Of a stretch of 43,082 bases of DNA, positions 1-43,082 are shown in pieces (the stretch's first letter is position 1; every line of letters starts with the position of its first letter). Where the stretch lies: positions 1 through 43,082 of the forward strand of contig JAQBVV010000011.1 of NCBI GenBank assembly GCA_027622905.1, written 5' to 3'. Made by a program: the position numbers and the translations under genes. This stretch comes from Acidobacteriota bacterium (GTDB taxonomy: Bacteria; Acidobacteriota; Vicinamibacteria; Vicinamibacterales; UBA2999). The notes under the pieces were generated by a model that made no database searches, was not told where the DNA came from, and saw only the letters and a list, made by a program, of their open reading frames with translations.

Positions 1-20
1 GAGGCAGCGGCTCTTTCATC

Positions 21-59
21 GTCGGATCGCGTGATATCATCCGACCGCAATGCTGCCTC
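21..59 (+). promoter_or_regulatory. Leader and -10 box of the CoA-transferase gene
   Basis: A TATCAT hexamer (35-40) lies nine bases before the ATG at 50 and there is no Shine-Dalgarno sequence, which fits a leaderless transcript starting at or next to the A of ATG. The -10 box sits inside an inverted repeat (GTCGGAT at 21-27, ATCCGAC at 39-45). A second perfect pair (GAGGCAGC at 1-8, GCTGCCTC at 52-59) encloses it. No good -35 box is visible. The inner palindrome could be an operator; that role is inference. Confidence 0.4.
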
Positions 60-1288
60 TGGACGAGATCTTTGTTGTAGACCTCTCTCGCATTCTGTCG
101 GGCCCCCTGTGCACCATGCTGATGGGCGACATGGGTGCTCGTGTCGTGAAGGTGGAACCCCCACCATACGGCGATGACAGTCGGCGCTGGGGGCCACCGT
201 TTGTTGACGACGTCAGCACCTATTTTCTCTCGGCCAATCGCAACAAGCAGAGTCTCGGACTGAATCTCAAGACCCCGGAGGGGAAAGACATCCTCTGGAA
301 GCTGCTGGAGCGCGCCGATGTCGTGGTCGAGAATTTTCGCCCTGGCGTCCTCGAGCGGCTTGGATTCGGGTACGAGGATGTACGGCGCCGCAACGAGCGC
401 ATCATCTATTGTTCGGTGTCGGGCTTCGGTCAGACCGGTCCCGCGCGCCTTCGCTCCGGCTACGACGTCGTGGCGCAGGGCGAATCGGGGCTGATGGACA
501 TGACCGGCCACCCGGACGGCCCTCCGGCGAAGATGGGCACCTCGATGGCCGACATCGTCGCGGGCCTGTACGCCTTTCAGGGCATCATGCTGGCATTGCT
601 GGTGCGACATCGCACGGGCAAGGGACAGGCGATCGACATCAGCCTGCTTGACGGCATGGTGTCGACCCTCACGTATCTGGCCACGAGCTTTTTTGCGACC
701 GGGCGTTCTCCGAAACGTGCAGGCACCAAGCATCCATCGATCGTGCCCTACGAGGCGTTTCGCGTGAAGGATGGCTACGTGAACATCGGTGCCACCAACG
801 AAAAGCAGTGGGTGAACCTGTGCACGGCGCTCGGTTTTTCCGAACTGGCATCGGAAGCTCGCTTCGCATCGCCCGCGGACAGACTGGCCCACTACGGCGA
901 GCTCAGACCCATCATCGAAGACGCCGTGTCGAAGATGACACGCGACGAGGCGATGCAGCGGCTCATGGAGTTCGACATCGCGGTCGGGCCGGTCAACACC
1001 GTGGCCGAGATTCTTGCGGATCCCCAGATCCAGGCGCGTGAGATGGTGGCGGAGTTGACGCACCCCGAGTACGGCCCCTTCAGGTTCCTCGGCATCCCGA
1101 TCAAGATGTCGGACACACCCGGAACGCTTCGGACGGCTCCCCCCCGATTCGGGGAACACAACCGCGCCGTGTTGCTGGACCTCGGCCTGACCGACAGCGC
1201 CGTGACGGCCCTCGCCGCGGCGAAGGTCATCCACGCGGCTGACCCATCTGCGTCGAAGGCGGCGACGCCGCGGGTCACAGGCGCGTGA
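50..1288 (+). CDS. CaiB/BaiF family (class III) CoA-transferase
   Basis: This 412-residue protein has the full length and signatures of class III CoA-transferases (formyl-CoA transferase/CaiB/BaiF), cytoplasmic enzymes that move CoA between carboxylic acids through an aspartyl-CoA intermediate. The N-terminus has the family motif VVDLSRILSGP (about residues 9-19). The expected catalytic aspartate is D168 in MADIVAG, followed by the TGKGQAIDISLLDGM stretch. The substrate cannot be read from the sequence. Malonyl-CoA decarboxylase follows 80 bases downstream on the same strand and the malonate carrier genes madL/madM lie 4.6 kb further on, so activation of malonate to malonyl-CoA (for example from acetyl-CoA) is the best guess. 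The last 25 residues are Ala-rich and not conserved in the family. Confidence 0.88.
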   Translation: MLPLDEIFVVDLSRILSGPLCTMLMGDMGARVVKVEPPPYGDDSRRWGPPFVDDVSTYFLSANRNKQSLGLNLKTPEGKDILWKLLERADVVVENFRPGVLERLGFGYEDVRRRNERIIYCSVSGFGQTGPARLRSGYDVVAQGESGLMDMTGHPDGPPAKMGTSMADIVAGLYAFQGIMLALLVRHRTGKGQAIDISLLDGMVSTLTYLATSFFATGRSPKRAGTKHPSIVPYEAFRVKDGYVNIGATNEKQWVNLCTALGFSELASEARFASPADRLAHYGELRPIIEDAVSKMTRDEAMQRLMEFDIAVGPVNTVAEILADPQIQAREMVAELTHPEYGPFRFLGIPIKMSDTPGTLRTAPPRFGEHNRAVLLDLGLTDSAVTALAAAKVIHAADPSASKAATPRVTGA

Positions 1289-1368
1289 GGAGCCGGCACC
1301 AGTCACAGCTCTCGACAGCCGTCACGCCATCTGTATGCACGACGCCGTCCAGCACAGGGTGACACCAC

Positions 1369-2835
1369 ATGTCGACGTCCTTCTTCGCTGATCTGCTGCA
1401 CTCGATCGCAACGCGTGGGCGAGCCCTTCTGCACCGCGCGCAGCGGAGTCACGACGAGTCCTCGCCAGAGGGTATCGTCACCCTCTGTGAGGAGCTGCTG
1501 TCCCGCCGAGGGGAAGCCTCGGGTGTCGCGCTTGCCCGCGAGGTGCTCACGCATTTCGCCCAGCTGGACTCTGCTGCCCGTCTCACGTTCTTCGAAGCAA
1601 TCGCGTTGCGCTTCGGGCCGAACCGCGACCGTCTGACCGCCGCCGTCGAGGCCTGGCGACAGGATCCGACCAGCCAGGCCGCCCTCGAGCTCTCCGCCGC
1701 TGTCGAGCCACGGCGGCAGGAATTGTTTCGGCGCCTGAACCTCGCACCAGGCGGAACGGCGCTGCTGGTAGAGATGCGACGGCAACTCCTGGAAGTATCG
1801 AAAGGCCGCGACGATCTCGCACCGATCGACGCGGACTTCGCGCATCTCTTCGCGTCGTGGTTCAATCGGGGGTTCCTGCTGATGCGGCGGATCGACTGGT
1901 CGACATCGGCCTCGATCCTGGAAAAGATCGTGCGCTACGAAGCCGTGCATGCGATCGACTCGTGGGACGACCTTCGCAGCCGTATCGACCCCCCGGACCG
2001 GCGCTGCTATGCCTTCTTCCACCCGGCGCTGGTCGACGAGCCGCTCATCTTTGTCCAGGTCGCGCTGACTCGTGGAACGCCTGAAGCCATCGGGCCGATC
2101 CTCGCGAAGGAACGCAGCGTCCTCGGCTTAGAGAAAGCCAACACGGCCACGTTTTACTCGATCTCCAACTGCCAGCGCGGACTGGTCGGTATCTCGTTCG
2201 GCCACTTCCTCATCAAACAGGTGGCCGAGGAGATTTCGCGGGAGCATCCGAATCTGTCCCACTTCGTCACGCTGTCACCGATGCCGGGGTTCGCCACGTG
2301 GCTGGCGCGTGAGCGCGCTGCCGAACACTCTGACTTGCTCCGCGCTGAAGATCGCGCGGCCCTCGAGGCGCTGGACGCGCCGGGGTGGCACGCGGACCCC
2401 GCGCAACAGCGGACACTGCGCGAACCGCTCATGCGCGCCGCTGCGGCCTACCTCGTCACCGCCCGAGAGGACAACGGCACGCCGATCGATCCGGTTGCCC
2501 GGTTCCACCTGGGCAACGGCGCCCAGCTTGAGCGCATCAACTGGCTGGCCGATACGCTCCCGAAGGGCCTCCGCCAGTCCCATGGGCTGATGGCGAACTA
2601 TCTGTACGACCTCGGACAGATCGAACGAAACCACGAGGCGTATGTGGAGCACCACACGGTGCTGGCCTCCGGTCCCGTCAAACGTCTGGCCCGCACCAGC
2701 ACCCATGGCACGCAGCCCAGTCCGGGAACGACGCAGCCTGGTCCAGGAACGACGCAGCCTGGTCCAGGAACAACGCAGCCAGGCGAGAGCAGGGCGGCGA
2801 ACGACGCCGAGCGACTGCGGCCTGCGGCGCCATAG
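1369..2835 (+). CDS. Malonyl-CoA decarboxylase
   Basis: This 488-residue protein matches the eukaryotic-type malonyl-CoA decarboxylase, which converts malonyl-CoA to acetyl-CoA and CO2. It has the helical N-terminal domain and then the GNAT-like catalytic domain. The catalytic serine lies in FYSIS (S264/S266 region), followed by GLVGISFGHFLIKQV, and the catalytic histidine is H380 in RFHLGNGA, followed by RINW and GLMANYLYD. AGGG about nine bases before the ATG is a weak ribosome binding site. The C-terminus after about residue 440 is unusual: three near-perfect copies of a seven-residue GTTQPGP unit encoded by 21-bp tandem repeats, then an unstructured tail. The CoA-transferase upstream and MadLM carrier downstream suggest a malonate catabolic role rather than control of fatty-acid synthesis. 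Confidence 0.93.
   Translation: MSTSFFADLLHSIATRGRALLHRAQRSHDESSPEGIVTLCEELLSRRGEASGVALAREVLTHFAQLDSAARLTFFEAIALRFGPNRDRLTAAVEAWRQDPTSQAALELSAAVEPRRQELFRRLNLAPGGTALLVEMRRQLLEVSKGRDDLAPIDADFAHLFASWFNRGFLLMRRIDWSTSASILEKIVRYEAVHAIDSWDDLRSRIDPPDRRCYAFFHPALVDEPLIFVQVALTRGTPEAIGPILAKERSVLGLEKANTATFYSISNCQRGLVGISFGHFLIKQVAEEISREHPNLSHFVTLSPMPGFATWLARERAAEHSDLLRAEDRAALEALDAPGWHADPAQQRTLREPLMRAAAAYLVTAREDNGTPIDPVARFHLGNGAQLERINWLADTLPKGLRQSHGLMANYLYDLGQIERNHEAYVEHHTVLASGPVKRLARTSTHGTQPSPGTTQPGPGTTQPGPGTTQPGESRAANDAERLRPAAP
2724..2786 (+). repeat. 21-bp tandem repeat inside the decarboxylase gene
   Basis: Three consecutive 21-bp units of the form GGAACGACGCAGCCTGGTCCA, with a few changes in the last, encode GTTQPGP three times at the C-terminus of malonyl-CoA decarboxylase. 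The repeat keeps the reading frame, so copy-number change would only lengthen or shorten a linker-like tail. Confidence 0.8.
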
Positions 2836-2840
2836 CGGTC

Positions 2841-2931
2841 GACTAGAGCGCTTTTCGTTTCGGTCCAGGCCTTTTCGAAAAGCGCTTTCCCGCGTTTTTC
2901 GGTCTCCACCGAATCGAAGAACGCTCTATCC
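2841..2931 (+). repeat. Dispersed palindromic repeat, copy 1 (long form)
   Basis: About 90 bp starting six bases after the decarboxylase stop codon. Its ends form an imperfect 21-bp inverted repeat: TAGAGCG... at 2844 and ...CGCTCTA ending at 2928, with about three mismatches. Inside is a perfect 11-bp hairpin pair (AGCGCTTTTCG at 2847-2857, CGAAAAGCGCT at 2875-2885). The 37-bp core 2882-2918 recurs with 34 of 37 identities on the other strand at 38404-38440. It holds no gene. It resembles a non-autonomous palindromic element or a REP-type 3'-end element. Confidence 0.75.
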
Positions 2932-3050
2932 GCGCCCGCCCCTCATGTTCCGGTTCTGTCCTGATCCCTCAGGCGCATCTCGCCCGGGCCTCGACGCATC
3001 AGCGCATGCGATCGACAAGGACACAGCCGTGCTGGAATGCCGTGCGCAAC

Positions 3051-3080
3051 AGCGATACTCGAATTAGCGATACTTGAATT
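3051..3080 (+). repeat. 15-bp direct tandem duplication
   Basis: AGCGATACTCGAATT (3051-3065) is followed at once by AGCGATACTTGAATT (3066-3080), identical at 14 of 15 positions. It is AT-rich compared with the surroundings. It could be a tandem binding site or a replication slip; nothing else supports a role. Confidence 0.7.
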
Positions 3081-3113
3081 GGGGGCGCGAGGACGCGAGC
3101 GCCGATGAAAGGG

Positions 3114-3158
3114 GTCGGCCGCGGCCTCGTGCGCTTCTCACACAGGGCCGCGGCCGAC
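3114..3158. terminator. Perfect 13-bp GC hairpin between convergent genes
   Basis: GTCGGCCGCGGCC (3114-3126) pairs perfectly with GGCCGCGGCCGAC (3146-3158) across a 19-base loop. The position between two convergent genes fits a bidirectional terminator. There is no U-run on either side, so it is either factor-assisted or an RNA-stabilising 3' end. Confidence 0.5.
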
Positions 3159-3208
3159 GTTCGTGCTTCGTGAGCGCGACACACGCGCTCCGGTCTTGAT
3201 GAGCTGGC

Positions 3209-4087
3209 CTACCCGCGCTCTCGACCCACCATCGCGTGCGTCGTCGACACGCAGGGTGGCTGCTCGATGTAGGACCCGCCCGACGTGTTCAACTGTCGGA
3301 CCTCCGGATCGATGACATACGGTTCGAGCAGGATTTCCGGATCGTAGACCGTGGCCTGATAGTGGAGCGTGTCACCTTCGCGACGCAGGCGCTCCTCGAC
3401 ACGCATGTCCGCGGTGTGAAACCACCCGGGCCAATCGATCCACGTCTCCTGATTGAAGCCGACGACATCGACAACCAGCGTATCGCCCTCCCAGCGGCCG
3501 ATCGAATCGCCCATGAACGTCTGGTCGAGTGACGCCACCGGATCGTGCGGACGCCCGTCGGTGGGAATGATGCGAAAGACGTTTCCAGCGTTGTACATGA
3601 AGATGACTTCGTCGGCCAACTGCACGATCTTGACTGGCGGCCCCATCCGCGGCACACCCGTTGGCATGCAGTGAAAGGCTGAATCCTCATAGTTGCCGTG
3701 CATGTCCAGGAACTGCACCTGCTCCCAGTGTTCGGGCTTGTACAGCGGCACGTTTGAGTAGAGCCTCTGGTACATGCCGGCGTCCCGCTCTCCGAACGTG
3801 GGATTGCCTTTGCGGTACGTCACGCGGCGGGCCAGCACCCTGACGTTGTCGTTGCCGATTTCCGCGAAGTTCGCGTACTCGACCAGTTCACCCTGGTCGT
3901 TGATGGCGGTCACTGTGCCGCCGCCACCGCCGCCACCCCAGCGACCGCTGAGGTCAGGACGCCCATCCGCCGCGCGTGGGGTGGGCGCCGCCGCACCAGA
4001 TTGCGTGGCCACCTGGGCCGGAACCAAACACAGCGCCATCGCCACGCCGGCGGTGATTGCAACGTACCGGACGACACCACTTCTCAT
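3209..4087 (-). CDS. Secreted protein of unknown function with a glycine run
   Basis: This 292-residue protein starts with a clear signal peptide (MRSGVVRYVAITAGVAMALC, cleavage probably near residue 30). The start at 4087 is chosen because GAGGGG lies seven bases upstream and the signal peptide begins there; a longer frame to 4117 has neither. After PDLSGRW comes a run of seven glycines and then a beta-rich body with W-rich segments (FNQETWIDWPGWFHT) and a repeated strand pattern of the type GDTLVVDVVGFN. Such proteins are common as orphans in acidobacterial genomes; I do not know the function. It lies 36 bases behind the DUF6152 gene and is probably cotranscribed with it. Confidence 0.85.
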   Translation of the reverse strand: MRSGVVRYVAITAGVAMALCLVPAQVATQSGAAAPTPRAADGRPDLSGRWGGGGGGGTVTAINDQGELVEYANFAEIGNDNVRVLARRVTYRKGNPTFGERDAGMYQRLYSNVPLYKPEHWEQVQFLDMHGNYEDSAFHCMPTGVPRMGPPVKIVQLADEVIFMYNAGNVFRIIPTDGRPHDPVASLDQTFMGDSIGRWEGDTLVVDVVGFNQETWIDWPGWFHTADMRVEERLRREGDTLHYQATVYDPEILLEPYVIDPEVRQLNTSGGSYIEQPPCVSTTHAMVGRERG

Positions 4088-4123
4088 ATGGCAGCCCCTC
4101 AAGATAGATTCCCGCATCGTCGA

Positions 4124-4522
4124 CTAGCGATCGCCGTAGTCATGCCAGAAGTCCATCTTCTGGCCTGTCGGCAGCGTCCACGTCATGATGTACCCGCTGG
4201 GCGTGCCGTCCCGCGCCAGTGCGACCATGGCCGAATAGGTCTCCCCGACGGGAAACACGCCACGGGCTGAAATGCCGTTCTGCCGATATCCGCCTGGACC
4301 TGACCCGTCGATCTGCCACGTCGTCACGGTGCCATCGTCGTTGGTCACATCGATGTACCAGCGGACGTGTGGATTGACCCACTGCACCCGTTTCATCACG
4401 CCAGTGATCTCTTTCGTACTGTCCTTGTCGAACTGCGCCTGCGCCGCATGGTGCGCAAGCAGCGGCACCGTCGACAGGACCAGACCCGAGACGAGCAACG
4501 CGGTGACAAATTTGAAACGCAT
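4124..4522 (-). CDS. DUF6152 family exported protein
   Basis: This 132-residue protein has an N-terminal signal peptide (MRFKFVTALLVSGLVLSTVPLLA), then HHAAQAQFD and the family pattern ITGVMKRVQWVNPHVRWYIDV and GTVTTWQIDGSGPGGYR. I recognise this as the DUF6152 type, a small extracytoplasmic beta-sheet domain of unknown function usually found beside other secreted proteins of this kind. The ATG at 4522 is preceded by GGAGGG at a normal distance. The ORF could be extended to 4573, but that would bury the signal peptide. A TATCAT box at 4622-4627 on this strand may be its -10 element. Confidence 0.85.
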   Translation of the reverse strand: MRFKFVTALLVSGLVLSTVPLLAHHAAQAQFDKDSTKEITGVMKRVQWVNPHVRWYIDVTNDDGTVTTWQIDGSGPGGYRQNGISARGVFPVGETYSAMVALARDGTPSGYIMTWTLPTGQKMDFWHDYGDR

Positions 4523-4621
4523 CCCACTACCCTCCAGAGCGAAACCGACCGTCGGCCTGCTCACTGTATCCACAGATCGAACCCGGTACTCTCATCAACG
4601 TCGCCGAATGTTCTTACCCAG

Positions 4622-4627
4622 ATGATA
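4622..4627 (-). promoter_or_regulatory. Possible -10 box for the DUF6152 pair
   Basis: TATCAT on the minus strand, about 95 bases before the DUF6152 start. It is the same hexamer seen before the CoA-transferase, madL and speA genes, and here too it overlaps a TGATATCA palindrome. No convincing -35 box. Confidence 0.3.
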
Positions 4628-4652
4628 TCAGTCCAATCTCAGTCGCGCCGAC

Positions 4653-5576
4653 TCATCGACCGCCGATACCCGGTGGCACCGGCATGATCACATACGGGTT
4701 ATAGGTGTTGGTGAGCGTGACAGTCAAATCCAAGAGCGTCTGGCCGCCGCGGCGCCGAACGATGCGGCCTGGAAACATCACGTCGCTCTTGTAATCCGCC
4801 TCGTTCCAGTCGCCGTAGTTACTGAACGTCGTTTCGGTCATGACGCCGTCCACGTTGGTGACGACCGACTCGATGCGATTCGTGATGTCGAACTGATCCC
4901 CGTTATCCAGGGTGTGAACCGTCACGTCCGTCGTATTCAGCCTCACCTTTGCCGTGCCCATCAAGGGCGCGGGCAACGGGAAGTTCACGTAGACGACGCC
5001 GTCTTCCAGCGTCACCGTCGTACTCGCACCGGCTGCGACAGCAGCCTTGACGAGCCCGTGGGGAAGCGTCCATATCTGCAGCAACCGATCCACGACCGCG
5101 TCGGGCATGGGGGTCGCGACGCCCTGTCCAGGCACCAGCCCGGCGCCGGGTTCCGACTCGTTCCACGCCACGTCGCCAGCCACGACCTCGACGTGTCGCG
5201 ACGGTTCCCCGGCCGGCTCCGCCACGGTGAAATCGGCGCGCATGCCCGGGACGTCGTACCTGACAGTGCCCCGGTAGCTGTTCAGCGTGCGCGACTGCCC
5301 GCCCACCATCTTCGTACCGGTGCCCTGGTAGTCGACGGTCAACACCGCATCGATGTCGTCCTGCCTGCGCAACATACCGAGGAAGTCGGCCGCCTTGTAC
5401 AGCGTGGACTCCACGTCCGGCGCCACTGTCGGCGGAGCAACCGTTTTCGGAGCGGTCTTGGTGGCCGGGAGGCTTGGCAGAAACTCGTCCGGGTGGACCA
5501 TGTACTGAGCACTGGCATCAGGACAGATCAGGGCAACGAGCCCCAGGACAGTCAGCACCTTCGTTCGCATACGCAT
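4653..5576 (-). CDS. Secreted protein of unknown function
   Basis: This 307-residue protein has a signal peptide (MRMRTKVLTVLGLVALICPDASA). GGGAG six bases before the ATG at 5576 supports that start. After a Pro/Ala/Thr-rich linker (about residues 35-60) comes a globular, beta-rich domain with no catalytic motif that I recognise. Phrases such as GQSRTLNSYRGTVRYDVPGMRADF and NGDQFDITNRIESVV loosely resemble lipoprotein-carrier or lipid-binding sheets, but the match is too weak for a call. It is transcribed away from madL, and the shared 319-bp divergent region may regulate both. It is probably a separate unit from the DUF6152 pair, which lies 130 bp downstream. Confidence 0.8.
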   Translation of the reverse strand: MRMRTKVLTVLGLVALICPDASAQYMVHPDEFLPSLPATKTAPKTVAPPTVAPDVESTLYKAADFLGMLRRQDDIDAVLTVDYQGTGTKMVGGQSRTLNSYRGTVRYDVPGMRADFTVAEPAGEPSRHVEVVAGDVAWNESEPGAGLVPGQGVATPMPDAVVDRLLQIWTLPHGLVKAAVAAGASTTVTLEDGVVYVNFPLPAPLMGTAKVRLNTTDVTVHTLDNGDQFDITNRIESVVTNVDGVMTETTFSNYGDWNEADYKSDVMFPGRIVRRRGGQTLLDLTVTLTNTYNPYVIMPVPPGIGGR

Positions 5577-5747
5577 GTCCGGCTCCCGAGTGAGCCACCG
5601 GCGGGCTCCCACTCACTTTGAACACCTACAGAAGAAGGTTGGTAGCACCGGACCAGCATCTTCGGGGCACCAACCCAGCATCGGGTCAGGAAAATCCCAC
5701 TAAGAATGCGCCGATCATGGACCGCTGTCAACTCGGCCAGATACCGT

Positions 5748-5774
5748 GGCCGTGGTCCACTTTAGACCACGGCC
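5748..5774. promoter_or_regulatory. 10-bp perfect palindrome upstream of the madL promoter
   Basis: GGCCGTGGTC (5748-5757) and GACCACGGCC (5765-5774) form a perfect inverted repeat around seven AT-rich bases. It ends 28 bp before the -35 box of madL, where an activator would bind. There is no U-run, so a terminator for the divergent gene is less likely. It is a candidate site for a malonate-responsive regulator, but no regulator gene lies nearby. Confidence 0.5.
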
Positions 5775-5802
5775 CCTGCCGCGGCGCACGCAGCCGCGCT
5801 CA

Positions 5803-5831
5803 TTGCCTAAAACCTGACAGCGGCATATCAT
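5803..5831 (+). promoter_or_regulatory. Promoter of madLM
   Basis: TTGCCT (5803-5808) and TATCAT (5826-5831) are separated by exactly 17 bp, a good match to a housekeeping sigma-70 promoter. Transcription would start near 5838, giving a leader of about 58 bases that contains GAGG nine bases before the madL ATG. Confidence 0.6.
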
Positions 5832-5895
5832 CCCCCCACTGCGGCGCGGACTCACAACGAAAAGCTGGACTCACAGCGAGCCGAGGCACACCAGA

Positions 5896-6297
5896 ATGAT
5901 CATCTACGGCGTGGCACTGCTGGCGACCTGCCTGGTGACGGGCATGATCGCGGGCGAATACCTCGGCGTCGCCATCGGCGTGGAGGCCAATGTCGGTGGG
6001 GTCGGCATTGCGATGCTGCTGCTCGTCATCGCCTGCAACATGGGCAGATTCAAGCTTCCGGTCGACGGTCCCTCAGGCGAGGGCATCAAGTTCTGGAGCG
6101 CGATGTACATCCCGATCGTTGTCGCCATGGCGGCGCGACAGAACGTGGTTGCGGCCGTTGACGGAGGGTTACTGGCCATCGTGGCTGGCGTCGCTGCTGT
6201 CGTCGTCAGCTTCGCGCTGGTACCCGTACTGAGCCGCATCGGTCGGAGCGGCCGAACCGCGCTGGCCGATACGGACGCTGGCGGAGTCACGCGCTAG
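5896..6297 (+). CDS. madL: Malonate transporter subunit MadL
   Basis: This 133-residue, very hydrophobic protein has about four membrane helices (roughly residues 3-22, 32-50, 68-84 and 92-113). Length, order and sequence (TGMIAGEYLGVAIGVEANVGGVGIAMLLLV, read across its first two helices) match MadL, the small subunit of the sodium-dependent MadLM malonate carrier. It brings malonate into the cell. The stop codon overlaps the GTG start of madM by one base (TAGTG), so the two are translationally coupled. A sigma-70 promoter and a palindrome lie upstream. Confidence 0.9.
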   Translation: MIIYGVALLATCLVTGMIAGEYLGVAIGVEANVGGVGIAMLLLVIACNMGRFKLPVDGPSGEGIKFWSAMYIPIVVAMAARQNVVAAVDGGLLAIVAGVAAVVVSFALVPVLSRIGRSGRTALADTDAGGVTR

Positions 6298-7055
6298 TGG
6301 ACACGCTGCTGACGACCCTTCGTGGCAACGGCCTGGTGTTCGCGTTCGCCGTGGTCGGTCTCACCGTGTGGATCTCCAACATGATCGCCGCCAGGTTCAC
6401 GGCGGGTCGGATTCACGGGTCCGCGATCGCGATCACGATCGGCCTGGTAGCGGCCTACGTCGGAGGCAGGTACACGGGCGGTGGCGCCGGTGTCGCCGAC
6501 ATCGGCGTCCTCGCGGGCGTGGGACTGATGGGCGGGGGCATGTTCCGGGATTTCGCCATCGTCTCGACTGCGTTCGGGGTCAAGGTTAGTGAGCTCAAGA
6601 AGGCGGGGACCGTCGGCGGGATCTCGATCGTTGCCGGGGTATTGGTGTCCTTCGTCGTGGGCGCCGGCGTCGCCGTGCTCTTTGGCTACACCGACCCCGT
6701 CGCGATCACCACGATCGGCGCTGGGGCCGCAACCTACATCGTCGGCCCCGTGACTGGAGCCGCGATCGGCGCCAGTTCCGAGATCATCGCGCTGAGCGTC
6801 GCAGCCGGCCTGGTCAAATCCATCCTGGTGATGATCGGTACGCCGATCGTGGCGAAGTTGATCGGCCTGGATAATCCGCAGTCAGCGATGGTCTTCGGTG
6901 GCCTGATGGGCACGACCAGTGGCGTTGCCGCCGGTCTGGCCGCGACGGACCCGAGGCTCGTGCCGTACGGTGCCATGACGGCCACGTTCTATACGGGGCT
7001 CGGCTGCTTGCTGGGTCCGTCGGTCTTGTTCTTAACAGTTGCGGCGATTTTCTAG
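6297..7055 (+). CDS. madM: Malonate transporter subunit MadM
   Basis: This 252-residue membrane protein has about seven or eight helices and matches the length and order of MadM, the larger subunit of the MadLM malonate:sodium symporter. Glycine-rich helical segments such as GVADIGVLAGVGLMGGGMFRDF and the C-terminal FGGLMGTTSGVAAGLAATDP are typical. The GTG start shares a base with the madL stop codon. Together with the CoA-transferase and malonyl-CoA decarboxylase at the left edge it forms a complete route from external malonate to acetyl-CoA, although those genes lie in a separate transcription unit. Confidence 0.9.
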   Translation: MDTLLTTLRGNGLVFAFAVVGLTVWISNMIAARFTAGRIHGSAIAITIGLVAAYVGGRYTGGGAGVADIGVLAGVGLMGGGMFRDFAIVSTAFGVKVSELKKAGTVGGISIVAGVLVSFVVGAGVAVLFGYTDPVAITTIGAGAATYIVGPVTGAAIGASSEIIALSVAAGLVKSILVMIGTPIVAKLIGLDNPQSAMVFGGLMGTTSGVAAGLAATDPRLVPYGAMTATFYTGLGCLLGPSVLFLTVAAIF

Positions 7056-7079
7056 GACAGCAGGTCAGGAGGACGTTCG

Positions 7080-8060
7080 ATGGTCAAGCGTTACACGATG
7101 CTAGCGGTGCTTGTCGCGGTGGTGGTTTCTGCGGTGCCGGCGCTGATCGTTGCCCAGCAACCAGCCCAGAGCGCCACCTCCGCGCTCGCGTCGGCACAGG
7201 AACTCCTGCCGTGGGCATTTCTCGTTGCCGCGCCAGGTCAACAACGAGCGGACGATGGCACGGTCAAGCGGCTTCCGGGGAGCACGCTGGGCTTTACAGT
7301 GCCCGAGATCAACGACCCGTTCGCACCACCGGATTGGTACCCCAACGATCATCCACCGATGCCGGAGATCGTGGCCCGGGGCAGAAACCCCGAGGTACGT
7401 GCCTGTTCGCAGTGCCACCTCCCGAACGGACTCGGACACCCGGAGTCGTCTGGCATGGCCGCACTCCCGGCGGCCTACATCGCTCAGCAGATGGCTGACT
7501 TCCGCGCTATCGACCGCAAGAACTCCGGCATCATGACGATCATCGCCAAGGGCATGACGGAGGCGGAGATCGCCGAGGCGGCGGCGTACTTCTCGAGCCT
7601 TCCGATGCAGCCGTGGACCAGGGTGGTCGAGACCGAGACAGTGCCTGAGACCTATGTCGGCCCCGGCAACATGCGTTTCGAGGTGCACGGGGGCGGCACC
7701 GAGCCGCTCGGGCAGCGGATTATCGAGGTCCCCGAAGATGCCGAACTCGCGGAGCTGCGCGACTCCCATTCGGGATTCGTCGCCTACGTGCCCATGGGCA
7801 GCATCAGGGCTGGCGAAGTCCTCGCCACGACGGGCGCGGACGTCCAGTGCGGCATCTGTCATGGCCCGGACTTGAGAGGCCGGGGCCCGATTCCCGGCAT
7901 CGCCGGTCGCTCGGCCGTCTACATCGCCAGACAGCTCTATAGTTTCCAGCATGGTCTTCGCGAGGGTGACTGGGCTCCGCTGATGTCGGAGGCCGTCGCC
8001 GACCTGTCCGTCGAGGACATCGTCGCGCTCTCTGCGTACGTGGCCTCGAGAACGCCGTAA
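7080..8060 (+). CDS. Di-haem cytochrome c, exported
   Basis: This 326-residue protein has an N-terminal signal peptide (to about residue 25) and two cytochrome c domains. The haem motifs are CSQCH (C109, C112, H113) and CGICH (C257, C260, H261). Likely axial methionines lie in GIMTIIAKGM and in the segment around PLMSEAVADL. The first domain is followed by about 60 residues of linker. AGGAGG stands nine bases before the ATG, the strongest ribosome binding site in this region. It lies 24 bases after madM, so it is probably cotranscribed with the malonate carrier, although there is no known need for a cytochrome in malonate use. The partner dehydrogenase is not in the window. Confidence 0.87.
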   Translation: MVKRYTMLAVLVAVVVSAVPALIVAQQPAQSATSALASAQELLPWAFLVAAPGQQRADDGTVKRLPGSTLGFTVPEINDPFAPPDWYPNDHPPMPEIVARGRNPEVRACSQCHLPNGLGHPESSGMAALPAAYIAQQMADFRAIDRKNSGIMTIIAKGMTEAEIAEAAAYFSSLPMQPWTRVVETETVPETYVGPGNMRFEVHGGGTEPLGQRIIEVPEDAELAELRDSHSGFVAYVPMGSIRAGEVLATTGADVQCGICHGPDLRGRGPIPGIAGRSAVYIARQLYSFQHGLREGDWAPLMSEAVADLSVEDIVALSAYVASRTP

Positions 8061-8122
8061 CGCCTCGCAACCCGCGACACCGGCACATCGAACGAGCGCC
8101 GGGGAACATCGATCGAAGAACA

Positions 8123-8157
8123 GCGCTGCCGCTCGATCCGTCATCGAGAGGCAGCGC
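8123..8157. terminator. Hairpin terminator between cytochrome and peroxiredoxin genes
   Basis: GCGCTGCC (8123-8130) pairs with GGCAGCGC (8150-8157), and inside it CTCGAT (8132-8137) pairs with ATCGAG (8143-8148) around a five-base loop, giving a 14-bp stem with one mismatch. It sits between convergent genes and can serve both. No U-run follows on either strand. Confidence 0.6.
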
Positions 8158-8176
8158 GATCGGTCAACGCCAGCCG

Positions 8177-8839
8177 CTACGCCTTTGGCTGCGGTACGAT
8201 CCGCAGATAGGGCCGGGGGGCCTTCCATCCCTGTGGATACGTCTTCTTCGCGTCCTCATCGGAGACCGACGGAAGAATGATGACGTCCTCGCCCTGCTTC
8301 CAGTTCACCGGCGTCGCCACCTTGTTCTTCGCCGTCAGTTGCATGGAATCGAGCACGCGCAGTACCTCGTCGAAGTTGCGCCCGGTGCTCATCGGGTAGG
8401 CGATGATGAGCTTGATCCTCTTGTCTGGCCCGATGATGAAGACATTCCGCACCGTCTGATTGTCGGCCGCCGTCCGGCCGTCGCAGCCGCCTTCAAGATC
8501 CGCGGGTAACATCCCCCATTTCTTGGAGATCTCCAGCGTCGTATCACCGATCATCGGGTAGTTCGGCGCGTGGCCCTGGGTCTCCTTGATGTCGATGGCC
8601 CAGCGCTTGTGATTGTCCACCGGGTCGACGCTCAGGCCGATGATCTTGGTATTGCGTTTGTCGAACTCGGGCTTGAGCCGGGCCATGTAGCCCAGTTCGG
8701 TCGTGCAGACCGGCGTGAAATCCTTGGGGTGCGAGAACAGCACCGCCCACGAATCACCGATCCACTCGTGAAACGTGATCGGCCCCTGGGTCGTGTCGGC
8801 CTCGAAGTCTGGTGCCAGATCGCCAAGTCGAAGACTCAT
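8177..8839 (-). CDS. 1-Cys peroxiredoxin (Prx6 type)
   Basis: This 220-residue cytoplasmic enzyme reduces peroxides. The peroxidatic cysteine is C45 in HPKDFTPVCTTE, with the conserved T and P of the PxxxT/SxxC motif. The long C-terminal domain (IIAYPMSTGRNFDEVLRVLDS, then VATPVNWKQGEDVIILPSV) is the signature of the Prx6/1-Cys group. A second cysteine in GGCDGR is not in the usual resolving position. The start at 8839 follows AGAAGG; an upstream extension to 8887 has no support. A TATACT box on this strand at 8900-8905 is a likely -10 element. It is probably a single-gene unit. Confidence 0.95.
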   Translation of the reverse strand: MSLRLGDLAPDFEADTTQGPITFHEWIGDSWAVLFSHPKDFTPVCTTELGYMARLKPEFDKRNTKIIGLSVDPVDNHKRWAIDIKETQGHAPNYPMIGDTTLEISKKWGMLPADLEGGCDGRTAADNQTVRNVFIIGPDKRIKLIIAYPMSTGRNFDEVLRVLDSMQLTAKNKVATPVNWKQGEDVIILPSVSDEDAKKTYPQGWKAPRPYLRIVPQPKA

Positions 8840-8899
8840 CAGAACAACCTTCTCTGCAGTGTGGTGTGTACGTCGGGCCGCCGCCATCTAAGACCTATC

Positions 8900-8905
8900 A
8901 GTATA
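8900..8905 (-). promoter_or_regulatory. -10 box of the peroxiredoxin gene
   Basis: TATACT on the minus strand about 60 bases before the start codon, five of six matches to the consensus. The -35 region (around TTCGCC) is weak, so an activator may be involved. Confidence 0.4.
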
Positions 8906-8955
8906 GTGGACGCTTCGAGCGGCGAACGCGCCAGAGGCCCGGTCACCGGCGGGGC

Positions 8956-11502
8956 TCAAAACCTGAAGCGGATCCCGACGGTCGGCAGCCGGGGAATCGA
9001 CTGGTCGCGCGCTTCGACAAGACGGGGCCGGTCCGAGTCCGGATCGAACTCCAGCCGCGGCTCGTACGCACCAGCATTCTTGCGGTTCAACGCATTGATC
9101 ACTTCCGCGTACAACTCCCAACGCCCCGCGGCTCCGCGGGGCCGCCACGTGGCCCGCACGTCCACGCGGGCAAACATCGGCAGGCGCGCCTGGTTGAGAT
9201 TCGCTGTGGAACCGAAGTCCACGGCGTAGACCAGCCTCCCCTCGCCATCGACGTCCGGCACAAGTTCGCTGGTATCGCCATCGGCATCGACGTCATTGGC
9301 ATCTTCCGTGCCGGCCACCCTGATCCCGATCGGCGCGGTTCGCGGAAATCCGGAGGCCACCCGGATCGTCGATGCCAGTTCCCAGCGCGGCGTCAGCCGG
9401 TAGGACCCGACCATCGCGAACGCATGACGCCGGTCGTACTCGAACGCGTAGCGCCGACCGTACGCGTCCCGAACCGCCTTGCCCCAGGTGTAGCTGGCCC
9501 ACCCGTTCACGCGGGCATCCGACGGCACGCGCAACCGGGAGAGCAGCACGTCGAACCCGTAGGCCCGTCCGCGACCGTCGTTGCCCGGAATCGTCGTGAT
9601 GATCGGGTCGGTCGGCACACTGGATGTCAACGCCACCGGAAAGTCGTACTGCGCGACGCGCCTCCGCCGCGCAATCTCCGACTCGAGCTGTCCGAGGAGC
9701 AGGTCAGCGAAATACTTGTAGTAGCCTTCGACGCGCAGCGACGCGCCCAGGCCAAGGTCACGCTCGGCGCCGACCGAGCCGTGCCATGACTGCTCACTGC
9801 GCAGCTTGGCGACCGCTTCATCGGACAGATCCAGCACGTAGTCGCTCTGCGCCAGCTTCTCGTAGCCTGGGCTCTGCGTGTACCGCCCCACCGCGCCCGT
9901 CACGCGGGTCGCCGGTCCGAGGTCCAGCGAGACGGCCATCCTTGGCGACAACTGGGTTTCCCTGGTGATGCCCACACGGTCCACGCGCAGGCCTGCCTGA
10001 AGCACACCCCGCGAACCGACGTGCCACGTGTCCCGCAACCAGACACCACCCCGCGTCGAGCGGCGGAATGTGCTCAGTAAATCGGGAAGGCCCGCTCCGC
10101 CCTGCACGCTCGACCCATTGGCAGCTCCTGGATTCCGGTCGCCGGAGATCTCGAATCGGAGGCCGGTCGACAACCGGTGCACCTCTGCGCCAGCCTCCAC
10201 GACGTGCGTGGCAAAGGCCCAGGAGAATCCCTGGCGCACCGACAGGTCCTCCACCGTGAGTGCTCGCTCGAACACGACGTCAGACGCTCCGAACGTATCC
10301 TCAGCCGGCGCATTCGACCGACGGCTCGTGTTCTCGAACACGGCGTCCACGCCAAACGTGGACCGGGTGTCGGAGTACGCCACCACGGTGTGTGCGTGCC
10401 CCCGCGCTCCGATCAATGTCTCGATGCGCGCCCAGGCCAGATCGTTGTCCGTGTCGTCCTGGAACGTGCCACGCGCCGAATTCTGATCGATCTCCAGCGC
10501 CGCCGCCTGCCGACTCCGCAAACCGAAGACCGTCACCGTGCTCCTCGCGCTTGGCTCCCACACACCCTTGGCCTGCACATCGGCGAATCCCGGAAACTGC
10601 TGATCGGTGAAGCGCTCGGCGACCAGATCGTAATAGGTGCGACGTCCGGTCACGAGCCACGAACCCGCGACGTCGCCCGGCAGCGGACCTTCGAGCACGA
10701 CGTTGGCATCCGTGATACTGAGCGACGCCGACCCCGTCAGGCCGTCGTCCCGCCGGCCATCACGATTCTCGACGACCAGCAGCGACGACAGGCGGTCGCC
10801 GTACTCGACGCTGAATCCGCCTGTGGACAGTTCGAAACGCTGGATGGTCTCTGGATTGAACGCGGTCGTGAGACCGAACAGTCGGTAGGGATCGTGGACC
10901 TCGACTCCGTCCATGACAGTGAGGTTCTGATCGGGCGCCCCTCCTCGCACCGCGAGACGGCTTCCAAACTCCTCCGTCGCGGCCACGCCCGGGAGCGTCT
11001 GCAAGGTGCGAAAGATGTTGTCCGCCGCGCCCGGCGTGCGCAACACTTGCGACGGCTGCACGACCTCTGTGGCTGGCGCCGCGCCGGGCGCCGACGCCAC
11101 CACGTCCACCGATGTCGCGAACGAGGTATCGGGGGCGAGCGCCAGTTCGGTCTCGACCAGCCCCTCCACCCCCACGTCGAGCGTCGTCGTCAGAGAAAAG
11201 TATGCCGGAGCCTCGACCCGTACGACCACGCGGCCCCTCGGTACGACCAGCGAGAACCGTCCTTCAGCATCGGTGACGGCACGCGCCTCACCCGCGACGC
11301 CCTCGCCCACAGCCAGTACCACCGCGTCCGGGATCGCGGCACCCGTCTCCGCGTCAAGCACCCGTCCCTCCACCGCGACCGCCGGAGGCGCCTGCGCGAG
11401 AACCCGCACGGCACCGGGACAGACGAGGATCGCAAACGCCGCGACCAGTGACAGCAGGATACGCAGGGGTGTCACGCCGACGCCCGTGCAAAGACGGCGC
11501 AC
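8956..11502 (-). CDS. TonB-dependent outer-membrane receptor with carboxypeptidase-regulatory domain
   Basis: This 848-residue protein has a signal peptide (hydrophobic stretch at about residues 12-35). A carboxypeptidase-regulatory-like beta domain (about 44-115) contains VEGRVLDAETGAAIPDAVVLAV. The TonB plug follows (about 140-245; RTLQTLPGVAATEEFGSRLAVRGG and VMDGVEVHDPYRLFG), then a 22-strand-type barrel ending in the aromatic VGIRFRF. It would import a substrate, probably a metal complex given its neighbours, across the outer membrane using TonB energy. The GTG start at 11502 has AGGG six bases upstream and lies eight bases after the RND gene, making it the last gene of the operon. It is shorter than the roughly 1,000-residue Oar-type receptors common in acidobacteria. 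Confidence 0.92.
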   Translation of the reverse strand: MRRLCTGVGVTPLRILLSLVAAFAILVCPGAVRVLAQAPPAVAVEGRVLDAETGAAIPDAVVLAVGEGVAGEARAVTDAEGRFSLVVPRGRVVVRVEAPAYFSLTTTLDVGVEGLVETELALAPDTSFATSVDVVASAPGAAPATEVVQPSQVLRTPGAADNIFRTLQTLPGVAATEEFGSRLAVRGGAPDQNLTVMDGVEVHDPYRLFGLTTAFNPETIQRFELSTGGFSVEYGDRLSSLLVVENRDGRRDDGLTGSASLSITDANVVLEGPLPGDVAGSWLVTGRRTYYDLVAERFTDQQFPGFADVQAKGVWEPSARSTVTVFGLRSRQAAALEIDQNSARGTFQDDTDNDLAWARIETLIGARGHAHTVVAYSDTRSTFGVDAVFENTSRRSNAPAEDTFGASDVVFERALTVEDLSVRQGFSWAFATHVVEAGAEVHRLSTGLRFEISGDRNPGAANGSSVQGGAGLPDLLSTFRRSTRGGVWLRDTWHVGSRGVLQAGLRVDRVGITRETQLSPRMAVSLDLGPATRVTGAVGRYTQSPGYEKLAQSDYVLDLSDEAVAKLRSEQSWHGSVGAERDLGLGASLRVEGYYKYFADLLLGQLESEIARRRRVAQYDFPVALTSSVPTDPIITTIPGNDGRGRAYGFDVLLSRLRVPSDARVNGWASYTWGKAVRDAYGRRYAFEYDRRHAFAMVGSYRLTPRWELASTIRVASGFPRTAPIGIRVAGTEDANDVDADGDTSELVPDVDGEGRLVYAVDFGSTANLNQARLPMFARVDVRATWRPRGAAGRWELYAEVINALNRKNAGAYEPRLEFDPDSDRPRLVEARDQSIPRLPTVGIRFRF

Positions 11503-11509
11503 CGGAACC

Positions 11510-14500
11510 CTACGTGGTGGCGACCGTCGTGTCGCCTGCGCGCGTCTTCAGACGCCCGTATTTCAGATACAGCGTCGGCACGACGATCATGTTCAACAAC
11601 GTCGAGGTCGTCAGTCCGCACAGGATCACGATCGCCATCGGAGTCTGGATCTCGCTCCCCGCCTCGCCGCCTCGCAAGGCCAGCGGCATCAACGCCAGGG
11701 CCGACGCCATCGCCGTCATCAGGATGGGCACGAGACGTTCGTGCGCCGCTCGCTCCACCGCTGTCCGAAGGCTCGTCACCCCCTCCTCACGCACCAGGTG
11801 CTGGATGTGCGAGACCAGCATGATGCCGTTGCGGGTGGCAATGCCGAACAACGTGATGAACCCGATAATCGAGGCGATACTCAGAACCCCACCCGCCAGG
11901 AAGACGCCAGCCACCCCGCCGATGAGCGCCAGCGGCAGGTTCAGCATCACAAGCACCGCATCCCGGGCGCGCCCTAACGCGAGCACCAGCAGCATGAACA
12001 GGCCGGCCACGGCCGCGGCGCCCAGCACCAGCAGCGTTTCGGTCGCGCTCTCCTGGCTCTCGAACTGGCCACCGTACTCCACGCGGTATCCGTCCGGCAT
12101 CGGCACCTGCGCGGCCACGGCCGCCTGGATGTCTTCAACGACGCTACCGAGGTCGCGGCCCGCCACGTTGGACGACGCGACGATCCGGCGCTGCACGTTC
12201 TCGCGGAGAATCATGTTCGCGCCCATCTCCCGCCGCACGTCGGCCAGCACGCGAATCGGCACCGAATGGCCAGAGGGCGTGTCCACCGGCAGGTCGGCAA
12301 TCCGTTCGAAGTCAACGGCGGATTCGGCGTCGAATTTCACGACCAGGTCGAACGCGGTCGCGCGATCGAAGATCCGGCCGACCGTCGTGCCGGCGAAGCT
12401 GGTCTCGACCGCCTCGGCCACATCTTGAACGCGCAGCCCGTACTGCGCAATTGCCTGGCGGTTCAGCACGAAACGCACGAACGGGATCTCCGTCTGGGAT
12501 TCGAGCGTCAGGTCCGCCACGCCGTCCACGCCACTCATCGCATCCCGGACACGCTCACCGATGCGGCGCAACGTCACGAGATCGTCTCCGACAATCTTCA
12601 CGGCGATGTTCGCGCGCGTCCCTGACAGCATGTGGTCGATGCGATGAGAGATCGGTTGCCCGATCGCGACGTTGGTGCCGGGCAATCCAGCGAACCCCTG
12701 CCGCAGCGCCGCCAGGAACTCCTCGCGCGGACGCTCTCCGGCACGCAGGCCCACATCGATTTCGGCCGCTTCGACGCCCTGCACGTGCTCATCCAGTTCT
12801 GCGCGGCCGGTGCGCCGTGCCGTCGCGACGACCTCGGGCTGCGCCAGCAGAATCTGCTCGACACGCCGCCCGATCTCGTCGGACTTGTCCAGCGAGGTGC
12901 CTGGCATCGTGTTCGTGGTGATCGTCAGGCTCCCTTCCTGAAACTCGGGCAGAAACGCGGTGCCGAACCGCGTCATCGCCAGTCCAGCTCCCACCAGCAG
13001 CACCACCGAGATCGCGGTCACCACGCGCGGATGGTTGAGTGCGTACGGCAGTCCCCCGGCAAAGCGCGCCTTCAGCGTGCGGGCCAGCCACCCCTCGTGG
13101 CCCCGCACGATCGTGGCCGCGCGCGGCAGGAAGGCAAAGCACAATGCCGGTGTCACGACGAGCGCCACACCCAGCGACGCCATGAGCGCGACGATGTACG
13201 CGAACGCCAGCGGCGTCAGCAGGCGCCCTTCGACGCCGGTCAGCCCAAAGATCGGCAGAAACACCAGGACGATGATGACCGTGGCAAACACGATGGATGT
13301 CCGGATTTCGAGTGTGGCATCGCGCACGACAACCGCGGCCGAGCGGCGCTCGTCCGGCGGCAGTGCCGCGTTCAATCGGAGCCGGCGTACCACGTTCTCC
13401 ACGTCGATGATCGCGTCGTCAACAAGCACCCCGATCGCGATCGCCAGACCGCCCAGCGTCATGGTGTTGATCGTCACGCCGAAGCCCCGTAGCACGAGAA
13501 GCGCCGCGGCCAGGGAGAGCGGCATCGCCGTCAGCGTGATGGCCGCCGCGCGTGTGTTGGCCAGAAACAGGAGCACGACGGCGATGACCAGGAACGCGCC
13601 GTCGCGCAGCGCGTCGATCACGTTGTTGACGGCCACCTGGATGAAATCAGCCTGTCGGAAGATCCGGCGGTCGATCGTGATCCCCGGAGGGAGCTCAGCC
13701 TGCAGCGCATCGAGTTCACGGTCGAGCAGCGCCGTCACCTCGATCGTGTTCGCGCCGGGCTGCTTCTGGACGCCGACGATCACCGCAGGGGACCCGTTCC
13801 GCGACCCCTCTCCGCGTCTGAGCGCCGCACCTTCTCGCACCTCCGCCACATCCCGGATCAGCACCGACCGCGTGCCGCGCATCGCGACGACGCTATTGCC
13901 AATCTCGTCAACGGCGTTGGTGCGACCGATGACCTGCAGGACATACTCCTGCGGCCCCTCCGAGTAAATACCGGCCGACGCGTTCTGGCTGGCGCCGCGC
14001 GCCGCGTCGAGCAGTTCAGTGAGGGAGACATTGTTTGCCCGCAACGCGTCGGGATGCGCCACCACCTGGAACTGCCGCTCGGCACCACCGATTGGCGTCA
14101 CCTGCGAGACACCCGGCACGGCAAGCAGCCTTCGGCGAACAACCGTGTCGGCCAGCGTCCGCATCGTGAGCGGATCGACGCTCTCCGACGAAAGTGCGAA
14201 AAAGAGGATCTCGCCCATGATCGACGAGATCGGCGCCAGGACCGGCCGCTCGACTTGTGGTGGTAACGAGCCAGCCACGAGCGCCAGCTTCTCGGCCACG
14301 AGCTGGCGCGCGATGTAGATATCCTCGCCCCAGTCGAACTCAACCCAGATGACGCCGATCCCCACCGCGCTCGCGGAGCGGACGCGGCGCACGCCAGACG
14401 CGCCGTTGAGGGCACTCTCGATCGGAAAGGTCACCAACGATTCCATCTCTTCGGGCGCCATCCCGTTGCCTTCCGCGAGAATCGTCACCGTGGGTGCGGT

Positions 14501-14623
14501 GAGGTCCGGGAACACGTCGACCGGCATGTCGCGAGCCGTCCAGGCCCCCGCTGCAAGCAGGAGGACCGACAACGCAAACACGATCCCGTGATGGTCGATC
14601 GACCATTGGATGAGGCGTTTCAT
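11510..14623 (-). CDS. Heavy-metal-type RND efflux pump, inner-membrane subunit
   Basis: This 1037-residue protein has the twelve-helix RND layout: helix 1 at 12-30, a large periplasmic loop (31-335), helices 2-6 (336-480), helix 7 near 525-545, a second loop (545-860), and helices 8-12 (862-1025). The heavy-metal branch is shown by VFPDLTAPTVTILAEGNGMAPEEME and by the acidic TM4 motif GVLVDDAIIDVEN, which carries the proton-relay aspartates. At the position of the CusA copper/silver ligand Met573 (LLYMPSTLPG) this protein has TITTNTMPG, so it lacks that methionine and is probably not a copper/silver pump. The substrate remains unknown. It starts one base after the adaptor stop codon, so the two genes are coupled. 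Confidence 0.93.
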   Translation of the reverse strand: MKRLIQWSIDHHGIVFALSVLLLAAGAWTARDMPVDVFPDLTAPTVTILAEGNGMAPEEMESLVTFPIESALNGASGVRRVRSASAVGIGVIWVEFDWGEDIYIARQLVAEKLALVAGSLPPQVERPVLAPISSIMGEILFFALSSESVDPLTMRTLADTVVRRRLLAVPGVSQVTPIGGAERQFQVVAHPDALRANNVSLTELLDAARGASQNASAGIYSEGPQEYVLQVIGRTNAVDEIGNSVVAMRGTRSVLIRDVAEVREGAALRRGEGSRNGSPAVIVGVQKQPGANTIEVTALLDRELDALQAELPPGITIDRRIFRQADFIQVAVNNVIDALRDGAFLVIAVVLLFLANTRAAAITLTAMPLSLAAALLVLRGFGVTINTMTLGGLAIAIGVLVDDAIIDVENVVRRLRLNAALPPDERRSAAVVVRDATLEIRTSIVFATVIIVLVFLPIFGLTGVEGRLLTPLAFAYIVALMASLGVALVVTPALCFAFLPRAATIVRGHEGWLARTLKARFAGGLPYALNHPRVVTAISVVLLVGAGLAMTRFGTAFLPEFQEGSLTITTNTMPGTSLDKSDEIGRRVEQILLAQPEVVATARRTGRAELDEHVQGVEAAEIDVGLRAGERPREEFLAALRQGFAGLPGTNVAIGQPISHRIDHMLSGTRANIAVKIVGDDLVTLRRIGERVRDAMSGVDGVADLTLESQTEIPFVRFVLNRQAIAQYGLRVQDVAEAVETSFAGTTVGRIFDRATAFDLVVKFDAESAVDFERIADLPVDTPSGHSVPIRVLADVRREMGANMILRENVQRRIVASSNVAGRDLGSVVEDIQAAVAAQVPMPDGYRVEYGGQFESQESATETLLVLGAAAVAGLFMLLVLALGRARDAVLVMLNLPLALIGGVAGVFLAGGVLSIASIIGFITLFGIATRNGIMLVSHIQHLVREEGVTSLRTAVERAAHERLVPILMTAMASALALMPLALRGGEAGSEIQTPMAIVILCGLTTSTLLNMIVVPTLYLKYGRLKTRAGDTTVATT

Positions 14624-14624
14624 A

Positions 14625-16190
14625 TCAGTGCAAGTGCCCTTCCGCCGGCAACCCGCCGGCCGCTGAAGCGAGCTGGACGTCGTAGGCCCCCAGGGTCACG
14701 ACGCGCTCGCCCGGTTGCACGCCCGCGCGCACCCCGACCAGGTCCCCGTCCCTCACGCTGATCTCGATAAATCGCCTGGCGAAACTCTCGCCACCCGTTT
14801 GGACGAACACGTAGGGACGTCCCGCCTCGGTCAGCACGGCTTCCTTCGGCACAGCCGGCATCCGCTCGCGCGCGCCGGTGTAGAGGACCGCCGTCGCCAT
14901 CTGACCGATCAGGAGTTGCCCTGCTCGGTTGTCGACGTCGAACTGGACGGGCAGCGCTCGCGTCACAGGGTCGATCACGCCCGCGTCATGCATGTCGTCC
15001 GCCTCGACGACGAGCGGCTCGGCCCGGCCCGGGATCTCGAGCGCGATCTCGGTCACGTCTCGAATCAGCGGCGCATCGGAGGCCGGCACGTGCGCCTGCA
15101 ACTCGACGCGGTCTGTGCGGATAATCCTGAAGAGCGGTGCGCCTTCGTCGTAGGACGCGCCGAGCGCCGCGAACACGGCGGCAAGCCGCCCGGCGATCGG
15201 GGCACGCAGCACGAACGAGTTACCGGATGCGGAGCCGCCCCCGGTCGTCAGGGTCTCATCCCGCTGCGCGAGACGCGCCTCGGCCGCGACGAGACGCGCC
15301 GCCGCTATCGTGGAGGCCCGCCGGGCTTCCTCCACCCGCCGCGCAGGCACGGCGCGTTCCACGAGGAGTCCCTCGGCACGCGCCAGGTCTGCTGCTGCAG
15401 CGTCCACCTCCGCCTGGGCCTCCGCCGCGGCCGCCACCAGCGTTGCGCGGTCGGCGCCAGCGTCTCCCAGCCGAGGCTGGATGCGCCCGAGTTCCTGTCC
15501 CGGTCGCACGCGGTCACCAACCCCCAGAAGCGTCTCGGCCATGAACCGGCCGTCGGCCGGCGCGCCCACGATGGCCTCGCCGCCGGTCAGCGGCTCGATG
15601 ATCGCAGGGACGCGAATGCCGCGGCGCATTTCGGCTTCTTCCACGATTGCCGTCGCGAACCCGATGGTCCACTGCGGCTCCTTCAGGTAGGTGATGGCAC
15701 TCGGGTCGTCCTCAGCCCTGGCCTCCGCATCGGCGACGCCCGCCGCCTGATCCGCGAACACCGTGACGGGGCCGAGATCGTGGCGGTCTACGAGATCCGG
15801 CGCCTCGATGACGAGCGACCAGCGATAGCTGCCGGCCGGCGGCGGAGCGCCGAGCACCCGGTACACGCCAGGCCGCGACGCCTCCTCTCCTTGCAATACG
15901 GCAGGTGGTCCTCCCGACTCGGGCGTGAACTCTATTCGCGGCCGCCCCGTGGTCATCGCCGAGAAGTTACTCAGGCGCGTGAGGTGCACCGCGAACAGCA
16001 CCTCTTCTCCGGCGACGAGCGGTGCGTACTCCATGAACAGCTCGGTCGCCTCTGTCCAGGCCGTGACGTCGAGCGTTGGCAATTCGGCCTCCGGCTCGTC
16101 CTCGACTCCTACTCCGCCGCCGCACGCGGCCATCGAAAGAGCGACGAGTACGCCTGTCAGGCCCCTCCCGATCGTGGTGATGCGCTTCAT
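14625..16190 (-). CDS. RND periplasmic adaptor lipoprotein with an extra N-terminal domain
   Basis: This 521-residue membrane-fusion protein links the RND pump to the TolC-like channel. A lipoprotein-type signal ends at C23 (LSMAACGGG). Residues 45-145 form an additional beta domain (LVAGEEVLFAVHLTRLSNF, then GVYRVLGAPPPAGSYRWSL) resembling the FixH/YtkA type, absent from short adaptors. The adaptor proper starts near 185: RVPAIIEPLTGGEAIVGAPADGRF with two half-lipoyl strands, a coiled-coil hairpin (245-310, Ala/Glu/Arg rich), then beta-barrel and membrane-proximal domains to the end. The last residues GHLH could bind metal. GGGAG five bases before the ATG fixes the start, whose ATGA overlaps the tolC-like stop. 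Confidence 0.9.
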   Translation of the reverse strand: MKRITTIGRGLTGVLVALSMAACGGGVGVEDEPEAELPTLDVTAWTEATELFMEYAPLVAGEEVLFAVHLTRLSNFSAMTTGRPRIEFTPESGGPPAVLQGEEASRPGVYRVLGAPPPAGSYRWSLVIEAPDLVDRHDLGPVTVFADQAAGVADAEARAEDDPSAITYLKEPQWTIGFATAIVEEAEMRRGIRVPAIIEPLTGGEAIVGAPADGRFMAETLLGVGDRVRPGQELGRIQPRLGDAGADRATLVAAAAEAQAEVDAAAADLARAEGLLVERAVPARRVEEARRASTIAAARLVAAEARLAQRDETLTTGGGSASGNSFVLRAPIAGRLAAVFAALGASYDEGAPLFRIIRTDRVELQAHVPASDAPLIRDVTEIALEIPGRAEPLVVEADDMHDAGVIDPVTRALPVQFDVDNRAGQLLIGQMATAVLYTGARERMPAVPKEAVLTEAGRPYVFVQTGGESFARRFIEISVRDGDLVGVRAGVQPGERVVTLGAYDVQLASAAGGLPAEGHLH

Positions 16191-17407
16191 GGAATCTCCC
16201 ATCCGCTCACGAATTCAAGCTCGATTTCCGCTTCCCTCACCGCGCGGTCGAGCGTGGTCTGACGCACGCGCGCCGACGCGCCGACGCGATAGGCGTCCAG
16301 CAGTTCGAGTATGCCGCGCTCCCCGGCGTCGTAACTGACGAGCGCGATCCGCTCGATCTCCTCGGCGTTGGCTGTCACGGCCGTGCGGTAGCCGGCCGCA
16401 CTGTCGCGCCGGGCCATCAGCGTGTCGCGCCATCCGGCGATCTGCGCGCGCAGGTCAAGTCGAAGCCGCTCCGTCTCCGCGCGAACCTGCGCCGCGCGCG
16501 CCACGGCGGCCGCGCGTTCGGGCCTGGCGCGGTCGAAGAGTGGCACGCTGACATGCACGCTCACCACGGTCCCGATGTCTCCTGTCCCGGCATTGGACGA
16601 CTTCGTACCCGCCACCAGCTCAGGCTCGGGAAGAGCCCGGCGCCCTGCTGCACGTTCAGCCAACGCGGCGGCCTCAAGTTCGTGCCCGAGCGCAAGGAGT
16701 GCGGGCCGCGCTGCCTCGGCCCGAACGATCAGCTCCCCCAGCGGCGGCGGAATCTGCGCCTGTCGTACGGTTGCCACGGCTTCCACGATCCCGTCAGGTG
16801 CCGATGGAAAGAAACTCACCAGCGCCGCCTGAGCGCGTGCCCGCTCGGTTGCTGCGGCGGCACGGTCGGCCTCGACGTCGATCGCCTCGCGGTCGGCCCG
16901 TAGTCGATCGAATCCAGCGGACTCGCCAGCGGCCTCCCTGCGTCCGAGCACCTCGGCCAGATCACGAAGGCGATCTCTGCTGCGGACCAGTTCACGTTCC
17001 CTGGTCTGGGCTGCCCAGAGATCCGAGAATGCCAGCCTGAGGTCGGCGCGAAGGCGACGAATCTCGTCATCGACCCGGCTGCTGACGGCCTCGACCCGCT
17101 GCGAGGCCGCGCGCACATCGAGACCGCGACGCCCGGTCAGGGGCAGCACCTGAGAGATCAAGAACATGTTCTCCGAGACGCCGACGACCGACTCGCGGTT
17201 GTACGTCAACCGCGGATTCGGCCATCGCCCGGCGGCCAGGACCTCCGCGCGTGCGACGTCGACCGCCGCGAGGACAGCCTGCACGCGCGGACTCTCGATC
17301 GAGAGTCGCGCCAGCGCCTGCGATTCCGTCAGGGACAACGTTTGAGCACCGACGCCGACCGGCAGGAGCACGCCAGCAAGCGTGGCGCACGCAACAAGCA
17401 CGCGCAT
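16187..17407 (-). CDS. TolC-family outer-membrane efflux channel
   Basis: This 406-residue protein matches the outer membrane channel of RND pumps (OEP/TolC family). It has a signal peptide (MRVLVACATLAGVLLPVGVGA) followed by LSLTESQALARL, then two repeats of long Ala/Arg/Glu-rich helices with the family phrase WPNPRLTYNRE. The start at 17407 is preceded by GAGGTG; the open frame continues upstream to 17737 but that part is Arg/Pro-rich and lies opposite or beside the His-rich gene, so it is not coding here. The stop codon overlaps the adaptor start by four bases. The order channel-adaptor-pump is typical of CzcCBA/CusCBA operons. Confidence 0.9.
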   Translation of the reverse strand: MRVLVACATLAGVLLPVGVGAQTLSLTESQALARLSIESPRVQAVLAAVDVARAEVLAAGRWPNPRLTYNRESVVGVSENMFLISQVLPLTGRRGLDVRAASQRVEAVSSRVDDEIRRLRADLRLAFSDLWAAQTRERELVRSRDRLRDLAEVLGRREAAGESAGFDRLRADREAIDVEADRAAAATERARAQAALVSFFPSAPDGIVEAVATVRQAQIPPPLGELIVRAEAARPALLALGHELEAAALAERAAGRRALPEPELVAGTKSSNAGTGDIGTVVSVHVSVPLFDRARPERAAAVARAAQVRAETERLRLDLRAQIAGWRDTLMARRDSAAGYRTAVTANAEEIERIALVSYDAGERGILELLDAYRVGASARVRQTTLDRAVREAEIELEFVSGWEIP

Positions 17408-17465
17408 AACACCTCGAATGGGAAAAAGAGAAACAGGCAGACGGCGACGACGCCGTCGAGTCAGA

Positions 17466-17873
17466 TCAGGACAGAAAGGGGGGCGGGGCGCGGGATCCGG
17501 TCGACGAGAGACTCGGGGGGTCGTGACCGTGGACCACGCGAAGCGGGTCATGCGCAGCCGCTTCGGCCGGCACCTCGACATCCACGGACGCGACCACGGC
17601 CGGCGGCACATCGAACGAGGCTTGCGCCACCGCGACAAACAACTGCAACGAGACGGCGCCCTCGGACTCGCGATCGTCAAGCTCCACCCCCCCGGGGACC
17701 ACGCCGTCGCGCGGTCCGTGCCCGTGGGTATGCCCACCCCAGTGCGCGTGAATCTCAGGCGCGTCGTGGTGATCCGTACCGACCAGAGGCGAATGCGCGT
17801 GCAGGAGCGGTGCGCTGAGTGCGCCGAGGGGGATGGCGAGCGACAGAGTGACGGCCGTCAGTGCCCTGCGCAT
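17466..17873 (-). CDS. Exported His-rich protein, probable metal binder
   Basis: This 135-residue protein has a signal peptide (MRRALTAVTLSLAIPLGALSA), then a histidine-rich stretch (HAHSPLVGTDHHDAPEIHAHW followed by GGHTHGHG), then a hydrophobic/valine-rich segment and a short His pair (VVHGHD). About a dozen histidines in 40 residues suggest binding of a divalent metal such as nickel, cobalt or zinc in the periplasm. The ATG at 17873 fits the signal peptide but has GGAGG only one base away. A GTG at 17930 overlaps the previous stop codon and could be used instead. No family recognised. It sits between the membrane-anchored protein and the channel gene in the metal operon. Confidence 0.7.
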   Translation of the reverse strand: MRRALTAVTLSLAIPLGALSAPLLHAHSPLVGTDHHDAPEIHAHWGGHTHGHGPRDGVVPGGVELDDRESEGAVSLQLFVAVAQASFDVPPAVVASVDVEVPAEAAAHDPLRVVHGHDPPSLSSTGSRAPPPFLS

Positions 17874-17926
17874 GCCTCCATTCTTCGTGACTGGAGACGA
17901 GGCAGTCAAGTTGAAATCCCGCGATC

Positions 17927-18550
17927 TCACTGAAACATCTTGTTGATGACCGGCAGCCCGGTGCGGAACTCATGCGAGAGGTTGTAGAAACCCGCGGCGG
18001 TGAGCGTCACCGTGATCGGCTCATCGCTTAGATTCTCCCAGAACCACCCGTGAATGCCGGAAAAGGGCGCGGTCAGTGTGCCGGACGCCTGGCTCATGCC
18101 ATTCCGGAGTTCGTAGCTCTGCGCGTAGCCCTGAGGCGCGCCATCGGGCTCGGCGTGCAGTTCGTAGTTCACGGGGCCCGTCGCGGTCCAGCTATACAGC
18201 AGCGCCTCCCCCTGGTCGAGGCGATACTTGTACTCCATGCCTTCCCCGGCCGCCACGATGAACTCGACCGTTTCCTCCTGATAGCCCCGTTCCTGCGGAA
18301 CGATGATGGCAGCCTGGCCGGCGCCGGTGCCGGTCTCCTGTGCCGCAGCCTCAAGAGCGGCAACCTGCTGCCCCACGACACCGAGCTCCACAAGTCCGAC
18401 ACGAGCCCCGGTCCCCAGCGGATCGACACCGTACTCGGCTGGCAGCACGAACATCACGAGCACGAGGCCCGCCACCAGCAGCGCCGCCGCCGCCGCAACG
18501 GCGATGCGAGACCGGATGTCCGCGACCCCCACCTGTGCGTCATCGCTCAT
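17927..18550 (-). CDS. Single-pass membrane-anchored protein, HupE-associated
   Basis: This 207-residue protein has one N-terminal membrane helix (about residues 15-38), a short helical linker, and a periplasmic beta domain. Phrases such as LYSWTATGPVNYELHAEPDG and TAPFSGIHGWFWENLSDEPITV are of a type I recall being annotated only as transmembrane anchor protein. Tryptophan and aromatic residues are frequent. It starts four bases after the HupE-like gene, and its stop (TGA at 17927-17929) overlaps a possible GTG start of the next gene. Its role is unknown; position suggests it works with the permease. Confidence 0.75.
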   Translation of the reverse strand: MSDDAQVGVADIRSRIAVAAAAALLVAGLVLVMFVLPAEYGVDPLGTGARVGLVELGVVGQQVAALEAAAQETGTGAGQAAIIVPQERGYQEETVEFIVAAGEGMEYKYRLDQGEALLYSWTATGPVNYELHAEPDGAPQGYAQSYELRNGMSQASGTLTAPFSGIHGWFWENLSDEPITVTLTAAGFYNLSHEFRTGLPVINKMFQ

Positions 18551-18554
18551 GGCG

Positions 18555-19265
18555 TCACACCGCTGCCAGGAAATATCCGGACAGCTGATAGCCGACCAGG
18601 AGAAAACCACACGCCATCACCACGGCGTTGGTCGCAAACGCATGCTGAAGAAAGCCGCCTCGCGTTCGCCAGTAGCTCAGCCCGATGAGAATGCCCATCA
18701 GCGCCAGGCCCTGCCCGATCTCGACCCCGACGTTGAAGCTGATGATGTTGGCGACCAGACCGCTGGACGCCAGCTCGAACTCCTGGAGTTTCGTCGCCAG
18801 GCCGAATCCGTGGAACAGGCCGAACACCAGGACGGCCAGTCGCGTGTCCGGCTGAACACCGAAGAACCGTCTGAACCCGTCCATGTTCTCGAACGCCTTG
18901 TACACCACCGAAAACCCGATGACCGCGTCGATGATGTAGGGGTTGGCATGCACGCCTCCCAGTACGCCGACCAGCAGCGTCACGCTGTGCCCGAGGGTGA
19001 ACAGGCTGACGTACAGCAGCACGTCCTTCGTCCTGTAGAGAAAGAAGATCACGCCGACGAGGAACAGCAGGTGGTCGTACCCGGTGACCATGTGCTTGGC
19101 ACCCAGGTACATCAGCGCGCCTATGGCCCGGCCGTCGAGTCCCTGCAGGAACACTGCATCCTTGCCAGACACGCCGTGGGCCTCGAGCCCGATCGAACAG
19201 AGCGGCAGCACCATGAGGAGCGCCGCAAGAAGCCGAACCCGTCTATTGCCGCTGATACTGTGCAT
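18555..19265 (-). CDS. HupE/UreJ-family membrane protein, probable metal permease
   Basis: This 236-residue protein has a signal-like N-terminus and about six or seven membrane helices. The family landmarks are clear: HMVTGYDHLLFLVGVIFFLYR, LFTLGHSVTLL, VFGLFHGFGLA and SFNVGVEIGQ, each with conserved His, Asp or Glu in the membrane. HupE and UreJ proteins move nickel or cobalt for hydrogenase or urease, but no hydrogenase or urease gene is in this window, so here it is probably an envelope metal transporter linked to the RND system. The ATG at 19265 overlaps the cytochrome gene by 23 bases. It has no clear ribosome binding site, so translational coupling is likely. Confidence 0.88.
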   Translation of the reverse strand: MHSISGNRRVRLLAALLMVLPLCSIGLEAHGVSGKDAVFLQGLDGRAIGALMYLGAKHMVTGYDHLLFLVGVIFFLYRTKDVLLYVSLFTLGHSVTLLVGVLGGVHANPYIIDAVIGFSVVYKAFENMDGFRRFFGVQPDTRLAVLVFGLFHGFGLATKLQEFELASSGLVANIISFNVGVEIGQGLALMGILIGLSYWRTRGGFLQHAFATNAVVMACGFLLVGYQLSGYFLAAV

Positions 19266-19746
19266 GGCAGTCGTCGCAGGTTGTGTTGATGTCCACACCG
19301 ATCGCGAGAATCCCTTCGACGTCCTGAGCCTCGGCCGCATTGAGGGCGGTCGTGCCCGCGTCGATCATCGCCCGGGTGATCGTGAGCCAGTCACCGTCGT
19401 CCACGGCACGGTCGCCGAGCAGGAGCAGATTACCGGACTCGACCAGCGCCGCGGCGCTGTTGCCGATCACGGCCCATTCCTCGTCGGTTTGCGGAAGGAT
19501 TTCTTCAACGCCCTCGGCCGTGACGATGTACCCCACGGCGTTGTACACCACCGTCGCGGCAGGCCCCGTGATGCCGTCCATGATCTGTTTGACGCTGGCG
19601 ACCGGCTCGGCTACCGGGCCGCTGCTAACCGGGACGGCCATCCTGGTCGCGCGCGCACCCGCGATCACGAAGCCAATGCCGCTGATAAACAGCGCAGCGC
19701 TCACGACCAGCATCCACTGCACAATCCGCATGGTTCTCATGTCCAT
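19243..19746 (-). CDS. Membrane-anchored mono-haem cytochrome c
   Basis: This 167-residue protein has one N-terminal membrane helix (about residues 8-27) followed by an all-helical periplasmic domain. A single haem motif CDDCH (C157, C160, H161) lies at the very C-terminus, as in class II cytochromes c/c'. It is the first gene of the metal operon. Three in-frame ATG codons (19746, 19740, 19731) are possible. A TAGAAC box at 19748-19753 on this strand, seven bases before the one at 19740, would favour a leaderless start there. Its role beside a HupE permease is unclear: electron transfer to metal, or metal/redox sensing. Confidence 0.78.
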   Translation of the reverse strand: MDMRTMRIVQWMLVVSAALFISGIGFVIAGARATRMAVPVSSGPVAEPVASVKQIMDGITGPAATVVYNAVGYIVTAEGVEEILPQTDEEWAVIGNSAAALVESGNLLLLGDRAVDDGDWLTITRAMIDAGTTALNAAEAQDVEGILAIGVDINTTCDDCHAQYQRQ

Positions 19747-19903
19747 TGTTCTAGCACCACTCCGGGGAGTCAAGGAATCGGCGTGGCACCGTAGCAGGTG
19801 TGCGCTGGCAGATTTCGTGAGCACGTAGCTCCCGAGGCACCGCAGGCGGTCCCTCCTGCCAGGCAGCGCCGCGATGGCCTGCCAGGCAGCAGTGAAATCC
19901 GCG
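19747..19903 (-). promoter_or_regulatory. Promoter region of the eight-gene metal operon
   Basis: This region has no gene. It contains a 12-bp inverted repeat ACTCC-GG-GGAGT (19759-19770), a TTGACT box read on the minus strand next to it, and a TAGAAC box. The TTGACT-TAGAAC spacing is 14 bp, too short for an unaided promoter. Further upstream are two copies of CCTGCCAGGCAGC (19855-19867 and 19878-19890), each an 11-bp palindrome, 23 bp apart. A metal sensor could bind either type of site, but no regulator gene is adjacent. Confidence 0.5.
19855..19890. repeat. Twin palindromes CTGCCAGGCAG, 23 bp apart
   Basis: Two identical 13-bp sequences (CCTGCCAGGCAGC), each carrying the palindrome CTGCC-A-GGCAG, start 23 bp apart and so lie close to the same face of the helix. 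They lie downstream of the FMN-reductase stop and upstream of the metal operon. Confidence 0.7.
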
Positions 19904-20467
19904 CTACGTGCGCAACGTGACGAGCGCCGCCGTCCAGCGATGTAACTCGTCGAACATCGCGTCGGCGGCCTTGTCGTGCCGTTCGTTCGCCGCGAAGGCT
20001 CCCGACTCGTCGATCGCCTGCGCCACGAACGGAATCGGCACGGCCTCGACGATCGGGACGATCTTGAGCGCGGCGAGGGACTGCTTGGTCATCTGCACCG
20101 CCCGGATGCCGGCCGAGACGCCTCCGTAGCTGACAAATGACGCCGCCTTGTAGTTCCACTCGGAATATAGATAGTCGAACGCATTGACCAGCGCGGGAGC
20201 TGTCCCGTGGTTGTATTCCGGCGTGACGAACACGAAGGCATCGGTACCGCCCACGACCTCGCCCCAGGCCTTCTGCTTCTCGTTGTCGTACTCGCCGAAG
20301 CGCGGATGCTTTCGCTCGGCCAACATCGGCAGGTCCAGCTCTTTCAGATCGATCAGGTGCACGTCGAATCGCCCGTGTCGCCGGGCACGTGCGGCGCACC
20401 ATTGCCCCACCGGGAGACCCACGCGACCCTCACGCACGCTCGCCACGACGATCCCGAGTGAAAACAT
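19904..20467 (-). CDS. NAD(P)H-dependent FMN reductase
   Basis: This 187-residue flavodoxin-fold protein belongs to the NADPH-dependent FMN reductase family (chromate/azo/quinone-reductase like). The phosphate-binding loop is GIVVASVREGRVG near the N-terminus, and the flavin-contacting motif is VTPEYNHGTAPALVNAFDYL (about residues 80-99), followed by KAASFVSYGGVSAGIRA. It reduces flavins or quinones in the cytoplasm with NAD(P)H. It follows the secreted orphan gene at 20475 by seven bases and is probably cotranscribed with it. AGGGACC precedes the ATG. Confidence 0.92.
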   Translation of the reverse strand: MFSLGIVVASVREGRVGLPVGQWCAARARRHGRFDVHLIDLKELDLPMLAERKHPRFGEYDNEKQKAWGEVVGGTDAFVFVTPEYNHGTAPALVNAFDYLYSEWNYKAASFVSYGGVSAGIRAVQMTKQSLAALKIVPIVEAVPIPFVAQAIDESGAFAANERHDKAADAMFDELHRWTAALVTLRT

Positions 20468-20474
20468 CTGGTCC

Positions 20475-21128
20475 CTACGCCCCCTCGCCCTTGAGCATCA
20501 GCCCCATGTGCATTTCAGCCTGCTGGAGTCCACCCTCGCCGGTTTGCCAGCCCACTCGGCCGTCCTGATTCGCATCCACGCCAGCGTAGAGCTGCTCTGC
20601 CAGCCTGCTCAGCTCCGCCAGATGTGCGCTGGCCTCCGCCGCCGTCGTCGCCGACCGGATCTGCTGCGCGACGGCGAGCATCTCGTCAGCGCGCGCGACC
20701 ACGTTGTTGGCCGACGCCGCCACGTGCATCGCATGCGTCATGACATTGTCCGACGCGCCATCCGCCATGGCCGCCAGCCCGATGTGCTGCGCAACGCCCA
20801 TCGCCGCGCGCTTCACGCCGTACCCGAGTCCGGGCCCCTGCGCCTCGACGCTCGGATCCAGCGCGTGCAGGACGTGCCCCGCGTGTCGCTGCATTGCCGC
20901 GAGATCCCCATCGGAACTGACCACCAGTCCCGCGTGCTGCGCGGCCGTCCCCGCTTCAGCCACGGCGGTTGGCAACAGACCCTGCTCCATCGGCGCAGCC
21001 TGGAAACTGGTCGTCACATGTCCGATATGCGTCTTGACCATGTCCGCCTGTCGCGCGGCCACCACCCCGCCGCTCCCGAGACTGCCGACCAACGCGAGCC
21101 CGAACACGACGTACATCACGTTTCGCAT
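20475..21128 (-). CDS. Secreted helical protein with EF-hand-like loop, unknown function
   Basis: This 217-residue protein has a signal peptide (MRNVMYVVFGLALVGSLGSGGVVA, ending about residue 25). The mature part is almost entirely helical and Ala-rich, with histidines and methionines spaced along helices (HIGHVTTSF, MQRHAGHVLHAL, MTHAMHVAA, MHMGLML). Near the C-terminus, DANQDGRVGWQTGE resembles a calcium-binding EF-hand loop, with D, N, D and G in place but Thr where the twelfth-position Glu is usual. The spaced His/Met residues could instead bind a metal or haem. GAGGG precedes the ATG. I recognise no family. Confidence 0.8.
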   Translation of the reverse strand: MRNVMYVVFGLALVGSLGSGGVVAARQADMVKTHIGHVTTSFQAAPMEQGLLPTAVAEAGTAAQHAGLVVSSDGDLAAMQRHAGHVLHALDPSVEAQGPGLGYGVKRAAMGVAQHIGLAAMADGASDNVMTHAMHVAASANNVVARADEMLAVAQQIRSATTAAEASAHLAELSRLAEQLYAGVDANQDGRVGWQTGEGGLQQAEMHMGLMLKGEGA

Positions 21129-21212
21129 GATTGACCCTCACTGTTAAGAGAAGACATGACGGTAACACGGTCCTCCGCACGGGGCTTTCCGTCCGCCCCA
21201 TGTCTGCGACGT

Positions 21213-21869
21213 CTACGACGCGCCGGACGACACCGTGCGTGCCAGCCAGGCGCCGGTCAAGGCTCTGCTGAAGCTCTCCGGCGGCTGCGCGCCCGACACG
21301 GCGTGCCGGTCGTCGATCCGGTAATACGGGACGCCGCCGATACGAAGCTCCCGTGCCTCCCGACTATCTGCGGCAACCGCATCCGCATACGTGCTACCAG
21401 CCAGAACGCCAGCGGCCTCCTCGCTGTCCAAGCCGACCTCACCTGCGAGTACCGCAAGCGACTCCGGATCGAATACCGAGCGCTGTTCGGTGAAATGAGC
21501 ACGATAGAGGCGCTCAAGGAGCACCTGCTGCATGCCGCGCTCGCGGGCAAGACACAGCAGCCGGTGCGCGTCAACGGTATTTCCCGTGACCCCGCCAACC
21601 AGATGAAACTCCAGTCCCTCCTCGGCGGCCGTCCGCTCCATGCGGATCTGCGTCGCGTCAGCCTCGCTTCTGGACATGCCGTACTTGAACATGAGACGGT
21701 CCCGGTGGTCGTGCGCGGTGCCCCTGGCGCTCACCGGGTCAAGCTGGAACGAACGATGCACGATGTCGACCTCGTCACGATGCTCGAATCCAGCCAGAGC
21801 GCGTTCGAATCGCCCTTTGCCGATGTAGCACCACGGGCAGACGATGTCCGACCAGACGTCTATACGCAT
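21213..21869 (-). CDS. DsbA-family oxidoreductase, FrnE-like
   Basis: This 218-residue thioredoxin-fold protein has the DsbA helical insertion. The active site is C11-P-W-C14 in MRIDVWSDIVCPWCYIGKGRFE, a phrase typical of FrnE/2-hydroxychromene isomerase-like cytoplasmic proteins. The cis-proline loop is GGVPYYRID near residue 180. There is no signal peptide, so it acts in the cytoplasm on thiols or small molecules. The ATG at 21869 gives the family N-terminus; a GTG four codons upstream is an alternative. No clear ribosome binding site is visible for either. Confidence 0.9.
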   Translation of the reverse strand: MRIDVWSDIVCPWCYIGKGRFERALAGFEHRDEVDIVHRSFQLDPVSARGTAHDHRDRLMFKYGMSRSEADATQIRMERTAAEEGLEFHLVGGVTGNTVDAHRLLCLARERGMQQVLLERLYRAHFTEQRSVFDPESLAVLAGEVGLDSEEAAGVLAGSTYADAVAADSREARELRIGGVPYYRIDDRHAVSGAQPPESFSRALTGAWLARTVSSGAS

Positions 21870-22057
21870 CTGCGATGACACCCACGTGTTTCCGGGGCGG
21901 CGGAGTTGGTATCTCGATTCATCACCAGGCCACTAGGGTACAGCGACATCCGTGCCCGTCGCCCGTGCTGCGCGTGCAGTGGCATTCGACCAGCGATGCC
22001 TCGTCGCGCCCCGCTGGTGGTCCGATCTTCGTTTCCGCCTGTCCGGCGGTGGTGATA

Positions 22058-22077
22058 GTCCCCCCGGGCAGGGGGAC
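22058..22077. terminator. 7-bp GC hairpin in a gene-free gap
   Basis: GTCCCCC (22058-22064) pairs with GGGGGAC (22071-22077) around six bases. It lies in the 282-bp gap between the small Tudor-like gene and the DsbA-like gene, both on the minus strand, and may end the transcript of the former. The rest of the gap shows no gene. Confidence 0.4.
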
Positions 22078-22151
22078 GCCTGCCTACGGTGCCCCGGGAA
22101 CTGCGCTCATGACATCCGAGCTATGCCACGTGAACGATGCGCGAGCGGAGG

Positions 22152-22385
22152 CTAGCTCCCGGTCGCTGCGGCAGCCGTGCGCTTGGGTGCGGCCTTGCGG
22201 CGCGGGGCTTTCGCGCGAGGAGGGGCGACTGTCGAGGAACGCTCAAGCTTGACCATCGGTGTCGCGAACGTCCGTGGACCGTGCTCATCGAAATCGATCG
22301 TCGTGTGGTACTCGTTGGACGCGGCGACGGTGCCTGCGCCGTACTGCGGCTGTGAAACGCGGTCGCCGATCGTAAATAGTCGCAC
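22152..22385 (-). CDS. Small Tudor/CarD-like protein with basic tail
   Basis: This 77-residue protein starts at a GTG preceded by AGGAG. Residues 1-50 (FTIGDRVSQPQYGAGTVAAS, then TIDFDEHGPRTFATPMVKLER) have the pattern of the small beta-barrel that ends UvrD/PcrA helicases and begins CarD, a fold used to bind RNA polymerase. Here it stands alone, followed by 27 residues of Lys/Arg/Ala/Pro (KAPRRKAAPKRTAAAATGS), a DNA-binding-type tail. Acting on RNA polymerase or DNA is inference from fold resemblance. A TATACT box (22461-22466, minus strand) lies about 75 bases before the start. Confidence 0.75.
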   Translation of the reverse strand: MRLFTIGDRVSQPQYGAGTVAASNEYHTTIDFDEHGPRTFATPMVKLERSSTVAPPRAKAPRRKAAPKRTAAAATGS

Positions 22386-22460
22386 GGGGGCTCCTGTATG
22401 TGAGAAAGGCGCGCCGACGAACGTGCGCCCCTGGGCAAACGCCCCAAGAAGGCCTCTTCA

Positions 22461-22466
22461 GTATAT
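22461..22466 (-). promoter_or_regulatory. Possible -10 box of the Tudor-like gene
   Basis: TATACT on the minus strand, followed by GAAGAGG, similar to the box before the peroxiredoxin gene. No good -35 box. The rest of 22386-22629 shows no gene. Confidence 0.3.
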
Positions 22467-22629
22467 GCGATCTGAGCGCGCGCCCACGCCTTGCGCCTCA
22501 CGTCCGCAGCACCATGGCACGATGCGAGCCTCGGTCAAAAAGCACTGGCTGTCGGAGATGCGTCGCGTGATAGGGGTGCGTTGCGGCCCTGGCGGGACCT
22601 CAAGCCTGGAAGACTCGGGCCAGGCACAC

Positions 22630-24210
22630 TTACGCGCTCACCCGGCGGGCGCGCAGACGCTCGACAGCGCGTGTGACTTTTCCGCGTAGCCACGTCCAGC
22701 CAACAATCACCGAGGTCAGACTGAGCGCCAGTCCACCAAGACTCAACCCGATGATCGCCGGGTACCACACCCATGGTCGCTGATAGAGCCACGGGACATC
22801 GAGGCTGTGAAGCCCCTGGTACAGCCAGCGCTCGGCGCGGCTTCCTCGCACCTCGGCCTGCACGAGTGAGCCGTCCTGCGAGTCGAGATACAGCCACGTG
22901 CCGGCCTCGTCGTTGAACGTCGCCCGCAGGACCGTTGCTCGCCTTCCACGCCCGCGCTGGTAGTAGTAGGCGTCGCCGTCGGTCAACCAGGTCACATCGA
23001 GCGTCGGTGCTCCGCCCATCGCTGCGCGAGCGGCCGCGACGAGTTCCTCCAGCGAGAATCCGTCCTTGACGCGCGGGGCCGGCGTGTCCGCGCTGACCAG
23101 CACGCGGGACAGGCCTGCGGCAGGCGTCATCTCCGCCGCGCTGTTCGGTGACGGGTCATCAGGCGCGCGCGCGGGCACGTCGATCGCGTAGAACGGCGCG
23201 CCCATGAACTGCAACAGCTCCACTTCCCTGGGCTGATACCGCCGCTGCAGTTCGACCAGCGCCGCCGACGGAGCCACGGTGAACCGATCGAGCAGCACGC
23301 CTTCGCCGCGAATCGCTTGTATCTGGGCCAGCGTTGGCCCTCCCTGTGGAAACAGATTCCAGGGCGACATCGTCAACAATCCGCTGAAGACCCACGTGAA
23401 CGCGAACACGCCGAACGCGAGGCCGGCGTAGTGGTGCCAGCGCATCCAGCCGACATACGGCGTGATCGACGTGCCACGCCTGTAGCGTCCGGTGACCGAG
23501 AATCGGTAGACGCCGACGATCAGGCCCAGCAGGCACACCAGGCACCCGACCACCGAGCCGTAGATGATGAGATCGCTCCACAGCGGGCCCCGCCCTGCGC
23601 GAAGCGGCGTGAAATAGAACCAGTGCATCACCGGGCCGGCGTACCCCCACAGCCGACTCGACCGGTCGGTCTTCATGACGATGTCGCCGGTGGCTTCGGC
23701 CACGTAGACGTCGGTGCCAGCGACATCGCCAAGGGCGATGCGATGCAGCGCGCCGGTCACGCGAAACGGGTTACCGATCGTCCACTGATCGGGCTCGTCC
23801 AGCGCACCACGATAGCGGGCGGACTGGCGGCTTTCCGGAAACGCTCCCGCCGCGATCGCCACGGCGGCCTGCGCGTCCACCGTATCCACGTAGTCCCCGG
23901 TTTCCGCGGAGACGGTCGCCGACCCACGATCGACGACGAATCGATAGACGGGCCTCGCGTTCAGCGACGTCAGGAAGACGCGCCGCGGCGCATCCCCGAG
24001 GCCCGCCGCCTCCAGCGCCTCCGAGGGCGTGAGACGGATGGCGGCGGCGTTCAGCGGCGGTAAACGCGAGAGCCGCTCCTGCATCGAGTACTCAGGCATT
24101 CGCTTGAACACCATCACGATGCCTGAGGCGAACCAGATGATGAAGATCAGGCAGAACGCCACACCCAGGTAGCGGTGCACGTACATGAGCGCCTGGATGG
24201 CTCGCTTCAT
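22630..24210 (-). CDS. PepSY-domain membrane protein
   Basis: This 526-residue protein belongs to the PepSY-associated TM family. Helix 1 (about 12-35) starts with the typical HRYLGVAFCLIFIIWFASGIVMVF. A periplasmic PepSY domain follows (55-120). Two central helices contain GPVMHWFYFTPL and VGCLVCLLGLIVGVYRF, then WMRWHHYAGLAFGVFAFTWVFSGL. A second periplasmic part (285-470) ends in the tryptophan-rich GLHSLDVPWLYQRPWVWYP before the last helix. Histidines in the helices could hold haem. Relatives are often linked to siderophore reduction or iron uptake; that link is not shown here. GAGGGT lies before the ATG. No adjoining gene is in the same operon. Confidence 0.88.
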   Translation of the reverse strand: MKRAIQALMYVHRYLGVAFCLIFIIWFASGIVMVFKRMPEYSMQERLSRLPPLNAAAIRLTPSEALEAAGLGDAPRRVFLTSLNARPVYRFVVDRGSATVSAETGDYVDTVDAQAAVAIAAGAFPESRQSARYRGALDEPDQWTIGNPFRVTGALHRIALGDVAGTDVYVAEATGDIVMKTDRSSRLWGYAGPVMHWFYFTPLRAGRGPLWSDLIIYGSVVGCLVCLLGLIVGVYRFSVTGRYRRGTSITPYVGWMRWHHYAGLAFGVFAFTWVFSGLLTMSPWNLFPQGGPTLAQIQAIRGEGVLLDRFTVAPSAALVELQRRYQPREVELLQFMGAPFYAIDVPARAPDDPSPNSAAEMTPAAGLSRVLVSADTPAPRVKDGFSLEELVAAARAAMGGAPTLDVTWLTDGDAYYYQRGRGRRATVLRATFNDEAGTWLYLDSQDGSLVQAEVRGSRAERWLYQGLHSLDVPWLYQRPWVWYPAIIGLSLGGLALSLTSVIVGWTWLRGKVTRAVERLRARRVSA

Positions 24211-24357
24211 GGGATACCCTCGGGCAGGCGGTCGCAGCGCTGCGCTAGCGACGGCCGACCACGCAGCCCTACTCTATCCTTGCTGCTCCGGCCTTGCTTC
24301 TCCGCCCTTGCTTCTCCTGGCTTCGCAAGGTTCGATGCCCGCGTCTTCCCTATTCCC

Positions 24358-24382
24358 AAACCGACCGGTTTTTGTGTAAGCT
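24358..24382 (+). promoter_or_regulatory. Palindrome and -10 box before the ferredoxin gene
   Basis: AAACCG-AC-CGGTTT (24358-24371) is a 14-bp palindrome. TAAGCT (24377-24382) ends nine bases before the ATG, and there is no ribosome binding site, as expected of a leaderless gene. The palindrome would cover the -10/-35 spacer and could be a repressor site. The 181-bp gap with the divergent PepSY gene also has an imperfect tandem repeat of CCTTGCTTCTCC near 24292-24315. Confidence 0.4.
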
Positions 24383-24391
24383 GACCGCCAT

Positions 24392-24763
24392 ATGCCATTC
24401 GTGATCACCGACCCCTGTATCGGAACCAAAGACGCTGCGTGCGTGGACGTCTGCCCTGTCGACTGCATTCATCCCCGGAAGGACGAACCGGAGTTCGAGA
24501 CAGCCTCCACCCTCTACATCCATCCCGAAGAATGCATCGACTGTGGCGCGTGCGTGCCGGCGTGTCCGGTGGCCGCGATCTACGACAGCGTCGACTCGAC
24601 GCCCGCCAGTCAGCAGGCCCTCATCGAGGCCAACGCGATCTATCGTCCCGGCGATGCCGAGTCGTTCGCCCAGGCCGAGGCGTTGGTCAAGTCGCACATC
24701 GAGGCGCACCCCGAGTTGATGGATGTCGACCCGGCCGAGCGGGCCGCTGCGCACGCAGAGTAG
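24392..24763 (+). CDS. 7Fe ferredoxin (3Fe-4S plus 4Fe-4S)
   Basis: This 123-residue cytoplasmic electron carrier is of the Azotobacter FdI/Thermus seven-iron type. Cysteines C9, C17 and C58 fit the 3Fe-4S cluster, and C21, C48, C51 and C54 the 4Fe-4S cluster; C25 is the conserved free cysteine. The wide spacing C9-x7-C17 with D14 is the mark of a 3Fe site. The C-terminal 50 residues form the usual helical extension (ALVKSHIEAHPELMDV). It probably serves housekeeping redox reactions. No ribosome binding site is present. Confidence 0.95.
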   Translation: MPFVITDPCIGTKDAACVDVCPVDCIHPRKDEPEFETASTLYIHPEECIDCGACVPACPVAAIYDSVDSTPASQQALIEANAIYRPGDAESFAQAEALVKSHIEAHPELMDVDPAERAAAHAE

Positions 24764-24769
24764 CGCCTC

Positions 24770-25030
24770 ATGCTGACCGGGGGCGACAACAATGCGCCCC
24801 CGGATCATCCGAAGGATGATGGCGAACAACTGGCCCTCGCGCGTACGCACGCGCTTGCCGCGCTGCAGGTCGCGTGTGCGCCCGCACACCGCGCCAGCCT
24901 CGAACAGACGATTGCCGACCTCGACTGTCGGCGTGCCGTGCTGGCCGCGTCGCGCTGGGCGCTGGCCCGTCCCGCCCTGGAATTGCGTGACGAACGACGC
25001 AACCAGGCCATTAGGTCTTCGAGGTCCTGA
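24770..25030 (+). CDS. Doubtful small open frame after the ferredoxin gene
   Basis: This 86-codon open frame starts seven bases after the ferredoxin stop (ATG at 24770) and ends five bases before the convergent oxygenase gene. The product would be an Ala/Arg-rich helical protein (LALARTHALAALQVACAPAH; RRAVLAASRWALARPALELR). I recognise no family and see no good ribosome binding site. It may be a genuine short helical protein or simply an open frame in GC-rich DNA; no other frame in this 271-bp stretch looks better. Confidence 0.25.
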   Translation: MLTGGDNNAPPDHPKDDGEQLALARTHALAALQVACAPAHRASLEQTIADLDCRRAVLAASRWALARPALELRDERRNQAIRSSRS

Positions 25031-25034
25031 CCGT

Positions 25035-25604
25035 CTAAAACGCGAGCGTAATACGCAGGTCCGTACACAGCCTCGCCGGCGCACGGCCCGCGTGGGGAAT
25101 CCGACCGTCGAAATAGACCATCCGACCCGGCTTGGGCACCACAGCCGCGACGATGTCGTCTCTGGCGTCAGTGTAGAACACTGTTTCGCCGCCCCACGCC
25201 ACATCCCAGTCGGGCGTGGTGTACACCAGAAACGTGAACGCGTCGGTCCCACCGTCATCGTGCAGGCCATCACCGAGACCGAACGTGTGTCCGTTCAGAA
25301 ACACCCGATTCAATTCGTAGGTGCCGGGAACGGCGTTCGACACCAGCTCCCAGATACGATGCAGGTAGGGCATCGTCGTCGCCAGCTCCCGCCATCGCTT
25401 CGTGCGCGCATCCGCATCGAGGTCGCCGAAGAAGTTGACGAAGTCCACGACCCAGGCGGTGAGCGGATCCTCCGGATCTCCGTATCCCTTGTACGCCCAC
25501 GAGGCCTCCTCGTGCGCGTACTTCCACAATCTCTCGATGAGGTCCGCAGGAACGAGGCCATCGAATACCCGCAATTCGTGTTTCGTGGAGAAGAGAGATT
25601 GCAT
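25035..25604 (-). CDS. 2OG-Fe(II) oxygenase family protein
   Basis: This 189-residue protein has the double-stranded beta-helix of prolyl-4-hydroxylase-like dioxygenases. The iron triad is H115 and D117 (GLHDDGG) plus H171 (DGRIPHAGRAP), and R184 in DLRITLAF is placed to bind 2-oxoglutarate. It would hydroxylate a protein side chain or small molecule in the cytoplasm. The phrase VYTTPDWDVAWGGETVFY is typical of the group that includes the sugar-nucleotide and SM-20 types. The ATG at 25604 is preferred to a TTG four codons upstream. The substrate is unknown and no neighbour hints at it. Confidence 0.9.
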   Translation of the reverse strand: MQSLFSTKHELRVFDGLVPADLIERLWKYAHEEASWAYKGYGDPEDPLTAWVVDFVNFFGDLDADARTKRWRELATTMPYLHRIWELVSNAVPGTYELNRVFLNGHTFGLGDGLHDDGGTDAFTFLVYTTPDWDVAWGGETVFYTDARDDIVAAVVPKPGRMVYFDGRIPHAGRAPARLCTDLRITLAF

Positions 25605-25773
25605 AGCCGAGACCAAGACTACAGAAGTCGGGACCGCCGGTCCATCACCGGTGGCCCGGAAATATCTGAGGGTCGTGACAGCACGAACGCAGCGAACGGC
25701 CAGAGGGCCGGGTCAGGCAGGCCCTGGCCGGGTGGCATGCCGCCCATCGAACGCAGTATCGTCATGACTGGTC

Positions 25774-26460
25774 ATGAACACCGCCCGACTCATGTCGCTC
25801 GTCCTGCTGCTCGGCGCGGGTGCCTGCGGCGACGCGACCTCGCCGATGGACACCGGTACGCCCACCTCGCCCACCGCGTCGTCGGCGCCAGCTGCCCAGG
25901 CTCGGTATCGCGTCACCTTTCGCGCCACGTGGTCACCAGCCACGCATCCCGATCGATTCCCGTCGAACCCGCACTTCTCGCACGGGAATGTTCGATTCTG
26001 GGAGGCCGGTGGGATCGCGTCTCCTGGCATCAAGCAGATGGCCGAACTCGGAGCCACGTCGCCGCTCGATAGCACGATCCGAGCCGCTATCGATGCCGGT
26101 CAGGCCCAGTCGCTCCTGCTCGGCGGTGGCATCTCATCGTCTCCGGGAGAGACGAGCCTGGAGCTGACCGTCACGCGTGAGTTCCCCTACCTGACGCTGG
26201 TGGCGATGATCGCGCCGAGTCCGGATTGGTTCGTCGGAGTGTCCGCCCGCAATCTCCTGGAAAGCGGAGACTGGCCGGCGCAGATCGTATTCGAACTCTT
26301 CCCCTACGACGCGGGGACCGACGGTGGCAACATCTACGACGCCTCTGACCTCGATACCCGGCCGCAAGAGCCCATCACACGGATCGACGCCGCTCCGTTC
26401 CGCAACGAGGGAACGGTCCTCCCGCTGGGAACGTACACGCTTACTCGGCTCCTGCCGTAG
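25774..26460 (+). CDS. Spondin-domain lipoprotein
   Basis: This 228-residue protein has a lipoprotein signal (MNTARLMSLVLLLGAGACGD, lipid on C18), a Thr/Ser/Pro/Ala linker to about residue 44, then a complete spondin_N domain. YRVTFRATWSPATHPDRFP begins it, followed by FSHGNVRFWEAGGIASPGIKQMAELG, SPDWFVGVSARNLLESGDW and LFPYDAGTDGG, which carries metal-binding-like acidic residues. The fold is a C2-like sandwich known from animal F-spondin, also found in bacteria and of unknown function there. It is anchored in the outer membrane or the periplasmic face. No ribosome binding site; TATCGT 11 bases upstream may be a -10 box. Confidence 0.88.
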   Translation: MNTARLMSLVLLLGAGACGDATSPMDTGTPTSPTASSAPAAQARYRVTFRATWSPATHPDRFPSNPHFSHGNVRFWEAGGIASPGIKQMAELGATSPLDSTIRAAIDAGQAQSLLLGGGISSSPGETSLELTVTREFPYLTLVAMIAPSPDWFVGVSARNLLESGDWPAQIVFELFPYDAGTDGGNIYDASDLDTRPQEPITRIDAAPFRNEGTVLPLGTYTLTRLLP

Positions 26461-26495
26461 TGGGCCGGCGATGCGTCCCGTCAGGCCTTGACGGA

Positions 26496-27128
26496 TCACG
26501 GCGCAAGACGTTCCCTCGCCCACGACCCGTCCGCCTGTTTGCGATACAGGAGGCGATCGTGCAGCCGGCTCGCCCTGCCCTGCCAGAACTCGAACGCGTC
26601 TGGCACGACACGATACCCACCCCACCATGGCGGACGGGGCACGGAGTCTCGGTATTGCTCACGAGCCGCCTCGTAACGCGCCTCGAGAGCCGCGCGGCTC
26701 TCGATCGGCGCGCTCTGGTGCGATGCGTACACGCTCCACCGGCTCTCGATCGGCCGCGTGGCGAAATACGCGTCGGACTCGGCCTCGGTGACCTTCTCCA
26801 CGCGTCCGTCAACCCGAACCTGCCGCTCCACCGTTCGCCAGGTGAACAACAGTCCCGCGTGTCCGGTCTCGTCCAACTCGCGCGCCTTGCGGCTGCGATA
26901 GTTCGTGTAGAACACGAACCCTCCGGCGTCAACGCCCTTGAGTAGCACCGTTCGCACCGACGCGCGGCCATCGCGCGTGGCGGTCGCCAGCGCCATCGCC
27001 GTCGGATCGGCCTCGATGGCACGAACCTGCTCGAACCACGTCGAGAACTGCACGAACGGATCCCCGTCCGAGTGAGCCTCGTCAAGCGGCTCGCCAAGAT
27101 ACTCGCGTCGGATATCCGAGAGTGACAT
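26496..27128 (-). CDS. pdxH: Pyridoxamine 5'-phosphate oxidase
   Basis: This 210-residue FMN enzyme oxidises pyridoxine or pyridoxamine 5'-phosphate to pyridoxal phosphate, in vitamin B6 synthesis and salvage. It shows the family course: MSLSDIRREYLGEPLDE, then DPTAMALATATRDGRASVRTVLLK, FYTNYRSRKARELDE, the signature WFSVY-type SRWSVYASHQSAPI, and the C-terminal PDAFEFWQGRASRLHDRLLYR with RERLAP. The start at 27128 matches the family; an open frame continues to 27320 inside clpA and is not used. It lies 23 bases after clpA and is probably the end of the aat-clpS-clpA unit. Confidence 0.95.
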   Translation of the reverse strand: MSLSDIRREYLGEPLDEAHSDGDPFVQFSTWFEQVRAIEADPTAMALATATRDGRASVRTVLLKGVDAGGFVFYTNYRSRKARELDETGHAGLLFTWRTVERQVRVDGRVEKVTEAESDAYFATRPIESRWSVYASHQSAPIESRAALEARYEAAREQYRDSVPRPPWWGGYRVVPDAFEFWQGRASRLHDRLLYRKQADGSWARERLAP

Positions 27129-27151
27129 GTGTGCGATCCGGCTACAGGCTG

Positions 27152-29401
27152 CTACGTGGAGAGCTGCAACGCATCGTTCTCCACGGTGATGCGGACAGTC
27201 GTGCCCTCCAGTGATGCAAACAGCAGCTTCTCCGACAGCGGCTGCTTGATCGCGCGGTCGATCAGGCGCGCCATCGGCCTGGCTCCGAACGCGCGGTCGA
27301 AGCCCCTGGCGGCGAGCCATGCCCTGGCCGCGGCGTCAACCTCGACCGTCACGTGCCTGGCGGCCACCATGGCGCGCAATTCGTCGAGCTGCTTGTCTAC
27401 CACCCGTCCGATTTCGTCCGGGCCCAGACCGCCGAAGTTGACCACCGCGTCGAGCCGGTTTCGAAACTCCGGCATGAACGCGCGCTCGAGCGCCCCACGC
27501 GACGACCCACCCGAGCCGACCTCGGAGAACCCCATCCGCCGATCGGACAGATCCCGCGCACCCACGTTGGTCGTCATGATCAGGATGACGTGCCGGAAGT
27601 CGGCCCTCCGGCCGTGCGAATCCGTGAGCGTGGCATGATCCATCACCTGCAGCAGGATGCTGAACATATCGGGATGGGCCTTCTCGATTTCGTCCAGCAA
27701 GACCACCGCGTGCGGCGATTTGCGCACGGCGTCGATCAGGAGGCCGCCTTCCTCGAACCCGACGTATCCGGGCGGCGCGCCGATCAGCCGCGACACGGCG
27801 TGCTTCTCCATGTACTCGGACATGTCGTAGCGAAGAAACTCGACGCCAAGCATCTTCCCGAGCTGGCGTGCCAGTTCGGTCTTGCCAACGCCGGTCGGTC
27901 CAGCAAAGAGAAAACTGCCGATCGGCTTGTCGGGCGCCCGCAAACCCGAGCGCGACAGCTTGATGGCCGACACCACCTCGTCGATGGCCGGGGCTTGCCC
28001 GAAGATGACCGTTCGCAACTGATCACCCAGCGTCGCGAGCGCCTGCCGATCATCGCTGGAGACCGCATGGACCGGCACACGCGCCATCGCAGCGACAACC
28101 TCCTCGATCTGCGTGAGTCCGATCGTCCCGCTCCGCTGGTCCGACGCCAGCAGCTTCTCCGCCGCGCCGGCTTCGTCCATGACGTCGATCGCCTTGTCCG
28201 GCAGGTGCAGGTCCTTCAAGTACTTCGCGGACAAGGTCACCGCACCCTCGATGGCCTCGTCGGCGTACTCCACTCCGTGATGCGCCTCGTAATGGGAACG
28301 AAGTCCTCTGAGGATCTCGACCGTTTCGGACTCGGACGGTTCGAGCACATCGATTCTCTGAAACCTGCGTGCCAGCGCACGGTCTCGATCGAACGACTGC
28401 TTGGCATCCGCGAACGTGGTGGACCCGATGCACCGGAGCGTCCCGTCGGCCAGCGCCGGCTTCAGGAGATTGCCGGCGTCCATCGCTCCCCCTGACGCAG
28501 CGCCGGCGCCAATCAACGAGTGAATCTCGTCAATGAACAGGATCGCGTTCGGCTCTCCGCCGAGTCGCTCGAGGACCTGCTTCACGCGCTCCTCGAAGTC
28601 GCCGCGATAGCGCGTCCCTGCCAGGAGAGCGCCGAGATCGAGCGCGAACACCTTCGCCCCCTTGAGAACGTCTGGAACCGTTCCGGTCTGGATCCGAAGC
28701 GCCAGCCCTTCGGCGAGCGCCGTCTTGCCGACACCCGGCTCTCCCACGAGCAACGGATTGTTCTTGCGCCGCCGGCATAGCACCTGGATCATGCGCTCGA
28801 GCTCAGCCGCGCGACCGATCAGCGGATCGATCCGCCCCGCAGCCGCGCGAGCGATCAGATCCGTCGCAAACGCGTCCAGGGGATCGGTCGGCGCCGGCGC
28901 TCCATCGTCCAGCGCATCGCCGTCACGGTCAGGCCCTGGTCTCGGCACGGCGTCCGCGTTCCCGCCGTGCGCGATGACCCGAAGGAGCGTCAAGCGATCG
29001 ACCCCTTGCACCCGCAGGAAGAACGCCGCATGGCTCTCTTCCTCGTGCAGCATGAAGACGAGCAGGCTCCCCGTGTCCACATGCTTGGCGCTCGACACCG
29101 CGCCGTGGACGACCGCCTGCTGTATCACGCGGTCGAAGCCGATCGTCGGCTCCGGTTCCGCGGTCGCTGGCGCCGGCACCGGAGTGAAGGCTTTGGCCAG
29201 CACGGCGTCCACCTGCGCTCGCAGCGCGACGAGGTTCGCGCCGCACATGGACAGCACTTCCCGTCCGTAGGCATCATCGGTAATGGCCCGCAACAAGTGC
29301 TCGAGGGACACCGTGTCGTGCCGCCGTTCCGTCGCCAGACGGAACGCCCGCTGGATGGTTTCCAGCGTCTCGGGCGCGAACGGCACAGGCGGTTGAGCCA
29401 T
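27152..29401 (-). CDS. clpA: ATP-dependent Clp protease ATP-binding subunit ClpA
   Basis: This 749-residue AAA+ unfoldase feeds proteins to ClpP. The Clp_N domain covers about residues 1-140 (SLEHLLRAI, then SSAKHVDTGSLLVFML). The first ATPase has GEPGVGKT (220-227) and the second GPTGVGKT (501-508), each with a Walker B motif and the sensor-2 tail at the C-terminus. ClpA has no long middle domain, as here, which separates it from ClpB and ClpC. The ClpP-docking loop contains MGF (in DRRMGFSEVG) rather than IGL. It starts within the clpS stop (TGATG), so the two are translationally coupled. Confidence 0.96.
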   Translation of the reverse strand: MAQPPVPFAPETLETIQRAFRLATERRHDTVSLEHLLRAITDDAYGREVLSMCGANLVALRAQVDAVLAKAFTPVPAPATAEPEPTIGFDRVIQQAVVHGAVSSAKHVDTGSLLVFMLHEEESHAAFFLRVQGVDRLTLLRVIAHGGNADAVPRPGPDRDGDALDDGAPAPTDPLDAFATDLIARAAAGRIDPLIGRAAELERMIQVLCRRRKNNPLLVGEPGVGKTALAEGLALRIQTGTVPDVLKGAKVFALDLGALLAGTRYRGDFEERVKQVLERLGGEPNAILFIDEIHSLIGAGAASGGAMDAGNLLKPALADGTLRCIGSTTFADAKQSFDRDRALARRFQRIDVLEPSESETVEILRGLRSHYEAHHGVEYADEAIEGAVTLSAKYLKDLHLPDKAIDVMDEAGAAEKLLASDQRSGTIGLTQIEEVVAAMARVPVHAVSSDDRQALATLGDQLRTVIFGQAPAIDEVVSAIKLSRSGLRAPDKPIGSFLFAGPTGVGKTELARQLGKMLGVEFLRYDMSEYMEKHAVSRLIGAPPGYVGFEEGGLLIDAVRKSPHAVVLLDEIEKAHPDMFSILLQVMDHATLTDSHGRRADFRHVILIMTTNVGARDLSDRRMGFSEVGSGGSSRGALERAFMPEFRNRLDAVVNFGGLGPDEIGRVVDKQLDELRAMVAARHVTVEVDAAARAWLAARGFDRAFGARPMARLIDRAIKQPLSEKLLFASLEGTTVRITVENDALQLST

Positions 29402-29727
29402 CAGTGCGCCACCGTTTCGGGCTCGGGTTCCATCGTGACGAGCAGCGGAAACTCATGCTGCGCGGCCAGTTGCTCCGTCTTCCCGACCTTCGTCTCGGCC
29501 ACGTCGTGGGTGAAGACACCCGCCACGCCAAGACCCGTCCGGTGCACGCTCGCCATGATCGTAACGGCCTCACTTGACGACTTATGAAACACGCTCTCGA
29601 GTACCCAGACGACGAATTCCTGCGTCGTGTAGTCGTCGTTATGGAGCAACACGCGCCACATGCGCGGCCGTTGCAGCTTCTGGGCGCTGCGGGTTTCACT
29701 CAGGACTAATTCGCGCGGGTCGCTCAT
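29401..29727 (-). CDS. clpS: ATP-dependent Clp protease adaptor ClpS
   Basis: This 108-residue adaptor delivers N-degron substrates to ClpA. After a flexible N-terminal arm, the folded core starts WRVLLHNDDYTTQEFVVWVL, with the conserved N-D-D-Y-T-T substrate pocket, and continues FHKSSSEAVTIMASVHRTG. The end (LLVTMEPEPETVAH) is as in other ClpS proteins. The start at 29727 fits the short arm typical of the family; the frame extends eight codons upstream. The gene lies between aat, which makes N-degrons, and clpA, which unfolds them. Confidence 0.96.
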   Translation of the reverse strand: MSDPRELVLSETRSAQKLQRPRMWRVLLHNDDYTTQEFVVWVLESVFHKSSSEAVTIMASVHRTGLGVAGVFTHDVAETKVGKTEQLAAQHEFPLLVTMEPEPETVAH

Positions 29728-29754
29728 TGACTCTCTACCCGTGACCAACACGCT

Positions 29755-30495
29755 TCATCTTACCCGTACAGTTTCCGGAAGATCCTGAGCCAGCGCCCAC
29801 GGTGACGGCACCGGTGGCAACCGGGTCAGGCGGTCGATCGCCCGCAGAAATACCGTTCGAGGGATCGTGCGCGCACCCAGCGACACCAGATGGGCGGACG
29901 CGACCTGGCAGTCAATGAGCTCGAATCCCCACGCCTCCAGTTGGCGCGCCAGGCAGACCAGCGCGACCTTCGACGCGTCCGGCTGCCGGCTGAACATCGA
30001 CTCGCCGTAGAACATCCGACCCAGGGCCACGCCGTAGAGGCCGCCGACCAGCGTACCTCCCGACCACACTTCGACCGAATGGGCGTGTCCGAGCACCGCG
30101 AGCCGACCGTAGGCCTCTGCCATGGCGTTGGTGATCCACGTACCGCCATCGACGTCGCGCGGCGCTGCACACGCCTGCACCACCGACGAAAAGGCTGTGT
30201 CTGCCGTGACCCGATACCCGGACGATCGCAGCGTGCGGCGAAGCGACCGCGAGACATGCATATCCTGCACCCCCAAAACAGCCCTGGGATCGGGGCTCCA
30301 CCAAAGCACGGGATCGTGCTCGCTGAACCACGGGAAGATCCCGCGGGCGTACGCGGTCACCAGCCGATCGCTGGACAGGCCGCCGCCGGCCGCCAGTAGA
30401 CCATCGGGGTCGCACAAGGCTGACTCGGCCGGAGGGAACGGATCGCCTTGTCCCAACCACGGAATCGTCACCCCTCCGTTCTCCTTCTCCTGCAT
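29755..30495 (-). CDS. aat: Leucyl/phenylalanyl-tRNA-protein transferase
   Basis: This 246-residue enzyme adds Leu or Phe from charged tRNA to proteins that begin with Arg or Lys, marking them for ClpS/ClpAP. All landmark motifs are present: FPPAESALCDPDGLLAAGG, AYARGIFPWFSEHDPVLWWSPDPRAVL in the N-terminal half, then GGTWITNAMAEAYGRLAVLGHAHSVEVW, LYGVALGRMFYGESMFSR and ELIDCQVASAHLVSLGA. AGGTGAG precedes the ATG. It is the first gene of the unit, 27 bases before clpS, and divergent from the TPR/peptidase gene. Confidence 0.97.
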   Translation of the reverse strand: MQEKENGGVTIPWLGQGDPFPPAESALCDPDGLLAAGGGLSSDRLVTAYARGIFPWFSEHDPVLWWSPDPRAVLGVQDMHVSRSLRRTLRSSGYRVTADTAFSSVVQACAAPRDVDGGTWITNAMAEAYGRLAVLGHAHSVEVWSGGTLVGGLYGVALGRMFYGESMFSRQPDASKVALVCLARQLEAWGFELIDCQVASAHLVSLGARTIPRTVFLRAIDRLTRLPPVPSPWALAQDLPETVRVR

Positions 30496-30572
30496 CGGCT
30501 CACCTACGCATCATCGTGGTATCCAGCCACGAAGACTACTCAGGGAAGGCCTTCTCGCATAACATTGCGTGC

Positions 30573-31679
30573 ATGAGCTGCTTTCGCGGGGTGGTATTCG
30601 CACTCGCCATATCAGCCTGTGCGGCCCCAGTGCACGCCCAGTCCAACCCCACGGCGCGCGCGCAGGTCGAAGCGCAAAGGGGATGGGAGGCGGTCCGCGA
30701 CGGCCGCAACCAGGACGCTGCGGAGGCGTTCGCGCTGGCACTCGATGCCGAGCCCAGCGACCCCTCCCCGCACTTCGGCGCGGGTGTGGCAGCCTACCTC
30801 CTCGGACGGCCGACCGTGGCGCAGCACTCGCTGGAGCGGGCGCTGGAGCTGGCACCCGGCCTGACCGACGCGTCCATGCTGCTGGCGACTGTCCTGTACC
30901 GCGCAAGCGATATCGCCGGGGCCATTCGCGTCTACGAGGCGGCGCTGGAGTACGCTCCGGAAGACGGCACCCTCCGAACGCGACTGGACGACCTGCACCA
31001 GGAAGCGGCCGTCCATGGAAGCTTTCTTGAATCGCAGGGTGCGCACTTCACGATTCTCTTCGAAGGGGCCGCGGACCCTGAGCTGACAAGCCGTGTCAGC
31101 AACATTCTCGAAGCCGCGTACTGGCGCGTGAGCACGGCGCTCGCCGTGTACCCCGAGCGGCCGATCACCGTGGTGCTGTACACACAGGAACAATTCAGAG
31201 ACATCACGCAGTCGCCTCAGTGGGCGGCGGCGGCCTACGACGGACGCATTCGGCTGCCCGTCGGCGGCGCCGACACCGATCCCGACGAGCTTGAGCGAGT
31301 CATCGTTCACGAGTTCACCCACGCGCTCGTCCAGACGCTGACACCTCGTGGCGTGCCAATGTGGCTGCACGAAGGACTCGCGGTGATGTTCGAGCCAAAC
31401 GGGGAGGCGTGGATCGACGAGCAGCTCTCCCGGACGCCTTCCCGGCTGCCGTTCGAGCGCCTTGCCGGCAGTTTCGGTGATCTGTCCGGCGACGACGCGA
31501 GGCTGGCCTATGCGCAGAGCGCGGGCATCGTACGAGCCCTGTTCGAGAGCGGCGGGCCGCTGACCGTGGGGTCGATCTTGCAAGACATCGCTCGCGGCGA
31601 TACCTTTGTTATCGCGTTCGAACAACGGATGTTTATGTCCTACGACGCTTTTCTGGCCGGCCTTGCGTCCGGACGTTGA
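30573..31679 (+). CDS. Exported TPR protein with peptidase-MA-like domain
   Basis: This 368-residue protein has a signal peptide (MSCFRGVVFALAISACAAPVHA). Three tetratricopeptide repeats follow (about residues 30-135: AVRDGRNQDAAEAFALALDAEP and similar units), then a gluzincin-type peptidase domain. H246-E-F-T-H250 gives the zinc motif and WLHEGLAVMFE carries the third ligand glutamate region, as in the peptidase MA family common in acidobacteria. It is probably a periplasmic metalloprotease or protein-binding factor. The ATG at 30573 fits the signal peptide. There is no ribosome binding site; CATAAC nine bases upstream suggests a leaderless transcript. Confidence 0.85.
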   Translation: MSCFRGVVFALAISACAAPVHAQSNPTARAQVEAQRGWEAVRDGRNQDAAEAFALALDAEPSDPSPHFGAGVAAYLLGRPTVAQHSLERALELAPGLTDASMLLATVLYRASDIAGAIRVYEAALEYAPEDGTLRTRLDDLHQEAAVHGSFLESQGAHFTILFEGAADPELTSRVSNILEAAYWRVSTALAVYPERPITVVLYTQEQFRDITQSPQWAAAAYDGRIRLPVGGADTDPDELERVIVHEFTHALVQTLTPRGVPMWLHEGLAVMFEPNGEAWIDEQLSRTPSRLPFERLAGSFGDLSGDDARLAYAQSAGIVRALFESGGPLTVGSILQDIARGDTFVIAFEQRMFMSYDAFLAGLASGR

Positions 31680-31715
31680 CCTTGTGAGTTAGAATCTAGC
31701 CGTCTACGAGGAACA

Positions 31716-32363
31716 TTGGCAGTTCGTCTTTTTATCGGAAATATGCCCTACGGCGCGACCGAAGCCGATCTTCGAGCTCACTTCGCGGCCGTTGCGGAGC
31801 CGTCACACGTCGCCATGCCGGTCGATCGTGAGACCGGTCGTCCGCGAGGGTTCGCCTTCGTCGAGTTCGCCGACCGCGAACTCGCCGAAGAGGTGATCCG
31901 CAAGTTTGACGCCCAACCGTTCCAGGGGCGCAATCTGGCGGTCAGCGAGGCGCGCGCACGAGAGGACCGCCCACCGCGTCCGGCTGGTGGGTACGGCGCT
32001 CCCCGCCCGCCGGGTGGCGGTTATGGCGGCGGCGGTGCAGGATACGGAGCCCGGCCGAGTGGCGGCTTCTCCCCAGGCGCCGGCGGCCGCGACCGCTCCG
32101 CGAACTTCGGACCACCCGCACCGCCGCGGCGTCTTCGCGGTGCCAAGAAGGGGCAGGGGCAGGAGCACAAGGTGCGTGGCCCGATCAAGGAGAAGGCCAC
32201 CGGCCGAACGTACGCGCTGGACGACGCTGAGGATGACACGGTGCTGGACATCGATGATATCGCGACACGCGCGCCGAAAGATCCCGATCTCGACCTGGGC
32301 CCGGAAGGGGTCGGCGACGACACGTCGCCAGACCAGGACGGCGAGACCGAAGATCAGGGCTAG
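31716..32363 (+). CDS. RRM-domain RNA-binding protein with Gly-rich and acidic tails
   Basis: This 215-residue protein has one RNA recognition motif (residues 4-80): RNP2 is LFIGNM (5-10) and RNP1 is RGFAFVEF (44-51), both with the aromatics that stack on RNA. Then come a Gly/Tyr/Pro-rich segment (90-130, GGYGGGGAGYG), a basic patch (RRLRGAKKGQGQEHKVRGP, about 138-156) and a strongly acidic tail (DDAEDDTVLDIDD onward). Bacterial RRM proteins of this type often respond to cold, but here this is inference. It starts at TTG with GAGGAA just upstream, and TAGAAT (about 31690) is a likely -10 box. The tails are longer than in cyanobacterial Rbp proteins. Confidence 0.92.
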   Translation: MAVRLFIGNMPYGATEADLRAHFAAVAEPSHVAMPVDRETGRPRGFAFVEFADRELAEEVIRKFDAQPFQGRNLAVSEARAREDRPPRPAGGYGAPRPPGGGYGGGGAGYGARPSGGFSPGAGGRDRSANFGPPAPPRRLRGAKKGQGQEHKVRGPIKEKATGRTYALDDAEDDTVLDIDDIATRAPKDPDLDLGPEGVGDDTSPDQDGETEDQG

Positions 32364-32373
32364 CTGCCCATCG

Positions 32374-33513
32374 TCAGACCTCGAGTAAGCGTTCCGCGGC
32401 TTGTCGAAGCGTCTCATCCCTCTTGGCGAAGCAGAAACGCAGCACCGGCCCGGGGTCGGCGCCGTGGAGAAACGGCGACAGCGGAATGGCCGCGACGCCG
32501 TGATCTGTGATCAGGCGAAGGACGAAGTCGCTATCCTGCTCGTCGCTGATCGCTGAGTAGTCGAGCATCTGAAAGTAGGTCCCGCGACACGGGAGTGGGC
32601 GGAAGCGGGACCCCTCGATCAGCCGCAAGAACAAGTCTCGCTTCGCCTGATAGAACGGCGCAACACCACCGGCGGTCGGATCGCGGCGCACGAACTCCGC
32701 GTAGGCCCGCTGGATGGCGCCGTTCACCGCGTAGGTGACGAACTGATGCACGCGGGCGACTTCGGCGCTGATGGCCCGCGGTGCCGCGCAGTAGCCAATC
32801 TTCCATCCAGTCGTGTGATACGTCTTGCCGAACGAGCTGATCACCACGGCCCGATCGGCGATGTCCGGGTACATGGCGATGCTTTCGTGGGTTCGCCCGT
32901 CGAACACCATGTGTTCGTACACTTCGTCGGACACCACCACCGCGTCGGTGCGCTCGAGGATTCCACCAAGCTCCCGCAGATCATCCCGGTCGAACACCAT
33001 GCCGGTCGGGTTGTGCGGCGTATTCACGACGATGACTCGCGTGCGCGCCGTCACGACCCGCCGCACGTCATCCCAGTCCACGCGATAGTCCGGTCCACGC
33101 AGGGTCACAAACACCGGCGTGCCTCCGCTGAGCTGGACCACCGGCCCGTATGCGTCGTACGCCGGCTGCAGCAGGACCACTTCGTCACCGGGATGGACCA
33201 GGGCGGTCAGCGTGCTGAACAGGCCCTCGGTGGCGCCGCAGGTCACCGTGATCTCAGACTCAGGATCGTATCGGCGCCCGTAGAGCCGTTCGATCTTGTC
33301 TGACAGCGCCTCTCGAAGGACGCGCACCCCGAGCATCGGCGCGTACTGATTGTGCCCCTCACGCATGCTGGCCGCGACCGCGGCCACCAGTTCCGGCGCG
33401 CACTCGAAATCCGGAAATCCCTGGGACAGGTTGATGGCGCCGTGCTCGTCCGCCAGACGAGACATGACGGAAAAAATACTCACGCCCGTTGTTGGAAGCT
33501 TGGACTGGATCAC
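32374..33513 (-). CDS. Class I/II aminotransferase, methionine aminotransferase-like
   Basis: This 379-residue PLP enzyme of fold type I has its Schiff-base lysine at K230 in SSFGKTYHTTGWKIGY. Other landmarks are INLSQGFPDF, NQYAPMLGVRVLREAL, VTCGATEGLF, VNTPHNPTG (PLP/carboxylate binding), VVSDEVYEHMVF and the substrate arginine in PVLRFCFAK. The sequence around the lysine and the GFPDF motif resemble the YbdL/kynurenine aminotransferase group, which acts on methionine, phenylalanine or kynurenine. The GTG start lies one base after the stop of the small gene upstream, so the two genes are coupled. Confidence 0.92.
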   Translation of the reverse strand: MIQSKLPTTGVSIFSVMSRLADEHGAINLSQGFPDFECAPELVAAVAASMREGHNQYAPMLGVRVLREALSDKIERLYGRRYDPESEITVTCGATEGLFSTLTALVHPGDEVVLLQPAYDAYGPVVQLSGGTPVFVTLRGPDYRVDWDDVRRVVTARTRVIVVNTPHNPTGMVFDRDDLRELGGILERTDAVVVSDEVYEHMVFDGRTHESIAMYPDIADRAVVISSFGKTYHTTGWKIGYCAAPRAISAEVARVHQFVTYAVNGAIQRAYAEFVRRDPTAGGVAPFYQAKRDLFLRLIEGSRFRPLPCRGTYFQMLDYSAISDEQDSDFVLRLITDHGVAAIPLSPFLHGADPGPVLRFCFAKRDETLRQAAERLLEV

Positions 33514-33514
33514 G

Positions 33515-33763
33515 TTACGACTCCGTCCACTGCCACGGCTTCAACGCCAGCAGCCGGTACCGGCGGCGAACCTCCACCACGCGATCGTAGTAGTGCGCCT
33601 TCACGATCTCGCGACGCCGAAGGCCGTCGCGCAGACGTCGCAGCTCGTAGCGATAGAGATCGCTGACGAAGTCGTGGACCAGGTCCGGTGAGTGCGCACG
33701 CGTCGGCATGACGCCGTGCGCGGCCAGTTGATCGAGGACCTCCTGCGTGTACCGGTACTCCAC
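33515..33763 (-). CDS. Small conserved-looking protein of unknown function
   Basis: This 82-residue protein is rich in Arg and aromatic residues (VEYRYTQEVLDQLAAHGVMP, then SDLYRYELRRLRDGLRRREI). It is probably a helical cytoplasmic protein with a conserved-looking end (LLALKPWQWTES). The GTG at 33763 lies seven bases after the pseudokinase stop and the stop lies one base before the aminotransferase start, so the three genes form one unit. A longer frame reaches 33892 within the kinase gene but is Arg/Pro-rich and not credible. I do not recognise a family. Confidence 0.7.
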   Translation of the reverse strand: MEYRYTQEVLDQLAAHGVMPTRAHSPDLVHDFVSDLYRYELRRLRDGLRRREIVKAHYYDRVVEVRRRYRLLALKPWQWTES

Positions 33764-33770
33764 GCGTCGA

Positions 33771-35594
33771 TCAGTTGGGCGTCTGGTCGCTGGTCGAGGA
33801 CGCCGTCTCGCAGACCTCCTCGACGTAGGTCCGCGCCTCCTCAACCTCGGGGGGCAGTCCCGGCCGGGAGCTCCAGGTGTCCAGGAGTCCACCGTACGAG
33901 GCGCAGGCTGCCGGCACGTCGTTCAGACGACTCGACGCACGAGCATGCCCGACCATGATCCGCAACGAGGGCCCGACCCGATCCGCGGCGTCCGCGTAGA
34001 CCCGTCGCGCATCCTCGTAGCGATCCACCTGCAGCCACAGATCGCCGGCGATCTCGGTCGCGCTGACCAGTGGCGCGCCCGGCAGCCCCGCCGCGTTCTG
34101 GATCAGCTCCATCTGCATCGCCGTCTCCAGATACAGGCGCATCTCGTCACGCTCGGTCTGCGCAGCGGCCGCGGACGCCTGCAGGACCAGTCGGGCGATC
34201 TCCGCCGAGCCGCGGCGCCCCTGCGAGATCGCGCCAAGCCCCTCGATGGCGGCGAAGACGGGCGCCAGCGAATCGGCGGTGCCGCCTGCCCGAAACGCCT
34301 CGCGTGCGTCCACCAGGCCGCGCAAGTACACCAGCCCGACCTCAGAGCCCGCATCCCCTCGCACTGCGGCCGTGCTCAGGAGTTCCATTGCGCCAGGCAG
34401 ATCGAATTCGGCCGCGCGCACCATCGCCTCCGCGACCAAGCTTCTCGCATCGCGACCGTCAGCGCCTGGCACCGGACCCGTTGGCGTGGCGCCGGCCACG
34501 GGCTGAGGCACGGTTGGTGGAGGCACGCTTGGTGGAGGCAACGGTGCCTCCGCCACCACTGCCTCAGGCTCAGGCGCTTCTTCCGCCACCGCCTCAGCCT
34601 CCGCCACGAGCGGCTCGACGATTCGCGCAACCCCGTCATCGACCGACGCCTGCGTATCGGACTCGGCGGGCTCCTCGTCGCTCGGCGCGGTATCCGGCGG
34701 ATCGCTCGCCACCGCCGAAGGCTCAGCCGCCTCTTCGAGTGGAGCGAGCGCTTCGTCGGTCACGCCGACCGCTGGACGCTCCTCCGCCCCGCCCACGTCG
34801 GCAGCGTCTGACGGCAGCTCCTGGACAATCGCGGTCGAACCATTTCGGGTCGGGGCGCCTTCTGCCCCCGTGCGGGAGGCCTGCACGTTCAGACGAGCAC
34901 GCTGGATGGACAGGGTGACAAACGCCCCGATCCCGAGCGCCAGTACCACCAAACCAACGATCGCCAAGGCCGAACGACGCCACCACGGTCGTGGGCTGGT
35001 CGCGTGCGGTACTGGCACCGGTTCGGTGGGTGGAGCCTCCAGCACCGCCGCATCCGGCGGCAACAGTTCGTCGCGCAGTGCATCCAGCGCCGCCGCATCC
35101 GACGGGCCGTCGCCCCCCACCGCTGCCGCCAGCCCGAAACCCAGTACGAGCGTGCGTCGATCCCAGGTCAACAGCACGTTGTCCGCACGAAGGTCCCCGT
35201 GGGATACCCCCTGCGCACTGGCGACGGCGAGGGCGCCCTCGATCTGCGCAATGCACGCACTCGCAGCCTCGGTCGACAGCGGGCCTCCGTCCAGAAGCGT
35301 CCGCAGCGTCGCGCCATCGAACGGCTCCGACACGATGTAGAGCGTGTCCGCCGCCGTTCCGACCTCGTAGATCCTGGGGATGCTTGGATGCGAGAGTGCC
35401 GCCGTGTCCATGACGTCGCCGGCGAGCTGCTGCAGCAGCCCGGGATCGGACCCTGCGTCGAGCCGCACGACACGAATCGCGACGTCGCGCCCGTGCTCGT
35501 GGTCGCGGCCCTGGTAGATCTCGCCAAGGCCAGCGAACCGAAGCTGGGACACCACCTCGTACGGGCCGAGACGCATGCCGAGCTCGAGTGTCAT
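33771..35594 (-). CDS. Membrane-anchored pseudokinase with TPR-like extracytoplasmic domain
   Basis: This 607-residue protein has a kinase-like N-terminus (residues 8-160), one membrane helix (about 208-230) and a long outer part. The three catalytic positions are changed. The glycine loop reads LRFAGLGEIY, the VAIK lysine is R41 (VAIRVV), HRD is H132-G-D134 with LRADN, and DFG is G152-F-G. The kinase C-lobe beyond GFG is largely missing. After the helix comes a Pro/Glu/Ala-rich linker (240-395) and a helical, TPR-like domain (400-590) that counts as a sensor or partner-binding module. It cannot be an ordinary active kinase; a binding or scaffold role is inferred. GGGAG is close to the ATG. 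Confidence 0.88.
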   Translation of the reverse strand: MTLELGMRLGPYEVVSQLRFAGLGEIYQGRDHEHGRDVAIRVVRLDAGSDPGLLQQLAGDVMDTAALSHPSIPRIYEVGTAADTLYIVSEPFDGATLRTLLDGGPLSTEAASACIAQIEGALAVASAQGVSHGDLRADNVLLTWDRRTLVLGFGLAAAVGGDGPSDAAALDALRDELLPPDAAVLEAPPTEPVPVPHATSPRPWWRRSALAIVGLVVLALGIGAFVTLSIQRARLNVQASRTGAEGAPTRNGSTAIVQELPSDAADVGGAEERPAVGVTDEALAPLEEAAEPSAVASDPPDTAPSDEEPAESDTQASVDDGVARIVEPLVAEAEAVAEEAPEPEAVVAEAPLPPPSVPPPTVPQPVAGATPTGPVPGADGRDARSLVAEAMVRAAEFDLPGAMELLSTAAVRGDAGSEVGLVYLRGLVDAREAFRAGGTADSLAPVFAAIEGLGAISQGRRGSAEIARLVLQASAAAAQTERDEMRLYLETAMQMELIQNAAGLPGAPLVSATEIAGDLWLQVDRYEDARRVYADAADRVGPSLRIMVGHARASSRLNDVPAACASYGGLLDTWSSRPGLPPEVEEARTYVEEVCETASSTSDQTPN

Positions 35595-35717
35595 TTCTCC
35601 CAACCGCTGGTGTCGACCGCCAGCTGAAACCGGTGCTCACCTGCCACCGCGACAGTGCGCCACCGACGCAGCGCCGCGACGTTCGACGCGCGCCGGGGCG
35701 GGCGGGGAGCGAGCGGC

Positions 35718-35742
35718 CGGCCTACCCACTGCGGGTAGGCCG
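35718..35742 (-). terminator. 10-bp perfect hairpin after ahcY
   Basis: CGGCCTACCC and GGGTAGGCCG (arms 35718-35727 and 35733-35742) form a perfect stem with a five-base loop, nine bases past the stop codon of S-adenosylhomocysteine hydrolase. No U-run follows. It lies in the 156-bp gap before the pseudokinase gene, which otherwise has nothing recognisable. Confidence 0.65.
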
Positions 35743-35750
35743 ACGAGTTG

Positions 35751-37253
35751 CTAGTACCGATAGTGATCGGGTTTGTACGGTCCGTCAACCGGCACACCGA
35801 TGTAGTCGGCCTGCTCCTGCGACAACCTCGTCAACTTCACACCCAGATGATCGAGGTGCAGCCGCGCGACCTCCTCATCCAGCGCCTTGGGCAGCATCGT
35901 CACTGTCTTGCCGTAATCTTCCGCTTTGGCATGCAGCTCAAGCTGCGCGAGCACCTGGTTGGTGAACGACGCTGACATCACGAAGCTGGGGTGCCCCGTG
36001 GCGCACCCAAGATTCAGGAGTCGACCTTCCGCCAGCACCAGCACGCTATGACCGTCCGGGAAGCGGAACTCATCGTACTGCGGCTTGATGTTGATCCGCT
36101 CGACCCCTTTGGTCTTCTTGAGCCCAGCCATGTCGATCTCGTTGTCGAAATGGCCGATGTTGCCGATGATGGCCTTGTCCTTCATCCGCTTCATGTGTTC
36201 CACGGTGATGATGTTGAAGTTGCCGGTCGTCGAGATAAAGATGTCCGCCTCCCCGACGACGTCATCCATGGTGTTCACCTCGAAGCCTTCCATCGCCGCC
36301 TGCAGCGCGCAGATGGGATCGATCTCGGTGACTATCACGCGGCAACCCTGCCCGCGCAGTGCCTGCGCGCAGCCCTTCCCCACCTCTCCGTATCCCAGAA
36401 CCAGCGCCACCTTCCCGCCGAGCATGACGTCAGTGGCGCGCGCAAGGCCATCCGGAAGTGAGTGGCGACAGCCATACACATTGTCGAACTTGCTCTTCGT
36501 CACGGAGTCGTTGACGTTGATGGCCGGGAACAGAAGCGTGCCAGCTTCCATCATCTGATAGAGCCGGTGCACGCCGGTCGTCGTCTCCTCGCTGACGCCG
36601 CGGATGGCATGGGCCAGCTTCGACCACTGGCCGGGCTTGGCCTTCAACTCGCGGGCGATGGTCTCGAGGATGACACCCCACTCCTCGGGATCCTTCTCCG
36701 AGTTGTAGGCCGGCACCTTCCCCAGGGCCTCGAACTCCGCCGCCTTGTGCACGAAGAGCGTGGCGTCGCCCCCGTCATCGACGATGAGTGATGGACCGGC
36801 CCCATCGGGCCAGACAAGCGCCTCGACCGTGCACCACCAGTACTCGTCGAGCGTCTCGCCCTTCCACGCGAACACCGGCGTCCCCTTCGGAGCCGACGGC
36901 GTGCCACCCGTCTCGGGGCGACCGACAACGACCGCCGCCGCCGCGTGGTCCTGCGTGGAGAAGATATTGCACGACACCCACCGCACATCGGCACCCAGCT
37001 CGGTCAACGTTTCGATCAGCACCGCCGTCTGCACCGTCATGTGCAGGCTGCCCATGATGCGCGCGCCGGCGAGCGGCTTCTTGGCCCCGTATCGCGTGCG
37101 GAGCGCCATCAGTCCCGGCATCTCATGTTCGGCCAGGCGAAGCTCCTTGCGTCCCCACTCCGCAAGGTTCAGGTCTGCCACCTTGTAGGGTGGCCGCCCC
37201 GCCTTCTCGGCTGCCTCGAATGCGTGTGTCGTCTCTGTCAGTACTGTTGCCAT
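35751..37253 (-). CDS. ahcY: Adenosylhomocysteinase (S-adenosylhomocysteine hydrolase)
   Basis: This 500-residue NAD-dependent enzyme splits S-adenosylhomocysteine to adenosine and homocysteine, clearing the inhibitor left by methyltransferases. It shows [39 protein letters not shown] (read over residues 45-83), the catalytic [13 protein letters not shown], the Rossmann motif [16 protein letters not shown], the [10 protein letters not shown] segment, and the C-terminal YKPDHYRY. The length includes the roughly 40-residue insert found in bacterial forms. Start at 37253 after AAGGAAAGAG. The ArsR-methyltransferase regulator gene precedes it on the same strand with two hairpins between. Confidence 0.97.
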
Positions 37254-37276
37254 TGTCTCTTTCCTTTTCGTTTCCA

Positions 37277-37320
37277 ACGGGTCCCACGACCCGTCACTCT
37301 CTGTGAGGACGCGTGTCCTC
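37277..37320 (-). promoter_or_regulatory. Two hairpins in the ahcY leader
   Basis: In the 80-base gap before ahcY there are two successive stem-loops. One is GAGGAC/GTCCTC (37305-37320, four-base loop, extendable by three pairs past a two-base bulge). The other is ACGGGTC/GACCCGT (37277-37294, perfect seven-bp stem, four-base loop). They could act as an attenuator or a processing site. I compared them with the known SAH riboswitch pattern and could not fit it. Confidence 0.5.
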
Positions 37321-37333
37321 CCACTGCGTGCAT

Positions 37334-38269
37334 CTACGCCGCTCGCGTTGCAACGGCTGCGAATAGTCCTGGCCCCTGCGCGTCCGGATCCGCGGGTAGC
37401 ACGCGCATCCGGATACGGCTGAATCCAGCCGCCTTCAGAAACCGCGACATCTGCGCTTCAGCGAATCCAAGCCAGACATGCCCCATCTGCTGCTGGTACT
37501 CCTCGCGATCGTGCGGCAGCATGTCGACGACCAGCAGCCGACCACCGGGACTGACGACCCGCGCCACCTCGGCGAGCGCGTTGGCTGGATTCGGTGCGTA
37601 GTGCAGCACCAGCGCAAGCATCGCGCAATCAAGCTCCCCGTCGTCCAGCGGCAACGCCTCGAGATCGCCCTGCCGGATGTCCACGTTGGCCCGCTCACCC
37701 ACGCGTCGGCGCGCCGCGTCGAGCATGTCTGTGGAGCCGTCGACCGCAATCACGCGGCGGACGTGCGGCGCAATCGTCTCGGTGAGCTGCCCGGTGCCGC
37801 ATCCCAGATCACCGACGACAAGAGTCGGATCAATGAGGCCAAGCACAGCCCACAGATAGAACGTGTCACCGAAGAGATCGCTCCGGAGGCGGTCCCAGTC
37901 ACCCGCGGCGGTCGCGAAAAACTCCTGCGACTTCGCTCGGCGACGCGCGAGCACACCTTGTAACCGAAGGGTGTCCTGACCGGCGGCGGCCGTCTCGGCG
38001 ACCTGCTCGCGTATCAGGGGCCACAGCCGGCCAGCCCCGGAATCCAGGTCATGCAGCGGCATGCTGTAAAAGCGGCTGGTCCCATCGCGCCGCGAACTCA
38101 CCCAGTCATCGTCGGCAAGTGTCTTGAGGTGGCGGCTGACGCTCGACTGTGGGCACTGCAGCACCGCACACAGCTCGGACACGGTCAGCTCGTGTCTTTC
38201 GAGCAGCAGGAGCAGGCGGCAGCGCGTCGGTTCGGCAAGCACCGCCATGTGGTCGAGAATCGCAACCAT
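37334..38269 (-). CDS. ArsR-family regulator fused to a SAM-dependent methyltransferase
   Basis: This 311-residue protein has an ArsR-type winged helix (residues 8-75; [24 protein letters not shown] is the recognition helix) followed by a class I methyltransferase domain (about 145-260). The SAM-binding loop is [11 protein letters not shown] (151-161), then [11 protein letters not shown] and the motif IV-like [13 protein letters not shown]. No metal-binding cysteines of the usual ArsR kind are placed in the helix. Fusions of this type, encoded beside ahcY, are known as SahR regulators that sense S-adenosylhomocysteine. That function is inferred here from the fusion and the next gene. Its promoter and a palindrome lie immediately upstream. 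Confidence 0.9.
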
Positions 38270-38271
38270 AT

Positions 38272-38287
38272 ATCCGTCTATCCGGAT
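38272..38287. promoter_or_regulatory. Operator-like palindrome at the ArsR-type start
   Basis: ATCCG-N6-CGGAT (38272-38287) begins three bases upstream of the regulator ATG and lies at or next to the expected transcription start. This is the usual place for self-repression by an ArsR-family protein. A partial direct repeat (TATCCG, twice) overlaps it. Confidence 0.55.
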
Positions 38288-38290
38288 GGA

Positions 38291-38319
38291 ATACTACTTC
38301 GAATAACGCTCCCTGTAAA
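38291..38319 (-). promoter_or_regulatory. Sigma-70 promoter of the ArsR-ahcY unit
   Basis: On the minus strand TTTACA (38314-38319) and TAGTAT (38291-38296) are separated by exactly 17 bp. Transcription would start about seven bases further, inside the ATCCG-N6-CGGAT palindrome and about 14 bases before the ATG. The promoter therefore gives a very short leader. Confidence 0.65.
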
Positions 38320-38394
38320 GGAAGACCATGGGAAACTGGACCAGTCCCGTGGTGAAAGTCTGGCGTCGCATAGAGACGGCGAGGCGCCTAGCCT

Positions 38395-38447
38395 GGATCG
38401 TCTTTCGATTCGGTGGAGATCGACAAATGCGGGAAAGCGCTCTAGTC
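38395..38447 (-). repeat. Dispersed palindromic repeat, copy 2 (short form)
   Basis: Read on the minus strand, this element starts with GACTAGAGCGCT, continues into the 37-bp core shared with 2882-2918 (34 of 37 identical) and ends ATCC. It lacks the 34 bases that in copy 1 lie between two AGCGCT sequences, so it looks like copy 1 after deletion between these short direct repeats. Its first bases contain the stop codon (TAG) of the oligoendopeptidase gene, so it again follows a gene end in the same sense. Confidence 0.75.
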
Positions 38448-40286
38448 ACCCAGTTCGACCTCGAGGCGCCCAACCAGCACATCGAGTTCTGCGGCCACAG
38501 CCAGCACCGTATCCGGCTGGCTGAGATCGACCCCGGCCCGCGCGAGAAGATGCATTGGATAGTCGCTCCCGCCAGCGCGCAACAGCGACAGGTACTCGTC
38601 CACCCGCGCAGACCTGGCGCCGGGGTCAGCCGCCCGTAGTCCCTGCATGATCTTCGCCGTGGACGCGAAGCAGGTCGCGTACTGGTAGACGTAGTAGGGC
38701 GTGCTGAAGAAGTGTGGAATACGAGCCCAGGTCACGCGCGACACCTCTTCCTCGTCCAGGACGTCGCCGTAATACTCGCGCAGCAAGGTCGCGTACAGCG
38801 TATTGAGCACCTCCGCCGTGACCGGATGATCCTGCTCCACCAGTCGATGCGCCTGCAGTTCGAAATCGGCGAAGAGCACCTGGGTGTAGAACGTGCTCGC
38901 GATGCTGTCGATCGCGTGCTGCAACAGGGTGACCCGCTCTTCACGCGACCGCGCGCGCTCGAGCATCAGATCCAGAAAGAGTGCTTCGCTGAGCGTTGAC
39001 GGCACTTCGGCGACGAAGATCGTATACCCGGCATAGACGAACGGCTGCGTCTGATGTGACAGCAACGTGTGCATCGAGTGCCCCATCTCGTGCGCCAGCG
39101 TGAACACGGCATCGAGCGTCTCGTTGTAGTTGAGCAGCATATAGGGATGCGCCCCGTACACCGGCGCCGAATACGCGCCGCTGCGCTTCCCGACGTTCTC
39201 GAAGACGTCGATCCATCCCTTGTCGAATGCCTGGCGCACCTGCTGCTGGTAGGCCTCGCCGAGCAGCGCCACCGAGTCGACGATCCGGCCCCCGACCTCG
39301 TCGTAGGGATACCGCACGTCCTGCTCGAGCAGGGGAAGAGACACGTCGAACAGGCGATAGGTCTCGACGCCGAGCACCCGCCGTCGAAGACGATGGTACC
39401 GTCGCAGCGGCTCCATGCCCTGCCTGGTGCCGGCAATCAGGTTCTCGACGACGGTGGTGGGGATGTTGTTGCCGTGCAGCGCCGCGTCGAGTGTCGTCTC
39501 GTATCCGCGCGCACGTGCGTGGAACCAGTCGCGCTGCAGGACGCCATTGTAGAGGGCGGCGTAGGTGTTCTGGTTGTCCGCGTAGGTGCGGTGAAACGCC
39601 CGGTATGCCGTCGCACGGTCCTCCTGCCGCCGATTCGTCTCCAGCAACACCCGGTACTGGCCGTAACTCAGCGTGACCTGCTCCCCGCCCTCGAGCGTGA
39701 TCGACGGAAACTTCGCATCGGCCGTGGTCAGCGCGGCATAGCTGTCGTGCGGCACGCTGTTGAAGCGGCCTGCAAACGACATCAGACGTTCGCCTCGCTC
39801 GTCGAGGACGTGTTCCTGCTCGTGGAACAGACTTTCGATCGCAAAGCGGTACACCGCCAGTTCGGCATTCGCATCGATCCACTCCCGCACGGTCTCGATG
39901 GGAATGGCGAGCAGTTCCGGATTGAACCAGGAACCGGCCTGCTGCTGGCGCGCGAAGAGGATCTGGACCTCCTGCCGTTTCGCGTCGATCGCGTTGTCGC
40001 GCTGGTCCTGGTCGTAGTGGAGTGACGCGAAATACCAGACCCGATAGCTCAGCCCACCCATCGCATCCATCGCGCGGAACGCGGCGAGCAGGTGGTCGAC
40101 GCCGAGGGCCAGGGTGCCCCGCAGTGCGGCAAACGCCTCGATCTTTGACTGCAGGTCGCGGTAGGCGTCCGACCAGTCATCCCAGTCGCGGCAAATGGCG
40201 CTGAGATCCCATCGATAGCGCGCAGGGACAGCATCACGCGAGGGCAACGTCCCCTGCGAGGGCCTGAAGGTGTCGAGGTCTGGCAT
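38442..40286 (-). CDS. pepF: Oligoendopeptidase F (M3 family)
   Basis: This 614-residue zinc peptidase of the M3B family cleaves short peptides in the cytoplasm. The zinc motif is H399-E400-x-x-H403 in TLAHEMGHSMHTLLSHQTQPF, with the third ligand in EVPSTLSEALF. Landmarks further along include YATCFASTAKIM and the C-terminal region YLSLLRAGGSDYPMHLLARAGVDL. The ATG at 40286 begins MPDLDTFRPSQG; a GTG at 40310 overlaps the thrC stop and is an alternative. No ribosome binding site is seen at either. The TAG stop lies within the dispersed repeat. It probably follows thrC in one transcript. Confidence 0.94.
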   Translation of the reverse strand: MPDLDTFRPSQGTLPSRDAVPARYRWDLSAICRDWDDWSDAYRDLQSKIEAFAALRGTLALGVDHLLAAFRAMDAMGGLSYRVWYFASLHYDQDQRDNAIDAKRQEVQILFARQQQAGSWFNPELLAIPIETVREWIDANAELAVYRFAIESLFHEQEHVLDERGERLMSFAGRFNSVPHDSYAALTTADAKFPSITLEGGEQVTLSYGQYRVLLETNRRQEDRATAYRAFHRTYADNQNTYAALYNGVLQRDWFHARARGYETTLDAALHGNNIPTTVVENLIAGTRQGMEPLRRYHRLRRRVLGVETYRLFDVSLPLLEQDVRYPYDEVGGRIVDSVALLGEAYQQQVRQAFDKGWIDVFENVGKRSGAYSAPVYGAHPYMLLNYNETLDAVFTLAHEMGHSMHTLLSHQTQPFVYAGYTIFVAEVPSTLSEALFLDLMLERARSREERVTLLQHAIDSIASTFYTQVLFADFELQAHRLVEQDHPVTAEVLNTLYATLLREYYGDVLDEEEVSRVTWARIPHFFSTPYYVYQYATCFASTAKIMQGLRAADPGARSARVDEYLSLLRAGGSDYPMHLLARAGVDLSQPDTVLAVAAELDVLVGRLEVELGD

Positions 40287-40306
40287 ATGGCTGAACTCAG
40301 ATCGGA

Positions 40307-41593
40307 TCACGGTGACGGGCGGCGCAGCAACGCGACGAGGTCCGGATAGCTGGCCTCCAGCGCCACGCTGTGGCGCGGCCGTGCCAGCGCGGCGGCGAGT
40401 GCGGGTGGCAGCGCGAGTGACTCCCCGATCGCCGGCTCCACGACCTCGCAGAACTTTGCGGGATGTGCGGTGGCGAGCAATACCCCTGTCGCACTCGGGT
40501 CCGCCTCCAGGTGCGGCTGCAAGCCAAGCCAGGCAACCGCCCCGTGCGGATCGAGTAGATACCCGTGCCGCCGATACACGTCTCCGATCTCGGTCACGAT
40601 CTGTGCGTCGGTGAACGACGCGCCAGCAATGTCGTGGCGCATCCGGTCGATGTCGTCGTCGTAGAGCGCTCGTATGCGCTCGAAATTACTCGGTGCACCG
40701 ACGTCCATCGCGTTTGCAACCGTGCGCACCGAGTCGCGCGTCCGGTACACGCCGGACCGCAGGTACTCGGGTACGACGTCATTGACATTGGTCGATGCGA
40801 CAAACCGCCGCACCGGCAACCCGATCCGCTTGGCGATCAGTCCCGCGGTGAGATTGCCGAAATTGCCGCTGGGCACCGACACGATCGGATCGGTCTTCAG
40901 CCGCGCGAGCACGAAGTAATAAAACACTTGCGGCAGCAATCGTCCGAGATTGATCGAGTTGGCCGGCGTCAGCCAGACATGGGCGCGAAGATCGTCGTCG
41001 GCAAACGCTTGCTTCACCAGCCGCTGGCAATCGTCAAATGTGCCACGCACGGCCACCGCCGTGATGTTGTCGCCGAGCGACGCCATCTGGGCTTCCTGCA
41101 CCGGCGTCACCTGTCCCTCCGGGTACAGCACGATCACGCGCGTGTCGGGCACGCCATGAAACGCCTGGGCCACCGCGCTGCCGGTATCACCGGACGTGGC
41201 GACAAGAATCGTCAGCGGGGTGCCGTCGGTGAAGTGATGCAGCAATCGCGCCTGCACCCGTGCGCCCACATCCTTGAAGGCCGCCGTCGGGCCGTGAAAC
41301 AGTTCCAGGACCCAGACACGTTCGGTGATCTGGACCAGCGGAATGGGAAAGTCGAGCGCATCCTGCACGAGCGCGGACAGATCAGCGACCGAAATTTCGT
41401 CGCGCAGGAGGTGACTGCCGACGATCGACGCAATCTCAGCGACCTCCGCCGATGCCAGCGCCTCGAGGCTGGCGCGCGGCAGTGGCTCGAACCGGTCGGG
41501 AAAGTACAAGCCTCCGTCCGGCGCCGTGCCAGCGAAGAGTGCGTCGATGAAGGGGACGGGCAGCGACGCCCGACCGGTGCTGACCCATTTCAT
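40307..41593 (-). CDS. thrC: Threonine synthase
   Basis: This 428-residue PLP enzyme of fold type II turns O-phosphohomoserine into threonine. The PLP lysine is K107 in GPTAAFKDVGARV. The N-terminus MKWVSTGRASLPVPFIDALFAG and DGGLYFP are typical of the shorter E. coli-like class. Other landmarks are ILVATSGDTGSAVAQAF, VVLYPEGQVTPVQEAQM, NSINLGRLLPQVFYYF, SVPSGNFGNLTAGLIAKRIGLP and the C-terminal ATAHPAKFCEVVE. The start at 41593 lies five bases after the thioesterase stop, with AGGT upstream. A longer frame reaches 41734 inside the thioesterase gene and is not used. Confidence 0.96.
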   Translation of the reverse strand: MKWVSTGRASLPVPFIDALFAGTAPDGGLYFPDRFEPLPRASLEALASAEVAEIASIVGSHLLRDEISVADLSALVQDALDFPIPLVQITERVWVLELFHGPTAAFKDVGARVQARLLHHFTDGTPLTILVATSGDTGSAVAQAFHGVPDTRVIVLYPEGQVTPVQEAQMASLGDNITAVAVRGTFDDCQRLVKQAFADDDLRAHVWLTPANSINLGRLLPQVFYYFVLARLKTDPIVSVPSGNFGNLTAGLIAKRIGLPVRRFVASTNVNDVVPEYLRSGVYRTRDSVRTVANAMDVGAPSNFERIRALYDDDIDRMRHDIAGASFTDAQIVTEIGDVYRRHGYLLDPHGAVAWLGLQPHLEADPSATGVLLATAHPAKFCEVVEPAIGESLALPPALAAALARPRHSVALEASYPDLVALLRRPSP

Positions 41594-41598
41594 TCGCG

Positions 41599-42009
41599 TC
41601 AGACCTGCATGGGTTCCGGCCGGATCGGCACCGGCTTCCCGTAATCGTCCACAGCGACGAGGACCACCACGGCTTCTGTGACCTTCACCAACGCGCCGAG
41701 ACCACCGGGAGGCAACTCCCGGCCGACGCCCCATCGCTCCGCCTCGACCAGGATCTGCACGGTGATCGATGTTCGCCCGATCCGTACGGTCTTGGTGTAA
41801 AAGCTCACCACGTCCCCGACGAACACCGGCTGATGAAACTCGACCTGGTTCATCGCGCGCGTGACGTACCGAAGCGGCGCCGTCTTGCGCGCTTCAACAG
41901 CCGACGCCAGATCGATGTGCGACAGGATCACGCCGCCGAAGATCGTACCGAAAGGGTTGGTGTCCTTCGGCAGCAGGAGTAGTTTGATAGCGGGAATGCG
42001 ATCCGACAT
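41599..42009 (-). CDS. Hotdog-fold acyl-CoA thioesterase
   Basis: This 136-residue protein resembles the YciA/BFIT type of acyl-CoA thioesterase. It has the motif DTNPFGTIFGGVILSHIDLASAVEA with the catalytic aspartate near residue 33, then VEFHQPVFVGDVVSFYTKTVRIGRTSI. It hydrolyses acyl-CoAs in the cytoplasm. GGGAGG precedes the ATG at 42009. It heads a small minus-strand unit with thrC and pepF, which have no obvious metabolic link to it. Divergent from speA; the 131-bp gap between them shows only the speA -10 box. Confidence 0.92.
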   Translation of the reverse strand: MSDRIPAIKLLLLPKDTNPFGTIFGGVILSHIDLASAVEARKTAPLRYVTRAMNQVEFHQPVFVGDVVSFYTKTVRIGRTSITVQILVEAERWGVGRELPPGGLGALVKVTEAVVVLVAVDDYGKPVPIRPEPMQV

Positions 42010-42125
42010 GAGGCCTCCCACATTCTACCTGCCGGCTTCGCCTTGTCCGAAGCCCGAGGGGCCCGAACGGCCTTCGCGTGGACATCGCCAGCAAAAAGAC
42101 CGCAGACGCACCGCTGAAGACCTCG

Positions 42126-42131
42126 TATCAT
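42126..42131 (+). promoter_or_regulatory. -10 box of speA
   Basis: TATCAT, nine bases before the ATG at 42141, without a ribosome binding site or a convincing -35 box. It has the same hexamer and spacing as the box before the CoA-transferase gene. Confidence 0.4.
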
Positions 42132-42140
42132 GAGACCGTT

Positions 42141-43082
42141 ATGAGTACGGTCACCAAAGGACGCCCGACGCCGGCAACCGCGAGTGCCTCCACGTCGTCC
42201 ACGCGAGCCTGGGGCGTCCACGACGCCAATGAGTTGTACGAAGTGGCCCGCTGGGGGCACGGCTACTTCTCTGTCAGCGACGCCGGACACGTACAGGTTC
42301 ATCCCACGAAGGAGCCGGACGCCGCGATCGACCTCAAGGAACTGATCGACCGACTGCAGCTCCGGGGCATCCACCTCCCGGTCCTTGTCAGATTCACGGA
42401 CATTCTTCGGCATCGCCTCGGAGAGATTCACGCGGCCTTCCGGGCTGCCATCGATCAGAACCAGTACCAGGGCGCCTACAACTGCGTCTTTCCGATCAAG
42501 GTGAATCAGCAGCGACAGGTGGTCGAAGAGGTCATGGATTTCGGCCGACCTTTCGGCTTCGGCCTCGAAGCAGGATCGAAACCAGAACTGCTCGTCGTCG
42601 TGGCGATCGCCGACAACGACACGCCCATCATCTGCAACGGGTTCAAGGACGCCGAGTACATCGAAACGGCAATGCTTGCGCAGAAACTGGGCCGGACCAT
42701 CATTCCGGTCGTCGAGAAATACACCGAACTGAATCTGATCCTCGAGGCCGCCGAGAAGGCCGGTGTCCGCCCCCAGATCGGGGTCCGCGTCAAGCTGGCG
42801 GCTCGCGGCAGCGGTCGCTGGCAGTCGTCCGGCGGATTCCGCTCGAAGTTCGGCCTCACCGTCACCGAGATTCTGCGGGCGCTTGAAGAGCTCAAAGCCC
42901 GCGGCATGCAGGACTGCCTCAAACTGCTCCACTTTCACCTGGGTAGCCAGATCACCAATATCCGCATCGTCAAAGGTGCGCTCAACGAAGCGGCGCGCGT
43001 CTACACGCAGCTGGCCCGGCTTGGCGCGGGACTGGAGTACCTGGACGTCGGCGGGGGTCTCGGTGTCGACTACGACGGCTCC
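42141..43082 (+). CDS. speA: Biosynthetic arginine decarboxylase, 5' part
   Basis: The first 314 codons of SpeA, cut by the window edge; the full protein should be about 640 residues. This PLP enzyme of fold type III (group IV decarboxylases) makes agmatine from arginine for polyamine synthesis. The N-terminus is a 25-residue low-complexity leader, then the conserved WGVHDANELYEVARWGHGYFSV. The PLP lysine lies in CVFPIKVNQQRQVVEEV, followed by FGFGLEAGSKPELL, ICNGFKDAEYIE, the RGSGRWQSSGGFRSKFGL segment and LHFHLGSQITNI. No ribosome binding site. Confidence 0.96.
   Translation, partial: MSTVTKGRPTPATASASTSSTRAWGVHDANELYEVARWGHGYFSVSDAGHVQVHPTKEPDAAIDLKELIDRLQLRGIHLPVLVRFTDILRHRLGEIHAAFRAAIDQNQYQGAYNCVFPIKVNQQRQVVEEVMDFGRPFGFGLEAGSKPELLVVVAIADNDTPIICNGFKDAEYIETAMLAQKLGRTIIPVVEKYTELNLILEAAEKAGVRPQIGVRVKLAARGSGRWQSSGGFRSKFGLTVTEILRALEELKARGMQDCLKLLHFHLGSQITNIRIVKGALNEAARVYTQLARLGAGLEYLDVGGGLGVDYDGS

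Follow-up and report, generated by a model that had tools for sequence, protein, structure and literature searches.

Eight open reading frames lie in one row on the minus strand between positions 8956 and 19746 of the window, the whole stretch of 43,082 nucleotides analysed here, and they raise the question of whether a HupE-type permease, a cytochrome c, a heavy-metal efflux pump and a TonB-dependent receptor form one unit, which metal such a unit would handle and in which direction. The families proposed for these genes by an earlier, sequence-only reading were borne out by the open reading frames and by profile searches.

Gene row of the locus

In the order of reading, with two upstream neighbours placed first, the features are:

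20475..21128, minus strand: orf217, an exported 217-aa protein with no family assigned
19904..20467, minus strand: NADPH-dependent FMN reductase (PF03358)
19243..19746, minus strand: membrane-anchored class II cytochrome c with a C-terminal CDDCH
18555..19265, minus strand: HupE_UreJ_2 permease with HX5DH and FNxGVExGQ motifs
17927..18550, minus strand: 'transmembrane anchor' protein, an N-terminal TM helix with a predicted periplasmic GOLD-fold beta-sandwich
17466..17873, minus strand: His-rich exported protein with a C-terminal RAPP motif and same-position orthologues in relatives
16187..17407, minus strand: TolC-type channel through which the pump crosses the outer membrane, given with a homology-corrected start
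14625..16202, minus strand: RND periplasmic adaptor lipoprotein
11510..14623, minus strand: CusA/CzcA-family RND pump with the TMH4 segment AIGVLVDDAIIDVEN and the motifs DEHVQGVE and HRIDH
8956..11502, minus strand: TonB-dependent receptor (CarboxypepD_reg and Plug domains by profile search)

After homology-based correction of starts, the junctions measured -23 bp (cytochrome/HupE), 4 bp (HupE/anchor), 53 bp (anchor/His-rich protein), 58 bp (His-rich protein/TolC), -16 bp (TolC/adaptor), 1 bp (adaptor/RND) and 7 bp (RND/TonB receptor). The description of the genes as mostly overlapping or less than 10 bp apart is thus accurate for five of the seven junctions and fails at the two that flank the His-rich gene, both longer than 50 bp. 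No Rfam or tRNA features were found, and a promoter and terminator scan returned nothing above chance.

Pump, permease and anchor

The RND protein matches ACR_tran (PF00873) and scores 729.9 bits against the CusA/CzcA profile TIGR00914 (cut-off 701.45), the adaptor reaches 123 bits against TIGR01730 (cut-off 94.9) and the channel matches OEP (PF02321) with E=4.3e-28; based on profiles and adjacency, the three qualify as a putative tripartite heavy-metal efflux RND system of the CzcCBA/CusCBA family. The acidic residues of TMH4 for proton antiport are present and conserved in the clade. The equivalent of CusA Met573 had been reported missing, and pairwise alignment agrees, with M573, M623 and M672 replaced by T, A and H, respectively; the three-methionine site of CusA (Cu/Ag, HME4) is absent by this alignment. 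The TMH4 signature DFG-DGA-VEN of the HME1/HME2 pumps CzcA, CnrA and NccA (PMC3637150) is absent, AIG-DDA-VEN standing in its place. DEHVQGVE and HRIDH do not vary within the RND clade; HRIDH is present in all orthologues and corresponds to HRLDH, a proximal metal site motif of NieA and NieA-like HME5/'HME6' pumps. NieA, a proposed nickel pump assigned to HME5 and to a proposed class 6, carries the motifs HRLDH and HAEGVH (PMC7060636); the second reads HVQGVE here, the first His being kept and the last being Glu in all orthologues.

The permease matches HupE_UreJ_2 (PF13795; E=1.3e-52, 178.1 bits, cut-off 24.5) and gave no match to PF04955. HX5DH and FHGx[AV]HGxE are motifs of the HupE/UreJ nickel permeases; the first is present as HMVTGYDH and occurs in 76 of 80 relatives, and the second is absent from the window protein, which reads FHGFGLAT, and from all 80 relatives. 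With the HupE/UreJ permeases of hydrogenase and urease clusters the protein thus shares a polytopic architecture and HX5DH, whereas it differs from them in its PF13795 assignment, in the missing second motif, in its regular GOLD-fold partner (predicted) and in its genome, which is 97% complete and contains neither Ni hydrogenase (PF00374) nor urease (PF00449), as had been noted for the window. The statement that HupE normally accompanies these enzymes applies to HupE/UreJ proper and not to this permease, and nickel supply for either enzyme was rejected as a function.

The anchor has no Pfam or NCBIfam family, and a PDB sequence search with it gave no match. Structure prediction yielded an N-terminal TM helix and a domain with pLDDT mostly above 95, and the five best matches in a fold search were GOLD domains of p24 proteins (Z 10.7-12.4), with TMED1 at Z 12.4 and 1.9 A over 94 residues at about 13% identity; the prediction is therefore of a GOLD fold tethered to the membrane, its periplasmic domain covering residues 88-207 or thereabouts. 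GIHGWxWxN, H132, H167, W169, E106 and K108 are invariant. The predicted periplasmic-domain fold and the single TM helix are common to the p24/TMED GOLD proteins of eukaryotes; in contrast, the helix is N-terminal in the anchor and C-terminal in the latter, the context is bacterial and metal-related, and none of 56 anchor members gave a p24-family Pfam match. Based on the position of the helix and the missing profile match, the anchor was not assigned to the p24/TMED family. Literature searches on a 'transmembrane anchor protein' with HupE and on bacterial GOLD domains brought up no specific reports. Relatives of the anchor are carried by 383 plasmid records, often annotated as hypothetical despite HupE-anchor pairs being common on resistance plasmids.

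The cytochrome gave profile hits to cytochrome c', weak in the PDB sequence search, and PF01322 is matched by 18 of 36 homologues but not by the window copy. Together with a four-helix-bundle model, the profiles indicate a class II cytochrome c, in which the invariant Met56 is a possible axial ligand.

Among 80 anchor loci, a HupE homologue is found in 78 and a cytochrome homologue in 63. Of the 47 loci flanked by 5 kb or more on each side, only 2 have an RND gene alongside cytochrome, HupE and anchor; in Acidobacteriota and marine Gammaproteobacteria the trio forms a module of its own, mostly without any pump. This widespread module, common in marine bacteria, can now be told apart from the two components it had been grouped with, pump and TonB receptor. 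A motif search detected an upstream motif common to the gammaproteobacterial copies, to which no regulator was matched. It may tentatively be proposed that in these two groups the trio forms a metal permease complex that is redox-coupled and so far undescribed, with the p24-like GOLD domain as the regular periplasmic subunit of HupE, and that the HupE-anchor pair has been joined at least twice independently to RND pumps, giving lines of metal export from the cytoplasm to the outside.

Metal and direction of transport

It can be hypothesized that in this Vicinamibacteria-type Acidobacteriota soil bacterium the locus encodes a two-membrane detoxification system for divalent metals, most likely nickel or cobalt, with HupE-anchor passing metal on to the RND pump; we consider this plausible, at somewhat less than an even chance. 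As we infer the metal, the direction, the physical handover and the role of the cytochrome, HupE would deliver the metal through the inner membrane to the periplasm, where the His-rich protein and the GOLD-fold anchor, tethered next to HupE, would receive or buffer the ion. RND, adaptor and TolC would capture it there at a His-containing site, and proton antiport would drive its expulsion through the outer membrane. Cytochrome and flavin reductase may act as a redox accessory.

The proposal that the locus handles metals is supported, with nickel/cobalt, by association, as the best-supported metal. CsoR/RcnR-type repressors lie near HupE-anchor in 10 of 17 regions of diverse proteobacterial plasmids, the pair directly follows a CzcCBA-type pump in 5 of the 17, and RcnA, NreB, NcrA and CDF exporters are also found near it; this siting beside repressors and exporters that deal with excess metal supports export of nickel or cobalt. 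On pTTS12 of Pseudomonas putida S12 a metal-sensing repressor is divergent from a His-rich protein-HupE-anchor block that holds no other exporter, and derepression by excess metal would fit an exporter. A genome without a Ni hydrogenase or urease that needs import supports detoxification, and the scores of RND and adaptor above curated heavy-metal cut-offs, together with the match of HRIDH to NieA, support nickel/cobalt efflux.

Some observations point instead to copper, with pump and trio handling Cu(II)/Cu(I) and with cytochrome and flavin reductase shifting its redox state. Directly after the RND gene, six relatives (L138, L142, L143, L144, L147, L149) carry a YcnI-type (DUF1775) gene and then another anchor, which argues against nickel/cobalt, as YcnI binds Cu(II) (PMC8424229); on a Massilia plasmid HupE-anchor adjoins CopC, CopD and a multicopper oxidase; the HME5 class includes a Synechocystis copper pump alongside the nickel pump NrsA (PMC7060636); and a redox-active cytochrome is conserved. 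However, all three CusA methionines are replaced, the YcnI-type gene is missing from the window locus and nickel/cobalt associations dominate on plasmids, leaving a copper system rather unlikely.

The direction may also be reversed: HupE-anchor would bring metal into the cytoplasm, to be taken up or sequestered, and the periplasm would be cleared independently by the RND pump, so that co-location would reflect control of a set-point. To our knowledge, every HupE/UreJ protein characterized to date facilitates nickel uptake. Import would also fit the DUF4198 genes found with HupE-anchor on Massilia, Novosphingobium and Indioceanicola plasmids, the first two of which also carry a siderophore-type TonB receptor, and it agrees with the Sphingobium authors, who interpret HupE in terms of accumulation (PMC5557971). 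The recurrent siting near excess-metal repressors and exporters and the genome without Ni hydrogenase or urease speak against import, which we regard as rather improbable. The importer function of studied HupE/UreJ proteins, the lack of a nearby pump at most copies of the trio and a source genome devoid of CsoR/RcnR-type repressors were counted against nickel/cobalt export.

Conservation of the unit and known systems

The sequence-only reading had staked its unit on the co-occurrence of the two halves in relatives, and this was seen: anchor genes lie within 8 kb of the RND orthologue (at least 77% identity) in 8 of 14 other loci, all from genomes of the same family and order as the source of the window. 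The full cytochrome-HupE-anchor block is present in 7 of these 8, which show three different gene orders, and in 2 of the 6 unlinked loci the contig extends no further than the pump genes. Genomes of 2-6 Mb mostly encode just 1 to 5 anchors, so that linkage within 8 kb by chance would be expected at about 2% per genome. Non-random linkage of the HupE half to a partner set of His-rich protein, TolC, adaptor and RND is thus supported within this family. That the halves are unrelated neighbours merely sharing a locus could be argued from the trio, free-standing in most genomes, and from the RND-TolC-adaptor sets without it in L136, L140, L146 and L148, and is very improbable given this linkage and the independent unions of HupE-anchor with another RND class on plasmids.

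The search for the proposed gene order recovered the HupE half with the RND half but not the TonB receptor, which adjoins the RND orthologue in none of the 14 other loci. The receptor is a local bystander rather than the unit's own, and its inclusion as a conserved part was rejected. Same-strand position 7 bp past the RND stop, and the presence of unrelated TonB receptors near HupE-anchor in Massilia and Novosphingobium, to which it shows no similarity, hardly lend credence to a working import arm when its six closest orthologues (about 64-68%) adjoin pyrimidine or cytochrome-oxidase-assembly genes. Conversely, L138, L139 and L142 keep the upstream FMN reductase together with the unit, and L139 and L142 also keep orf217, so that the unit's borders had been misplaced at both ends.

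Among known systems, the NcrABC and RcnA-RcnR nickel/cobalt resistance islands of Klebsiella, Raoultella and E. coli plasmids contain HupE-anchor or lie beside it. In contrast, RcnA, NreB and an RcnR-type repressor are absent from the window and the source genome has no CsoR/RcnR-family repressor (PF02583); a regulator of this type was therefore rejected for the locus, and the plasmid regulation is not transferable to it. NieIC-cep-NieBA of Cupriavidus neocaledonicus STM 6070 shares a CBA set and a His-containing HRxDH motif in the region of the proximal metal site, and differs in its HAEGVH, in the 'cep' between C and B, which is missing in the window, and in having no reported HupE-anchor-cytochrome.

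The combination of an efflux pump with HupE, taken to be unusual, is seen again on plasmids of Shewanella, Glaciecola, Sphingomonas and Acinetobacter. It is also present in nickel-induced operon 63 of Sphingobium sp. ba1, where CBA and NreB genes accompany the HupE gene IL54_0275, the gene most strongly induced by nickel (PMC5557971). Like the window, Sphingobium and the plasmid kin (Sphingomonas paucimobilis L086, Shewanella baltica L087, Glaciecola L091, Acinetobacter L159 and L163) join a HupE_UreJ_2-type permease to a CBA heavy-metal RND pump; the plasmid kin also have the anchor after HupE, and small His-rich proteins occur in Sphingobium and L086. Unlike the window, they have the pump first, no annotated cytochrome and, in several, NreB and a CsoR/RcnR- or BlaI-type regulator, and the RND proteins of L086, L087 and L091 belong to a different class (DFGLxVDGAxIIVEN). 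With the predicted GOLD-fold anchor as the regular partner of HupE, and the pair joined to two RND classes, a role in nickel/cobalt (or copper) tolerance becomes directly testable.

The gene row and its borders

The eight minus-strand genes described in the sequence-only reading were borne out by the sequence, and domain searches confirmed the families HupE_UreJ_2 (PF13795), TolC-type channel, RND adaptor and CusA/CzcA-family RND as well as a TonB-dependent receptor with a carboxypeptidase-regulatory domain. With gene starts corrected against relatives, the junctions in row order are -23, 4, 53, 58, -16, 1 and 7 bp.

8956-19746 (-): cytochrome c, HupE permease, anchor, His-rich protein, TolC channel, adaptor, RND pump, TonB receptor
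17927..18550 (-): the transmembrane anchor protein within this row
19904..20467 (-): FMN reductase
20475..21128 (-): orf217, an exported 217-aa protein

Two genes upstream of the cytochrome, for FMN reductase and orf217, are kept with the unit in two loci of relatives (L139, L142), and the reductase also in L138; the unit may thus begin near 21128. At the opposite border, the receptor, which had been regarded as the operon's own, does not belong to the unit: it is adjacent in 0 of 14 other RND-orthologue loci, and its closest orthologues (about 64-68%) lie in other genomes beside genes read from their sequences as pyrimidine genes or a cytochrome-oxidase assembly gene. In the window's genome, 7 bp after the RND gene, it may be co-transcribed with the unit.

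The place behind the RND gene is occupied by a phosphodiesterase-like gene in L136 and L139 and by a DUF1775-anchor set in L138, L142, L144 and L147; at a greater distance, L136, L139, L145 and L147 have a 1-Cys peroxiredoxin in common. In L138:5135-6527, L142, L143, L144, L147 and L149 the RND gene is directly followed by a DUF1775 (YcnI-type) gene and then by a second anchor, some sets also containing a DUF5666-like gene and L144 a second HupE-anchor pair; the window has no such DUF1775-second anchor set behind its RND gene. At 5896-8060 the window encodes MadL and its usual partner (malonate transporter subunits, the partner assigned by sequence and position); next comes a cytochrome c gene whose product has two heme-binding domains.

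The cytochrome-HupE-anchor module and its linkage to the pump

The anchor, without a Pfam or NCBIfam family, was used as query against 84,980 species genomes and retrieved 80 loci, chiefly from Acidobacteriota and Gammaproteobacteria, of which 78 have a HupE homologue and 63 a cytochrome; the usual order is cytochrome-HupE-anchor. Among the 47 loci whose flanks reach 5 kb or more on each side, only 2 contain an RND gene, which marks the trio as an independent module.

The cytochrome has CDDCH at its C-terminus, and its model is that of a class II cytochrome c of four helices plus a membrane helix, in whose place several gammaproteobacterial members have a lipobox cysteine. M56, close to where the bundle begins, is invariant and would fit as axial ligand. 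The AlphaFold2 model of the anchor, built with 56 relatives, shows a beta-sandwich (pLDDT mostly >95) preceded by a long N-terminal helix. Eukaryotic GOLD domains rank first for this model (Foldseek, VIA-align), above unrelated rows, the best match being TMED1 (Z 12.4, 1.9 A over 94 residues), followed by other p24, SEC14-like and ACBD3 GOLD domains. The predicted structure thus shares the GOLD fold, at about 13% identity, from which neither common descent nor function follows. Invariant residues include GIHGWxWxN, H132, E106, K108 and W121.

The motif TTAGkGCAGACTttgc is shared upstream of the module in marine Gammaproteobacteria (L026, L027, L029, L031, L033, L035, L036, L039, L041-L045, L049, L050, L057-L059, L066, L074, L081, L084), about 140-290 bp ahead of the cytochrome match, with a second copy of GCAGACT in L043; its EM log-likelihood ratio is 187 vs 76 in shuffled sequence, part of which genome relatedness may explain. 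A divergent 409-aa exported protein with a CACC motif and no Pfam match, possibly a beta-propeller, is encoded upstream of the module in 29 gammaproteobacterial loci (e.g., L041:7298-8527). In most gammaproteobacterial copies of the module, a DUF6152 gene and an unnamed 'PDLsGxW'-family gene lie next to the anchor in convergent orientation, downstream of it in 45-46 loci of the species-genome set; in the window a DUF6152 gene adjoins a 'PDLsGxW'-type gene at 3209-4573, about 4.4 kb past the receptor, the 3209-4117 protein being by eye a probable member of that family. PepSY_TM proteins, possible membrane reductases, are encoded in three genomes close to the RND locus (window 22630-24210; L138:1765-3447; L150:686-2218) and in seven gammaproteobacterial loci close to the anchor.

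Within the window's family and order, a full-length RND of at least 77% identity is present in 15 of 59 genomes, the window's included. In 8 of the other 14 an anchor gene lies within 8 kb of the RND orthologue. Most genomes, each of a few megabases, contain 1 to 5 anchors, from which chance linkage within 8 kb is estimated here, to an order of magnitude, at about 2% per genome. The complete block is present in seven of the eight: in the same order as in the window (L138, L139, L142), divergent from the His-protein-TolC-adaptor-RND row (L143, L144, L147) or directly behind the RND gene (L145). In L149, whose contig stops inside the adaptor, an anchor lies behind the RND gene; a second anchor follows the RND gene in L138, L142, L143, L144 and L147. 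Two of the six unlinked loci (L137, L141) are uninformative, their contigs stopping at the pump-gene edge, and RND homologues of about 57% identity (L134, L135, L151-L155) have no HupE-anchor block. Co-occurrence of the HupE and RND halves in relatives was thus found; within the window's family and order the two are linked in part of the loci, but elsewhere the trio is mostly pump-free.

Direction of transport and metal

Seventeen plasmid regions, chosen for diversity and not at random, were read, and HupE and anchor stand side by side in nearly all of them. A CsoR/RcnR-type repressor is encoded in 10, most of which also carry Ni/Co exporters (RcnA/NcrC, NreB/NcrA-type MFS, CDF), and a CzcCBA-type pump directly precedes the HupE block in five (L086, L087, L091, L159, L163). 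The plasmid copies L085, L086, L088, L090 and L092 encode small exported proteins, rich in His and with R(A)PP at the C-terminus, that resemble the His-rich protein of the window; the resemblance covers a short stretch and may reflect convergence. The RNDs examined next to the pair on plasmids of Sphingomonas, Shewanella and Glaciecola bear a DFG-DGA-VEN signature; HupE-anchor has therefore been united with no fewer than two RND classes, a pattern suggestive of a functional tie rather than inheritance of a single operon.

CsoR/RcnR-family repressors release their genes under metal excess, and HupE-anchor beside them is more readily understood as an exporter. Import would fit the HupE/UreJ proteins known so far, which take up nickel, and the presence of HupE-anchor with DUF4198 on plasmids of Massilia, Novosphingobium and Indioceanicola, those of Massilia and Novosphingobium having a siderophore-type TonB receptor as well. 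The window's genome, which is 97% complete, encodes neither Ni hydrogenase nor urease, extending what had been noted for the window, and no CsoR/RcnR-type repressor. Export is the preferred direction, at odds of about even.

Regarding the metal, pairwise alignment places T, A and H at CusA M573, M623 and M672, confirming the reported lack of a Met573 equivalent, and the RND motifs DEHVQGVE and HRIDH are kept without exception. In NieA of Cupriavidus, HAEGVH, similar to the DEHVQGVE region, and HRLDH, compared with HRIDH here, were proposed as nickel ligands (PMC7060636). A Sphingobium cluster with HupE, CBA and NreB was strongly induced by 10 mM nickel, HupE most highly (PMC5557971). Copper is suggested by the DUF1775 gene directly behind the RND gene in six relatives, which counts against Ni/Co, since YcnI of this family binds Cu(II) (PMC8424229), and by a cyanobacterial copper pump within the HME5 class (PMC7060636). 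Weighed against these clues, the plasmid neighbours, the Sphingobium induction and the RND motifs favour Ni/Co, with copper the less likely candidate.

Comparison with known systems

By its defining features the window pump is an ordinary heavy-metal RND, and its motifs place it nearest the NieA-like HME5 group. The permease has HX5DH and is a PF13795 HupE, not of the hydrogenase/urease type, since a motif scan found FHGx[AV]HGxE neither in the window copy nor in any of 80 relatives. The observation of the gene row is sound once its borders are corrected. Altogether, the genes make up a variant of an already described type of metal-detoxification locus, of which the cytochrome-HupE-GOLD module is the least known part.
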